Assembly: GCA_032622095.1 (NCBI GenBank)
Contig: CP136064.1
Location: 136,789,954 to 136,853,953 of the forward strand
Origin: Siphonodentalium dalli
Taxonomy: Eukaryota > Mollusca > Scaphopoda > Gadilida > Siphonodentaliidae
Length of the DNA stretch: 64,000 nucleotides
Direction of reading: 5' to 3'
The notes under the pieces are model-generated. The model made no database searches. It had not been told where the DNA came from and saw nothing but the letters and a program-made list of their open reading frames with translations. The position numbers were made by a program, and so were the translations under genes. Of this stretch, positions 1-64,000 are shown in pieces. The first letter of the stretch is position 1, and each line of letters opens with the position of its first letter.

Positions 1-1600
1 AAAGCTCCAAGCACCCCTTCACCACTCCCAGTCACCGTCCTTGGCACTGTGGGGTTAATCGCGTTGATAGTTAAAGTGCGTTCGTATCTGCAGTGTCGTT
101 GATAAAGAGCGTGTGGTGTGATTCTTATGTCTGGGTCCAGACATGAGCGTGTCTGTATCCAGACATGAGCGTGTTGTGTGATTCTTATGTCTGTACTCGT
201 ACTTAGGGGTTCCTAGGAACGGGGGAGATTTTCATCGGGTCAGTTTTTCCGCCCGAGGTGATCTTCACCCAGTCTATGTAAACATATACTCAGATTCATA
301 CTGATACTGAGTCTATTGCATTCCCATCAACTTTTCATTTCTAAACGGTTGTGGGCTTCCCTCAAATTACGTCACACCACACTAAATATAAATCTGAAAT
401 TAGTTGTGATTGACAGGCGTATACATGGTCACGTGCCAGTGCCGTCATGGCCGCTTCAACCCTGTGAAGCCGATTCTAAGAATCGGAATTAATAGTTGCA
501 GGGTTTGTGACTTTTCGTTCGGCGGTTGTTTTACTGACAATTAAGGGAAACAGCTAGCTTCCGGGATCCAAAATAATATGTACAATAACTAAGACAGATC
601 TTCTTGAAATTTTAAAAAATGTCAATTTATGTGGATCTCTTGGACTCAGAACGAATTATGTTTTAGATTGGCCAGGCGATTTGTCGCCCATGTTGTCAAA
701 AAATAACACAAATCAACGGTCACGAATCAAAAATACATGAATGTCGGGATTATCTGCTAAAACAACTACAGAACTAAAAAAAAGTTAAAGGACATAACAA
801 AATGATCTATCAGTTCCCCATGCAGTACCGGCAGTAGTACCACCGCAGCCAAAACGAGCGAATAACAACACAATTCTACCACCAACCCCACCGAAACCCT
901 CCCGGCCTTACACAGCCGTATTATTAGCTCCGAAGATTGGCCAGTTGTACCCTAATTACAGTTGCCTGCAATCCAAATTCCGGTGATTCTTGATTTTAAA
1001 CTTTCGACCGCTCGTCAACAATCTACTTTATTTGTCGATTTGTGAATTTCTCTTCCGGTATAACATGACGTCATGGATACTATTTTAACAACATTTAGCC
1101 ACACCTTCGGAATTTCCACACCGAGAGCACGTGACATGTTACTAGTTTTTTTATTGGGGCACACATTTCTTGGAGCTAAGTTTTGATTGGCGGTAATTAC
1201 AAGGAATCCCGGGTTTGGGAAATGAAAACTGAACGAAAGGTCGTCAGACCCACTATTTTTTATATGTGGGTATGTAGTTTACTCCAGACTGATCTTCACC
1301 TTGAAACGGGTACCCACAAATGATATATATGTTTGTGTCCTTTATAGACTCGAACCGATTGAGCTCAAACTTGCTACCTAGTGTACTTTTGTGCGGGAAT
1401 TGTCATGGACGGGTCGAATTGTGACCCCGACCTGACCTTAACCTTGAAAATGATCAATTCAAGGTCAAAACAGGTAAAACTGGCGGATTTCGACGAAATT
1501 TTACACCTAGGTGCAGCATACGCGTCTCGGAAGCTGTTGCAATTGCTTTTTCGAACAAAGCCATGAGACGAACCACGCCAGTGGCGGGCTAACCTGCTAA
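1..1600 (+). mobile_element. Helitron, 3' portion (5' end outside window)
   Basis: The right end has the Helitron 3' signature: a GC-rich hairpin (CCAGTGGCGGG region), a short spacer AACCTG, then terminal CTAA (CTRR class) followed by host T at 1601. The host on the right, TGACTATATAAAGC, is the middle of the neighbouring ~170-bp minisatellite unit, where the same word follows TTTCA, so insertion fits an A^T target. The left half of that unit is absent from the window, so the 5' end should lie upstream of base 1. Positions 1-250 and 1325-1600 match, in reverse orientation, the minus-strand Helitrons at 50-54 kb. Positions 250-1320 match nothing else I could see and may be captured or simply divergent sequence. 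There is no Rep or helicase frame, so it is non-autonomous or decayed. Confidence 0.6.
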
Positions 1601-2540
1601 TGACTATATAAAGCAAAATAAGATGATTTTTTTTGTCATGTAGGTGCTGGGTGGGGGGGGGGGGGGGAGATATCCTGACCTGGACATCTCTCCCCCCCTA
1701 CCCCAAACCCTAACTCAAACAACTTTTTCTCGGAAGAAGTTACTTTCTTGCTGTTTCATGACTATATAAAGCAAAATAAGCAATAAAACCATTCAATGAT
1801 TTTTTTGTCATGCAGGTGCTGGGTGACTAATGGGAGGGGGGAGATATCCTGACCAGGACATCTCCCCCCCACCCCAAACCCTGACTTAAACAACTTTTTC
1901 TCGGAAGAAGTTAATTTCTCGCCGTTTCATGACTACATAAAGCAAAATAAGCGGTAAAACCATAAGATTATTTTTTTGTCATGTAAGTGCTGGGTGGGGG
2001 GGGGGGGGAAATATCCTGACCTGGACATTTCCCCCCCCCCCCCCACCCCAAACCCTGACCCAAACAACTTTTTCTCGGAAGAAGTTACTTTCTCGCTGTT
2101 TCATGAATATATAAAGCAAAATAAGCAATAAAACCATATAAGATAATATTTTTTTGTCATGTAGTTGCTGGGTGGGGGGAGATATCCTGACCTGGACATT
2201 CCCCCCCTCCACCCCAAACCCTGACTCAAACAACTTTTTCTCAGAAGAAGTTAATTTCTCGCCGTTTCATGACTATATAAAGCAAAATAAGGAATAAAAC
2301 CATTCAATGATTTTTTTGTCATGTGGGTGCTGGGTGGAGGGAAGCTATCCTGACCTGGACATCTCCCCTCCCCCAACCCCAAACCCTGACTTAAAACAAC
2401 TTTTTCTTGGGAGAAGGTAATTTCTTGCTGTTTCATTACTTTATAAAGTAAAATAAACGATAAAACCATAAGATGACTTTTTTTGTCATGTAGGTGCTGG
2501 GGGGGGGGGGGGGGGGGGGGGGATATCCAAGCATGGACAT
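1601..2540. repeat. ~170-bp minisatellite, about six units
   Basis: Units recur about every 160-180 bp, each beginning near TTTTTTTGTCATG (about 1627, 1802, 1970, 2149, 2309, 2480). Each has a G tract, GATATCCTGACCTGGACAT, a C tract, a conserved CAACTTTTTCTCGGAAGAAG block and CATGACTATATAAAGC. The G and C tracts flank a short palindrome, so each unit can fold into a hairpin. Minus-strand short frames here simply read the repeat and are not genes. Confidence 0.85.
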
Positions 2541-3097
2541 TTGGATTTTTTTTTTGTTTAAATAAAAATTTCTGGCCATTTCAGGAACAAACATCAAATG
2601 TGTAAAAAAAAAAATTGTCACTTTTTTAATAAAAAAAAATTTAAATCTCAAAAAACATTTTTCTAGCCTTTTCAGGACCTAACGATATCAAATGAGTGAA
2701 TAATTTTTTACATTTTTTTTACATGCATGGGGGGGGGGGGGGGAGATATCCAGGGTGGGGGGGGATATCCAGGGGGGGGTATCCTGTTACACCGGTATGT
2801 AAACTATGTATACAAGATTGAAATGTTGCCGTAATTTGGCGTAAATAATTGTCACCTGCTTCAATTCGAAACTACCTGTAATTTTATCCAGTAGTTCTGT
2901 TAAAGGCTTAAATTTAATTTAGCACAAGGATAAAATTGCGGGATCATTGGTCACATACATGTATCAATAAACAGGGGCCAAAAGAACTACATGGTTGTTT
3001 GATCGATGACCAGCAGAACACAAACTTATAAATATAATCAACACTATGACAATGAGTAAATGACCCCTGTCACAGTGTCAGTGTCACATGATATTAT
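2541..3097. other. Low-complexity G/T-rich tail of the minisatellite, then unassigned DNA
   Basis: 2541-2790 holds A/T runs and several G tracts with GATATCCAGG words, apparently decayed minisatellite. 2790-3097 is unassigned; no gene or repeat copy was recognised. Confidence 0.5.
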
Positions 3098-5084
3098 TAG
3101 CTCAACTTACTTTGTAAGTTTGAGCTATTGCCATGGGTTGTCGTCCGTGTGTGCGCGTGTCAGTCAACAATTTCCTTGGGCTCGGGCTATAGGTCGTATC
3201 TTTGGTCTGATCTTTATGAGATTTATCATGAATGTTGACATTCATGACATGTAGATGGGAACGAGTCATTTTTGGGTCATTTGGCCAAAAAACATGGCCG
3301 CTGGTGGCCATCTTGGATTTAAAAATTAAATCCATTGACGCGCGCTACAGGCCATACTGTTTATCTGATCATCATAACAATTGTCATGAATGTTGACATT
3401 TACATGTAGATTGGAACGAGTCATTTTAGGATCATTCGGCCATCACCAAACTTCATATGGATCATCGGGGGGACCTCTAGATGGGAACGAGCCATTTTTG
3501 GGTCATTTGGCCTAAAAACATGGCCGCCGTCAGCCATCTTGGATTTGACTCTTTGCATCACTAAATACTTTCGCGCAGGCTAAAAGTCGTATCTTTGGTC
3601 GGGTATTTATGAAATTTGTCATGAATGTTGACATGTAGATGGAAACGCGTTATTTTGGGGTAATTCGGCCAAATAACTTGGCCCCTGGTGGCCATCTTGG
3701 ATTTCAAAATTGAATCCATTGGCGTGGGCTACAGGCCGTACTGTTTGTCTGATCATCATAAAATTTGTCACAAATGTTGACATTTACATGTAGATGGGAA
3801 CGAGTCATTTTAGAATCAATCGGCCAAAAAACATGGCCGCTGGTGGCCATCTTGGATTTTACTCTTTGCATCACTACTCTTGAGTGCCTAATAAAAGTAC
3901 AGGGTGGAATAATAGTACAGGTTGGAAATCTCGCGTAACTGAATAATAGTACAGGGTGGAATAAACGTTCATACTGGAAATATTAGTACCATACATCCCA
4001 ACAAAACGCACCATCTGACTGGTTTACTGATGCCATGGGACAGAAATAGTTTTGATGGATAGCCAGGTCTGTGAATCTACAGTGTGCTGATCACTTTCAA
4101 CAATCAGAGTTCATTTATCTATGAATAACACAATTTAAGATTGGTGAATTATTTCTTTTGGTTAATTTAATAAACGTACAGGACCAAATAACGATCGTAT
4201 ACAGGTGGGAATTTTACCTCAATTTTAATATAAATCGTACATGTATGTTTATTAGGCACTCAAGAGTAAATCCATTGACACATCCTACAGACCACATATG
4301 GATCATCGGGGTGACCTCTAGATGGGAACGAGTCATTTTGGGGTCATTTGGCCAAAAAACATGGCCACCGCCCACCGGCAGCCATATTGGATTTTACTCT
4401 TTGCATCACTAAATACTTTGACACACCCTACATACCACATCCCTGATCTGATCATCACCAAACTTCATATGGATCATCGGGGTGACCTCTTGATGGGCAC
4501 AAGTCATCTTGGGGTCATTCGACAAAAGAATATGGCCACCAATGGCCTATTATAGATGGGTTTATATAGACCGATCTGTTTGTTTGATTTTCATGAAATT
4601 TGTCATGGATGTTGACATTGACATGTAGATGGGAACGAGTCATTTTGGGGTCATTTGGCAAAAAAACATGGCCGCCGGTGGCCATTTTAGAATTTACTCT
4701 TTAAATCAATAAATCCTTTGGCACACCCTACAGACCACATCCCTGATCCGATCATTACGAAACTTGTCATGAATGTTGATATTGACATGTACATGTAGAT
4801 GGGAACAAGTCATTTTGGGGGTCATTCAGCCCAAAAACATGGCCGTTGGCAGCCATCTTGGATTTCAAAATTGAATCCGTTGACGCGGGCTACAAGCTGT
4901 ACTGTTTGTCTGATCTTCATAAAAATTATCATGAATGTTGACATTGAGATGAAGATGGGAATGAGTCATTTTAGGGTCATTCGGCCAAAAAACATGGCCA
5001 CCAGCGGCCACATTTCAATTAGCACCTTTCCTAATTCCTCCATTTACTGTCAACCATTAATATATTCCCTACCTAAGTTGAGCT
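3098..5084. repeat. ~165-bp module array bounded by TAGCTCAACTTA inverted ends
   Basis: About ten copies of a module contain ATGTAGATGGGAACGAGTCA, GGTCATTYGGCCAAAAAACA, TGGCCGCYGGTGGCCATCTT and CTGATCATCAT-type words, spaced 150-170 bp. The outer ends carry TAGCTCAACTTA (3098) and its inverse TAAGTTGAGCTA (ends 5084), which suggests a TIR element with internal tandem modules. Single modules recur at 43630-43790 and 49400-49520, and lone ends near 17700 and 43560. A MITE at 3877-4266 interrupts it. Confidence 0.7.
3877..4266. mobile_element. TA-flanked MITE (CTCTTGAGTGCC family), 390 bp
   Basis: Inverted ends CTCTTGAGTGCCTAATAAA and TTTATTAGGCACTCAAGAG are flanked by TA on both sides (3875-3876 and 4267-4268). 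Removing the element and one TA restores GCATCACTAAATCCATTG, the uninterrupted wording of the surrounding module array. The interior repeats ACAGGGTGGAATAATAGTAC. TA TSDs point to a Tc1/mariner-type mobiliser, by inference. A second copy lies at 22276-22796. Confidence 0.85.
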
Positions 5085-5127
5085 ACACTTTCATTATTAA
5101 TTATTATTTGAGAGTGGTGTGCATTTA

Positions 5128-5940
5128 GGCCAAAGCGACAGATTGTAAACAAAAACAAACGCGCACGTGGTTTTCAGACACACTGTAAAATGAAGCTCCA
5201 TGGTGGCATTAGGGTGATGAGTTTATGACCGCATTATTAATGTATGTCAACTAACGACATGCCCAAATATACCAGCAAAATAATGCTACACAATATTTAC
5301 GCGAACGCAATCGCAAAGAATACATCTGTCCCAAAACTTCCAACAGTTTCTGAAAAGAACGGACTGTAACAACCGGATGATATAGGCCTACGGTAATTTA
5401 CCGAACGGAAGCCGGAGTGTATATTTACCGGAAGATCTAAAACAATTTTGCCAACATCCGGGAAATAGTGTCAACATGTCATCCCAAACAAGTGCCAGCA
5501 GCGTGTTGGCACTTAAGTTTTTTAAATGCATACACATGGCGCAAGGCAGAAACAAAATGACAAAGGTTCCCCACTGCAACACCTTTTTTCAAGTCTATGA
5601 AAAGAATCACCCAAAGGCCTTGACACCCAATTATGTGGAAAGTTATTCTACACTGTTGTAAATATTGAAACTTGTTGTTTTATTGAATATTAATGAACAT
5701 ATGTACAATTTGCACATGTAGATTAAATACAAGGCACTGAAATTCAGTACATACATTGTTAGCCTTCACAATAAGTTCATAAATGACATAATTATTAGAA
5801 AGATAGCACAAATATGATATTTGAATTTCCCCGCGAAAAAATAAAGTGAAAAAAAAAAGAAAAGTGAAAAGCCACCCCCCCCCCCCGCCCCTGTTTTTTT
5901 ATGGATGGGAGTGGAAACACACCTATTTTTCGCTTTGGCC
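5128..5940. mobile_element. Harbinger-like TIR element, 813 bp, TTA TSD
   Basis: The left end GGCCAAAGCG and the right end CGCTTTGGCC are inverted and flanked by TTA on both sides (5125-5127, 5941-5943). A 3-bp TWA duplication with a GGCC-rich terminus is typical of PIF/Harbinger. The interior contains a 61-codon plus frame (5476-5661) with ordinary amino-acid composition that I do not recognise. No DDE transposase is present, so it is non-autonomous. A partial copy of its right end lies at 9649-9710. Confidence 0.65.
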
Positions 5941-6011
5941 TTATGTATACAGGAATGCCCAGGGTGTGTATCTATGATCTATGCACGATAAACGTGACAA
6001 TGATCCCATTA

Positions 6012-7022
6012 GGCCAAAACAAATTGAATGCGTGTTTCCCGTAACCCGACCGACCGTCTTCAAAACCCCCCCGACCCAAGTTCATTTTATTGGTTTTAAA
6101 TAAAAAAAATCAATCTATAAACCGACCGACGGTAACCAAACTATGTACGCATGGTTCCATTTTATCCAGATGATTCACCTCGTGAGATACTAGTAAATGA
6201 TATCTTTGATATATTTATATATTTTTCGCAAAGCCACATCGTCACTCTTCAAACGGAAAGTCAAATTACGACTGGACGCTATACCGGAAGATGACGAGTT
6301 ATCATTCCTCTTCGCTGACCAGAAGCACGTGTTTGTGTATTTATAACATGGATGTTCATCGAGGAGGTTGATTCAAACCGAAATTCGAACAAGTTCTTTT
6401 CGATGATGGCGGTCGCACATGGTGCGGCGGGTTATTGTTTGTCGGTCTCCATACTCCAATATAATTGGGATATTATGGGGCAGCCCTTAGGGCCATTGAT
6501 ACCTATGCCCATTGTGCAGGTCCCAATGAGGACGTAAAAACATCTCTGAAAAAACATTATTATTAATTGATTCAATGCAGAGGTATGTAAATTTCCCAAA
6601 AGCGCCCAATCGAGCGTTACGCGCCTTGTGTACAATGAATCACTCATACCGGCGTTGGTACTTTACTCAGTTGCGGCCAGTATCCAATTACCCATTCGCG
6701 CGCTCCAGTTCAAATTACGCCCAATTGGGATCGCCGCGATTTGGCCAATAATTCAGGGATTTCTGTACCGGTAGGAAACTAGAGGCTTGACAGTTCTGTG
6801 ATCAGGTGCCCGGTAACATTATTTTATTATTTTATGTCAAATTATTTTTCAAAATAATATAATAAAATGTTAGAAACCATGTGTTTTGCACACTAATGAT
6901 CATCAATATTTATGAGCATTTAGTGGTAAAAACAGTGAAAATATCAATAAAAAGATTAGGGTCGGCGGGTTATTTTTAGGGTTGGTCGATGTACGGAAAC
7001 ATAGCATCTTTTTTTTTTGGCC
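6012..7022. mobile_element. Second GGCC-terminated TIR element, about 1.0 kb
   Basis: The left end begins GGCCAAAACAAATTGAATGC with downstream CCCGACCGACC. The right end, read inverted, begins GGCCAAAAAAAAAAGATGC with CGACCAACCC. The flanks are TTA on the left and TAA on the right, so the TSD is imperfect or only TA. It is probably a relative of the 5128-5940 element. No convincing reading frame was seen inside. Confidence 0.5.
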
Positions 7023-7310
7023 TAAGCAAAAGCTGCTGGTATATCCACGGCAAGAAGTTTGTCCACAGCATCTTTGCCCTTCTCGAGAGCACGATTTATC
7101 TCACATTTGCGTAAAGGCATTTTGGAAACTGATACCGTAATTCGAGATGCTCAGTATTTATGGGCATGGTATCCGGCGTTGGGACGCTGGGTATAAGAAG
7201 CCATTGTTGATGGCGTGCACTTGGCTAAGCTGTTGTCACACAGTCGTTATTGTGTTCAACACAATGTGTTGGTGGTTACATTAGACAATAAACGCCACCT
7301 AAAAACTTAA

Positions 7311-7831
7311 AGATGGATTATCTCTTTAAATAACAAATTTTAAATAGTTGCGTGGGTATAAAATAATAGATATGAACTGAAGACCTTTGTCCGGAAAAGC
7401 TTCTATCAATTAATATTGATTTTATTTCGAATATTAAATCGGGCCCATTTATGTTACTATTTTTAGAACCGACCATTCGGATGAGACCGTATTGCGATAT
7501 AGAGCACTGTGCCCGTTCCTACGGCTACGCAACGAATGTCAAATGTCACAGATTGGTTGTTAGTATTGTTTTGTTTCACAGATATATGCGATAATGAGTA
7601 TAATTAACGTTTATTTGTGACAAAATTGCACAATATAATTTCTGGTCTCTGTTAACAGTAACCACTATTGTTCGTTAGCTGAACAAACACACCTTTTTAG
7701 ACCAGAAAATATTCGAAATAAAATGAATATTAATCGATAGAAGCATTTCCGGACAGGAGTCTTCGATTCAAATCTAATATTTTATACCCCGGTAACTATA
7801 TAATACATGTTTACAAAGAGATAATCCACCT
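7311..7831. mobile_element. TTAA-flanked MITE (AGATGGATTATC ends), 521 bp
   Basis: TTAA lies immediately outside both ends (7307-7310, 7832-7835). The termini are AGATGGATTATCTCTTT and its inverse AAAGAGATAATCCACCT. A second conserved inverted block inside contains GTCCGGAAAAGCTTCTATC on the left and GATAGAAGCATTTCCGGAC on the right. TTAA specificity is known for piggyBac and Kolobok transposases; the superfamily is otherwise undetermined. Its termini resemble those of 18117-18411 and 19181-19649. Confidence 0.75.
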
Positions 7832-8024
7832 TTAATGGTACACGCAGCCGTATTTCTTGCGCTTCGAAACAGGAGGATCCATGCGGACAGAACATTTTTA
7901 ATATTCCATGAGTTGTTAATTTTGCATGAGTATCACATAAAGTGTTTATGGATCTTCTGTGTATAATTATCTAGTGTTATTTAAATAAAATATTATTATT
8001 GCAAAATCTTCCGTTGTTTATGAA

Positions 8025-8212
8025 AAAGAGTCTTTTCAACTTACCACGCGCAGGTGACCACCGTTCGGGCACCAATAGGCGTGTCCAAAACCGGCGGTGC
8101 AAACATTATCGTATATGTTGGCGAACGCTCATTGGTGCGCCGCATATTTGGGACACGCCTATTGGTGCTCGACTGGTGGTGATCTGCGCGTGGTCATTTG
8201 AAAAGACTCTTT
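8025..8212. mobile_element. Foldback hairpin MITE, 188 bp
   Basis: Two arms of about 68 bp are near-perfect inverses. They start AAAGAGTCTTTTCAA, pass through CCACGCGCAG and end CACCAATAGGCGTGTCC, with a loop of about 52 bp. No clear TSD was found. The single open frame across it is a by-product of the palindrome. Confidence 0.65.
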
Positions 8213-8223
8213 GTCAAAACCAC

Positions 8224-8417
8224 CGCCTGTTTGTACTGATCCCAAATACACACTGCGCGTAATTAATTCTTTAATTTTATTGACGCCCCTTTGTGTTACT
8301 CAATGCCCTAAGCAGCGTAACGCCTGTTTGTACTTATCCCCTATACATACTGCGCGTAATTAATCTCTATTCATTGATCGACGCCCCTTTGTGTTACTCA
8401 TTGCACTAAGTAGCGTA
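8224..8417. repeat. Two-copy 97-bp tandem duplication
   Basis: CGCCTGTTTGTACT...AGYAGCGTAA occurs at 8224-8320 and again at 8321-8417 with scattered substitutions. Confidence 0.8.
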
Positions 8418-8616
8418 ACGCCACTTTGGAATAATTACATATATGCAATGCAGGGCTGATGCCAGTTGTGGCCAAGGCAGTGCCTGTTTCAGGTTTATTA
8501 AAGTCATTTTAGTAATTTGTCTACTGTTATCTGTTTTATATGTTTCCCCTTAATATATCAGTTTTATCACCAATTTGTTGGTTGCTCTGGGTCACTGTAT
8601 GGTGTTTGATGGTGGT

Positions 8617-9637
8617 CAGGTCGGGCACAGGTACATGTAGCTAAATTGAGCAAAATTTGTACAGGTAGCTAAATTGAGCAAAATTTTTAATGTAATTTCA
8701 GTCTGTCCCTTCAGTTCAACGCCTAACTCGAAATATCGACACGCGCTTTTTATTTCATTAGTTAGACTGCACGTGAAGCTTCACAGAAACACCTTCAGTA
8801 CAACTAATTAAAACAGCCACGGTGCAAACAAAGGCGATTTGATTAACACTTTTATGAGATTGACTAAACTTTTTTTTGAACTTACAAATTGTGAAGCGGT
8901 ACATAAAACTGCCGCTTCTGCATGTGAATTTACCTGGATCATACTCATAGTTATGAAGGTTAACGACACGATGTTACAACGTCTTGTCTGATTGGATAAA
9001 CCGCTGGCATCCATTTACGAGAAATATTTTCCCAAAGTGACTGGACTCCCATTCGGAGAGGAAGAAGTCAGAAGCACGAGCGGTCAATACATTCGTATTC
9101 TACTGTATAATTTTACGCATCGTTTACTATGTTTTCTATTTTGTCGTTATGGTTAAGCACGTGGCTTTCCATACGTTCTAACCGGTGAAATTCAATTGGA
9201 ATCCTACTTATAAAAACATAGCGAGAGACCGTTTTGAAGAGCCAATCAAAAATGTTTGTTTCATTTTAGCTTGGATTCCCTTGGAATAAGATAAAACAAA
9301 ATGGCGTGATGCAGCTGACACGGCAAAATTTACCAAATGAAAAGTCAACTAAAAACTATTTTCTCTTCCGAATTTTAACGAAAACATATGGGTAAATCCT
9401 TATTAAGCAAATGTTACTTAAAATATATCAAGATTGTTGTGAGTAGATGAGCGGAAGGTATTTTTGTGAAGCTCAATGTTATGTTGATCAGTACAATTAA
9501 AATCTTGTGTCGATATTTCGAGTGAGGCGTTGAACTGAAGGGACAGCCTGAAAACACATTAAAAATGTAGCTGAATTTCAATAGCTACATGAGCTCAAAT
9601 GAGCTATTTAGCTCATTTGGCACATGTGCCTGACCTG
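8617..9637. mobile_element. TIR element with 5-bp TSD (CAGGTCRGGCAC family), 1021 bp
   Basis: The left terminus CAGGTCGGGCACAGG and the right terminus CACATGTGCCTGACCTG are inverted. A stronger inverted block follows inside (CTGTCCCTTCAGTTCAACGC on the left and its inverse at about 9530). GTGGT flanks both ends (8612-8616, 9638-9642). The element at 43799-45972 shares the terminus and also has a 5-bp TSD. Repbase hAT5-type families combine CAG-type ends with 5-bp TSDs, so that is one possible home. No transposase frame is present. Confidence 0.7.
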
Positions 9638-9642
9638 GTGGT

Positions 9643-10096
9643 TAGGCATGGCCCACACAAGACCATAAAAAATAAAATGAAAAGCCTACCGCCCGCCCCT
9701 ATTTTTTGGCCTTAGCAACATTGTAGGCCTTAAGAATCGATGAGAATCACTGGTCAAATCAATTCTTGTACATGTAATTAATGATTCTTTTAAATTTTCA
9801 ATGCTTTATGACTAACTTGATTCAGCATTTGAGCCCTGGCTGCACTGACAGTGACACTGACGGTGACTGAGCCAGTGAGTGAGAGTGTGAGTGGGACTGA
9901 ACTGAAGATAAGTGAAGTGACGGCAGAAGTCCATGTGTCAGGATTTCATGCAAACTTTAATGATTCATCGATTCATTATTATTATATTTATAATAAGATT
10001 AGATCTAAACAAATATTATTAAATTAATTATACTAGTATATCAAATTATCAATTATTAATTTATGATGCAAATAATGGGTAAATTATTAAATACCT
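9643..10096. other. Unassigned AT-rich stretch
   Basis: It holds a partial GGCC-element end (9649-9710) and a GTGACTGA-rich patch (9850-9940) resembling one at 23870-24020. Nothing else was recognised. Confidence 0.4.
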
Positions 10097-10145
10097 GTGA
10101 AATTCTCAACCAGATTTCCTCCAAGTCCAAGCCTAGATTATCCAT
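10097..10145 (-). CDS. Candidate coding exon end with splice donor (unknown protein)
   Basis: On the minus strand an open frame reads MDNLGLDLEEIWLRISQ and runs straight into CAG|GTATTT, a good donor, with GT at 10095-10094. The same frame stays open upstream to about 10200, but ATG at 10145-10143 is the first methionine in it. The surrounding 10097-10330 block matches no repeat I could see in this window, unlike its neighbours. Composition is protein-like, but the piece is short and no partner exon was found. It could be a first exon or chance. Confidence 0.25.
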
Positions 10146-10490
10146 GCACTGGGAAACATCTGTCACATTCTGTGATCGTCCATTGAACCGAAATCATGCG
10201 TTGCGTTAAAGAAGAAGGCCAGGAACTTTGAAGCAAACTGAACCAACATCAAAGTTCTCGCACCGAATTCCCTAGTTCGGTCATGAACGTAGTGCGTATC
10301 CTTCTGGAAGCAGCAATCTGCGAAAGCGGTCATGTTGACCTACGAATTCCCAATACGCGAAAATAGGCGAGCCGTAAATTTTTTTCCACAATGGTCACAA
10401 CGCGATTATCTCGAGCTGTAGAATATCTCACTTCATCCGCGAATCGAGACCTTGATTACATGTATATTTTCATCCAAGATCGCTGACATT

Positions 10491-12038
10491 CAGGGGGTGT
10501 TTATACATTACCCGGCGAAGATCGCATTCGCTTTAGCCGGCAGCGATAACAATAGAGTGTTTATACTTCGCCGGATAAGAATTACGGCTATCCGGATACT
10601 CAGCTACTCAGCTATACGGTTTTCAACTTTTGGATAAAATGATTTAGTACAAGCACCTGATTGTCGTATGGATTCTAATTCGCTCTGCGGTTAAGTTAGA
10701 TGTTTATCTGGGGTCATGCCGTCATGGGTGATTTCCTTTCAACAATTAACTCGAACAATAGTATTGTGTAATCTCTGATAGACCAGCCCGCTTTTCACCT
10801 GTGTATATATTGGTCAGTGTGCCAGTTTGATTGTCTCTAATCAGCTGTCAGGTCGGTGGTCACGCACCTTGGTTATAAGCTATTATTATAAATACTAACC
10901 GATGATGGTACACGTACTCTGCAGTGCATGGTACATTTGTTGCGCATTCGAGGGAATTAATTCATGTACATGTATGTCCATATATATATATATGGAGGAA
11001 ATGGGATGGCACGTTTCTATGGATTCAAACTTAATGGAAAATTAGTTCAATAATCTAAATCTGAGTGTGGGACTGTTCATTTTGGGAATTTATCGACCGA
11101 CCGTGGTTATGGCAGGTGTGAGAATTTTTTTTAATCTGAACCCTGAAAATTGCAAAACCCTAGCATTCAGCCTTAATATTTCCAATTGTTGGACATTTTC
11201 CAAACTTGACGCACCTCTAATAAGGTTGGATCATTTCCAACTGATGGTTATTTCAGTCCAACAATTTGGTAAAAAAATAAGCAAATGTTGCCTAAAGAAA
11301 TCACCAATAACAAATTGATGAAAATAAAACTACGAGAACAATTTCAACATATTGCTGGTGTCAAATGTCCAACTATTGCCGTGTCAGGTATGAAATTTCC
11401 AGCTTTTGAATATTTTGATTAAAGTTGGGATGAGACACCCCATCGCCACGGCCCTATATACATGGACATGGTGAACGCCCGAGTAAAATGAAAAACATAT
11501 TTTATTGTATAATGTGCAAATGGAAAATGTGTCACAATAGATTCGCGATGTTGAAACTTATATATATAATATGAAATCCAATCCGAATGATTAGACACCA
11601 ATTTGTAGATGTATGCGACGAAAAGATCCCAAAACTGACAATGGCCATGCTTTTGGTGCGACACTCACTTCACATGCTGTATATGAATCCAAACAAACCA
11701 TTAACAATGTTTTTTAAATATCTATAAAATTACCAATAGCAATACCTGAAAGTTTGAGTTGGATATTAATAATTTCAGCATTTCCATTTCTAAAAAGTTT
11801 CATTTCACTATACTGCCCAACCATATCTCTAACAGGAAGCGGCTAGATGTTTACAGGTGTACAGCAATATCATATTCCAGTTCAGTGAGAACTTAAACGA
11901 AAACTATTAACAAGTAAAGGAGACACATGAATATATGCGTATCTTCGCCGGCGATGTGTAAACACTCTGCCCAACCTTCGCCGGCTAACGGGTTCGCCGG
12001 GTAACGGCTTCACCGGCTATGTGTGAACGTCACCTCAG
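10491..12038. mobile_element. Probable TIR element with CCGGCGAA-rich subterminal repeats, about 1.55 kb
   Basis: The left end begins CAGGGGGTGTTTATACATTA and contains CCCGGCGAAGATCGC and GAGTGTTTATAC. The right end, read inverted, begins CTGAGGTGACGTTCACACAT and contains CCCGGCGAA, GCCGGCGAAG and GAGTGTTTACAC. Both ends alternate the same CCGGCGAA and GTGTTTAYAC words. The CAG-type terminus recalls hAT, but no matching 8-bp TSD was found. Interior frames are unrecognised. Confidence 0.5.
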
Positions 12039-12556
12039 TGCCAAATAAGACCAGAAAGGCAAACATGTTGAACATTCAGAACAAGCTAGACAACATTGAA
12101 TTTCGCTGAAAATGAAATCATCGAACTTGAAGAATGTCATACCGGCAGGTGCTCAAAGATACTCGCTTTGAACTTAACTGCACACCGGCCTTGAACTTTA
12201 AGCGAAAGTTGCCTTGTCAAAAAATTGAAGGGCTAACTTGTATATTTCATTATAGCTCTTTTCTTTGAAAAATACAGAAAACAATTTCATTTAGCGGGTT
12301 TATAATTCCACCACGAATACAGCGATTGCAAAAAACAAGAAATGCACACCGTCACTACAAAATAAAACGACGTTATTTTGTTTACGTCGCGAAATATACA
12401 AATCTCCAAAACGTCATTTTTCGGAGCCGTAAATATCAAATTTGGTGGACATTCATGATTATTGTTTTATTATTTCATGTTCTCTGAACCACACTGAACA
12501 AAACGACACATGAATTGTCAAAAATGGTTGGGTATTAATAGAGCAGCAACATTGTT
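12039..12556. other. Unassigned AT-rich stretch
   Basis: No repeat copy, splice-supported exon or RNA gene was recognised here. Confidence 0.4.
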
Positions 12557-12644
12557 GGCAGTTGGGGTACCGAAATTCGGTACCCCAACTGCCGCCATAT
12601 CAAAAAGCGGTCAGTTGGGGTACCGATCGGTACCCCAACTGACC
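12557..12644. repeat. Two adjacent near-perfect palindromes
   Basis: 12557-12593 and 12609-12644 are each palindromes built on CAGTTGGGGTACCG and its inverse CGGTACCCCAACTG, with centres AAATT and AT respectively. They abut the start of the AACGTT array. Confidence 0.85.
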
Positions 12645-12647
12645 ACT

Positions 12648-15100
12648 ATATCCCAGATAGCATCCCTACGTTGATCCAACGTAAAATCAACCGTTGGCTC
12701 AACGTTGAAATAACGTTGAGATAACGTTGGCGATTGGTCCAGTTTGCTCGTGGACGTGAACGTAGAATCAACGATAGAGTCAACGTTTGAAAACTAACGT
12801 TGAATTTTGGGACGTTGTATCAACGTTGAATCAACGTTGGAAAAATATTGGAAACCTAACGTTGAATTTTTGGACGTTCGCTCAACGTTGAATCGACGTT
12901 GGGATAATGTTGGAAACCTAACGTTGAATTTTGGGACGTTCATTCAACGTTGAATCAACGTTGAAATAACGTTGGAATCCTAACGTTGATTTTTTGTTAT
13001 GTTAGCTCAATGTTGAATCAACATTGGGATAACGTTGCAAAGCTGACATTGACATTGGGATAATGTTGGAAATCTAACATTGAATTTTTGGGACATTCGA
13101 TCAACGTTGAATCAACGTTGAATTAACGTTGGAAACCTAACGTTTAATTTCTGGACGTTATTTTAACGTTGAATCAACGTTGGGATAACGTTTGAAAGCT
13201 AACGTTGAATTTCGGGACGTTATCTTAACGTTGAATCTACGTTGATATAACGTTGGAAAACTAACGTTGAATTTATGGATGTTATTTTAACGTTGAATCA
13301 ACGTTGAAATAACGTTAGAAATCTAACAGTTTAATTTTTGGACGTTCATTCTACGTTGAATCAATGTTAAAATAACGTTGGAAACCTAACGTTGAATTTC
13401 TGGACGTTATTTTAACGTTGAATCAACGTTGGGATAACGTTTGAAAGCTAACGTTGAATTTCGGGACGTTATCTTAACATTGAATCTACGTTGATATAAC
13501 GTTGGAAACCTAACGTTGAATTTCTGGATGTTATTTTAACGTTGAAATAACGTTAGAAATCTAACGGTTTAATTTTTGGACGTTCATTCTACGTTGAATC
13601 AATGTTGAAATAACGTTGGAAACCTAACGTTGAATTTCTGGATGTTATTTTAATGTTGAATCAACGTTGAAATAACGTTAGAAATCTAACGGTTGAATTT
13701 TTGGACGTTCATTCTACGTTGAATCAATGTTGAAATAATGTTGGAAACCTAACGTTGAATTTCGGGACGTTGAATCTACGTTGAATTAATGTTGGAAACC
13801 TAACGCTGAAATTTGATACGTTGAATCTACGTTGATATAACGTTGGAAACCTAACGTTAAATTTCTGGATGTTATTTTAACATTGAATCAACGTTGAAAT
13901 AACGTTAGAAATCTAACGGTTTAATTTTTGGACGTTCATTCTACGTTGAATCAATGTTGAAATAACGTTGGAAACCTAACGTTGAATTTCGGGACGTTAT
14001 CTTAACGTTGAATTAATGTTGAAAACCTAACGCTGAATTTTAATACGTTGAATCTACGTTGAAATAACGTTGGAAACCTAACGTTCACTTTTTTAATGTT
14101 TGATCAACATTGAATCAACGTTACAATAACGTTAGAAATCTAACAGTTTAATTTTTGGACTTTTGTTCAACGTTGAATCAATGTTGAAATAACGTTATTT
14201 TAACGTTGAATCTACATTGAATTAATGTTGGAAACCTAACGCTGAATTTTGATACGTTGAATCTACGTTGAAATAACGTTGGAAACCCAACGTTGAATTT
14301 CTGGACATTATTTTAACGTTGAATCAACATTGGGATAACGTTTGAAAGCTTACGTTACTTTTGTGATGTTCGATCAATGTTGAATCAATGTTGAAATAAC
14401 GTTAGAAATCTAACAGGTTTTTTTTGGACGTTCGTTCAACGTTGAATCAATTTTGAAATAAAGTTGAAAATCTTAATGTTGAATTTATCTCAACGTTGAA
14501 TCAATGTTGGAAACCTAACGCTGAATTTTGATACATCGATTCTACGTTGAAATAATGTTGGAAACCTAACGCTGAATTTTGATACATTGATTCTATGTTG
14601 AAATAATGTTGGAAACCTAACGTTGAATTTCTGGACGTCACGTTATCTTTACATTGAATCAACATTTAATTAATGTTGGAAACCTAACGCTGAATTTTGA
14701 AACGTTGAATCTACATTGAAATAACGTTGGAAACCTAACATTGAAGTTCGGGATATTCACTCAAGGTCGAAATAATGTTGGAAATCTTAACGGTTGAATT
14801 TTTGGAAGTTCGCTCAACGTTGAATCAATGTTGAAATAACACTGGAAACCTAACGTTGAATTTTCGGGACGTTGAATTAACGTTGAAATAATGTTGGAAA
14901 CCTTTGAATTTCTGGACGTTATCTTAAATAGAATCAACATTAAAATAACGTTGGAAACCAAACCTTTAATTTTGTGACATTATCTTAACGTTGAACCAAT
15001 GTTGGAATAACGTTGGATCCCTATGTTGATCCAACATAAAGTCAACCGTTGGCTCAACGTTGATTCAATGTTTGCAATGTGGACGTAAACGTAGAACATG
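12648..15100. repeat. Long AACGTT-rich array, ~62-bp unit
   Basis: About 2.4 kb of degenerate units reads GGAAACCTAACGTTGAATTT then NGGACGTTATTTTAACGTTG then AATCAACGTTGAAATAACGTT. Spacing is close to 62 bp, giving roughly 37-39 units, with two- and three-unit higher-order similarity. Each unit has several copies of the self-complementary word AACGTT. The array starts with TATCCCAGATAGCAT and CTACGTTGATCCAACGTAAA; the second phrase recurs near 15020. Decayed units continue to about 15400. Confidence 0.9.
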
Positions 15101-15739
15101 GAAAACTAATGATGAAAACTTAATATTACATTTTGGGACGTTAATTAATAGGTCATGGTTAATACAGTTTGTGTTTAGCATCATCCAGGATTCTAAGAAT
15201 TAAGATAAGGTTATGGTATGGGAGAATTGCATATATAAGAGAATGCATTGGCACAGAGTTTTTGCAAGATTTCAGAAAGCTCCAGTCATGGAAGGGTTAA
15301 CATTCAATCAACATAGCATTAAATTTTCGGACGTTCGGTCAATGTTGAATCAATGTTGGAATAATGTCTTAAACCCATTGTAGAATTTTGGAATGTTCAA
15401 TCAGCATTGGAATACAAAAAGTTTAATTTTTGGAGTAACTTTTAGGGATGTTCAGATAATAGTATCATACTGCATACATGTGCATGCATATTATAAAGCA
15501 GAAACTAGACTTACAGAAACACTTCAAAGATTCATTGATAGGGAAGTTCAGCTAATAAGTTCAACAAAGAGCCAAATTTACCGGATTCAATATCACCAAC
15601 AAATGAATAAATGGAAATCAAGTAATTAACTACTCATTAGCGAGTTTGTAGTTTTCAGAGGGTTAATAAGTCATATAAAAGTTTAGGCATCAATTGAAAC
15701 TAGTCACATTCCAAGGATGAAAATAGGTCAATAAATACA
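15101..15739. other. Decayed array edge and unassigned DNA
   Basis: 15215-15300 is a partial copy of the piggyBac-like MITE right half (AAGAGAATGCATTGGCACAG and GGAAGGGTTAA). 15300-15420 contains diverged AACGTT units. 15393-15629 has a plus frame of 78 codons with a protein-like C-terminal half, but no splice sites or homology I can name. Confidence 0.4.
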
Positions 15740-15743
15740 TTAA

Positions 15744-15990
15744 CCATTTCATGACAGGAGCTGCGCTGCTGCAGCATTATCAATATACGAGTACCCAATA
15801 GGAAGCATTGCATGTACATGTATAATGTATTTATAAGAGAACGCACTGGCTTACAAGGTCAAGGTAAATATTGTAAGGTCAATGGATTCTCTTATATATG
15901 AGAGACTCCCTATGGGAGACTCACATTTATAAGAGAATGCATTGGCACAGGCTTATCGCAAAATTTCAGGAAGCTCCAGTCATGGAAGGG
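15744..15990. mobile_element. piggyBac-like MITE with internal hairpin, 247 bp
   Basis: TTAA flanks both ends (15740-15743, 15991-15994). The termini are CCATTTCATG and CATGGAAGGG. The interior holds an imperfect palindrome around ATTCTCTTATATATGAG and its inverse, ending at GAATGCATTGG. TTAA TSDs with CCC...GGG termini are the piggyBac pattern, clearer in the related copy at 21196-21598. Confidence 0.65.
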
Positions 15991-16279
15991 TTAAAGTATA
16001 TGGACTCTATATTAAATTATACTCTAAAAGACATACGTGTAATGGAAGTTACAGAATTTTTATAATAAATTTTCAAATTCTGCACTTAAAAGCGCTATTA
16101 CAGTACTACTAGTAGTACCATTTATAACAGGATAAATGTAAAAATTAACACAATTTAATGTTATTTATAAATTTTCGGATTATAGCAAACAGTTATTAAG
16201 TAAAAACTGAACATTATACCTGAGTCGCTTTAAAGCTTGTTGGGATTATTTTCATGGTAAAATCATTAGAAATAAAACA

Positions 16280-16285
16280 TTTATT
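16280..16285 (-). promoter_or_regulatory. Candidate polyadenylation signal AATAAA
   Basis: AATAAA on the minus strand lies about 98 bp downstream of the stop of the candidate terminal exon at 16383-16459, a normal 3'-UTR distance. AT-richness makes chance occurrence likely, so it counts only together with that exon. Confidence 0.3.
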
Positions 16286-16382
16286 CTATATTTAAAAGCA
16301 TATTATGTTTTATAGATTTTTTTCAAATAAATTTCAATGCATTTGATGACAGAATCATATCCTGTTCCGTATTTAGTGGAAT

Positions 16383-16459
16383 TTAGGTAGCAGTAGCACC
16401 ACCGAGTTTTTTGTAGAGTATTCTCTGCATTTCTCTCCGCACTTGTCCATACACAGTGA
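16383..16459 (-). CDS. Candidate terminal exon of a host gene (unknown protein)
   Basis: A minus-strand acceptor (GTTTATTCCAG) is followed by a 77-bp segment. After two bases that finish a split codon it encodes TVYGQVRREMQRILYKKLGG then ATAT and a stop. The tail is basic and helical in style (RREMQRILYKK). A phase-1 intron would precede it. An AATAAA signal follows at 16285-16280. I did not recognise the protein. Upstream on this strand (higher coordinates) one strong donor exists (CAG|GTAAAG at about 17049), but the reading frame before it overlaps a palindrome, so no join is claimed. Confidence 0.35.
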
Positions 16460-17106
<647 letters not shown>

Positions 17107-17199
17107 GACCATGTCTTCTCGGTCCACAAACAGCTTGTGATATCAGTTGCATCAACCCAACTGATATCCCAAGCTGTTGTGGACCGAGAAGACTTGGTC
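17107..17199. repeat. Long imperfect hairpin, about 43-bp arms
   Basis: GACCATGTCTTCTCGGTCCA...GATATCAGTTG pairs with CAACTGATATC...TGGACCGAGAAGACTTGGTC across a 7-9-bp loop with very few mismatches. It could be a foldback MITE or a structured RNA; nothing distinguishes them here. Confidence 0.7.
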
Positions 17200-18112
17200 T
17201 AGACAGAATGGACTGAATGGGGGACCACTATGGACAAATTTGAGGCTATTATTTACATTACCAGGGATTTTGTATAGCATTCCCAATCGGTTAGTAGATT
17301 AGAAATTGGAAATCCAGTTAAATCAAGCCCTGATTATTAACAAATTCAGTAATATTTTGACAGTTTCCAATGTTTCGAACAGCATTGATAAAAAATAACA
17401 TATAGTTCCAAAAATTAGGAAAAATGTTAATGCTGTGGCATGATAGATGCTACATGTTGCCACAGCGTTTCCCACAGCATTGCTTGTTGCCATGGCCAAT
17501 TTAACCCTTTCAAGAAGGGAGTTGCGCTGGATAATTTGATAGTTCCCATCTATAGGTCATCTTGAAGCTACATGTACATCTGAAGTTTGGTGAAGATCGA
17601 ATGAGTGATGCGCCTGTAGGGCCTGCACTATTATTTGGGCCTGCACTTTTATTTGGAGCCCGAGAGTAAGTCATTTGCTGTAACACATGAAGTTATCCTC
17701 TCTCCAAGTTGAGCTTCATTGACACTTTCATTTTTAATTTACTGCATATACATGTACTAGTACTATGTATGTTTCACTATATAGTATGAAATACTAGTAC
17801 ATGTAGTCACAAATATTTCTGAAATTCTATTACATGTACATTTGTATGTATGGCCATTGAATTTTGAGGACTGCATATCTCCCCAATTTTTTTTGCACGA
17901 GTTGCAGGAAATGAACACTGTTATGCCTACACCCCCCCCCCACTATTGGTCAAATTTGTCACAAGCTGGAAATTTCATGCTGCCACAACATTTTAGCTGG
18001 AAATGTACATATCCATTAGTTTACATATTATATATATACCGTAATATAGTACTAGGTTGAAATTGTTCTCATTGACATTGTTTGATTTTCTAACCAGTAA
18101 TTTAATAGACTA
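17200..18112. other. Unassigned stretch with element fragments
   Basis: It holds a piggyBac-like left end (TTAACCCTTTCAAGAAGGG, about 17502) and a lone AAGTTGAGCT end (about 17702). No gene was recognised. Confidence 0.4.
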
Positions 18113-18116
18113 TTAA

Positions 18117-18411
18117 AGGTACTCAATCAGATCAGACGCTCCTAAATTACTATTTCTTTGGCTTCGGGGGTAAAAAATATTTGATTCGAGTCGAGGAACG
18201 CACCCATCAAAGATCAGATTGATTAGATATCGATGTTTGAAATGTGCTGTTTCTATTGTTTGTGGCCCAATCTTTTCGAGGACCACGTGCTAAAAACGGA
18301 CAAATTGCGGTTGTATTAAAGATGGATAACTCTAAAATCAAGTTGTTACTATTAACAATAATAACCTCAAAGAACTAGTAATTTAGAAGCATCTGATCGG
18401 ATTGAGTACCT
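18117..18411. mobile_element. TTAA-flanked MITE (AGGTACTCAATC ends), 295 bp
   Basis: TTAA flanks both ends (18113-18116, 18412-18415). The termini are AGGTACTCAATC and GATTGAGTACCT, followed by GATCAGACGCTCCTAAATTA and its near inverse. The interior carries GATTCGAGTCGAGGAA, shared with the longer copy at 19181-19649. Confidence 0.85.
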
Positions 18412-18565
18412 TTAATGCCGTGAATAATTTCATATTTGTTTTTCTAATTTTGGTCAAATTTAAGTTTAGGGGGTTGGAATTTTCATTTGGAAAGCTTGAG
18501 GTGATATGCTAGTTGAAAATTTCCAACCCAAGGGCCGGGGTGCATTGTCTACTCTGTCTACTAGT

Positions 18566-18700
18566 AATGCCCGTATATAGTGATCATTTTCCACCAGTAC
18601 AAAACCTGGGAACTTTTTGAAGGTTTGATACCCAGGGAACCGTATAAAGTCGATAAATAACAAGGGGAATATAATTCTTTGATATGATTTGTTCCTTATG
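18566..18700. repeat. Dispersed repeat shared with 28853-28990
   Basis: CCACCAGTACAA, GGGAAYTTTTTGAAG, GGGAATATA and TTCCTTA.TTATGTAATTCAC occur in the same order in both places. The second copy sits inside the 25164-30873 element, just before its plus-strand exon-like segment. Confidence 0.6.
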
Positions 18701-19180
18701 AATGTAATTCACTACTGACTGAGAAATATCATATGTACCCCACATTATTATTTTTTATGAGACACAGGGGGGGGGGGGATGTTTCCGAGATTTGCAGGAA
18801 GGTATGCCGGGGTGGGTGGTCCGAGAGACAAAAAAACACATTTTTTACAACCTCATGCAAATTTTTTACTGAAGACCTTTTGTGCCCATATTTGACATTT
18901 GTAACAGTTAAAATCATAACTGCAAAAACACCTTATTTATGTTACTGGGACCTTATATGGGCCTAAATGGAGGTGACATTAAGCTGACATGTTGCATATG
19001 GAATGGTGAAGTAAAAATCTACCTTCCGAAGTTCCCGACACCCTTCAAAAGAAGCTTCGGGAAGTGTAAAACTGAAATAAACTTGTCCTCATGTAACTAA
19101 GACCTTTAAGTCTTGAGTGTGTGCATGGAAAAAGAGCGAGCAGCTGCCTCAAACTATCAATGGCTAGAAAATAATGTTAA

Positions 19181-19649
19181 AGGTACTCAATCCGTAAAGA
19201 GGGTCCCCATCTCAACAAATTCCAACAACAACAATCCGATCAGAGGGTCCTATATTACTATTTCTCTGGCTTTGGGGGTAAAAAATATTTGATTCGAGTC
19301 GAGGAACCCATCAAACAAAACTCAGAGTTATTAGATATTGATTTTTTAAATTTTTTATTAACTCGAGATGAGTACTAATAACTGCCGTAATCTGCTCTGG
19401 ATGTGTACTCCAAATCTATTCAAACAGACAAGGATGGATAACTCTAAAATCAAGTGGTAATTTTAACGCAATTTTGACTGAGTTCTGGGCCAGATAGTAT
19501 TCCCGATAATGAAAAATAATAGATTTCTAAAATCGATATCTAACAAATCTGAGCTTTGATGGGTGACTTCCTCGACTCGAATCAAATATTTTTGACCCCC
19601 GAAGCCATTGAAATAGTAATTGAGAGGAGTTTTATCGGATTGAGTACCT
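19181..19649. mobile_element. TTAA-flanked MITE, longer copy, 469 bp
   Basis: Same termini as 18117-18411 (AGGTACTCAATCC...GGATTGAGTACCT) with TTAA at 19177-19180 and 19650-19653. Inner inverted blocks GATTCGAGTCGAGGAA and TTCCTCGACTCGAATC are well kept. It is longer through extra interior sequence. Confidence 0.85.
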
Positions 19650-20811
19650 TTAATCAGTGCATCAAGTTAATCAATTGCAGTCTGGCAAATTAATATCCTC
19701 TCTAGATATGTATCTATTTTTTCAAAATATGTCAACTCCAGTTCAATTGAAGCTTACTAGTAACAACTGATATGTTATGGATATGTCTACCCTACATAAT
19801 GTCAACAGTGACTCGAAAGTCAAGATTGAGTTCACTGTCCTGAGATGTCATGAGCTTAAAATGTGATAGAGGCCAAATAGCCAAAACACATGTTCAGTTC
19901 ATGTACTAGTAATAACTTGCAGGGGGAAATCATGATATCTCACTGGATATTCAGGGGATACTCTAGTGTCCCGAATAGAAGAACAAACCAGAATATTTAG
20001 TAGTACAGGGTGGACGATTGGACAAATATCAATAATAGAACAAACTGGAATAGAAGTACAGGGCGGACAAATTCTTAGATGTCTCAATGTTCTAACAAGC
20101 CGATCATTGGCTATCAATCTGTCAACCCTCCCTTGGTATTTTGCTTGTACTTGAGTGTCCAATAACTGTAATTGAATTCAAACTCAATGACATCCAGTTT
20201 TCGATATCTACCAGTACCTATACCGGTACATGTATTACTACTGGTGCATGTACCTTTACTACTACCGGTAGAGGTAACTTTAGATGGGGTTGAGTGTCAT
20301 GACATGGATGCGTAATTGGCTGTTGCCAGCTCAGTGTGGCTTATAAATTTGTCAGTAAAAAGCTACAGCTTGTGACAGCTGGCAATTTTTATACGATTAT
20401 GTCAGATTAAAAATTGAAATTGAAAAAAATAATAAAGATATAAAACGGAATAAGCTCATAGTCATACACTACAGGGCGGCAATTTTCATGAACAAATATA
20501 AACATACATGTACACATGCTAGAGTATGCTAGGTTATGTATCATTTGGTTTTGTAAAATTGGATGCATATGCCTTATAAATAGTGTTTTATGTGCACAAG
20601 GAGCAAATTACTTTTGAAATTTTGATTTAATAGCAAATACTAGTACTAGTAAACTCCCATTGACATGTTAGATCGCATTGTTCTAAAATCATATCAAATT
20701 CATACCAAATTTCATAGCTATTATCCAAATTTGGGTAGCAAATTGCGATGCGATATCAGTTAATTTGCTCCCTATATGTGCACATATCAGCTTCTGGTGG
20801 GTTACTGTATA

Positions 20812-20935
20812 CAGTAATGCTCTAATTAATCAACTTCTTAACCACAGCAGAATTATGGGTAACTTTTCAGGATTTAGTCGGAAATATGGCTTGTTGCCAT
20901 TCATCAGAAAGCTCTCAGCAATTAGAGCATTACTG
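20812..20935. mobile_element. pogo/mariner-like MITE, 124 bp
   Basis: The termini CAGTAATGCTCTAATT and AATTAGAGCATTACTG are perfect inverses flanked by TA (20810-20811, 20936-20937). CAGT-starting TIRs with TA duplications are the pogo/Tigger pattern within Tc1/mariner. Confidence 0.85.
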
Positions 20936-21195
20936 TATGTCCACTAGTCTATATCAATGCATTAAGATTTAATAGAATTTCCATTTACTATGGCATTTAG
21001 CAGTATGGAATTTGACCACCCAGGAAGACTTTATAGCATACTCTCATCACACACTGACCTGGAAGCTCCAGTGCATGTATGTGGTAGACAAATGCCTATC
21101 AGCCATATTTGAAAAAAATCTTCATATTTAGTATTTAATACCTCTATTGACCTTTTTTCAATTAAAACAGCTTCTGAAACAGGTTAAACTGTTAA

Positions 21196-21598
21196 CCCTT
21201 TTCAGTGCCAGATTTTTTTAAATAGATTTTGTTGGGTTGAATTTGTTTTGGGTATACATGCAGCATGCTATAGCGAATTTAAAACAAACTGGATAAAACC
21301 TTAGGGGCATGTTATAACTCAAAAGTATCACCAAGTATTCATAGTAATAATAACGTAACATTCCCTGGCACTAAACCTACAAAATAAGTCTGTTAAAGAA
21401 TATAAGAACAAATTATTAAAATTGTAAAAAATTGTAACAAATATTAAATAACAAATGATGAAAAATTGTTAGGCCAATGCATTCTCTTATATATGCGAGG
21501 CGACATATGGTCGACTCGCATAATGACGCATATATAAGAGAATGCATTGGCACAGGGTATATGGGTTGATACAAAAATTGGACTTGGCACTGAAAGGG
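21196..21598. mobile_element. piggyBac-like MITE with 78-bp internal palindrome, 403 bp
   Basis: TTAA lies outside both ends (21192-21195, 21599-21602). The termini CCCTTTTCAGTGCCAG and CTTGGCACTGAAAGGG are inverted: the piggyBac TTAA-CCC...GGG-TTAA layout. At 21473-21550 the sequence CCAATGCATTCTCTTATATA is followed by its inverse, forming a long hairpin. Related copies are 15744-15990 and 41078-41335, and half copies occur at 47.8 and 50.2/54.1 kb. Confidence 0.85.
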
Positions 21599-21763
21599 TT
21601 AAAAGAGATAATTTCACAGTCATTATGACTCATATGATTGAGTGATATAGGTTTTTATGTGGTTTAGACCAAAATTAGTGAAATATTAGGGGTGGGTCAC
21701 AGTGGGTGTAAAAAAAAATAAATAAATTGGGTGTCAAATTTTTTTTCTTTCTGCAGGTGCAGG

Positions 21764-22075
21764 GAAGAATCCAGAGATTTTTTGGGGACACCTGTTCTGT
21801 ATTTGAGCATGTCCCCGACTCCCCATATTAATTGGGAATTTGGGATGTTAAAATATTCAGTACTGGACACTTGATTGTGCAAATAAAGGCTCTATATAAT
21901 AGACTATATCATCTGCAAGTTGATGATTTGCATTACATGTTGTTGAATTCCTTGAAAATATGGAAAATCCAACTTGAATAAATACTATCCACTTGGAATT
22001 TGGGGACATTTGGGTCCCCCGAGTTTGGGCGCCCAAACCTGTAACAGGTATCAAAACAGCCCTGGATCCTTCTCT
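21764..22075. mobile_element. GGATCCAGGG-terminated element, short copy
   Basis: The left end reads GAATCCAGAGATTTTTTGGG and GACACCTGTT. The right end holds GTTTGGGCGCCCAAACCTGT and GCCCTGGATCC. It aligns with 47631-48112 and with the split copy 50033-50277/54091-54379, and lacks their piggyBac-like insert. Confidence 0.6.
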
Positions 22076-22275
22076 GTGCAGGTGGGTACCCAAACATGCC
22101 AGATGCAAACGAAAGCATCGCTAGGGCGTGGCAAAATATGCCCTTTAGCCATTTCAAATTGTACTACCACAAAATAAAATAATACTTTGAGCTTACATAA
22201 ATTTGAAGAAAATCTGATATACCCCTAATTTCAATGCCAAAATGCGGTCAAATTCTAAGTCGAAAAATGGCCATA

Positions 22276-22796
22276 CTCTTGAGTGCCTAATAAAGGTACA
22301 TGTACGATTGTTAAATTTGAGTTAAAATTCCCGCTTGTACGATCGTTATTTGGACCTGTACATTTATTAAATTTGACGGTGGTACTGGTACAATTGTATA
22401 GTATTAAGGCTGAACAAAAACCGGTTAGGGGATCTCCCTTCCTACTAGTATGTTAAAGTATCTCGCAAAACATACTACTAGTAGTATATATATCCTTGGA
22501 TCCCAAATTGTATTTAGTATTAGTACTAGTACTTACTAGCAAGGATACTATTGCTGAATATAAAATCCATTTCTCTAAGTGGATTACAATGTAGTAATAT
22601 TAACATATAAACTAGTACAATATTAAATAGGACGAGCTATGGTGGATTTTAACTGAGTATTTCAATAGATTTGGGGAAATTTCCACCCTGCATGTTTATT
22701 CCGCCCTGTATGTTTATTAAAAATTGGGAATATTCCGCCCTGTATGTTTATTCCGCCCTGTATGTTTATTACTATATTAGGCACTCAAGTCAAGAG
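22276..22796. mobile_element. TA-flanked MITE, second copy, 521 bp
   Basis: Ends CTCTTGAGTGCCTAATAAA and ...TTAGGCACTCAAGTCAAGAG, with TA at 22274-22275 and 22797-22798. Removing it restores GGCCATAACTCATGTAAAAA, matching the uninterrupted host wording GGCCGTAACTCATGTAAAAA at about 22970. The right end is rich in TTCCGCCCTGTATGTTTA direct repeats. The right terminus carries a short TCAAG duplication. Confidence 0.85.
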
Positions 22797-23160
22797 TAAC
22801 TCATGTAAAAATAATTATACAGAATCTATATTCGAACTTGGCCTGTAGTTTTAGCTGGGAAATACACATACCAGCTTTGGTTTGTGCAGATAAAATAATA
22901 AAAACTGGAGTTATCGGTCGGAAACCGAAATGTTATGAAATTGGTCAAATTCTAAGTTGATAACGGGCCGTAACTCATGTAAAAATAATTGTACAGAACC
23001 CATATTCGAACTTGGCCTGTATCTTTAGCTGGGAAATACACATACCAACTTTGGTTCAGATAAAAAAAAAACTGGAGTTATCGATCTGAAACCACAAATG
23101 TTAACGGACGGACGGACAGACAGACGGACGGACAGACTGATAACATAATACAACCTTTTT
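22797..23160. repeat. ~180-bp module repeated twice, ending in (ACGG)n
   Basis: TAACTCATGTAAAAATAATT, ATTCGAACTTGGCCTGTA, TAGCTGGGAAATACACATAC and GGAGTTATCG recur about 180 bp apart, then an ACGGACGGACAGACAGACGG tail. The same style of phrases appears at 41930-42240 and 46260-46560. Confidence 0.7.
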
Positions 23161-24640
23161 TCAAAAAGGGCGTATAAAAACAGCATACCTTCCTGCTAAT
23201 TTTTTTTTACTACCCTCCCCCCTGAGAGTGAGATGAGACACCGAATAATTATTTACTCCATTACTGAGAATAATGAATAGCCAATATTATATAAACATTT
23301 TCATGGTCAGATATAGATTGTACATTGTAATTTGTAAAATTTGTAAACTGCAAATCTTCTTCAATTTCAATATTCAACTTTCAACTTCAAGTTCAAGAAA
23401 TTTAGAGTTCCCTCTGACTCCGAGGACCCTCTCTTGCAACTGACTTTTTCTGAGCAGTGAGCACTGTGGCAGGAATTAATGTGGCATTGGAAACAGCTAT
23501 TTTAGTATTTATCTGCAGTTCCGCTAAATCATAAATTTTTTCAATAAATACATTTTTGAGAATTATTTTCTGGAATTACATCACTTGACCTACATTTGAA
23601 AAATCAATACAAAATTAAAAAATAAATACACCAACATTATAACGGAACAAGTTAAATACCTGTTGTTTCCAATGCCACATCAAATCAGAAGTATGCCGTG
23701 CAAGTTACTTCAACTCTGTACCTTTTGCTCAGCTGAGCAGATTTGCATGGAAATCCCCATTTAAAATTGGTCACTTGACCAAATACAAAATGAAAATGTA
23801 GGTCACTAGGTGTTGTCGTTGTAAAACTAAAAGTTCATTGGCAAATTCAACTTCAAGCGCAATGTGAATGTCACGGTCACGGGTCAGAGACAGCGACCCA
23901 GACTATTTAGGTCACGAAGACTCGGAGTACGGCCCGGCTAGAGACAGAGTCACTGATAGTGCTGTCTGCTCAGAGTCAGACTGCTGATACTGATAGTGAT
24001 ACGACAGTCACAGTGATAAGTGAGGGAGTGATTGTGAAAATTTTGGAAATTGGGTCAATAATTAGTACTCACGGATGTTCACACTTCCGTAAACTGAACT
24101 GCGCAGCTATTCCGGGTCTATATGTAGGTCAACGTGGTCGTTTATTCGAACGCTCCGTTCAAAACTTGCATGGAAGTTATCCCAAATCGTGTACTCGAAA
24201 TATTTTCAAATCCAAACACTCAAACAGTGCGCGATGACGAAATAATATGACGTCAAGAGCGCGTCATGCACGTGCAACTCATCGCGAGCTGTTCAGTTTC
24301 TATATTAACAGGTGCGTTTTGTCCCTGGCTTGGCGCAATTAATATCGGTATTCGCTAACGTATTAATAACGTGGTTATTGTCTTTATTGAGGGGGGGGGG
24401 TGGGGGTGTGGCTAAAACGATTTATAATATGTCTGATTCATCTGGTTTTATTGAACAAAAGAAAATAACTAAACAAACTGTCGGTGGTGGATTGGGGTGT
24501 GGGGGGGGGGGGGGTGGGGGGGGGGGCTGGAATGTACCAATTGGAAAATTCCAACCTATAAATGGGGAAGGGATATTTGACTTTGAAAAAAAAAAATCTC
24601 AAACTTTGGGGGGGGGGGCGGGGTGATCTGGTTCAGAGGA
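23161..24640. other. Unassigned stretch with G-rich simple repeats at its end
   Basis: 23870-24020 is rich in GTCACGGTCAC/GACAGAGTCACTGATAGTG words. 24390-24625 has several long G tracts. A 92-codon plus frame (23959-24237) begins in the simple-sequence patch and is not supported. Confidence 0.4.
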
Positions 24641-24647
24641 ATGGGAG

Positions 24648-25158
24648 GCCATTTTCACATTTATTCCTTATTTGTGCTTAAGTCCAAATGATTTGTACTT
24701 GAGCGCAAATAAAAATTCATATGCATTGATCCCCACTGAATTAATTTTAAATGGCACAGGCCTAAACACACCACTCAAGCCTATATAGGCCCACCATATG
24801 AGGGAAGCAATCCCACAGTAACCCTAATTCCCTTTTTATGACCACGGAATTAAATGGTATAGATCTGTGCAGGATATGTCTCTTTTTATAAAATATACTA
24901 GATTTCTGGGATGGAGACACAAATTATTGGGGGCAGGGATACTGATAATATGAAAATAGTGTTTTTCCCCCCTTATTGCAAGTCAATATAAGTACTCCAT
25001 GTGAGGGAAGCAAGCCTCCCCCAGTAACCCTAATTCCCCTTTTACGGCCATGGAAATTGTACATATCTGTGCAGGAAATTCCCTTTAATAAAATTTACAA
25101 GAGCTCTTGGAGTGAGGCACCAATTCTTGGGACACCAGGGACAGAGATGCTGATATGC
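24648..25158. repeat. Left half of the repeat split by the 25164-30873 element
   Basis: It starts GGGAGGCCATTTTCACATTT, has TTAAG palindrome remnants and two ~190-bp modules (CCATRTGAGGGAAGCAA...GCTGATAATATGAAAATAG). The same modules lie at 33290-33530. The second module is cut at GCTGATATGCATATG and resumes after 30878 with GAAATATGTTTTTTC. Confidence 0.7.
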
Positions 25159-25163
25159 ATATG
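25159..25163. repeat. Target-site duplication ATATG (left)
   Basis: Exact match to 30874-30878, immediately outside the terminal CACACCGACC. Confidence 0.8.
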
Positions 25164-26568
25164 CACACCGACCATTCGAAAACGCGCATCTGTGTTGCCA
25201 ACCGCGCTTCTACGACGATACAACCGCGCATTTCTAGTTTTATGTTGCAATTTCTGGTCACGAAAAACAGAAAAATACGGTTATCAATTAATTTTGACAG
25301 AATGGAACGGTTGGTATAGTAGAAGTTACATTCGCTCAAAACCTCGATATTTGCCGGGTTGAATTCGATACAATTGTGTATATTTCGTTAAAGCATTGAG
25401 GTAGAAGTAGGCTGCAGAAACAGCCCGGGGTCCTAATTTTGGCACATATTTTTTCACAATGTATCGGCATTTAGCAACACGATTGAGTATTTTCTCGTCG
25501 ATTTTTTCGGATTCCTTTAGTCAAATGTTCCTGCAATCACCTTGCGTTGAAATTTGGGTTCATCCTGTAGCCAATGTCCATAAAATGAGTCGATTTCGGA
25601 AGTGGGTATATCGAAAAATATACGACAGTGCTTCTTTGTGACCAACAACCAACCATCTATGTTGCCGAATTCCTGTCTGATTATAACTAATGTAAATATC
25701 GCGTGTATATGTGTCCGAATCGATGTCCAGAGGAGACTATTTCATTTCCTGAACTAGATGTAGTCAAATTCGTCTCGACTCGTGCTCAACTGACACATTC
25801 GACAAATTATGTTAGTCAAATCAGCTGGTAAACGAGTCCCATATGCAATTGAATGTTGTAGCATGATATACTGGATAATCAGCTGGTTGTCCAGTGCAGA
25901 TGAGGTCGCATGCATGGTTGTAGGAACGTTTTGTAAAGGACTCTGCTATCATTGAACAGATTTTCTTAGTCAGATTTATTTGCGTGAAAGAATACGCGTT
26001 TAACATGTCATATCGGCGTTATATTGGAAAACAATAGGTAGGGCCTATGATTTATTTATACACATCACATATTATTCCTTAGTAACGCCCGTCAATCAAC
26101 GGCTATACTGGTGATGGATACACACATCTGTTTAGTGCATCAAACATGTGCATCGTCTAAATTATCGAAGCATACTATACATAGCGAATATTGTCATTAA
26201 TAACCTCACGCATGTGAGATATTCCTTGGTGACGCCCACCAGCGGTCACACGGATGCGATATATGTAAAAAAAAAAATCTGCATCCAAGCATGTGTATAA
26301 TGTGGTATTCTAATTAGTCTATGCATGCATATTATTGGATTACCATAATAATCTCACGCATGTCAGATATTGCTTAGTGACGACCATCGTCGATCACACG
26401 GGTGCGATCTATGTAACTTCGTTCTGCGTATCCATTTAATGTATAATTTGTTTCATAAATAGTCTACATTACGAGTTATACCTTCAGCACTCGAGAACAC
26501 GAGTACTATGTCTACATTGTATATACAATTATACATCATTCGCATGTGATCATTATATTATCATATGT
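25164..26568 (+). repeat. Left terminal inverted repeat, ~1.4 kb
   Basis: Inverse of 29468-30873. Short frames occur identically or nearly so in both arms (25459-25641 with 30396-30578; 25821-26006 with 30031-30216, one residue different). That shows arm similarity, not coding function. The inner end includes the stop codon of the minus exon. Confidence 0.9.
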
Positions 26569-26728
26569 TGTGGGTTGAACACTCGATTCGCTATCATCAT
26601 CAATCAACGGTATTGTCTCATCGGCTCCGCCGTCCAACAGGAATGTGTCTACGTCCAAGTCAACATCCCCTGCTAATGGAACAAAATCTTCTGGTGCCAT
26701 CGATATCTCACTGTTCAACTTCTTGTCT
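26536..26728 (-). CDS. Candidate terminal exon, acidic tail, possible single-pass membrane protein
   Basis: The acceptor TTTTTTTAATTC...TTTTATTTCCAG is followed on the minus strand by 193 bp: one base finishing a codon, 63 residues and a stop. The tail is acidic (PEDFVPLAGDVDLDVDTFLL, later IPLIDDDSESS) and ends YDNIMITCE. The frame is also open upstream to 26910 and there encodes a hydrophobic run of about 22 residues followed by SRDKK, exactly a membrane anchor plus stop-transfer. Either that anchor is coding or it is a T-rich intron read by chance. The last codons and stop lie in the left TIR. I did not recognise the protein. Confidence 0.4.
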
Positions 26729-26991
26729 CTGGAAATAAAAGTGCATAGAATTAAAAAAAGGACCAGAATAATAATTATGCATGCAACTATATTAATCAAC
26801 ATGACCAATTTCCTCATACAGTGGTTAAAATACACAATAACACTGGCTATACTAGTGCATATATATGTATATCGCAACCGTAAGGCCGGATGGTATGAAG
26901 TACTTGTCATGTGTATTTTCCGACAAAACTATATTATATATTACATATAATGCACATTCGAGAGTAATTTCATATATATATGAATAGTGAA

Positions 26992-28610
26992 TATATAAGA
27001 GAGTATTGTCCATTATGTTGCGCTGATTAAAATACAATGTTCTCGCACATGTTACATCCATATGGCCGCAATTGTCGCTATGTCCATATAACAAGCTTGT
27101 TTGTGAAAAGTTATTGACTTTGGGTTGACTGAAATGTTAACGGATATTTATGCTAGCACGCTTATGCACAGTGGGTAATAAAAAGTGTTTAATATATATG
27201 AATCATCTCGCCTTGAGATAAGACAAAATACGACGATATGTGGTTTAACGAAATATGAAAACCGTAATATATATATTAATTGTATCGAAAGATTATTTTT
27301 CTGCGAAATCTGTGGCAGATGTAAGTATAGCGTAGACCAAATATTATTACCGAGATTATCATAGCACTTACATGTACCGATTAAACCCAGAACAGCGAGC
27401 ACTGGCTATGTCACAAACGAACGGATTGATGTCATGATACCGCTTGGTTCACGCTAGGTTATGGTGGAAAAAGATTATGTGTTGATGACAAATGTTACCA
27501 GGCTGAGCAAATGAAATCGAAAATATATAAGAGAGTATTGTCCATTATGTTGCGTTGATTAAAATAAAACGTTCTCGCTTATGTTACATCCATATGGCCG
27601 CACTTGTCGCCATGTCGATATACCAAGCTTGTTTGTGGAGTGATTGACTTTGGGTTGACTGAAATTTTAACTGACAGCTATACTAGCACGCTTATACATT
27701 GTGGGTAATAAAACGTTCTTAATATATGAATAATCTCACCATAAGATAAGACAAAATACGACGATATGTGGTTTAACGAAATGTGAATACCGTAATATAT
27801 ATTAATTGTATCGGAAGATTATTTTTTTGCGAAATCTGTGGCAGATGTAAGTATAGCGTACGTAGACCAAAAATTATTACCGAGATTATCATAGCACTTA
27901 CATGTACCGATTAAACCCAGAACAGCGAGCACTGGATATGTCACAATCGAACGGATTGATGTCATGATACCGCTTGGTTCACGCTAGGTTTTGGTGGAAA
28001 AAGATTATGTGTTGATGACAAATGTTACCAGGCTGAGCAAATGAAATCGAAAATATATAAGAGAGTATTGTCCATTATGTTGCGTTGATTAAAATAAAAC
28101 GTTCTCGCTTATGTTACATCCATATGGCCGCACTTGTCGCCATGTCGATATACCAAGTTTGTTTGTGGAGTGATTGACTTTGGGTTGACTGAAATTTTAA
28201 CGGACAGCTATACTAGCACGCTTATACATTGTGGGTAATAAAACGTTCTTATTATATGAATCATCTCACCATAAGATAAGAAATATTAGGACTATATGTG
28301 GTTTAACGAAATGTGAATACCGTAATATATACTAAATGTATCGGAAGATTATTTTTTTGCGAATTCGGTGGCGGAAGTATGTATAGCGTAGACCAAATAG
28401 TATTACCGATATTACGAGATTATCATAGCACTTACATGTAGACCGGTTAAATCCAGAACAGCGACCACTGCATGGCTACGTCACAATCGAACGGATTGAT
28501 GTCAAGACACCGCTTGGTTCACGCTAGGTTTTGGTGTAAAAATATTATGTGTTGATGACAAATGTTACCTGGCTGAGCAAATGAAACCAGTATAAATCCA
28601 CGATGGATTA
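26992..28610. repeat. 534-bp unit in three direct copies
   Basis: Units begin AATATATAAGAGAGTATTGT at about 26992, 27525 and 28059, a period of 533-534 bp. Each contains ATGTTACATCCATATGGCCG, GACTTTGGGTTGACTGAAAT, TGGCAGATGTAAGTATAGCG and GATTGATGTCATGATACCGC. Copies 1 and 2 are close; copy 3 is more diverged at its end. Confidence 0.9.
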
Positions 28611-29071
28611 AAATGGTAAGATATATAGAATTACTCAATACAAAACGTGAACCGTTTGAGGGACGGCCACATTATACAGCGTGTGCATGGTGCGCGCTTA
28701 TATGTGTGCCCGTATCACTATATAACGGTATGAGATGAAACATGCCAATTACAGGTTGTTTATAACAGTTTGTAATGCTTTTTGACATTGAAATGCTTAT
28801 TATTGATCGATCATAAAAGGTTTACAGCATGCCATGCATTTCTATTCTGACTAACACCCGTATATATAAATCATATTCCACCAGTACAAGATATGGGAAT
28901 TTTTTGAAGTTTTGACTGGAGCATTATAAACTCGAAAATATAACGCCGGGAATATATTTCTTAGTTATTACCTGTTCCTTAATTATGTAATTCACTCTGC
29001 GCGAAGGTCGCAACTCTAAATTTAGCGATTTCAGTGACTTTGTGAGAGTGTTTGCTTTGCGTTGCTTACAG
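28611..29071. other. Unassigned stretch before the plus-strand exon
   Basis: 28853-28990 repeats 18566-18700. The rest is not recognised. If the exon at 29072-29290 is real, its 3' part is intronic. Confidence 0.4.
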
Positions 29072-29290
29072 TTAAGGAATTTCTCCTCGATAATAAATTC
29101 AATGTTTATTACGATATTGGCTCACAAAAGTTACAGAAAAGCATGCAATCTCAACCTGATACCACCCCAAATATGCAACAGATTATTGAGGAACAGGTAT
29201 TAACAAAGACAAGAACCAGCGACCCATCACCTTTGACTCGGATGAACTACAGTAACCCGACAGGTAATCGTCTGCCAATCTGTGAACACG
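29072..29290 (+). CDS. Candidate internal exon, phase 1-1, unknown protein
   Basis: The acceptor TTGCTTTGCGTTGCTTACAG and the donor CACG|GTATGT bracket exactly 219 bp. With two leading bases and one trailing base it gives 72 uninterrupted codons (a symmetric 1-1 exon). The product is polar, rich in Q, T, N and P (QKLQKSMQSQPDTTPNMQQI, ending NRLPICEH). No domain was recognised. It lies inside the transposon, on the opposite strand to the 26536-26728 exon. It could be transposon-encoded, captured host sequence, or chance; correct splice sites at both ends in one frame argue against chance. Confidence 0.4.
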
Positions 29291-29467
29291 GTATGTAATT
29301 ATAGAATACCTGCAATCCATTCCATATCGTGGGCATTTGTAAACACTGATATGTTCTTTATTGCCTCCTTTTGAGGAGAGAGATAGTTAGTACATGGTTA
29401 TTTACAATACATTGTACATAAATCAAAAGATCAAATCACAAGCACATGCACTCAATGTATAAATATA

Positions 29468-30873
29468 GTCATATGACGATATAATGATCACATGCGAATG
29501 ATGTATGATTGTATATACAATGTAGACATAGTACTCGTGTTCTCGAGTGCTGAAGGTATAACTCGTAATGTAGACTATTTATGAAACAAATTATACATTA
29601 AATGGATACGCAGAACGAAGTTACATAGATCGCACCCGTGTGATCGATGATGGTCGTCACTAAGCAATATCTCACATGCGTGAGATTATTATGGTATAAT
29701 CCAATAATATGCATGCATAGACTAATTATAATACCACATTATACACATGTTTGGATGCAGATTATTTTTTACATATATCGCATCCGTGTGACCGCTGGTG
29801 GGCGTCACCAAGGAATATCTCACATGCGTGAGGTTATTAATGACAATATTCGCTATGTATAGTATGCTTCGATAATTTAGACGATGCACATGTTTGATGC
29901 ACTAAACAGATGTGTGTATCCATCACCAGTATAGCCGTTGATTGACGAGCGTTACTAAGGCATAATATGTGATGTGTATAAATAAATCATAGGCCCTACC
30001 TATTGTTTTCCAATATAACGCCGATATGACGTGTTAAACGCGTATTCTTTCACGCAAATAAATCTGACTAAGAAAATATGTTCAATGATAGCAGAGTCCT
30101 TTACAAAACGTTCATACAACCATGCATGCGACCCCATCTGCACTGGACAACCAGCTGATTATCCAGTATATCATGCTACAACATTCAATTGCATATGGGA
30201 CTCGTTTACCAGCTGATTTGACTAACATAATTTGTCGAATGTGTCAGTTGAGCACGAGTCGAGACGAATTTGACTACATCTAGTTCAGGAAATGAAATAG
30301 TCTCCTCTGGACATCGATTCGGACACATATACACGCGATATTTACATTAGTTATAATCAGACAGGAATTCGGCAACATAGATGGTTGGTTGTTGGTCACA
30401 AAGAAGCACTGTCGTATATTTTTCGATATACCCACTTCCGAAATCGACTCATTTTATGGACATTGGCTACAGGATGAACCCAAATTTCAACGCAAGGTGA
30501 TTGCAGGAACATTTGACTAAAGGAATCCGAAAAAATCGACGAGAAAATACTCAATCGTGTTGCTAAATGCCGATACATTGTGAAAAAATATGTGCCAAAA
30601 TTAGGACCCCGGGCTGTTTCTGCAGCGTATTTCTACCTCAATGCTTTAACGAAATATACACAATTGTATCGAATTCAACCCGGCAAATATCGAGGTTTTG
30701 AGCGAATGTAACTTCTACTATACCAACCGTTCCATTCTGTCAAAATTAATTGATAACCGTATTTTTCTGTTTTTCGTGACCAGAAATTGCAACATAAAAC
30801 TAGAGATGCGCTGTTGTATCGTCGTAGAAGCGCGGTTGGCAACACAGATGCGCGTTTTCGAATGGTCGGTGTG
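29468..30873 (-). repeat. Right terminal inverted repeat, ~1.4 kb
   Basis: Inverse of 25164-26568. Its inner edge reads, on the plus strand, the codons YDDIMITCE and stop, mirroring the minus exon's YDNIMITCE. Upstream in-frame stops show only that tail is duplicated. Confidence 0.9.
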
Positions 30874-30878
30874 ATATG
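30874..30878. repeat. Target-site duplication ATATG (right)
   Basis: Exact match to 25159-25163, directly after the terminal GGTCGGTGTG. Confidence 0.8.
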
Positions 30879-31040
30879 GAAATATGTTTTTTCTTCAACT
30901 TTCGAGTCTGTATGGAGCTACTACTATGAGATGGACTCAATCATTCACAATCGGAGGGAAGTAAGGGAGTGTTAGGTGATTGCGCTTAAGCGCAAATGAT
31001 TTACACTTAAGCGCAAATAAATTGTTAGACACCTAACTAT

Positions 31041-32136
31041 GGAAGGCCGTTTTCACATTTATTAGATAATTGAACTTAAGCGCAATTCAATTGCGCTTAA
31101 GTTGCTTAATCGTAATTCAATTTCGCTTAAGCACAATTACTTACATCTGTATCCAATTGATTTGCGCAATTGATTTTCGCTTAAGTGCAAATGAATAGCG
31201 CTATAGCAAGTTTTCACCCCTCAAAGATCAAATGAGGTTCATAATAAGGAGGCCCCCACCCCCCTGGAATACGGAATACCACTTAACACAGAGGGTGGAA
31301 TACGGAATAACAGTTAACAGCCATATGGAATACGGAGTACCAGTTAAGATCAGATAAGATAATTTATTGACGATAAAATGATCTAAAAGGCAACATGGTA
31401 GTAAAACGCCGGTCATCCCGCAGTGTCCACGTCTAAAATGATCTAAAATGACGATGATTGACGATCTGTATGTGAATTTATTGTGACAAAAATCGCATTT
31501 ATATTATTACTAGCAGGTGACCCGACTTCGTCCGGGCTTTGACCTTGAATTGACCATTTTGAAGGTCAAGGTCAGGGCGGGGGTCACGATTTGACCCGTC
31601 GAACTTACCCCCCCCCCCCCCCCCCCCCCCCCCCGCCCCCGATAAAAATATCCCTAGGTATAAAATTTCGTCGAAAACCGTTAATGCCTTTTTACCATAT
31701 GTGACACCACATGCATAATAATGCTATATGACCATATTAATGTCCCAAATCCATGCAAAAATACTTCTAAAAAATTATATAAAACAATTCTAGAGTTCCG
31801 GGAAGGAGAAATCAATTCTTTGGATATAGGGATGCTGATAATATGTAATTATGGATTATCATTGTTGTACACATACATCTACTCACAGACGACTGTTGAG
31901 TACTCAGGCTAATTAAAACAGGTTAAACTTAGCCCAATGCTCCTCTTGTGTTGCTACTAGGTGATACACCAGGTCATGTCAATAGTTTATGGATAGGTTA
32001 GATGGTAGTTACAATTACGCTAGCCTAAAGCGCGATTAATTGCACGTGGTATTTGCACTTAAGCAAAATTATTTGTGCTTAAGCGCACTCAATTGCTCTT
32101 AAGTGCTATTCATTATTAAATGTGAATTTGGTCTCC
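31041..32136. mobile_element. TTAAG-palindrome element, copy 1, about 1.1 kb
   Basis: The ends GGAAGGCCGTTTTCACATTTA and (inverted) GGAGACCAAATTCACATTTA are related to those of 32804-33995. Subterminal blocks repeat TTGCGCTTAAGCGCAA-type palindromes (about 31070-31200 and 32030-32110). It is interrupted by a Helitron fragment at 31510 and a GGAATACGGAATAC tandem patch (31255-31345). Confidence 0.6.
31510..31690 (-). mobile_element. Helitron 3'-end fragment with a ~30-base C tract
   Basis: Read on the minus strand it ends with hairpin CCCGGACGAAGTCGGG, spacer TCACCTG and CTAG followed by T. The body shows GACCTTGAATTGACCATTTT and GGTCACGATTTGACCCG, as in 36038-36939 and 43200-43500. A run of about 30 C (31608-31634) interrupts it. 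The 5' end could not be placed. Confidence 0.6.
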
Positions 32137-32803
32137 AACAGGGTTCATATGGGTAGGGGTGACACCATGATAACTAGTAATTATGGACCTGATACCCTTA
32201 GATGATTACTCTTCAGTCTACATGTCGTATATGGCTATTTCAGTGTCAATTAATATAATGATTTATGTATAGGCCTATACTGTATCAACAAATATCTTTG
32301 AACATTATCAAGCTAAGACCATTGTCACATTGTGCACGGATCAGACAGTACAATCCAAAACTATTCCTTTATATTGTCATCCAGATCATCATCTATATAT
32401 TTAACTCATACCATTTCGATCATCCAATGGAGATCCATTCATATGACAGGCTAACAAACCGTAGTTTTCACACATTAGAGAAGTAACAAATGTATTCCTC
32501 CACCAGTAAGTTCATTGACGTGGCCTCATGGAGATATGTTGCCTACTGGTGTTATAACAGTTTATGCCGAAAGGAATATCAGTTTCTTGTCAGGTCAGTC
32601 CTGATGCCATAAATTCCACCCTCAGAAAAGAACATAAATTTAGTTATTCTACAAGACTGTTGAAATTTGCTGGTTTTTTTCTTCATTTGTTTATAATATT
32701 ATATTCAGTTGTATAAGGATAAACCCAAATTAGTTTAGTTTTACATTTCAAAAAATGTTCATGTTAACATTTAACTGTTGATTGGATTTACAACAACTTC
32801 TTC

Positions 32804-33995
32804 ATGGGAGGTCAAATTCACATTTAATAATGAATTGTGCTTAAGGGCAATTAATTTCACTTAAGTAGAAATGATTGCGCTTAAGATCAATTGATGGCGC
32901 TTAAGCGCAAATAAATTATGCTTAAGCACAATCAATTGCTCTTAAGCTTAATTATTTGTGCTTAAGCATAATTATTTGCACTTATTTATGCTTAAGTGCA
33001 ATTTACGGTTATATGTAACTAAACACACCTGGTAGATAAATAGGTTTATCCATAACTCAACCTTAACCTATTGACATATCACCTCTTGTTTTCATTGGTT
33101 TGGATGGGTAGGGAGCCACATTAACTTTTTTGTTAAAATGGCTGACTCGCCATAACATTACCTTCTGGTTTAGTCGGGGCAACTCGTGATAGCATTATAT
33201 TTTTTCAGCATTAGTCAGGGCGACTCGCGATAGCATTACCTTCTGTATTAGTCAGGGCCACTTTGAGTTTCTTCAATCTTTGAGTATACAGGCACACCAT
33301 ATGGGGGAAGCAAGCCCTCATTGACAACACGGTCACCCTATATGACCATGGAAATACTATTTATCAATGCAAGAGATGCTAATTTAATTAAAATACTGGA
33401 GCTCAAGGACTGAGACACCAAAGCTCCAGTAATGAAACACCAATTTTTGGGACAGGAATGCTGATAATATGAAAATAGGGTTTTTTCCTTGATTTAAGTT
33501 AATAAGTACACCATATGAGGTAAGCAATCCCTCATGAAGTGACACCACATTCATGCTATATGACCATAGTAATGGGCCAAATCTGTACAAAAATACTTTA
33601 AAAAAATTAAATGGACAAATACAAGAGTTCCAGGAGGGAGACATCAATTCTTTATGCTGATAAAATGAAATTAGGGATTATCTTTGATTGTTGTGCACAG
33701 ACTCACAATTGACTGTTGAGTACTAGGCTAATAAAACAGGTTTTAAAATTAGCCACATGTTCCTCTTGTGTTGCTAGGTGTCAAATACACCAGGTTATGC
33801 CAATAGTTTATGCCTTTATGGGAATATAGGTTAGATAGTAGTTAAAATTTCGCTTGAGCGCAATTCATTATGCTGAAGCACAAATGCCCTGTTTGTGCTT
33901 TTAAGCACATGCAATATGTGGTATTTGCGCTTAAACGTAATTATTTGCGCTTTTAACAGCATAATTCATTATTAAATGTGAATTTGACCTCCCAT
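32804..33995. mobile_element. TTAAG-palindrome element, copy 2, 1192 bp, 7-8-bp TSD
   Basis: TIRs ATGGGAGGTCAAATTCACAT and its inverse ATGTGAATTTGACCTCCCAT, continuing TTAATAATGAATTGTGC. TSD ACTTCTTC on the left (32796-32803) and ACTTCTTG on the right (33996-34003), 7 of 8 identical. Subterminal TTAAG palindrome arrays occupy 32840-33000 and 33850-33970. The core holds ~190-bp CCATATGAGG modules. An 8-bp TSD would suit hAT, but the termini are not typical. Confidence 0.75.
33135..33265. repeat. Short tandem repeat, ~50-bp unit, three copies
   Basis: AGTCAGGGCGACTCGCGATA and GCATTACCTTCTG words repeat three times with substitutions. Confidence 0.65.
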
Positions 33996-34003
33996 ACTTC
34001 TTG

Positions 34004-34510
34004 CCACTGAAACTGAAACATGTATCTGAGCCCCTATGAGTAATTTTATGAGATTTCTGGAGTTTTTCATTAAACTTACATGATTGGCATTTCTTCCGCA
34101 TGGCTATTTAAAACATTTCACACTCTGTGTATGCCTTATCCTTCTATATATTAAGCATTTTTCATCAAACTTTGGGGTTGGTCCCAAATTGCCTTCGAAA
34201 AACTTGCGTTGTATCGTGGAATGTTTTTCTGAATCCCCCTCCCCCAGGAACATGACTATTTGAATTTTTTTGGGGGGGGTGGATAGAAGAGTGAGGAAAT
34301 AAATTTGCCACACCTTTGCTTCATCGGTTTACTATTCTGCTAGCACATTGCACCACATATTGCTCCAGCATTAAATTTCAAATGCTTTCAGCCAACATAT
34401 ACCAGTAGTGTTTTTAAACTAATAGTTTATTAACTGTTTGATAGATCACATCAATCTTTATATTTAAAGGGATAAATATATATCTTGGTGAATTGAATGT
34501 TGGCAATGTT
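34004..34510. other. Unassigned AT-rich stretch
   Basis: No gene or repeat copy was recognised between the TTAAG element and the AACGTT arrays. Confidence 0.4.
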
Positions 34511-35015
34511 GATCATACAGCATTTTTTAACGTTGAAAATATAACGTTGATTAAACGTTGGAAAAATAACGTTGATACAACGTTGGGAAAATAACATTGA
34601 TTCAACATTGGAAAAATAACGTTGATTCAACGTTGAAAATATAACGTTGATTCAACGTTGGACAAATAACGTTGATTCAACGTTGGAAAAATAACGTTGA
34701 TTCAACGTTGGAAATACAACGTTGTTTCAACATTGATTTATTATTGGAGATATACCACAAACTCCAATTGCTCTTGCTAATTCCCTATTTCTGTTAATTT
34801 AACAACTCTAAATATAATGTTGGAAATAAAACGTTGATTCAATGTTGGAAAAATAACGTTGATTCAACGTTTGAAAAATAACGTTGATTCAACGTTGGAA
34901 AAATAACGTTGATTCAACGTTGGAAAAATAACGTTGATTCAACGTTGAAAAAATGACGTTGATTCAACGTTGGAAATACAACGTTCTATCAACATTGATT
35001 TATTATTGGCTACAA
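34511..35015. repeat. AACGTT arrays, ~35-bp unit, two blocks
   Basis: Blocks 34530-34735 and 34820-34995 repeat AACGTTGATTCAACGTTGGA plus AAAATA. Each ends in ACATTGATTTATTATTGG and GCTAATTCCCTATTTC, giving a higher-order period of about 290 bp. This is a shorter and purer unit than in 12648-15100. Confidence 0.9.
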
Positions 35016-35208
35016 ATTGTAGTAGCTAGCACTGGCTAATTCCCTATTTCGGTTATTATTAATATAACAACTCTATTGAATTTGTGTATAATACAAGTGT
35101 ATCTATTCTCTGAACTTTCTGAATTGATTCTGATGTATATAAATAATAATTGTGAGTCATAGAGAGCAATCAACATAAGTTTCAATGTATCACAAGGAAA
35201 CATTTTGT

Positions 35209-35400
35209 ATGGGAGGCCAAATTCACTTCAAATAATTATTTGTGCTTAAGCACAATTATTTTCCCTTAAGCTCCATTATTTGTGCTTAAGCGGAAATAAT
35301 ATAATTTCGCTTCAGTACAAATAAGCTATTTTTAAATTATTTGCTCTTAAACACAATTATTTGAGCTTAAGCGCAATTAAGATAATTAAAAACCATTACC
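35209..35400. mobile_element. Fragment of a TTAAG-palindrome element
   Basis: Left end GGGAGGCCAAATTCACTTCA followed by TTTGTGCTTAAGCACAATTA-type palindromes. No right end was found. Confidence 0.55.
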
Positions 35401-35659
35401 TGACACACCCTGTTGATATTGGCAGAGTCCCCCACAAAGTATCATGGAACATTGAAATTCAAACATGGGGAATCATATTTTATTTTTGAGGGAAGATCTA
35501 TATTGATGGGGAATTAACATACTTATCTGGTAACTTTATTTATTTAACTTTTATTGACACAATATTCAGTTAGGTATCTAAAATTAAGTCAAGTCGAGCC
35601 CTTAAATTATTCAGTTCACCAGTGTATATCCCCACATTCAACCAAAATCAGGTATAGCG

Positions 35660-35932
35660 CTTGCAGCGTTGGCAGAACGTTGGTATACCGTTGGTTGATT
35701 TACCGTTAGTTTTTCAACGTTTAACCAACATTTAAGTAACGTCGTGGGAATTACGTTGGAAAAACTTTGTTGAAATAACGTTGGAAAAACGTTAGAAATC
35801 TAACCGTTGAATAACCGTTGGGAATCAACGTTGAATCTACGTTGATTCAACGTAGTGAAAACTAACCAACGTAAAATCAACGGTACCAACGAAAAACCAA
35901 CGTAGAATCAACGTAGCGTTGCTATCTGGGAT
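35660..35932. repeat. AACGTT array terminus with GCTATCTGGGATATA end
   Basis: CAACGTTGAATCTACGTTG-type words lead to GCGTTGCTATCTGGGATATA. This is the exact inverse style of the start of the 12648 array (TATCCCAGATAGC), suggesting both are ends of one transposon family with internal AACGTT arrays. Confidence 0.7.
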
Positions 35933-35934
35933 AT

Positions 35935-35981
<47 letters not shown>

Positions 35982-36037
35982 CTATATGTATATATATATA
36001 TTTAATATATACATATATACTATATATATATATTTAA
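35933..36037. repeat. (TA)n microsatellite
   Basis: About 100 bp of TATATA with a few G and C interruptions, between the AACGTT element and the Helitron chain. Confidence 0.9.
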
Positions 36038-36939
36038 CTAGAAGGTGACCCGACTTCGTCCGGGCTTTGACCTTGAATTGTCTATTTTGAAGGCCAAGGT
36101 CAAGTGGGGTCACGATTTGACCCGTCCAAAACACAGTGCCCGAACAAAAGTACCCGACAAAAGTACCCGTCGAAATCCATCCGGTTTTACCCGATTTGAC
36201 CTTGAATTGACCATTTTGAAGGTCAAGGTCAGGTGGGGTCAAACACCAACACCCCAAAAATGGTGGAAATCCGCCCAGCGGATACCGGGAAATCGGCCCA
36301 GCGGATACCGAGATACCCTATGCATCAAATTTCGTCCGTAAAAATCCGCCAGTTTAACCCGATTTGATTTCCACTCAAGTATATAAACGCGCCTCAAGTT
36401 TCAACGTAAAGATAAATTACCATCGGTGCCCGAGATATCGCCAAGACGTCTGAAACAGTCAAATGCATCGGCCGGGTAAGAGTTAACGTGATCTAACTTT
36501 ATGACCTCTAACGACGTCATAGAAGTTACGCATTGTTTTTACCCTGATAGAAGATCGTACCACTTCTTCTTAATAATTGAGGCAGATAACTAAAACGGAT
36601 ACATACATATTATATATCGTTGGAAAGAGGAAACACGAAAGATTCTCATAGTGTCATTATTATGACTGGCATGTTATTATTCGCGCTGTTTCGAATCGAT
36701 TTGTAAGCACCGAACTGAAATATATTAGCGCAAAACGGCGTAAAAACAGATTTGACCTCGGCACGTGAAAAGTTGACCTCGCACGGACAAATTAATAGGC
36801 CTATGTTGGTCCTGACCCGAAAATACCCCCACATACCAAGTTTCATCGAAATCGGCTGGGCCATTTTCGAGTCCATCGATTACACACAAACAAACACACA
36901 AACAAACAAACAAACAGATCTTCCAAAATATATAATAGA
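36038..36939 (-). mobile_element. Non-autonomous Helitron, 902 bp
   Basis: On the minus strand it starts TCTATTATATATTTTGGAAG and ends with hairpin CCCGGACGAAGTCGGG, spacer, CTAG and host T. There are no TIRs and no TSD. The body contains two GACCTTGAATTGACC modules and an ACAAACAAACAAACA patch near the 5' end. Its TC start abuts the CTAG of the next Helitron without a spacer. No Rep/helicase frame is present. Confidence 0.75.
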
Positions 36940-37512
36940 CTAGCCGATGAGCCCGACGTTGTCCGGGCTATTCAAAAACAAAATTTCAAGTCGATAGCTC
37001 TACCCGTTTCCGAGATCTGGTCTGCGCATGCGCAAAGCCAAATTTTAAGTCGATAGCTCCACCCGTTTCCGAGATCTGGCCTTCGCATGCGCGAAGCTTG
37101 CGTCGCACGGGCTCGGCGACCCGATAAAATTCGTATCCGGGGCAAGATACATTCACATAGCAAATTTCAAGTCGATAGCTCCGCCCTTTTCCGAGATCTC
37201 GTCTGCGCATGCGCGAAGCTGGCGTCGCACGGGCTCGGCGACCCGATAAAATTCGTATCCGGGGCAAGATACAATCACATACCAAATTTCAAGTCGATAG
37301 CTCCACCCGTTTCCGAGATCTCGTCTGCGCATGCGCGAAGCGGGCGCCGCACGGGCTCGCCAATACGACAACGTCCACCGCCTGGTCAAACTACACACAC
37401 GTACCAAGTTTGGTCCCGATCGGTCGAGAATCGTAGATTTGTATAAATGACAAACATACAGACATACAAACATACAGACAAACAGACAGAGGTCTTCAAA
37501 ATATATATGAGA
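36940..37512 (-). mobile_element. Non-autonomous Helitron, 573 bp, tandem with the previous one
   Basis: On the minus strand it starts TCTCATATATATTTTGAAGA and ends AGCCCGGACAACGTCGGGCT, CATCGG, CTAG. The interior is three to four ~122-bp modules (AAATTTCAAGTCGATAGCTC, GAGATCTCGTCTGCGCATGC, GATAAAATTCGTATCCGGGG). Frames across these modules are repeat translations. It is nearly identical in layout to 53555-54090. Confidence 0.8.
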
Positions 37513-37546
37513 TATATATATATGTATAGATATATGGATACGTAGG

Positions 37547-37975
37547 ACACACCGACACCGCCATGCGCAAGTATGGTTACTGTGTGCTGAAGTATCCCAG
37601 AACCCAGCTCTATATGTGTGTGCCATATACATATATATTCGTTTATACTCTGCCCAGGGCACACCGACACCGCCACATGCCCGTATATACCGTGTGCTTT
37701 ATGTATACATGTATGTATGTGTACTCAGTCCAGGACACACCGACACCGACACCGCCACATGCCTGTATATATATAGACGATGTGCTTTATGTACATATAT
37801 ACATATATATTCGTTTATACTCTGCCCAGGGCACACCGACACCGACACATGCCCGTATATACGGTGTGCTTTATGTATACATGTAAGTGTACTCAGTCCA
37901 GGACACACCGACAGTTTATATACCCGTTCGTACTCTGCCCAGGGCACACCGACACCGCCATATGCCTGTATAGTG
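37547..37975. repeat. CACACCGACACCGCC minisatellite, alternating two unit types
   Basis: Units start GGACACACCGACACCG or GGGCACACCGACACCG at about 37551, 37659, 37733, 37829, 37901 and 37941. Between them lie ATATATTCGTTTATACTCTG or CATGTATGTATGTGTACTCA. The mirror copy is at about 63180-63615. Confidence 0.85.
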
Positions 37976-38048
37976 GAGTAGATTAAGTAAAAATTTCAAG
38001 GCAATTGTTCAAATTGTGACTAAAGCATGAAACTTTGCACATATGTAC

Positions 38049-38290
38049 AGGAGTGGGGTGGGGGGGGACGTGGGGGCTGGTGGGGGGTGGTGGATCGGGG
38101 GGATAGGGGGGTTGTTGGGGTGGGTGGGGGGAGGGGGTGGGAGGGGTGAGGGAGGGGGGCAGGGTCGAGGGGGGGTGGGTGTGTGGACCTGGGGGCCATG
38201 TGGTGTGGGTGTGGGGGGGAGGTTGTGTGGGGTGGGGTGGAGGGAGGGTGTGGGACCGGGTGGGGTTGAGGGAGAGGAAATGAGAGAGAT
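38049..38290. repeat. 242-bp G-rich block replacing unrelated sequence of equal length
   Basis: Almost pure G with scattered T, A and C. The mirror arm has 242 bp of ordinary AT-rich DNA (62859-63100) in the same place, between identical flanks ATATGTAC and AATGGCAGC. The two 242-bp blocks do not align by eye. It could be a real minisatellite gain or a consensus error. All frames in it (82-103 codons, both strands) are composition artefacts. Confidence 0.7.
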
Positions 38291-40035
38291 AAATGGCAGC
38301 TGAAAGAGGAAATTTGACATTTTTTCACTAATATCTTCTAGATCAGGTTCGCTGTATGGAACTGGTTTGGAGATGTGACTTTATTTTGTATTGTTCGTGT
38401 TAACTGATCATTAGAGCAATGAAATATGCCATTCGTGTGATTCCAGTCCCTTCCGATCCCTCAATAATTCGATTATACAGAACTCGGTATGACATTTCAC
38501 AGAAAATCACCGTTAGGATTCTAGTCATATTTTAACAAGAAATTGACAGAACTGTGCGAATTAAGTGAGGCATACAATTAATTACGAATATTTGAACTCA
38601 ATCAACAAAAATTGTCACTTTGTCGGAAATGGCTGCCAATATGGCGGCCAAAACATGGAAAATGGTAAATATTGCCCCAGCATGCCATGTAATCGCTTAC
38701 AAGTTGTGATTGACGAATACAATTGGCTATGCTGTCTACATTAAATTTTAGCATTTTTGATGCACATTTGTTAAGTGTTACTAATGTAACCAATGATATT
38801 GCCAGAATTATTGGATTTTTATATCACAAGCTTGACATCAAAATTGGCAAAAATTTATTTTTCGAGTCTGGACCATTAATTCAAGTAAATGGGACTATCT
38901 TTGGTATCAAAGATGTTTGTTGTTTTTGGTCTGTCTTAAATGCGTCACACTAATGTGTTTTAAGACAACATTACTCAAGATGGCTTCCAAAATGGCAACC
39001 ACATTTGGTAATTTTGTTTTACATATATCCCGAGTAGTATTCTCTGTTCCCAAGAGTTAGCAAATTGTAACTCACTTGGTTAGTAACCATATTACTTAAT
39101 CCACTGACTACTACGTGTTTCATTCTCGTTGTCCCTGTACCTTCTGCTGGGGCATGATTAATTCATTTAAATGATGTACTGTAGTGTGGACTTTTGCCAA
39201 AAATGTCTTTTGGGACTCTGGCCATATATTTTAACGGAAAAGAGCAGAATGTCTAAACGGAACAGAGTGAAACCATATCAGCATAAAAATCAACTTAATT
39301 ATATGGTGTATATCAAAATGGTATAGCCAGGGAGTTATTGTATGGTCATGAATGGTGCGAATGAGTAGCCTATACGGTGATGAGATGGTGTGTCCATGGT
39401 GAGATGTATATGTATACAAGGGGTGACTGTATGGTCATGTGTGAGGTGATTAGCTATACAAGGATTATGTGTATGGTTATTGGAGTGGTGTATTCGGTAT
39501 AGTACAGTAGGTAGGCATTGTATGTCTTTTCTTCAGTCTATAGCATGACATTAACCAATACCGTGTGATTTGACTTCTGAAAGTTTGAGGATTAGGCAAG
39601 GTCGTATTACAAGTATATATATAGTGACTGTATGGTAATGTGTGGGATATACATGCCTACATTGGGTGACTATTGTCACAGATGGGTGTATGTGTATGCA
39701 TATGTTGGCTGTATGATCACGCGTGGGACTGCGGGTGTATGCATATATATGGAGTGGTTGTATGCTTATGTACAATGTATATAGGTGTACATGGAATGAC
39801 TGTATCATGATTGTTGAAGTGTACATGCATACCTGGAGCATAGCTGGATGGTCTTTGGTGGTGTATGGGTATATATGAAGTGCCCATGTGGTCATGGTTG
39901 CATGGTCATGGTTGCATATGTGATGTATATGCATCTCTACCATATTACGTTATGGGGTGTAATGTTATATATTTACATACACCTAATGTCGCTTCCGATT
40001 TCCCCATAGCGTTACGGTAGACACGCCCCCTGATT

Positions 40036-40108
40036 CAATGTGTTCATAAACCTATGAACGTAGCGTGACGTCACTTTCAATGTCGTTCATAGGTTTATGA
40101 ACACATTG
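40036..40108. repeat. Perfect 25-bp hairpin stem
   Basis: CAATGTGTTCATAAACCTAT plus GAACG (40036-40060) is followed 23 bp later by its exact inverse (40084-40108). No TSD was recognised. The loop contains GTGACGTCAC, itself a palindrome. Confidence 0.9.
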
Positions 40109-40109
40109 A

Positions 40110-41073
40110 TCCCGGAAATCACCGGATATTGTCGGACATGAACGAGTGCTTGAAGATTCAGCACGTCCGGATTTGGCAATCAATTTGTGTTGGTCTATAA
40201 TCGTTGTTGTTTCCCTGCACCTATAAAACTCATCTCCTCTGATTACACAACCCACGACCTCAGAAATATATCATTATGGTAGTACGGCGTGTTGTCAATT
40301 TCTTATCATCCACAACTGAAACTTAATTGTTAGTTTCAGATATTATCATTCTTGAAATCAACACGTCTGCATTCATTACAAGCTAAACAAGACATCTCGT
40401 CATATGTGTATACTTTACTGTGAAATTGCGTTTTTCCGCTCTCCGTCAACAGATTCCCACAATGTTTGATTTTCTAAAAGCGAGGGTTTGAACTGTCCGA
40501 ACTGAACTCCATTTAAAGTTGAATAAATAATGGGAAAGACAGACAATCCTAGTTGATAATGAATTTAAGTATAATATGAACATAAGCTAGCTTAATTAAC
40601 GAACCAAAGCTGAACAACATGGGTGCCCGTTTGGTGGGGTGGGGCAATTAACTATTTATGTGGTCATTCAACCGGTAAAACTGATGTTGTGACATGGCAC
40701 GGCAGCTGAAATAACGATAAACCTTTATCGACCGACCAACATGGATGTTCCTGTGGCTTCAATCTCACATGGTTGAATCATTTTACAACTGGTACTTCAA
40801 GTTCATAAAGTTAGAAATATTATAAATGTGGCCATTTGTTGGTCTAGTTACAACAGATTTTCCACTGAATACCAAAGTTTGGGGGGGTAAAAACCAGAAC
40901 CCCTCCCACCAATTATGTGGTTCTAAACTCAGTTCATAAATCACCATCTACATGTACATCTATCAGGACTATGAGTTCGAACTCCGTAAAATAACAGAAC
41001 CTGAGAAACTGGTGTGAATTAAACTGTGACGGGGTCTCAAGCATGTCTACCCCTGCACATCAGAAAAATGCCA
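40110..41073. other. Unassigned stretch
   Basis: No repeat copy, RNA gene or splice-supported exon was recognised. Confidence 0.4.
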
Positions 41074-41077
41074 TTAA

Positions 41078-41335
41078 CCTTATCATGACTAGAGTTCAAT
41101 GAAATTTTGCGAAAAACTTGGTCCAATGCACACTTATATATGGGAGTCTCCCATTGGGAGCCTCGCGTATATAAGAAAAGACATTGGGCCTAACAACATT
41201 TGCCTTAACATTGTAAACCAGTGCACTTTTATATGCGAGGCTCACCATGAGAGACATGCATATATTTGTACATGTATACATGTACAAGAGTGTGCACAGG
41301 CACATTATCTTTAATGCTGCACCAGTATGAAAGGG
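41078..41335. mobile_element. piggyBac-like MITE, third copy, 258 bp
   Basis: TTAA at 41074-41077 and 41336-41339. Ends CCTTATCATG and CAGTATGAAAGGG. The interior holds the hairpin ACTTATATATGGGAGTCTCC...GGGAGCCTCGCGTATATAAG plus a second half copy at about 41218-41270. Confidence 0.7.
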
Positions 41336-41339
41336 TTAA

Positions 41340-43195
41340 ATGGCAAAAGTAGCTTGAGGATGGATGTGATCCATCATATCGCAGGTCAATTCAACCAGTC
41401 CCACACGATTTCGTGTTCAAGTGCTTGTGTACTAATTTATAGCACAAACTCATACCGGTATTTCCTTCGCCAGTTGATAGAAATACATGATTTTCAATTT
41501 TGTCAATAATTCATAATTTCACTCACACTGCAATGTGTAGACTATAGTGACAAGTGTTGTTAACTACCGTCAGGAATGAAATGAAATTGCAATTATATAT
41601 TCATAATTCTCATTTGCAGTAGCAGTAATTGAAATACATACAACTGATAAGATATCACTTTAGGCAAATGCTTTAGAATTTCTACAGCAAGTCAGGAGCT
41701 TTTACAAGAATCAAAATGTCGAAAATGAGTTAATGAAAATCATGAATAATGATTTACATGTACTCTTGTCGGATTTAAAGACATGCTACACATGTATCAA
41801 AAATAATTCTGTCATTTGTTCAGTATAATGGCGGCATGATTGAGATTTCTTGTACTATAGTGGAATACAAGACAGGGAACGCTCAATGTTTGGCTATATT
41901 TAGAGTGAAAATAAAGTAATAATGGGGCACTTCTCTCAGTCTAACACAAGGTCATAACTGGCAAAGGGCCAAAACTCGGAAAAGAGTGAAGACAAAACTT
42001 GCACTGTGAAGGACGGGGTCAAACGAATGTCCCACAATATACATCCGAACCCTCCAAATCCTCAATCACAAATTTCCAAGTCAAAGAAGGGTTGTAACTG
42101 GCAAATATGAAACCTACCTGTATGCTCAACGTACAAGAACACCCTATAATTAACACCCCGAGTTACAAGCTTAAATATTCTTTCGGACACAAAATTCACA
42201 AATTTCTAACTCAAACAAGGGCCGTAAATCTGGTAAACATTAGAGGTGTGACTGTCCCAATGGGACTAAGGATACCCCCCCCTTTTTAAAACACTAAGAT
42301 GGTTCACATGTCAGTATACATTTAGTTAAAATAATAAAATAACAGATTCTCATTGCAGGTACAAAACCCTAACAGGGCGACCTCTGCTTCCTTACTATGA
42401 TCGGAAACATATATGAGAGTTTTGATGTTGAATTATACATGTAGAGTATACTGTTATGTACTATTATAGACCATACATGTACATAATACCGCGTAAAAAT
42501 GTTTGTTCCCAGGACTTTCTGTGTTAAGGGGTAAGGAAATATTGCACCTATTTTTCCCTCCAAATCCAAACTTCCACGGAAATTGCAAGGGGGGGGGGGG
42601 GATTCAAACATAATTTTTTTTAGACAAGTACATCTGATGGGTATTGTTCAGGCGCATCTATATCGCAATTTTCTAATTTTCAGATGCAACGGTTTACTCG
42701 TGACAACGCTATAGAACATAAATATGTATACTTAAGTAGTCTATCACCAACCAATTTTTAGCCCCAAATCCAAACGGGCTAATGCAGGAGCGAGTTTAAT
42801 GCAGGAGCATGTAAGCCGGTATACTGTAGGTACGCCTACAAAATTTGACCGCTCTACTATAAAAGCAACCTGCTCAACGGGGAGTTTGTGTCGGGTGGGT
42901 TCAGATTTGGCAAATTCCACCGAAAATCAAATGGGGAAAATTACTCCGAAAATCAGATATTGAGATAAAAACTTTTCTACGAGTGGATGTGATTAGTAGT
43001 ATCTAAACGCAAGATTACTACAATTTTTAAAGATTTAGAGTGGACGGTTTAACACTGGTAGCGTGTAACGTTAACGGGTGATATATATTACTCAAATTCA
43101 AACCCTCTCTTCATGACGCAAATTATAACGGACTTATCAAGCAGCAAGGCAAATGCGTGAATATGCTCACCGATATACTATATAGGTATGTCCAC
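41340..43195. other. Mostly unassigned; partial copies of dispersed modules
   Basis: 41930-42240 carries two diverged modules (AACTGGCAAAGGGCC, GTAACTGGCAAATATG, CACAAATTTCYAA) like those at 22.8 and 46.3 kb. 42560-42610 has a G tract. No gene was recognised. Confidence 0.4.
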
Positions 43196-43199
43196 TCTA

Positions 43200-43500
43200 C
43201 TATAAAAGTAACCTATTGTCACGATGTGACCTGTCCAAAACACTTCCCGGACAAAAATTTCCCTAGGTATAAAAATTTCGTGGAAATCCGTCTGTTTTAC
43301 CCGATTTTACCTTGAAATGACCATTTTGAAGGTCAATGTCAGGTCGGGGTCACGATTTGATCCGTCCAAAACACTCCCCGGACATAAGTACCCCTAGGTG
43401 TAAAATTTCGTAGAATCCGTCTGTTTTACCCGATTTGACCTTGGATTGACCTTTTTGAAGGTCAAGTTGGGGGGTCACGATTTGACCCGTCCAAAACGCT
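43200..43500. repeat. ~120-bp GACCTTGAATTGACC modules, Helitron interior
   Basis: GTCACGATTTGACCCGTCCAAAAC, CCCTAGGTATAAAATTTCGT and ACCATTTTGAAGGTCAA recur about every 120 bp, matching the bodies of the Helitrons at 31510 and 36038. Neither terminus is present. Confidence 0.65.
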
Positions 43501-43798
43501 AAAGGAAAAATTGTTGACGAATCATGCACACACACACCAAGCCATGGCAATAGCTCAAACTTTACAAAGTAACGTTGAGCTAAAAATGTAATAAAATAAA
43601 CAGATACATGTATGTTAAAACAAACTTTGACTGATTTCAACGATATATGGGTCTAGGAACACCTAGATGGGAGATGTCAAATTTGAATGATTTTTAATGA
43701 AAAATATGGCCGCCAACAGCCATCTTGGATTTCACTCTTTGCATCACTAAATCTGTTACCATACCCATAATGCTAAATGGAAATTATAATGCATTAAT

Positions 43799-45972
43799 CA
43801 GGTCAGGCACATCCTGAATTCCACTATTATAGTGGTATTCCAGGGGGGGGGTCTGGAAAAAAATTGCACATATAGGGCCCAAAAAGTTTTTTTTCCGACC
43901 TCGAGGGACCCACCACCCCATTTTTGCAAAAAAAATATTTTTTTCCTCCAAAATTTTGGGGACCCACCCCCCGGTTCTCATGTTTTTATCAAAATTTCAG
44001 AGGTTTTTTAGCCGTTCTTCAATAAGTGTGTTAACTGCCTTACTAATTGGTAAACACAGATCAGAAAAACGAAAAATATACTGTATTTCCATGTGTTTCC
44101 TGGTGTTTTCAGTATCTAACAACAATATTAATTAAGCATTGTGTAGGTACACTATATATCACAAATTGCCCTAGACCCCATTATAGCCTTAATATATCGA
44201 GTGTGTTGTGTCTGACAGAGAACACTGGCCAGTGTAAATAGTGGTAAACAGGTCAGGGGTTCCATAATTATATGTGCGTGATCAAAGAACTCTTTAGTCT
44301 TATCCAATGGGATGGGGTGGGAGGGGAATTGTTTTTTGTTTATGTATACAGATATATATATGGTTATTATACTGCCCGATATTAGTCGGCGGGTATATAG
44401 TTGACGTCTCAAGCCGCCTGTCCGTACAAACATTTTGAATTTTAACTCAAGAGTCAGTTGTCATATTTGATGCCCTATGGCATGGTGACGGACCAGAAAT
44501 GGGGGACGAATATGCATAATATCGCGGGTTGTGACCACCAATGTCTACCACAGTTATGGGCCCTGTTCGCCTTTATGAAATTCAGTCCATACAAAGTTTT
44601 CGCAATATAAGTTAAGTGTCGGTTGTCAAATTTTGATGTGGTTTGGTATGGTGATAGACCAGAATGAAGAATTGAATGTCATTTCTCAATGCATCTGAAT
44701 GCATCACATTATTTCAGTTCATCTGTTTGTAAGTGATAACAGTATACAATTAGTATTTTAGTTTCGTCTTGTTGAGCAGTAAAGCTCTCAGATGAAGTTT
44801 GGAAATTCAATGAGAATAGCGTCACCTTCATTTCGGATTGTCTGAGCAGTAAACAGTAATGTCATTCATCATAACCAATTCAGTTTTATTTGGGTAATTG
44901 TTGCAAATTAACATTACTTGCAATCATTCAAGATGAGAAATAACCAGAAGGAATGAATTTGATTACATGCCAGAACAAGACAGTATTTCAGACATTAGAA
45001 ATTTATGAGATACCCTTTTCAATTTCATGTTATGCAACAATCAGGTTAATGATATCTACTAGTAGTCATCATTGAGTATTCACCATGTAGTATCCAATTT
45101 GTAATAGAGTTTTTTTGTTTTATTACTTTTATTCAGATAATACAACTGGGTAATACATTAATTTTGTTACTAAATATTTCTTCCGTTGATCATAAGTTTC
45201 CTGAACGTTAATGTGGTCCACTGTGAAGTGGTCCGGGATACTGTTAAATCCAGAATGTTGCTAAATCTGAGGCTAAAGAGTCACTTTAGCTGCCTATATA
45301 GCCCTATAACAACAAGCATGGTACTAACATGCTTACAAACAACATTACATGGTCAGTACTTGTAAATTGTTTGAAAAAAACCCATTTTGGAAAAAATTTA
45401 CAAGCACCATTTTTTCCGCCTCTGGACCACCCACCCACCCACCCCGGCCCTATATACGGAATTTTTTTGCAGACCCCCCCCTGGGTATTCCACTATTATT
45501 GTGGTACATGTATATGACCATTACCGTTTTGTTAATTTGATAAAAGAGGGATAATCCGAAATCATATTTCACACAAATATTATTCAAAATCAGTGTCGCA
45601 CTAATTCGGTATCATACATATATCGGTAGTTTGTCCAGGAGAATAAATAATCATGACGGCACATGATAAGCAACTCAATTAGCATGCACTCAGTTGAAAT
45701 GTTATGAAGGAGCGATTGGGTCATCCTGTTATTGTCATTTAGAAAGGCATATACCGGTATTAGTAACATATTATAATATTATTGAATAACAAACCTGCCG
45801 CAAAAGAAAGCACAACAAATTTTGACGGAAGTCTGTCCATTCGCTGCGATATTGGTAAGAGTGATATTTGGCTGTGCACGGGTATGCGCCATCTTCTATT
45901 CCCGACGTAAATAAAGGAAACTTGAATATTGTATAGTCATACCACTATAATAGTGGTATACAGCTTGACCTG
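43799..45972. mobile_element. 2.2-kb TIR element, TTAAT TSD (CAGGTCRGGCAC family)
   Basis: The left end CAGGTCAGGCACATCCTG and the right end CAGCTTGACCTG are inverted, each next to a TCCACTATTATAGTGGTAT palindrome. TTAAT flanks both ends (43794-43798, 45973-45977). A second inverted pair of about 150 bp lies inside (43840-43980 against 45360-45490: CACCCCATTTTTGCAAAAAA and GACCCACCCCCC). It shares terminus and TSD length with 8617-9637. No transposase is present; interior frames are unrecognised. Confidence 0.7.
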
Positions 45973-46129
45973 TTAATAGTGGAACAATACAGTAACCCAT
46001 TAAGAAGCTTAGATCCAAATAAAATAAAAGGTCGGCCGACCACAGTGTCCCCTGACAACGTGGCAAGTCGATGCCGCTCTGTTAAAGAAATTTAAAAAAA
46101 TGTTGAAATGGTCTAAGTCGAAAGGGTTA

Positions 46130-46980
46130 ATAATTCCGTAAAAAAAATATTTTTCCGTCATCTATATACATATTCCACATCTCCAATATGTGGGTAATAT
46201 TCTCTTAAGTTTCAAATATCTACAATCAAAACTGTAGGAGGAGTTGATTACACCATACAGAAAATTATAAAAAAATAATTTCAAAGTCGAAAGGCCCATA
46301 ACTCTGGGAAGAATCATTGGTTCAAACTCAAATTCGAAACTGACCTGTATTTTGATATGAACAACCCACAAAAAAAACAGAATTTCCAATTAAACAATCC
46401 AAACTTGAGTTATCATCCGGAGAAAAAATCGAAAAAAGTCCATAACTCAAGTAAAAATCATCGGATCAAACTCAAATTCGAACTCAACCTGTATCTTGAT
46501 ATGATTGATCCACATAAAACGGTATTTACAATTAAAGGATCCAAACTTGAGATATCATCCGGAAACCGAAAAAGTGAGAAATTTTCTAAGTAAAAAAACA
46601 ACCCAATGAACAAACGCATGCAAACGCAAAAAAATTATATTTTTGTAGTAGCTATATAGATGTTGCAAATCACCAACATGTTTGGAACAATATCCCAGAG
46701 TTTCAAAGCTCTACATTTAAAACTGTAGGAGGAGTTGATTACACCATTAAGGTACCCAATCTCATCCAAAAGGCGAAAACCCCCCCAAAAATATGGTAAA
46801 TTTTTTTTTTTTATTAGCTATATAGATGTTGCAAATCACCAACATGTTAGGAACAATATCCCAGAGTTTCAAATCTCTACGTTTAAAACTGTAGGAGGAG
46901 TTGATTACACCATGAAGGTACCCAATCTCGGACGCACGGACACACATTTTGCCCCTTATGTGTCTACAAACTTAAGTGGC
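46130..46980. repeat. ~170-bp modules in tandem
   Basis: TATATAGATGTTGCAAATCA, CAATATCCCAGAGTTTCAAA and AAACTGTAGGAGGAGTTGAT repeat at about 46650 and 46823 (period 173), with a diverged earlier copy at 46160-46260. Interposed blocks CTCAAATTCGAACTSACCTG resemble those at 22.9 kb. Confidence 0.8.
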
Positions 46981-47630
46981 TAGAAAAAATGGTGTGACCT
47001 ACCGGTATGAGACTACTTGTTTTTACGTGGCTTCAAAGGGGATTCTCACGAAATGCTACTTGCGAGGCTGCAAATCAAGTGTCAATGTATTATGTGACTT
47101 AAAGTTGGCGCATGTGAAGTAGTCAGCAGATTGTATTTTTTCAACCCTTCATTCACAATTTAGAGAGTTCATTAAGAAATAAAGCGTGATTAAGAAAAAT
47201 ATTGTATATTTGTAAATAAGGTTGCTAATGTGGCTAGCCACTTAAGCCGTCCGTCCGTGTCCATAGAACACTGGTTGGACATCCATATTGATGGACAAAT
47301 TGTTTCAATTTATTACAGACAATTTTTTCAAGTGACTTTCTCAGGCCAGTTAGATCACATTTCAGCTGTCAAATGAGGTTGCTTATGTGACTAGCCACAT
47401 AATCAATCATTTGAGTCCAAATGGTATTTGAGTGGCTTCGAAGACACATAAGTGGCATTTTGTGGGAACACACGGAACCACGGACGGACGGACGAGGGTC
47501 ATTTCTATAGTCCTCCGACGGAACGTCGGGGGATAACAATATTATACATGTACATGTATGGCACCGTTCATTATATGCATTCAATTTAATGAAAACAAAT
47601 TATACATATCCACATGTACTAGTAGCCAGG

Positions 47631-48112
47631 GATGGATCCAGGGATTTTTTGGGGACACCTGTTTTGGGACCATGATATGTCGAAGGCATATCCCGAGGGC
47701 CGTAGGAACCGAGATGGGGTAGGTACGGGGGGTAGCCCCCCCCCATCCCTTAGGTGCAGCATTAAAGATCCCGCATAAGAAAATGTACTGGCTTACAAGG
47801 TCAAGATAAAGGCCAATGTATTATCTTATATATGCGAGGCTCCTTAGATGGGAGACTCTCATTTATATAAGAGAATGCATTGGCACAGGATTTTTGCAAA
47901 GTTTCAAGAAGTCCCAGTCATGAAAGGGTTAAAATATTGTATATTGATGATTTGCATTGCATGTTGTTGAATTATAATAGAAGATTTCCTTCAGAATATA
48001 GAAAATTCAGCTTTAATAAAACTATCCACTTGCAATTTGGGGACATTTAGGCCACCAGAGTTTGGGCGCCCAAACCTGTAACAAGTATCAAAAGAGCCCT
48101 GGATCCTTCCCT
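47631..48112. mobile_element. GGATCCAGGG-terminated element, full copy with inner MITE half
   Basis: The left end GGATGGATCCAGGGATTTTT and the right end (inverted) GGAAGGATCCAGGGCTCTTT form imperfect TIRs. The interior includes a piggyBac-like hairpin (ATTATCTTATATATGCGAGG...AAGAGAATGCATTGG) ending AAAGGGTTAA. Compared with 21764-22075, that hairpin segment is the insertion. Confidence 0.65.
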
Positions 48113-48780
48113 GCTAGTAGCATGACCCCTGCATATCCAGTGAGATTCAATTTGCATAAGGTTGTAAAAAAAATGAGCTTTTGACTCTCGGGCCACCCAC
48201 CCACACCGGCATAGCTTCCTGCAAATGTGTTATTACCCCACCCCTCTGGATTCGAAAAAACTTTTTAAAAAGTGTGTTTTCCCAATCCACCCCTTCCCAG
48301 AGTCCCCAGCTGTTGTTCACTTGTGAACTCCTTGGTTTATTCTAAATTATTCACTTACCGGTACATCACACCACCTTTAATCAAGCCCAATTACACTACA
48401 TGTAGATGTAGTACACTTCTACATTAATGTACATGTATATGGTACAGTGTAGGCAGTATGTTTAAAGAAAAATACTCACAAAAAGGCCTTCTTATCGACC
48501 CTAATTCTGGGAGGGGGCAATTAGGGGAAATCACACCTATATTTTCCTTAGGCCTTATTTTGAAGTTTACATGTATGCTGACATTGCAAATGAGCCATGC
48601 CGACAACCCCCCCCCCCCGCAAATGAATAAGGAAAAATTTACGTGTAAATTTTTGACGCATAGGTACACCCCCGGTACGTTGTGTCCCGCAGTTTTTGCT
48701 ACTGCCCCCCCCCCCCCCTTGAGTATGACAGACAAAACACGATACCGGTACGTACATGTAGTCAATTTCAACAAGACATA

Positions 48781-49161
48781 TCCTGCTAGACAAAACAAGT
48801 GTCCACTTAACTGCGGTGAGGTTAGCGTTGCCACCACGGCCGAAATGCAACTACACCACGATTCCACCGGCTAAATACAGTTGGGCCGCGGTGTTATCGC
48901 CATTTGGCATGGTGTAGTTGCCATGGTGTACTTTCATCAAACTGAAAAATAAAAATACAAATCAAAAATCTAACCATGGTGTACATGTACATGCCATTCG
49001 GCCGCGAGGGTAGTTGCCTTTCGGCCACAGTGAATTTGCCGTTTGGCAGCAGTGTACTTGCCGTTCGGCCGCGGTGTTCAACTGCAGTTACAAACTCTGA
49101 CACCGCGGCCAAACGGCAAATACACCACGGTCCCAATGGACACTTGTTTTGTCCAGCGGGG
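48781..49161. mobile_element. TA-flanked MITE with CGGCCGCGGTG minisatellite, 381 bp
   Basis: Ends TCCTGCTAGACAAAACAAGT and (inverted) CCCCGCTGGACAAAACAAGT; TA at 48779-48780 and 49162-49163. The interior repeats a ~24-bp motif, TTGCCGTTCGGCCGCGGTG, in both orientations. It is inverted relative to the copy at 54996-55342. Frames here are repeat translations. Confidence 0.8.
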
Positions 49162-50032
49162 TACATGTACATGCCATGTTTGTTCATCGTTATAAAATTT
49201 CCACATCAGAACAAGGAGGGGGGTTCTGAAAAATAGTTCTGGCACGTATGCTCATTTTTTCCTTTCGACCCTTGTTGGGAACTTCGGACCCACCCAAATT
49301 TGTTTCCGTTTTCGGCAGTTTTTTCCGACCATTTTTTGACACTCCCCTCCTTTTAACACTAAAACAGAGATTTGCAGGAAGAAATTCACTGTAAACAACT
49401 TTATATGAATTTCTCTGCATACTATTTGTCATGGATGTTAACATTGAAATATACGGTATATAGGAACAAGTAATGTTGGGGTCATTTGGCCAAAAACATG
49501 GCTGCCAGCGACAAAAATTTGCAACAAAATACAACACGATAACTGCCTGCAGTCAGTTTAGCAGTTAGAATTACATTATTTTTGTTGGTCCAATCAACTT
49601 CCCACCCGGCCATACCGGTACATGCCTGCAAAAATTTCCTTCCCCCTGCATCAGAACAGGTTAGAGTATCAAACAGTTCTCAGGTTTTATACTGGTGGGA
49701 TATGATTTCTACAGGCATACATGTAGCTAAAGTAGTGAATCATGGCATGATCTACTAGTACCGGTACATATTCTTTTTTTCAAATAAACAAAATTCAATA
49801 ATCAATATTCAAGAAATTTAGACAACTCTTTTACACCAACTGGTGAGCACTATGCCAGGAAGAATGGTTGATCTATTTTTGACCAAAGGATCTAGTAAAG
49901 ATTGATCGGTTGGTTCATTGATGGCTAATGCTGTGAGCATGTTCGACACACATCCAAACTGGACTACATACATGTACCTCATTTTGGCTGATGGGGTCAT
50001 TGTCACAAGGCTCCGGTCACATTCGTACAGGG

Positions 50033-50277
50033 ATGGATCCAGGGATTTTTCGGGGACACCTGTTTTGGGACCATGATATGCCAAAGGCATATCCCTAGCC
50101 CTAGGGCCGTAGGCCCGAGATGGGGGTAGGTATGGGAGGGGGTCGCCCCCTCCCTTAGGTGCAGCATTAAAGATCCCGCATAAGAAAATGCACTGGCTTA
50201 CAAGGTCAAGATAAAGGCCAATGTATTATATTATATATGCGAGGCTCCTTAGATGGGAGACTCTCATTTAATTAAGA
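50033..50277. mobile_element. GGATCCAGGG element, left part of split copy
   Basis: Matches 47631-47870 (GGATCCAGGGATTTTTCGGG, CCATGATATGCCAAAGGCAT, TACAAGGTCAAGATAAAGGC), stops at TTTAATTAAGA and resumes after the Helitron chain at 54091. Confidence 0.75.
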
Positions 50278-51120
50278 CTAGCAGGTTAGCCCGCCACCGG
50301 CGGCGTTTGTTCGAAACATGACATTTTTTTAATTATTTTGTTTTTATTTATATATTTTTTAAATATATCTTAATATTAATTTAATGTTTTTTAAATTTAA
50401 TTTATGTTTTTAATATTAATTTAATGTTTTTTAAATTTAATTTATGTTTTTTTGAATTTTTTAATATTTATTTAATTATTAATTTAATTAAATTCTTTTT
50501 TTTATAATTTAATTGTTTTTTTTATGAAAAATCCCCCCTTCCTAGGAACGACAGACAACGCATTCTTTGTTTTTCAATGAGTTAATTCATGGTACCCGTC
50601 CTAAACTTCCCCGTTATTTAACTCCCCGTGGCCATTGAGCAGCCCCTGACAGAGGTTGTCCACCCTTACGAGATGGTCAATAGAACTCGATGAAATCCCC
50701 CCCCCCCCCCTCCTAGGAACGACAGACAACGCATTCATTGTTTTCCTTTTTTTTTAACACTGATTCCCGGAAACGACTCACATAAGCATGACGTCGAATC
50801 CGGTATTGCATTGAAAACAAACGCGATAACATTGCATTGAATTGCCCGTCATACAGATAAGTAGATAGCGAAAACGACGCTCTTTATATAGACACTTCGG
50901 AAAACTGACGCTCTTTAACTATTAACGCGATTAACCCACGCCATGCCTTTGCAGTGATTTTGAGAGTGGAGAACGCGTGCTCTGAGCTTCTTCAAAACGC
51001 CGCGCCGACGATTCCCGTGGGTTTTTACACTTAGATGGGAAGTTTGAACTCAATCGAGCGAACCGTTTTTGATTCTATGAAGTACACATATATATATACG
51101 AAGTCTCAAAATATATAGTA
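50278..51120 (-). mobile_element. Helitron, copy 1 of a four-element chain
   Basis: Minus-strand 3' end: GCCGCCGGTGGCGGGC, TAACCTG, CTAG then T. The 5' end is TACTATATATTTTGAGACTT, lacking the TCTA seen in its sisters, so slightly truncated. A T-rich stretch fills 50320-50520. Confidence 0.75.
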
Positions 51121-52277
51121 CTAGCAGGTTAGCCCGCCACCGGCGGCTTGTCCGAAACATTGTTTATATTTGTTTTTAATTTTTAGCTCCACGCGTTTCA
51201 ATAAGAAAAAATTGTACCCGGTAGCTCCACCCGTTTCCGAGATCTGGTCTGCGCATGCGCGAAGCTGGCTTCGCACGGGCTCGGCGACCCGATCAAATTT
51301 GTACCCGGCCCAAGATACATTCACATAGCAAATTTCAAGTCGATAGCTCCACCCGTTTCCGATATCTCGTCTGCGCATGCGCTGCACGGGCGTCGCATGG
51401 GCTCGGCGACCCGATAAAATTTGTACCCGGCGCAAGATACATTCACATTGCAATTTTCAAGTCGATAGCTCCACCCGTTTCCGAGATCTGCCTTTTTAAT
51501 CGAGATAAATGCATTTCGTACCCGTCCTAATGTACTATTTCGAGCGATAACAATTGTCAGACTCCCATCGTGAACCTCAACACGAAGTAAACACGTGTTT
51601 CGAGCGATAACATTGCATTGAAGTCAGACTCCCATCGTGGACCCCCAAGACGACGTAAACACGTGTTTGTTCCCGTATAACTCTGGAGACTCTGACTTCA
51701 TATATATATATATAATGACGTTATTAACCGCGGCTGTGCCGTTTGAGCTGATTTTAATGACTGGGAGTGGAGTACGGGTGCTCGGAGCTTCTGGAAAACG
51801 CGTGGACGACATCGTACGTGTATTTTACCTCTAGATGGGAAGTTTGAGCTCAATCTGTCCAGCCGTTGTACTATTTCGAGCGATAACAATTGTCAGACTC
51901 CCATCGTGAACCTCAACACGAAGTAAACACGTGTTTCGAGCGATAACATTGCATTGAAGTCAGACTCCCATCGTGGACCCCCAAGACGACGTAAACACGT
52001 GTTTGTTCCGGTATAACTCTGGAGACTCTGACTTCATATATATATATAATGACGTTATTAACCCCGGCCGTGCCGTTTGAGCTGATTTTGATGAATGGGA
52101 GTGGAGAACGGGTGCTCTGAGCTTTTCTAAACCGCGACCACGGTCGTGTCGGTGAGATTTGACACTTACATAGGAAATTTGATCTCAATCTGTACACGCG
52201 TTTTGGATTCTATGAAGTACACACACACACACACACATACACACATATATACGAAGTCTCAAAATATATAGTATAGA
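51121..52277 (-). mobile_element. Helitron, copy 2, with internal 338-bp duplication
   Basis: 3' end GCCGCCGGTGGCGGGC, TAACCTG, CTAG; 5' start TCTATACTATATATTTTGAG. TATTTCGAGCGATAACAATT to ACTTCATATATATATA appears at 51531 and again at 51869 (period 338). 51220-51500 contains the same CTCCACCCGTTTCCGAGATC modules as 36940-37512. Confidence 0.8.
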
Positions 52278-53554
52278 CTAGCAGGTTAGCCCGCCACTGG
52301 CGGCATTCGTCCCATGGCTTTGTTCGAAAAAGCAATTGCAACAGGTTCCGAGACACTTGTGCAGCAAATTTCGGCAATAGTCAGAAACATGACAATTTAT
52401 TTTTTGTTTTTCAATGAGTTAATTGTGCTTTTTTAATTGAATATTTTGTTTTTAGATTTTACCAGATTTTTTTTGGTTTTTCAAGGAGTTAATTTTGCCT
52501 TTTTAATTTTGTTTTTCAATGAACCCGTCCATGACACTTCCCGTATTTAGCAAGTTTGAGCTCAATCGGTTCGAGTCTATAAAGGACACACACATATATA
52601 TGACACTTCCCGTAGGTAGCAAGTTTGAGCTCAATCGGCATTCCCTGGAATTTCCCAGTCAATATTTAGCAAGTTTGATCTCAATCGGTTCGAGTCTATA
52701 AAGGACACACTCATACCGGTATATATATGACACTTCCCGTAGGTAGCAAGTTTGAGCTCAATCGGCATTCCCTGGAATTTCCCAGTCACCAACGCGGCGT
52801 AATTTTGGTACATATATAGAGACCAATTGTCCATCGGCTGTCATGTGTAGTAAAGATGTCTTATAAGCCGACATTGCCGTGGGGATGCCCGTTCCTACAC
52901 GCGTTTTCGATTCTATGAGTAGATTGGCAGATTCCAGTAGCTTTATAACGGTATCTGGGGAGAAATCTGTTGCTATATTCGTGATTATCTGGGATGATTT
53001 CGGTATATACACGGTACCAAAGGTATATACTGTAAAAACAAAGCGCGCCATCCGTGCTCGCAGGGAATAAATTTCGAGCGATAACGTTTGCGTAAATACG
53101 AAATTGTGAGTGTTGGTTTGTAACCGGGATTTCTGAGAAGCATTATGCCTATAACTACCCCCCTAAGCCCTGACCTAAGTGTCATACATACTAACAATGA
53201 TGTTGTAAGAGCTCCAATAAATCTCCCCGCATAGGCAAGCACTCAATGTTCCCGTATAACTCTGCAGATGCCAATAACGTTGAATGGGAAAGAGACGCTC
53301 TTTATAGAGATGCGTCAAAAACAAACGCTCATTAAATAATCACTTGGTTAACCCACGCCGTGCCTTTGCGGTGATTTGAGATTGGAGAACGGGTGCTCTG
53401 AGCTTCTCTAAACCGCGACCACGGTCGTGTCGGTGGGATTTTACACTTACATAGGAAGTTTGAGCTCAATATGTACACGCGTTTTGGATTCTATGAAGTA
53501 CCCACACACACACACACACATATATATACGAAGTCTCAAAATATATAGTATAGA
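52278..53554 (-). mobile_element. Helitron, copy 3
   Basis: 3' end GCCGCCAGTGGCGGGC, TAACCTG, CTAG directly followed by the TC of copy 2; 5' start TCTATACTATATATTTTGAG. The interior repeats GTAGCAAGTTTGAGCTCAAT four times (52550-52780). It shares 3'-proximal sequence with the Helitron ending at 1600 (GCTTTGTTCGAAAAAGCAAT). Confidence 0.8.
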
Positions 53555-54090
53555 CTAGCCGATGAGCCCGACGTTGTCCGGGCTATCCAAAAACCAAATT
53601 TCAACCGATAAAATTCGTATCCGGGGCAAGATACATTCACATAGCAAATTTAAAGTCGATAGCTCCACCTGTTTCTGAGATCTCGCCTGCGCATGCGCGA
53701 AGCTGGCGTCGCACGTGCTCGGCGACCCGATAAAATTCGTATCCGGGGCAAGATACATTCACATACCAAATTTCAAGTCGATAGCTCCACCCGTTTCCGA
53801 GATCTCGTCTGCGCATGCGCGAAGCTGGCGTCGCACGGGCTCGGCGACAAAATTCGTATCCGGGGCAAGATACATTCACATACCAAATTTCAAGTCGATA
53901 GTTCCACCCGTTTCCGAGATCTCGTCTGCGCATGCGCTGCACGGGCTCGCCAATACGACAACGTCCACCGCCTGGTCAAACTACACACACGTACCAAGTT
54001 TCGTCCCGATCGGTCGAGAATCGTAGATTTGTATAAATGACAAACAAACATACAGACAAACATACAGAGGTCTTCAAAATATATATGAGA
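53555..54090 (-). mobile_element. Helitron, copy 4
   Basis: 5' start TCTCATATATATTTTGAAGA, 3' end AGCCCGGACAACGTCGGGCT, CATCGG, CTAG, abutting the TC of copy 3. Four ~120-bp modules fill the interior. It is a close relative of 36940-37512. Confidence 0.8.
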
Positions 54091-54379
54091 TAGACAATGC
54101 ATTGGCACAGGATTTTTGCAAAATTTCAAGAAGCCCCAGTCATGAAAGGTTTAAAATATTTCTCACTGGACACTTGATTAAGCAAATAAAGGCTCTATAT
54201 CAACTGTATATTGATGATTTGCATTGCATGTTGTTGAATATAATAGAAGATTTCCTTCAAAATATAGAAAATTCAGCTTTAATAAAACTATCCACTTGCA
54301 ATTTGGGGACATTTAGGCCACCAGAGTTTGGGCGCCCAAACCTGTAACAGGTATCAAAAGAGCCCTGGATCCTTTCCTG
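54091..54379. mobile_element. GGATCCAGGG element, right part of split copy
   Basis: Resumes with ACAATGCATTGGCACAGGAT, where the uninterrupted copy at 47874 has GAGAATGCATTGGCACAGG. Ends GAGCCCTGGATCCTTTCCTG. Confidence 0.75.
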
Positions 54380-54786
54380 CATTCGTAGCCAGCTTTTTAA
54401 ATCGATCACAAATGTAGCCAGCTTTTCTACGGTGATCACAATTGTAGCCAGTTTTTCATATTCATGCGAGCCTCAATGAACAAGATTAGGTTAGTCCCAT
54501 TTTTCTAAGTTCATGAATGAAAAACAACATAAATTTTAATTTGATATTAGTTCATCTAATAACCTGAGGTTTCCGATCAATGTCGTTAGATGCTCGAATT
54601 ATATTCCAATATAAGTTCATAAACGAAGTCAGTTTTGGAGCATGACGTCGATATTTTAGTCACGAATGCGATGACGTCATATTTCGCGCCATATAAAGCA
54701 TGGAATTAGAAAAGCTGGCTACGAATGTGATCGCCGGCGAAAAGCTGGCTACATTTGTGATCGATTTAAAAAGCTGGCTACGAATG
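54380..54786. mobile_element. TIR MITE (CATTCGTAGCCAGC), 407 bp
   Basis: Arms of about 75 bp: CATTCGTAGCCAGCTTTTTA, then ATCGATCACAAATGTAGCCA, inverted at 54710-54786. Each arm holds two to three copies of a ~30-bp TGTAGCCAGCTTTT motif. It adjoins the previous element exactly. No certain TSD. Confidence 0.75.
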
Positions 54787-54842
54787 TGACCGAAGCCTTG
54801 TGACAATGACCCCATCGGCCTCATTTTGTCTATCATAGGCTA

Positions 54843-55395
54843 GCCTGATTGAGCACATTTTTAATGTAATTTTAATAATTTACACATCTATATTGGGCAT
54901 AACAGTACCACGAGTTAACTGTTTTTTGTAGATGGGATAGTGGCACACACAACTAATGAACGTCAATTCTATGCACTTTTTCGTGGTATACAGTACCCCG
55001 CTGGACAAAAACAAATCTCCATTGGCACCGTGGTGTATTTGCCGTACAACTGCAGTTGAGCACCGTGGCCGAACGGCAAGTACCGGTACACTGCGACCAA
55101 ACGGCAAGTTACATGTAACTGCGACCGAAAGGCAACTACCCTCGCGGTCAAATGGCATGTACATCGTGGTTAGATTTCTGGTTTGATGAAAGTACACCGT
55201 GGCAACTACACCATGCCGAATGGCAATTACACCGCGGCCCAACTGTAGTTAGACGGTGAAGCTGCAGTGTAGTTGCATTTCGGCCTCGGTGGCAACGCTA
55301 ACTGCACCGCAGTTATGTGGACACTTGTCTTGTCCAGCAGGGTACCAGAAAGTGGTAGACATGTAATTCACATTAAAAATGAAGCTCAATCAGGC
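54843..55395. mobile_element. TA-flanked MITE (GCCTGATTGAGC), host of a nested MITE
   Basis: Ends GCCTGATTGAGCACATTTTT and its inverse AAAAATGAAGCTCAATCAGGC, TA at 54841-54842 and 55396-55397. The interior is largely the 54996-55342 insertion. Confidence 0.75.
54996..55342. mobile_element. Nested TA-flanked MITE with CGGCCGCGGTG minisatellite, 347 bp
   Basis: Ends CCCCGCTGGACAAAAACAA and CTTGTCTTGTCCAGCAGGG, TA at 54994-54995 and 55343-55344. Same family as 48781-49161, opposite orientation. Confidence 0.8.
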
Positions 55396-55397
55396 TA

Positions 55398-56009
55398 CTG
55401 TATCATCCAACTATAAAAGACAAAACGAGCTACATAGCCTGTTCTAGACGTGTGCACGACTTGGCGAAGTTAGGAGTCTTAATTTTCAACACACAGTTGC
55501 TTCGATCAACGTATTTAGAGCTTTTAGAAGTTTTAGTATCGCAATGCTATTTGTGCATAGACAATTTTGTTTTTATTATTATTGTCACCTAGTCGGCACT
55601 GACGGCACAGTATGGTATTAGAAACGATGGCGCCTAATGGCATACCGATCTATTTCATCCGATTTTGCGAGAATCCATACAATATTTCACGAGAATACAG
55701 GGTAAATTGCGAGAATATTTACGAGAATCTAGATTTGGATTCTCGCCGAAATATTATAAAGCACTGCGGTTTATGTTTTCAAAATGAGAGATAATTCTAA
55801 GATGCCAGTTATTTCTTTAAGTATCACTTTTACGAAATAACGGCCATGTCTAAAGAGTTACTCAAAACTGCGATGACACATGGCTTATTTTATACGTGAT
55901 ACCGGTACTGTATGTGCATAGAAACGGGAGCTCTTAGAAGGGGTCCGACTAGTCAACTAGTAGTCGATTACCGTACAGGTCTCTGAATTTGCAGTTATTT
56001 TGTGTCGTT
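55398..56009. other. Unassigned stretch
   Basis: A 60-codon plus frame (55612-55794; ends KHCGLCFQNER) has protein-like composition, but there is no splice site, homology or Kozak support. No repeats were recognised. Confidence 0.35.
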
Positions 56010-56600
56010 AGTGAATGTTCAGATGACCATGATACAATCGTACTTGTGGCGGCATCGGGGCCTGACAAAATTATGGATAGTTTATTGATAGATACCGGTA
56101 CCAGTAGATTGCGGGGTCGTCGTACATGATGATATTATAGGTTATTCGTAAGCATGTAATTGACTACTCTGTGATCTTTCCAGCCACTATTTTTACGTAC
56201 CGGTACACATGTAACAGAACAAGAGAGAGAAGTGCGGTAGTCGCACCGAAAGTCGGCAGCACCCAGAATCCCAAGCCAGTCACACATCCAAGTACTAACC
56301 GGCCTCGACGTTGCTTTAAACTTCGGTTATCACACAAAGCTTCTAACGACCGTGACCAAGCAATCTAGACCTCTCGAGCAGAGAAGTCATCGGTCTTCTA
56401 CATATACAATGCGACAGCTACACACACAACTGCGATTACATTGCAAGTGGAAGTACCCAAGGATAAGCGACGATTTTGAATCTAAAATCAAACAGTGCTT
56501 GATATTATTGATATTATTTTTTTACTTGCGATTTTGACGTGAGCTACTTCCTACGATGGAAATTCTTCCACTTACGATTGAATCATGGTCGCCTTTAAAT
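56010..56600. mobile_element. TIR MITE copy carrying a 5S-derived insertion
   Basis: Left GTTCAGATGACCATGATACA and right (inverted) GGCGACCATGATTCAATCGT. It aligns with 56603-56973 except for about 220 extra bases (about 56205-56425), which hold the 5S-like sequence. ACACA words border the insert. Confidence 0.65.
56249..56371 (-). pseudogene. 5S-rRNA-derived sequence (SINE3-like head or 5S pseudogene)
   Basis: On the minus strand a ~120-nt stretch follows the 5S rRNA order: GTCTAG near the start, CCGAAGTTTAAAGCAACGTC, GGCCGGTTAGTACTTGGATG, GTGACTGGCTTGGGATTCTG and GGTGCTGCC. The internal promoter C-box region (GGTTAGTACTTGGATG) is intact. The first third is much diverged. Known 5S-derived SINEs (SINE3) would explain insertion into a MITE; a processed 5S pseudogene is the alternative. 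It is too diverged to be a working 5S gene. Confidence 0.8.
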
Positions 56601-56602
56601 AG

Positions 56603-56973
56603 TGTACGTTCAGACGACCATGATTCAATCGTAAGTGGAGGAATCGAGCCCGACGAGATCGTGGATAGTTTGTTCAGACGATTGTGATGTCGCGTACATT
56701 ATATCATAGGTTGTTCCTAAAGCATGCGATTGACTACCCTATGGTCATTTCCAACTACGATTTTTACGTACACACGACTGCGATTACGCCGCAAGTGGAG
56801 ATAACCAAAAATACGCCACAATTTCGCATCTAAAATCAAACAGATCTTGATATTATATTATCACCTACGATTCTGATGTGGGCATGCGCAGTCCAGCTAC
56901 CAGTTACTTCCTACAGCGGAAATCTGTCCATTTACGATTGTAATTTGTATCGTGGTCGTCTAAACGTACACTT
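56603..56973. mobile_element. TIR MITE, uninterrupted copy, ~370 bp
   Basis: GTACGTTCAGACGACCATGA and (inverted) GTACGTTTAGACGACCACGA termini, inner CAATCGTAAGTGGA inverted blocks, and a central ACGACTGCGATTACGCCGCA. It lies directly beside its sister copy. Confidence 0.75.
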
Positions 56974-58157
56974 AATGTTTACTTAGTGCAATGATTCATT
57001 GATTGTTGTTGGCATCTAATCAATGGTTGCTGAATGAATATCAGCAAAGAAAGATCACCATATGGAACTGCGAACAGAATCATGAGAATGACAATACCAC
57101 ATGACATGGTCAATGATGCGTTGATGGTGCATCGAATTTTCCAAGTTTTTCTGTTGTGTTTTCATTTGCAAAATTGTCATCACGTTAAAAGTATCTATGC
57201 TTAGAATAATGGAGTTCACAAGCATGAACACATAGCTTACCTGCTTTTCTCAGTTGTTGTGTTCAGTTTATGCTGATATTCCTATCACATAACTTGCATA
57301 TTCTTCGACGTCGTGTTAGCGAAATAAAATTATTTCTGTGGCAGGACTATTTGTGTATTGTGATTGCGTATTAATCTATAGCACAAACTCACATCTCTTC
57401 GTCCGTTGTTGTTAGAAATACAACAATTTATAACATTATCAAAACTTAATATAATTAAATATATAGTTTGTTTCATACAATTGCAGAATATTATGGGTTT
57501 AAATGACCAATACGGTTGGAACTATATGTTATCTTCCAATATTATTTATCGATTTTATTTTTAGATTTTATCGCTGAACTTGGAGCACTCAATCGAAACA
57601 AGTTATAGTTAGCACTGGTTAGCCTGGCCTAGGTTTGTCTGCGTCAAACTTTATGAATATTGCATCAATCTTTCAGGCTAAAGTACCGATAGAAAATTGA
57701 AGATATTCTGTACATGTGCAACCATGCGGCTGGAATTGATTTTCTGGGCAAATGTTTAAAAAAAAATTTGTTAATTTGTAAACAAAACTTTTTCATGCAA
57801 TTTAATTCACGCTTTGTTTGAAGTTTTATTTGTTTCCAATTATAATCAAATATAGTGAATATACCTGTTAGAAATGCATTATAAACAAGCTACTCGCCCT
57901 TATAAATATTAAACAAAAGACATCAATGATTGTATGACGTTTATATAAATATGAGAATGTTGCACATCGACTGATTTGTGTTGACAGCCGATTACGACAA
58001 TAATGCTTTAGGCCCACCGATCTACTGTGCGACATTCGTGCTATCCAAAATTCAAAATCCAAGGGTCGTATTACTTAAAAATTGGTGACGTCACAAAATC
58101 AGATATAGCCTATATACGACCCAAAGCGTCTTTGGTTCGTTATAAATATAAATAATA
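56974..58157. other. Unassigned AT-rich stretch
   Basis: No repeat copy or splice-supported exon was recognised. The GTGACGTCAC palindrome at 58086 resembles the loop of the 40036-40108 hairpin. Confidence 0.4.
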
Positions 58158-58295
58158 AACGGCGGATTCAACGTGGTCATGGGTTTTGACCGAGATAAAA
58201 ATTCAGCAAACTCCCCATGAACCCCTTCGGGGTTCATGCAATTTGCTGAATTTTTCTCGCGGTCAAAATCCCATGAACACATTGAAACCGCCGTT
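58158..58295. repeat. Long hairpin, ~65-bp arms with CCCCTTCGGGG loop
   Basis: AACGGCGGATTCAACGTGGT...AAAAATTCAGCAAA pairs with TTTGCTGAATTTTT...ATTGAAACCGCCGTT with few mismatches. The centre is GAACCCCTTCGGGGTTC, a UUCG-type tetraloop if transcribed. Confidence 0.85.
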
Positions 58296-58387
58296 CATTT
58301 CTTATGTATATTACGTGATGTCATTGATGAACAATGGGGAGCCTCGCCCTGAGTTATATTCCTAATAGGTGTATTACCGCATATTAT

Positions 58388-59070
58388 GTTAAAGGGACAC
58401 GATGCATTCTGTGTGAATATTAAAGGGAGACAATGCGCTCGCAATGCGTGAATGTCAAAGAGACGGCACTCTCGTCATGATAATGTTAAAGCGACACGAG
58501 GTACTCATAAGGAAACTCGGCACTCACTTTGGATGAATGTTAAAGGGACACACGGCACTCGCAGTGGGTGCAAGTTAAAAGGACACACAACAAAATTTTA
58601 AACTTCAAAATTTCAAAAAAAGATTAAACACTTACAAAACTTAAATTTTTTCAAAAATAAAAAAAAATGTTAAAACTTAAAAACAAAATTCCTAAATTGA
58701 AAATAAATTGTAATTTTACAAATGTTTTTTGTCTTTTTTCTAAAAAAATTTCAAAAATTGAAATGTTCAAAAATTAAATAAAATTAATCATAACAAATTT
58801 AATTTCAAAAAACTTCAAAATTATTTCCAAAAAAAATAAACTTCAAATATTTCAATTTTTAAAAAATCTTTCAAATTGTTCACGAATTAAGATAACATTA
58901 TAATAAAGATAAAGATATATATATATATATATATAACGACGACGGGAATAACATTTTGATGAAGTTTATTGAAATTTAATCATTGTCTGAATCTTCGACC
59001 GTTAGATTTATTTCTTGGAGTTTCTTGAATTTTCTCATCACTTCATCCGCATCCCATTCATTATTATATC
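58388..59070 (+). repeat. Left arm of inverted-repeat element with TTAAAGGGACAC motif array
   Basis: Five to six copies of GAATGTTAAAGGGACACNNGGCACTC lead into an AT-rich block and then AACATTTTGATGAAGTTTAT and CATCACTTCATCCGCATCCC. The inverse follows at 59815-60408, with an extra motif unit in the left arm. Confidence 0.8.
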
Positions 59071-59402
59071 CACTCGGCACTGTGGATAAATGTTAAAAGG
59101 ACACAGAACTTAATTTTAAACTTACAAAACTTTATTTTTTTCTCCAAAAATAAAACAAATGTTAAAACTTTAAAACTTTAAAACTTAAATTTTTGTTTTT
59201 TTATTTTTCAAAAATAAAAAAAAGAAGAAAAAAAACGTACGATTAACGCGGCGGGTGTATACGAAACCATATTCTCTCTTCTTTTCGCTGATATAAGGGC
59301 GATCGTTCTTCCAATAATTCGAGATAATGCACGGCTGCCATTTATGCAGAAATATCTTATCGACGAACTACAATCTACAAAGACATAAGAATAGTAAACA
59401 CG

Positions 59403-59856
59403 GAGTTATTTCAGGATCGAAGAAAGATATATTCGGGTGACACGAAGATGCTGCGTATAACCGAGAAACGGTTCTAGATTCGGACGAAGATGAACGGGAA
59501 ACGTTATCAGATTCGGAGGATGATACTGTCGCCGGTAGTAGAGCGGTAATCGGCCGTCAGAAAGCTGCGCGAAAAGTATGTTGAAACGCGTCAACGATGA
59601 TGTGGAAGCGGCGTAAGTGTGGTCTGATAAGGTTGATCAACTGATGGAAGAAGAGAGCATGTCGGAAGAAAAGGCTGAGGAAAAAGCTCAACGAGAATGC
59701 ATCAACACAGAGTTTGATCTCTTTCTCAATATTTACAGACGGTTGATAGAATACTAGCATCGATTGAAAACATCCCCCATACATAACACTATCATGAAGA
59801 AAATGGTCAAATAATAATGAATGGGTTGCGGATGAAGCGATGAGAAATGATTAAAT
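59403..59856 (+). pseudogene. Decayed acidic, helical reading frame (unknown protein)
   Basis: Plus-strand pieces in more than one frame are plainly protein-like: DSDEDERETLSDSEDDTVAG then GRQKAARKV, then KVDQLMEEESMSEEKAEEKA, FDLFLNIYRRLIEY and TSPIHNTIMKKMVK. Several stops and at least one frameshift separate them. Charged, coiled proteins of this style occur in Polinton-like elements and large DNA transposons, but I cannot name a family. Its 3' end runs into the right arm, as expected for an element-encoded gene. Confidence 0.5.
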
Positions 59857-60408
59857 TCATATAAACTTCATCAAAATGTTATATATTCATATTTGGGTGG
59901 GAGAGAAGATATACGACAGATACTTATTGATAAAAGGTACATTAAGAGCCCGAAAATTTGAAGTTTTAAAATTGTGAACAATTTGAAAGATTTAAAACAT
60001 TTAGAAATATTATAATTTTTTTGTTTTTTGGAAATAATTTTGAAGTTTTTGGAAATTAAATTTTTTTTTTTAATTTTTTAATTTTTGAACATTTAAATTT
60101 TGTTTCAATTTTTGAAATTTGTTCAAGTTTTTAAAGTTTTCAATTTTTTTTTTTATTTTTGAAATAATTTAAGTTTTGTAAGTGTTTAATCTTTTTTGGA
60201 AATTTTGAAGTTTAAAATTTTGTTCTGTGTCCTTTTATCTTGCACCCACTGCGAGTGCCGTGTGTCCCTTTAACATTCATCCAAAGTGAGTGCCGAGTGT
60301 CTCTTTAAAATTCATTTATGAGTACCTCGTGTCGCTTTAACATTATCATATCGAAAGTGCCGTCCCTTTAACATTCACGCATTGCCAGCGCATTGTCTCT
60401 CTTTAATA
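59815..60408 (-). repeat. Right arm of inverted-repeat element
   Basis: Inverse of 58388-59070; ends TTTAACATTCACGCATTGCC and ATTGTCTCTCTTTAATATG. It directly abuts the right arm of the larger inverted duplication. Confidence 0.8.
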
Positions 60409-63400
60409 TGTAATATGGCAGAGATGCATATACATCACATATGCAACCATGACCATGCAACCATGACCACATGGGCACTTCATATATACCCACACACCAC
60501 CAAAGACCATCCAACTATGATCCAGGTATGCATGTACACTTCAACAATCATGATACAGTCATTCCATGTACACCTATATACATTGCACATAATCATACAA
60601 CCACTCCCTATAAATGCATACACCCGCAGTCCCATACGTGATCATACAGCCAACATATGCATACATATACACCCATCCGTGACAATAGTCACCCAATGTA
60701 GGCATGTATATCCCACACATTACCATACAGTCACTATATATATACTTGTAATACGACCTTGCCTAAACCTACATACAAGGCTCGTCCTGATTGGTCAATA
60801 TCATGTATTCCCATGGAACACGAACGTCGTTTTGTGGTACAATTCTAGGTGACACTCCACAGTTTCAACAGGAATGGGCCCAAAAATAGGGGGCCCATAG
60901 ATTCATTGAAATTTATCTGGATTATGATCCCAAACCATATAGACAATATATATATGCCTGAAATTAGTACATAATAAGCACTCAGAATTTGATACATAAT
61001 TTCCATAATATATAGGCTATCAATAGTTATGGCCCTTGATCTTTTGATTGAAAATGTGATTTTTATTCAAAAAATGACCAAAATATTGCATTTTCATACC
61101 CAAGGGGCACGAATACCAGATTTTTTCAAGCATGGTCACCTATATTGGTTTAAAGGCCTCTGGCATCCAACATCAATGAGAAAAAATTCAAACTTTCGCC
61201 GTTAAAAATACCAGAAAATCAATTTTTAATGCAGATGACAAATTTTGGGTGCTAAAAAATGGACCCAGTATCTAGAGCCACTGTTTCGCAGAAAACGCTA
61301 CTGCTGTCTATGGGTGGGGTCAAGGTCACTTGCACTTATTTTTGTCATCAGTCTAGAACACCTTCTAAAATTACACAAATTCATATCCCACCTTGTCTTA
61401 ATATACATACCACATGAATGGTGCCAGAAATCACTAGCACTTTATATCTATAAAATCACCCCTACTGATCATTCGAAACTATGGAGTGTCACCCTAGATA
61501 TTCGGAATTGTACCACAAAAAAATGTGGTACAATCACTCAATCAGTGAAATGCTGCCAACGCCTCAAACTTTCAGAAGTCAAATCACACGGCATTGGTTA
61601 ATGTCATGCTATAGACCGAAGAAAGAGACATACAATGACTACCTACTGTACTATACTGAATACACCACTCCAATAACCATACACATAATCCTTGTATAGC
61701 TAATCACCTCACACGTGACCATACAGTCATCCCTTGTATACATATACATCTCACCATGGACACACCATCCCATCACCATATAGGCTACTCCTTCGCACCA
61801 TTCATGACCATACAATAAATCCCTTGCTACCATTTTGATATACACCATATAATTAAGTTGATTTTTATGCTAATATGGTTTCACTCTGTTCCGTTTAGAC
61901 ATTCTGCCTTTTTCCGTTAAAATATATGGCGAGAGTCCCAAAAGACATTTTTGGCAAAAGTCCACACTACAGTACATCATTTAAATGAATTAATCATGCC
62001 CCAGAAGGTACAGGGACAAGGAGAATGAAACACGTAGTAGTCAGTGGATTAAGTAATATGGTTACTAACCAAGTGAGTTAAAATTTGCTAACTCTTGGGA
62101 ACAGAGAATACTACTCGGGATATATGTAAAACAAAATTACCAAATGTGGTTGCCATTTTGGAAGCCATCTTGAGTAATGTTGTCTTAAAACACATTAGTG
62201 TGACGCATTTAAGACAGACCAAAAACAATAAACATCTTTGATACCAAAGATAGTCCCATTTACATGAATTAATGGTCCAGACTCGAAAAGTAGATTTTTG
62301 CCAATTTTGATGTCAAGCTTGTGATATAAAAATCCAATAATTCTGGCAATGTCATTGGTTACATTAGTAACACTTAACAAATGTGCATCAAAAATGCTAA
62401 AATTTAATGTAGACAGCATAGCCAATTGTATTCGTCAATCACAACTTGTAAGCGATCACATGGCCTGCTGGGGCAATATTTACCATTTTCCAGGTTTTGG
62501 CCGCCATTTTGGCAGCCATTTTCCGACAAAGTGACAATTTTTGTTGATTGAGTTCAAATATTCGTAATTAATTGTATGCCTCACTTAATTTGCACAGTTC
62601 TGTCAATTTCTTGTTAAAATATGACTAGAATCCTAACGGTGATTTTCGGTGAAATGTCATACCGAGTTCTGTATAATCGAATTATTGAGGGATTGGAAGG
62701 GACTGGAATCACACGAATGGCATATTTCATTGCTCTAATGATCAGTTAACACGAACAATACAAAATAAAGTCCCATCTCCAAACCAGTTCCATACAGCGA
62801 ACCTGATCTAGAAGATATTAGTGACAAAACGTCAAATTTCCTCTTTCAGCTGCCATTTTGACGGCCGTCTTGGACGGGGAGTTCCAGTTTTACCCTACAA
62901 ATGTGGCATCATATCTCTCAGAGTCATACCTACCTATATGACTAATTTTAATTCGCATATTTCTTGGTAGGATTAATTGCGATATTGAATAACTTATTTA
63001 ATCACGAAACGCTCTTTAAATTTGGAAAACCCCTTAAAAGATGGGTTAAAGTTATATTTCAGCGTGGCTCCATATCTAATATCAATAAGTGTGTGAATAT
63101 GTACATATGTGCAAAGTTTCATGCTTTACTCACAGTTTGAACAATTGCCTTGAATTTTTTTACTTAATCTACTCCACCATACAGGCATGTGGCGGTGTCG
63201 GTGTGCCCTGGGCAGAGTACGAACGGGTATATATACTGCCGGTGTCGGTGTGTCCTGGACTGAGTACACTTACATGTATAAACAAAGCACACCGTATATA
63301 CGGGCATGTGTCGGTGTCGGTGTGCCCTGGGTAGAGTATAAACGAATAAATATGTATATGTACATAAAGCACATCGTCTATATATATACAGGCATGTGGC

Positions 63401-63645
63401 GGTGTCGGTGTCGGTGTGTCCTGGACTGAGTACACATACATACATGTATACATAAAGCACACGGTATATACGGGCATGTGGCGGTGTCGGTGTGCCCTGG
63501 GCAGAGTATAAACGAATATATATGTATATGGCACACACATATAGAGCTGGGTTCTGGGATACTTCAGCACACAGTAACCATACTTGCGCATGGCGGTATC
63601 GGTGTGTTCTACGTATCCATATATCTATACATATATATATATGTC
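60409..63645 (-). repeat. Right arm of the 26-kb-spaced inverted duplication
   Basis: Inverse of 37513-39955, longer because of a ~795-bp insertion at 60765-61561. The same minisatellite lies at its outer end (63180-63615). Ordinary AT-rich DNA at 62859-63100 replaces the G-rich block of the left arm. Confidence 0.85.
60765..61561. mobile_element. Insertion in the right arm, with ~690-bp TIR core
   Basis: Absent from the left arm, where CGACCTTGCCTAA joins CCTCAAACTTTCAG. The core 60830-61520 has TIRs TTTTGTGGTACAATTCTAGG/TGACACTCCACAGTTTC and their near inverse (GAAACTATGGAGTGTCACCC). A second GTGGTACAATCACTC lies just outside the right end. The exact boundary and TSD are unclear. Confidence 0.65.
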
Positions 63646-64000
63646 AGTGAGTCGTTTGTATCCATATATCTCACGTTTTGTCATTATGCAGGAACAAAAA
63701 TCACCCATGGTCGCGTGATGTTATCTGGTGTGCCTGGCAAATAATATGGGTACATCAGCTATGCAGCATCGCGCGGCGAGGGGACTTTTTGATATCAATA
63801 AGAAAATAATTTGGCGGTCACAGACAAACCGTAAACCAAAGTATACCACTCTATGAGGTGTGAACATACGATTCCCATTAATCTTATTGGTAATTTCCAC
63901 TCTATTGGTAATTTCCACTCCGTTACGGTCCATCCCAATCCAGGCCCAACACAAATCGACGGTACGAGGAATGTCAATCGAAACAACATATCAAATAGCC
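63646..64000. other. Unassigned window edge
   Basis: 63885-63925 has a short tandem (ATTGGTAATTTCCACTC twice). No gene was recognised. Confidence 0.4.

Follow-up and report, generated by a model that had tools for sequence, protein, structure and literature searches.

Transposons of the P superfamily encode a transposase with a THAP domain and leave target site duplications (TSDs) of 7–8 bp (7 bp in Galileo), Polintons generate 6-bp TSDs, and hAT termini start with YARNG. According to the account of the CACTA/EnSpm-Mirage-Chapaev-Transib group in PMC12730594, its members mostly have CA..TG ends and TSDs of 2–5 bp, and the target sites described in PMC8289069 for ProtoRAG, Transib, and RAG are biased to GC. 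Here, we compare with these systems a locus in a 64-kb window (i.e., the whole stretch of DNA that was analyzed), in which positions 25164–30873 very likely represent a non-autonomous, foldback-like cut-and-paste DNA transposon.

Based on an arm-versus-arm comparison, the mirror-image ends of this 5.7-kb piece of mobile DNA are two 1,404-bp inverted repeats of 98.4% identity, flanked by a TSD as is general for transposons with terminal inverted repeats (TIRs). The features of the locus and of two host-repeat relatives are as follows:

24778–24966, plus strand: uninterrupted host-repeat relative used in the empty-site comparison
25159–25163, no strand: left TSD ATATG, directly outside the left arm
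25164–26567, plus strand: left TIR, 1,404 bp, first bases CACACCGACC
25180–25235, plus strand: left cluster of tip motifs; counted from the tip, its three GCGC cores are at 21, 41, and 63, and two of these cores lie within AACCGCGC
25411–25902, no strand: tract of 492 bp free of differences between left and right arm (uniform-placement P 0.003)
26198–26268, plus strand: 71-bp internal arm repeat, copy 1
26346–26416, plus strand: 71-bp internal arm repeat, copy 2 (84.5% to copy 1)
26568–29469, no strand: interior between the arms, without recognizable transposase
26983–27514, plus strand: 530-bp tandem unit 1
27515–28044, plus strand: 530-bp tandem unit 2 (92.8% to unit 1)
28045–28586, plus strand: 530-bp tandem unit 3 (identity of 94.7% with unit 2 and of 89.0% with unit 1)
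28857–28996, plus strand: dispersed repeat, with other copies at 18570–18713 (77%) and, on the opposite strand, 49669–49711 (partial, 43 bases, 79%)
29470–30873, minus strand: right TIR, 1,404 bp
30802–30857, minus strand: right cluster of tip motifs, mirroring that on the left, with one AACCGCGC appearing as AACAGCGC
30874–30878, no strand: right TSD ATATG, directly outside the right arm
33283–33534, plus strand: second uninterrupted host-repeat relative

A sequence-only reading of this DNA had described long TIRs of 1.4 kb, an exact ATATG duplication outside them, and a host repeat that, once rejoined, matches relatives at 24.9 and 33.4 kb, and these claims were borne out. Both arms start with CACACCGACC, and their outermost 30 bases are identical. 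The arms differ in 22 columns, of which 18 are substitutions and the others belong to two 2-base indels, and the 492-bp tract without differences is likely, judging from this distribution, a product of arm-to-arm gene conversion. The 71-bp repeat is present twice in each arm (84.5% in the left arm, 87.3% in the right arm). The structure is foldback-like in having TIRs of at least ~1 kb and, to a modest degree, repeats inside them. Three tandem 530-bp units with mutual identities of 89–95% are located in the interior, and no further insertion of the same element was found within the window. The CpG ratio is 1.32–1.38 in the arms and tandem units, 0.93–0.96 in the remaining interior, and 0.58 and 0.79 in the flanks; a recent arrival was considered from this excess and rejected, because 23 of 158 other 1.4-kb windows outside the element show ratios as high.

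Four of the six AACNGCGC sites of the window fall within the two tips, and the GCGC motifs there may be transposase-binding repeats. The exact 24-base tip pattern had no match in viral contigs and none in bacterial and archaeal genomes, a result of little weight given that these were the collections searched. In the literature, the tip string occurs in 225 papers; among the 20 of these that were listed, no title concerned transposons, and the occurrences are probably primers.

The TSD length is unambiguous in this copy, because five was the only one of the direct-repeat lengths from 1 to 11 tried at the arm ends that matched. By chance, five bases at a given position would be expected to match about once in 1,000 cases, a rate that is raised here by the local abundance of ATATG (ATATGCATATG on the left side, ATATGGAAATATG on the right side). 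For the empty-site comparison, the flanks were joined with one TSD copy and compared to three host-repeat relatives (24.9, 31.8, and 33.4 kb), and the 35 bases after the TSD were scored against 5,000 random 35-mers from the window per relative. These bases match the sequence following ATATG in the 24.9-kb (P 0.002) and 33.4-kb (P 0.005) relatives, with no match in the 31.8-kb relative (P 0.38). When the whole 82-bp right flank was used, the joined score of the 33.4-kb relative (155) exceeded all 200 shuffles (mean 132, maximum 153), and the scores of the 24.9-kb relative (195; mean 179.5, maximum 199) and the 31.8-kb relative (73; mean 70, maximum 90) lay within theirs. The empty site is thus good across ~20–35 bases and weak further out. 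The ATATG-flanked stretch very probably arrived by transposition.

The sequence-only reading had left a choice between a non-autonomous lineage and a transposon with novel cargo, and the coding analysis agrees with a non-autonomous element and lends no support to novel cargo. In a six-frame Pfam scan of the left arm and interior (stops as X), no family reached its cut-off, including RAG1, RAG2, hAT, P-type transposase (THAP), integrase, and polymerase families, and the only two sub-cut-off matches were RtcR (E 0.0098) and ASFV_J13L (E 0.094). A total of 56 ORFs of at least 45 codons were listed, some extending into the flanks; ten were scanned singly, and four of these had matches at E up to 5, all under the family cut-off. 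ORF lengths are no greater than chance yields: the longest ORF inside the left arm has 76 codons (Markov mean 93), the length observed in 25320–25745 alone was reached in 30% of simulations, and the longest interior ORF of 123 codons was reached in 11.7% of Markov sequences. Because no Pfam family reached its cut-off and ORF lengths are as in simulated DNA, coding cargo was rejected, and this copy is non-autonomous and presumably moved in trans.

Two minus-strand ORFs of the arm that look tidy (25329–25520 and 25520–25741) had no Pfam match. For the former, phmmer against PDB returned a single match (E 1.4), tblastn against phages returned nothing at E up to 1, and IMG/VR gave no pattern match; the latter had eight IMG/VR pattern matches, none confirmed by tblastn. 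Single-sequence folds gave pLDDT values of 71.1 (25329–25520) and 61.7 (25520–25741), and both arm differences within 25329–25520 are synonymous (n = 2, too few to weigh). A 130-codon stop-to-stop ORF (26536–26928, minus strand) that spans the arm boundary encodes both a hydrophobic segment and a tail of acidic residues. Its matches, which stay below cut-off, are to families of small membrane proteins, among which PF05568 scores best (E 0.0035, 17.6 bits, cut-off 23.6). The hydrophobic ORF 26539–26838 had 28 IMG/VR pattern matches, none confirmed by tblastn. Rfam gave nothing in the window at the gathering threshold, and a second six-frame Pfam scan, of 47000–56000, gave nothing at E up to 0.01.

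To account for this structure, we infer that a DDE-type transposase supplied by another locus of the genome would recognize the tips, with the GCGC motifs at 21, 41, and 63 as its probable binding sites. Cleavage would take place at CAC, the ends would be inserted into target DNA at cuts staggered by 5 bases, and gap repair would yield the ATATG duplication. Arm-to-arm gene conversion would have lengthened the arms and would keep them alike, and the interior may have been replaced by the tandem 530-bp units, with the dispersed repeat also carried. The element seems to be of an ordinary kind, and its family is perhaps undescribed. As to the superfamily, the CACTA-Mirage-Chapaev-Transib group is a tentative guess that falls somewhat short of an even chance, with half of its share going to a Transib/RAG-like origin; a smaller share goes to hAT5, and the rest to something else or an undescribed superfamily.

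The sequence-only reading had pointed to a Transib/RAG-like combination, which holds for the CAC start and for the length of the TSD only. We consider it unlikely that the element is a non-autonomous Transib or RAG-like (RAGL) derivative moved by a RAG1-like transposase. Given CAC, agreement of the tip is no better than chance with the RSS heptamer (5/7, P 0.26) and the protostome RAGL consensus (9/17, P 0.59), and is 5/7 (P 0.45) with CACWATG; the nonamer matches at 2/9 at spacings 12 and 23 and at 0–2/9 at 20–22, and AAA is missing from tip positions 8–10. This copy has no RAG1/Transib core transposase by Pfam, which does not address an autonomous partner. Its TSD, a sample of one, is AT-rich (GC content 1/5), where ProtoRAG, Transib, and RAG favor GC (PMC8289069). 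On the other side, the 5'-CAC end and an exact 5-bp TSD are present (in one copy), the Aureococcus RAGL TIR given in PMC9435367 likewise opens CACACC (8/13 bases common, P 0.075 given CAC), and non-autonomous RAGL elements are documented in PMC7204232. Other groups outlined in PMC12730594 have one or the other of the two features, namely hAT5 the 5-bp TSD and the CACTA/EnSpm-Mirage-Chapaev-Transib group mostly CA..TG ends with TSDs of 2–5 bp. The support for a RAG/Transib placement, and thus for a kinship with the forebears of the enzyme that rearranges antibody genes, comes down to CAC and the 5-bp TSD. A CAC-ended lineage with 5-bp TSDs and kilobase arms, driven by an undescribed Transib/RAG1 relative with spaced GCGC motifs replacing the nonamer, appears improbable. 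The CACAC tip is at odds with the YARNG start of hAT elements, and no hAT family matched in the left arm and interior; a non-autonomous hAT5 element mobilized by a hAT transposase leaving 5-bp duplications is therefore rather unlikely, even though the TSD length agrees with the definition of hAT5 in PMC12730594.

Two explanations outside cut-and-paste transposition fare worse. A Polinton-type self-replicating, virus-like relic that lost its core genes would have long TIRs and could have left the 130-codon hydrophobic ORF. However, membrane-family matches such as those of this ORF are expected of hydrophobic stretches, its PF05568 match weakens to E 0.094 with the whole frame scanned, and it has no IMG/VR relative; the TSD is 5 bp rather than the 6 bp of Polintons, integrase and polymerase families are unmatched, and the 123-codon interior ORF is within chance (the hydrophobic ORF itself lying outside the simulation), making such a relic very improbable. 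An inverted duplication born by rearrangement, with an accidental 5-bp match, is the least probable of all, because the ATATG copies adjoin both arm ends exactly and the rejoined flanks restore a repeat that has two uninterrupted relatives. The single copy in the window, the frequency of ATATG near the site, and the unsupportive 31.8-kb relative, one of three, would suit it and are counted against the foldback-like transposon.

What is gained is one well-bounded long-armed element, whose tips (CACACCGACC, 5-bp TSD) are sharp enough for a search for the driver in the host genome. Should the driver turn out to be RAG1-like, it would demonstrate that kilobase arms with another recognition motif are within the reach of RAG/Transib chemistry; otherwise, the element is a routine repeat-library entry.

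Compared to known systems, the 5-bp TSD differs from the 7 bp of Galileo, this copy has no P-type transposase with a THAP domain, and its tip letters differ from the hAT pattern, with the hAT family unmatched. The TSD length is shared with hAT5 (PMC12730594) and with TDD-4 and TDD-5 (Ginger1 and Ginger2/Tdd), whereas, as described in PMC2836005, Ginger ends are TGTNR (CACAC here) and other Ginger1 and Ginger2 elements leave 4-bp TSDs. Transib, RAGL, and ProtoRAG have the CAC end and 5-bp TSD in common with the element, which in contrast shows no above-chance heptamer or protostome RAGL consensus, an AT-rich TSD, and no RAG1/RAG2 match. According to the descriptions in PMC3688188 and PMC4079207, Galileo (P superfamily, Drosophila) and Tetris (a foldback element of Drosophila virilis) are alike in build, with TIRs >1 kb that hold repeats. 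Although the tandem units of this element lie between the arms rather than inside them, and the TSDs of Tetris are 8–10 bp (PMC4079207) rather than 5 bp, Tetris copies, as portrayed in these two sources, are similar to this element in lacking a transposase and containing tandem repeat units (~220 bp).

The element, a putative transposon between two ATATG duplications at 25159-30878, is very probably a real, well-bounded, non-autonomous, long-armed transposon. It comprises two terminal inverted repeats (hereafter, arms) and an interior, with the following features.

25164-26567, 1,404 bp: left arm, inverted copy of the right arm
29470-30873, 1,404 bp: right arm, inverted copy of the left arm
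26536-26928, minus strand: hydrophobic ORF spanning the interior into the arm
28857-28996: dispersed repeat (~145 bp) in the interior, recurring at 18570-18713 (77%) and, partially and on the opposite strand, at 49669-49711

The arms share 98.4% identity over 1,404 bp, in agreement with the 1.4-kb inverted repeats of an earlier sequence-only reading, and a separate repeat finder gives them in blocks. Between them, 22 alignment columns differ, from 18 substitutions plus two 2-base indels, and none falls within 25411-25902; this 492-bp gap (P 0.003 under uniform placement of 20 events) is read as arm-to-arm gene conversion. ATATG directly abuts the element at either end, and 5 is the sole match among direct-repeat lengths from 1 to 11, so the length of the duplication is unambiguous in this copy and the previously proposed 5-bp duplication holds, with the caveat that further ATATG copies occur near the element on both the left and right sides.

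The left flank is part of a local repeat (hereafter, host repeat) whose three relatives lie at 24.9, 33.4, and 31.8 kb, and when the flanks were rejoined with a single ATATG, the alignment to these relatives ran across the junction. In an anchored test (35 bases after ATATG against 5,000 random 35-mers from the window per relative), the 24.9-kb relative matched with P 0.002 and the 33.4-kb relative with P 0.005, bearing out the resemblance already noted for these two; the 31.8-kb relative did not match (P 0.38). When all 82 bp of the flank were scored, the joined sequence outdid every one of the 200 shuffles for the 33.4-kb relative but not for the 24.9-kb and 31.8-kb relatives. The empty-site comparison gives good but short support for insertion.

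The window holds other repeats. Short CTTAAG-centred tandem repeats of 20-30 bases (31075-31131, 32829-32984, 35234-35291, 35335-35379) and a weaker one at 24670-24710 flank the element on both sides. AACGTTGAA-like tandem arrays lie at 12701-15017 (CpG ratio as high as 2.41), 34528-34985, and 35753-35916, with periods of, e.g., 11, 25, 51, and 62 bases. A 122-bp tandem unit occurs at 37038-37359, 51222-51489, and 53604-53937 (within-array matches 91-94%; likeness among places judged by eye), and a larger repeat has two inverted copies ~20-25 kb apart (37508-39948 and 60410-63646; blocks 92-98% alike).

Six frames of the left arm and interior, the right arm being represented by its 98.4% copy, matched zero Pfam families at cut-off, including RAG1 and RAG2, consistent with the earlier view that the coding content is not RAG-like. 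The longest ORFs within the arm (76 codons, reached by 81% of 300 simulations) and interior (123 codons, 11.7% of 300) are no longer than expected from first-order Markov sequences. The hydrophobic ORF, which lies outside these simulations, resembles small membrane protein families, all below their cut-offs, as is usual for hydrophobic stretches; a search of IMG/VR with its 26539-26838 part gave no relative. Therefore, there is no evidence of cargo or transposase: the suggested novel cargo is not supported, and non-autonomy fits a copy in which no enzyme was seen. The interior also contains three 530-bp tandem units (pairwise identities 92.8, 94.7, and 89.0%), and its dispersed repeat is possibly an inserted SINE or MITE.

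Each tip (the outer end of an arm) has GCGC cores at three positions (21, 41, and 63), and four of the six AACNGCGC sites in the window lie within the two tips. The core spacing of 20-22 bases, about two helical turns, would suit putative transposase-binding repeats. Each arm also has two copies of a 71-bp repeat (84.5% alike in the left arm, 87.3% in the right). The exact 24-base tip pattern had zero copies in viral and bacterial sequence collections, and no description of the element appeared among the papers listed by literature searches; a described family of this kind would be expected in Repbase.

The proposed Transib/RAG-like combination of a CAC end and a 5-bp duplication stands; beyond CAC, the tip fits neither the RSS heptamer nor the protostome RAG-like consensus above chance. 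The tip matched the RSS heptamer at 5/7 positions (P 0.26) and CACWATG at 5/7 (P 0.45); AAA is absent at positions 8-10, and the nonamer scored 2/9 at both spacings 12 and 23, with an optimum of 6/9 at spacing 5. At spacings 20-22, known from some Transibs (PMC8355894), it scored 0-2/9, and the protostome RAG-like (RAGL) consensus (PMC7204232) matched at 9/17 (P 0.59). The Aureococcus RAGL tip CACACCCAAACCT (PMC9435367) has CACACC in common with the element and 8/13 positions overall (P 0.075), a likeness worth a look that does not count as evidence; the second element of that tip, CCTCAAYAYG, scored 3/10 at each reported spacing (4 and 13), and 6/10 at best among 40 spacings tried. ProtoRAG, Transib, and RAG prefer GC-rich duplications (PMC8289069), whereas ATATG is AT-rich, a difference of little weight from a single site. 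Because hAT5 families share the 5-bp duplication length, and the CACTA-Mirage-Chapaev-Transib group has mostly CA..TG ends and 2-5 bp duplications (both from PMC12730594), the features in hand do not single out Transib.

The sharp ends and subterminal motifs required by a cut-and-paste transposase are present, and the element's own enzyme was not seen. The element would be mobilised in trans by a transposase from elsewhere, whose staggered 5-base cut, followed by gap repair, would leave ATATG at each side. Its long, homogenised, repeat-bearing arms match the foldback pattern of Galileo, which has binding sites repeated within long TIRs (PMC3688188), and long repeat-bearing arms of foldback type are shared with Tetris, whose transposase has yet to be found (PMC4079207).
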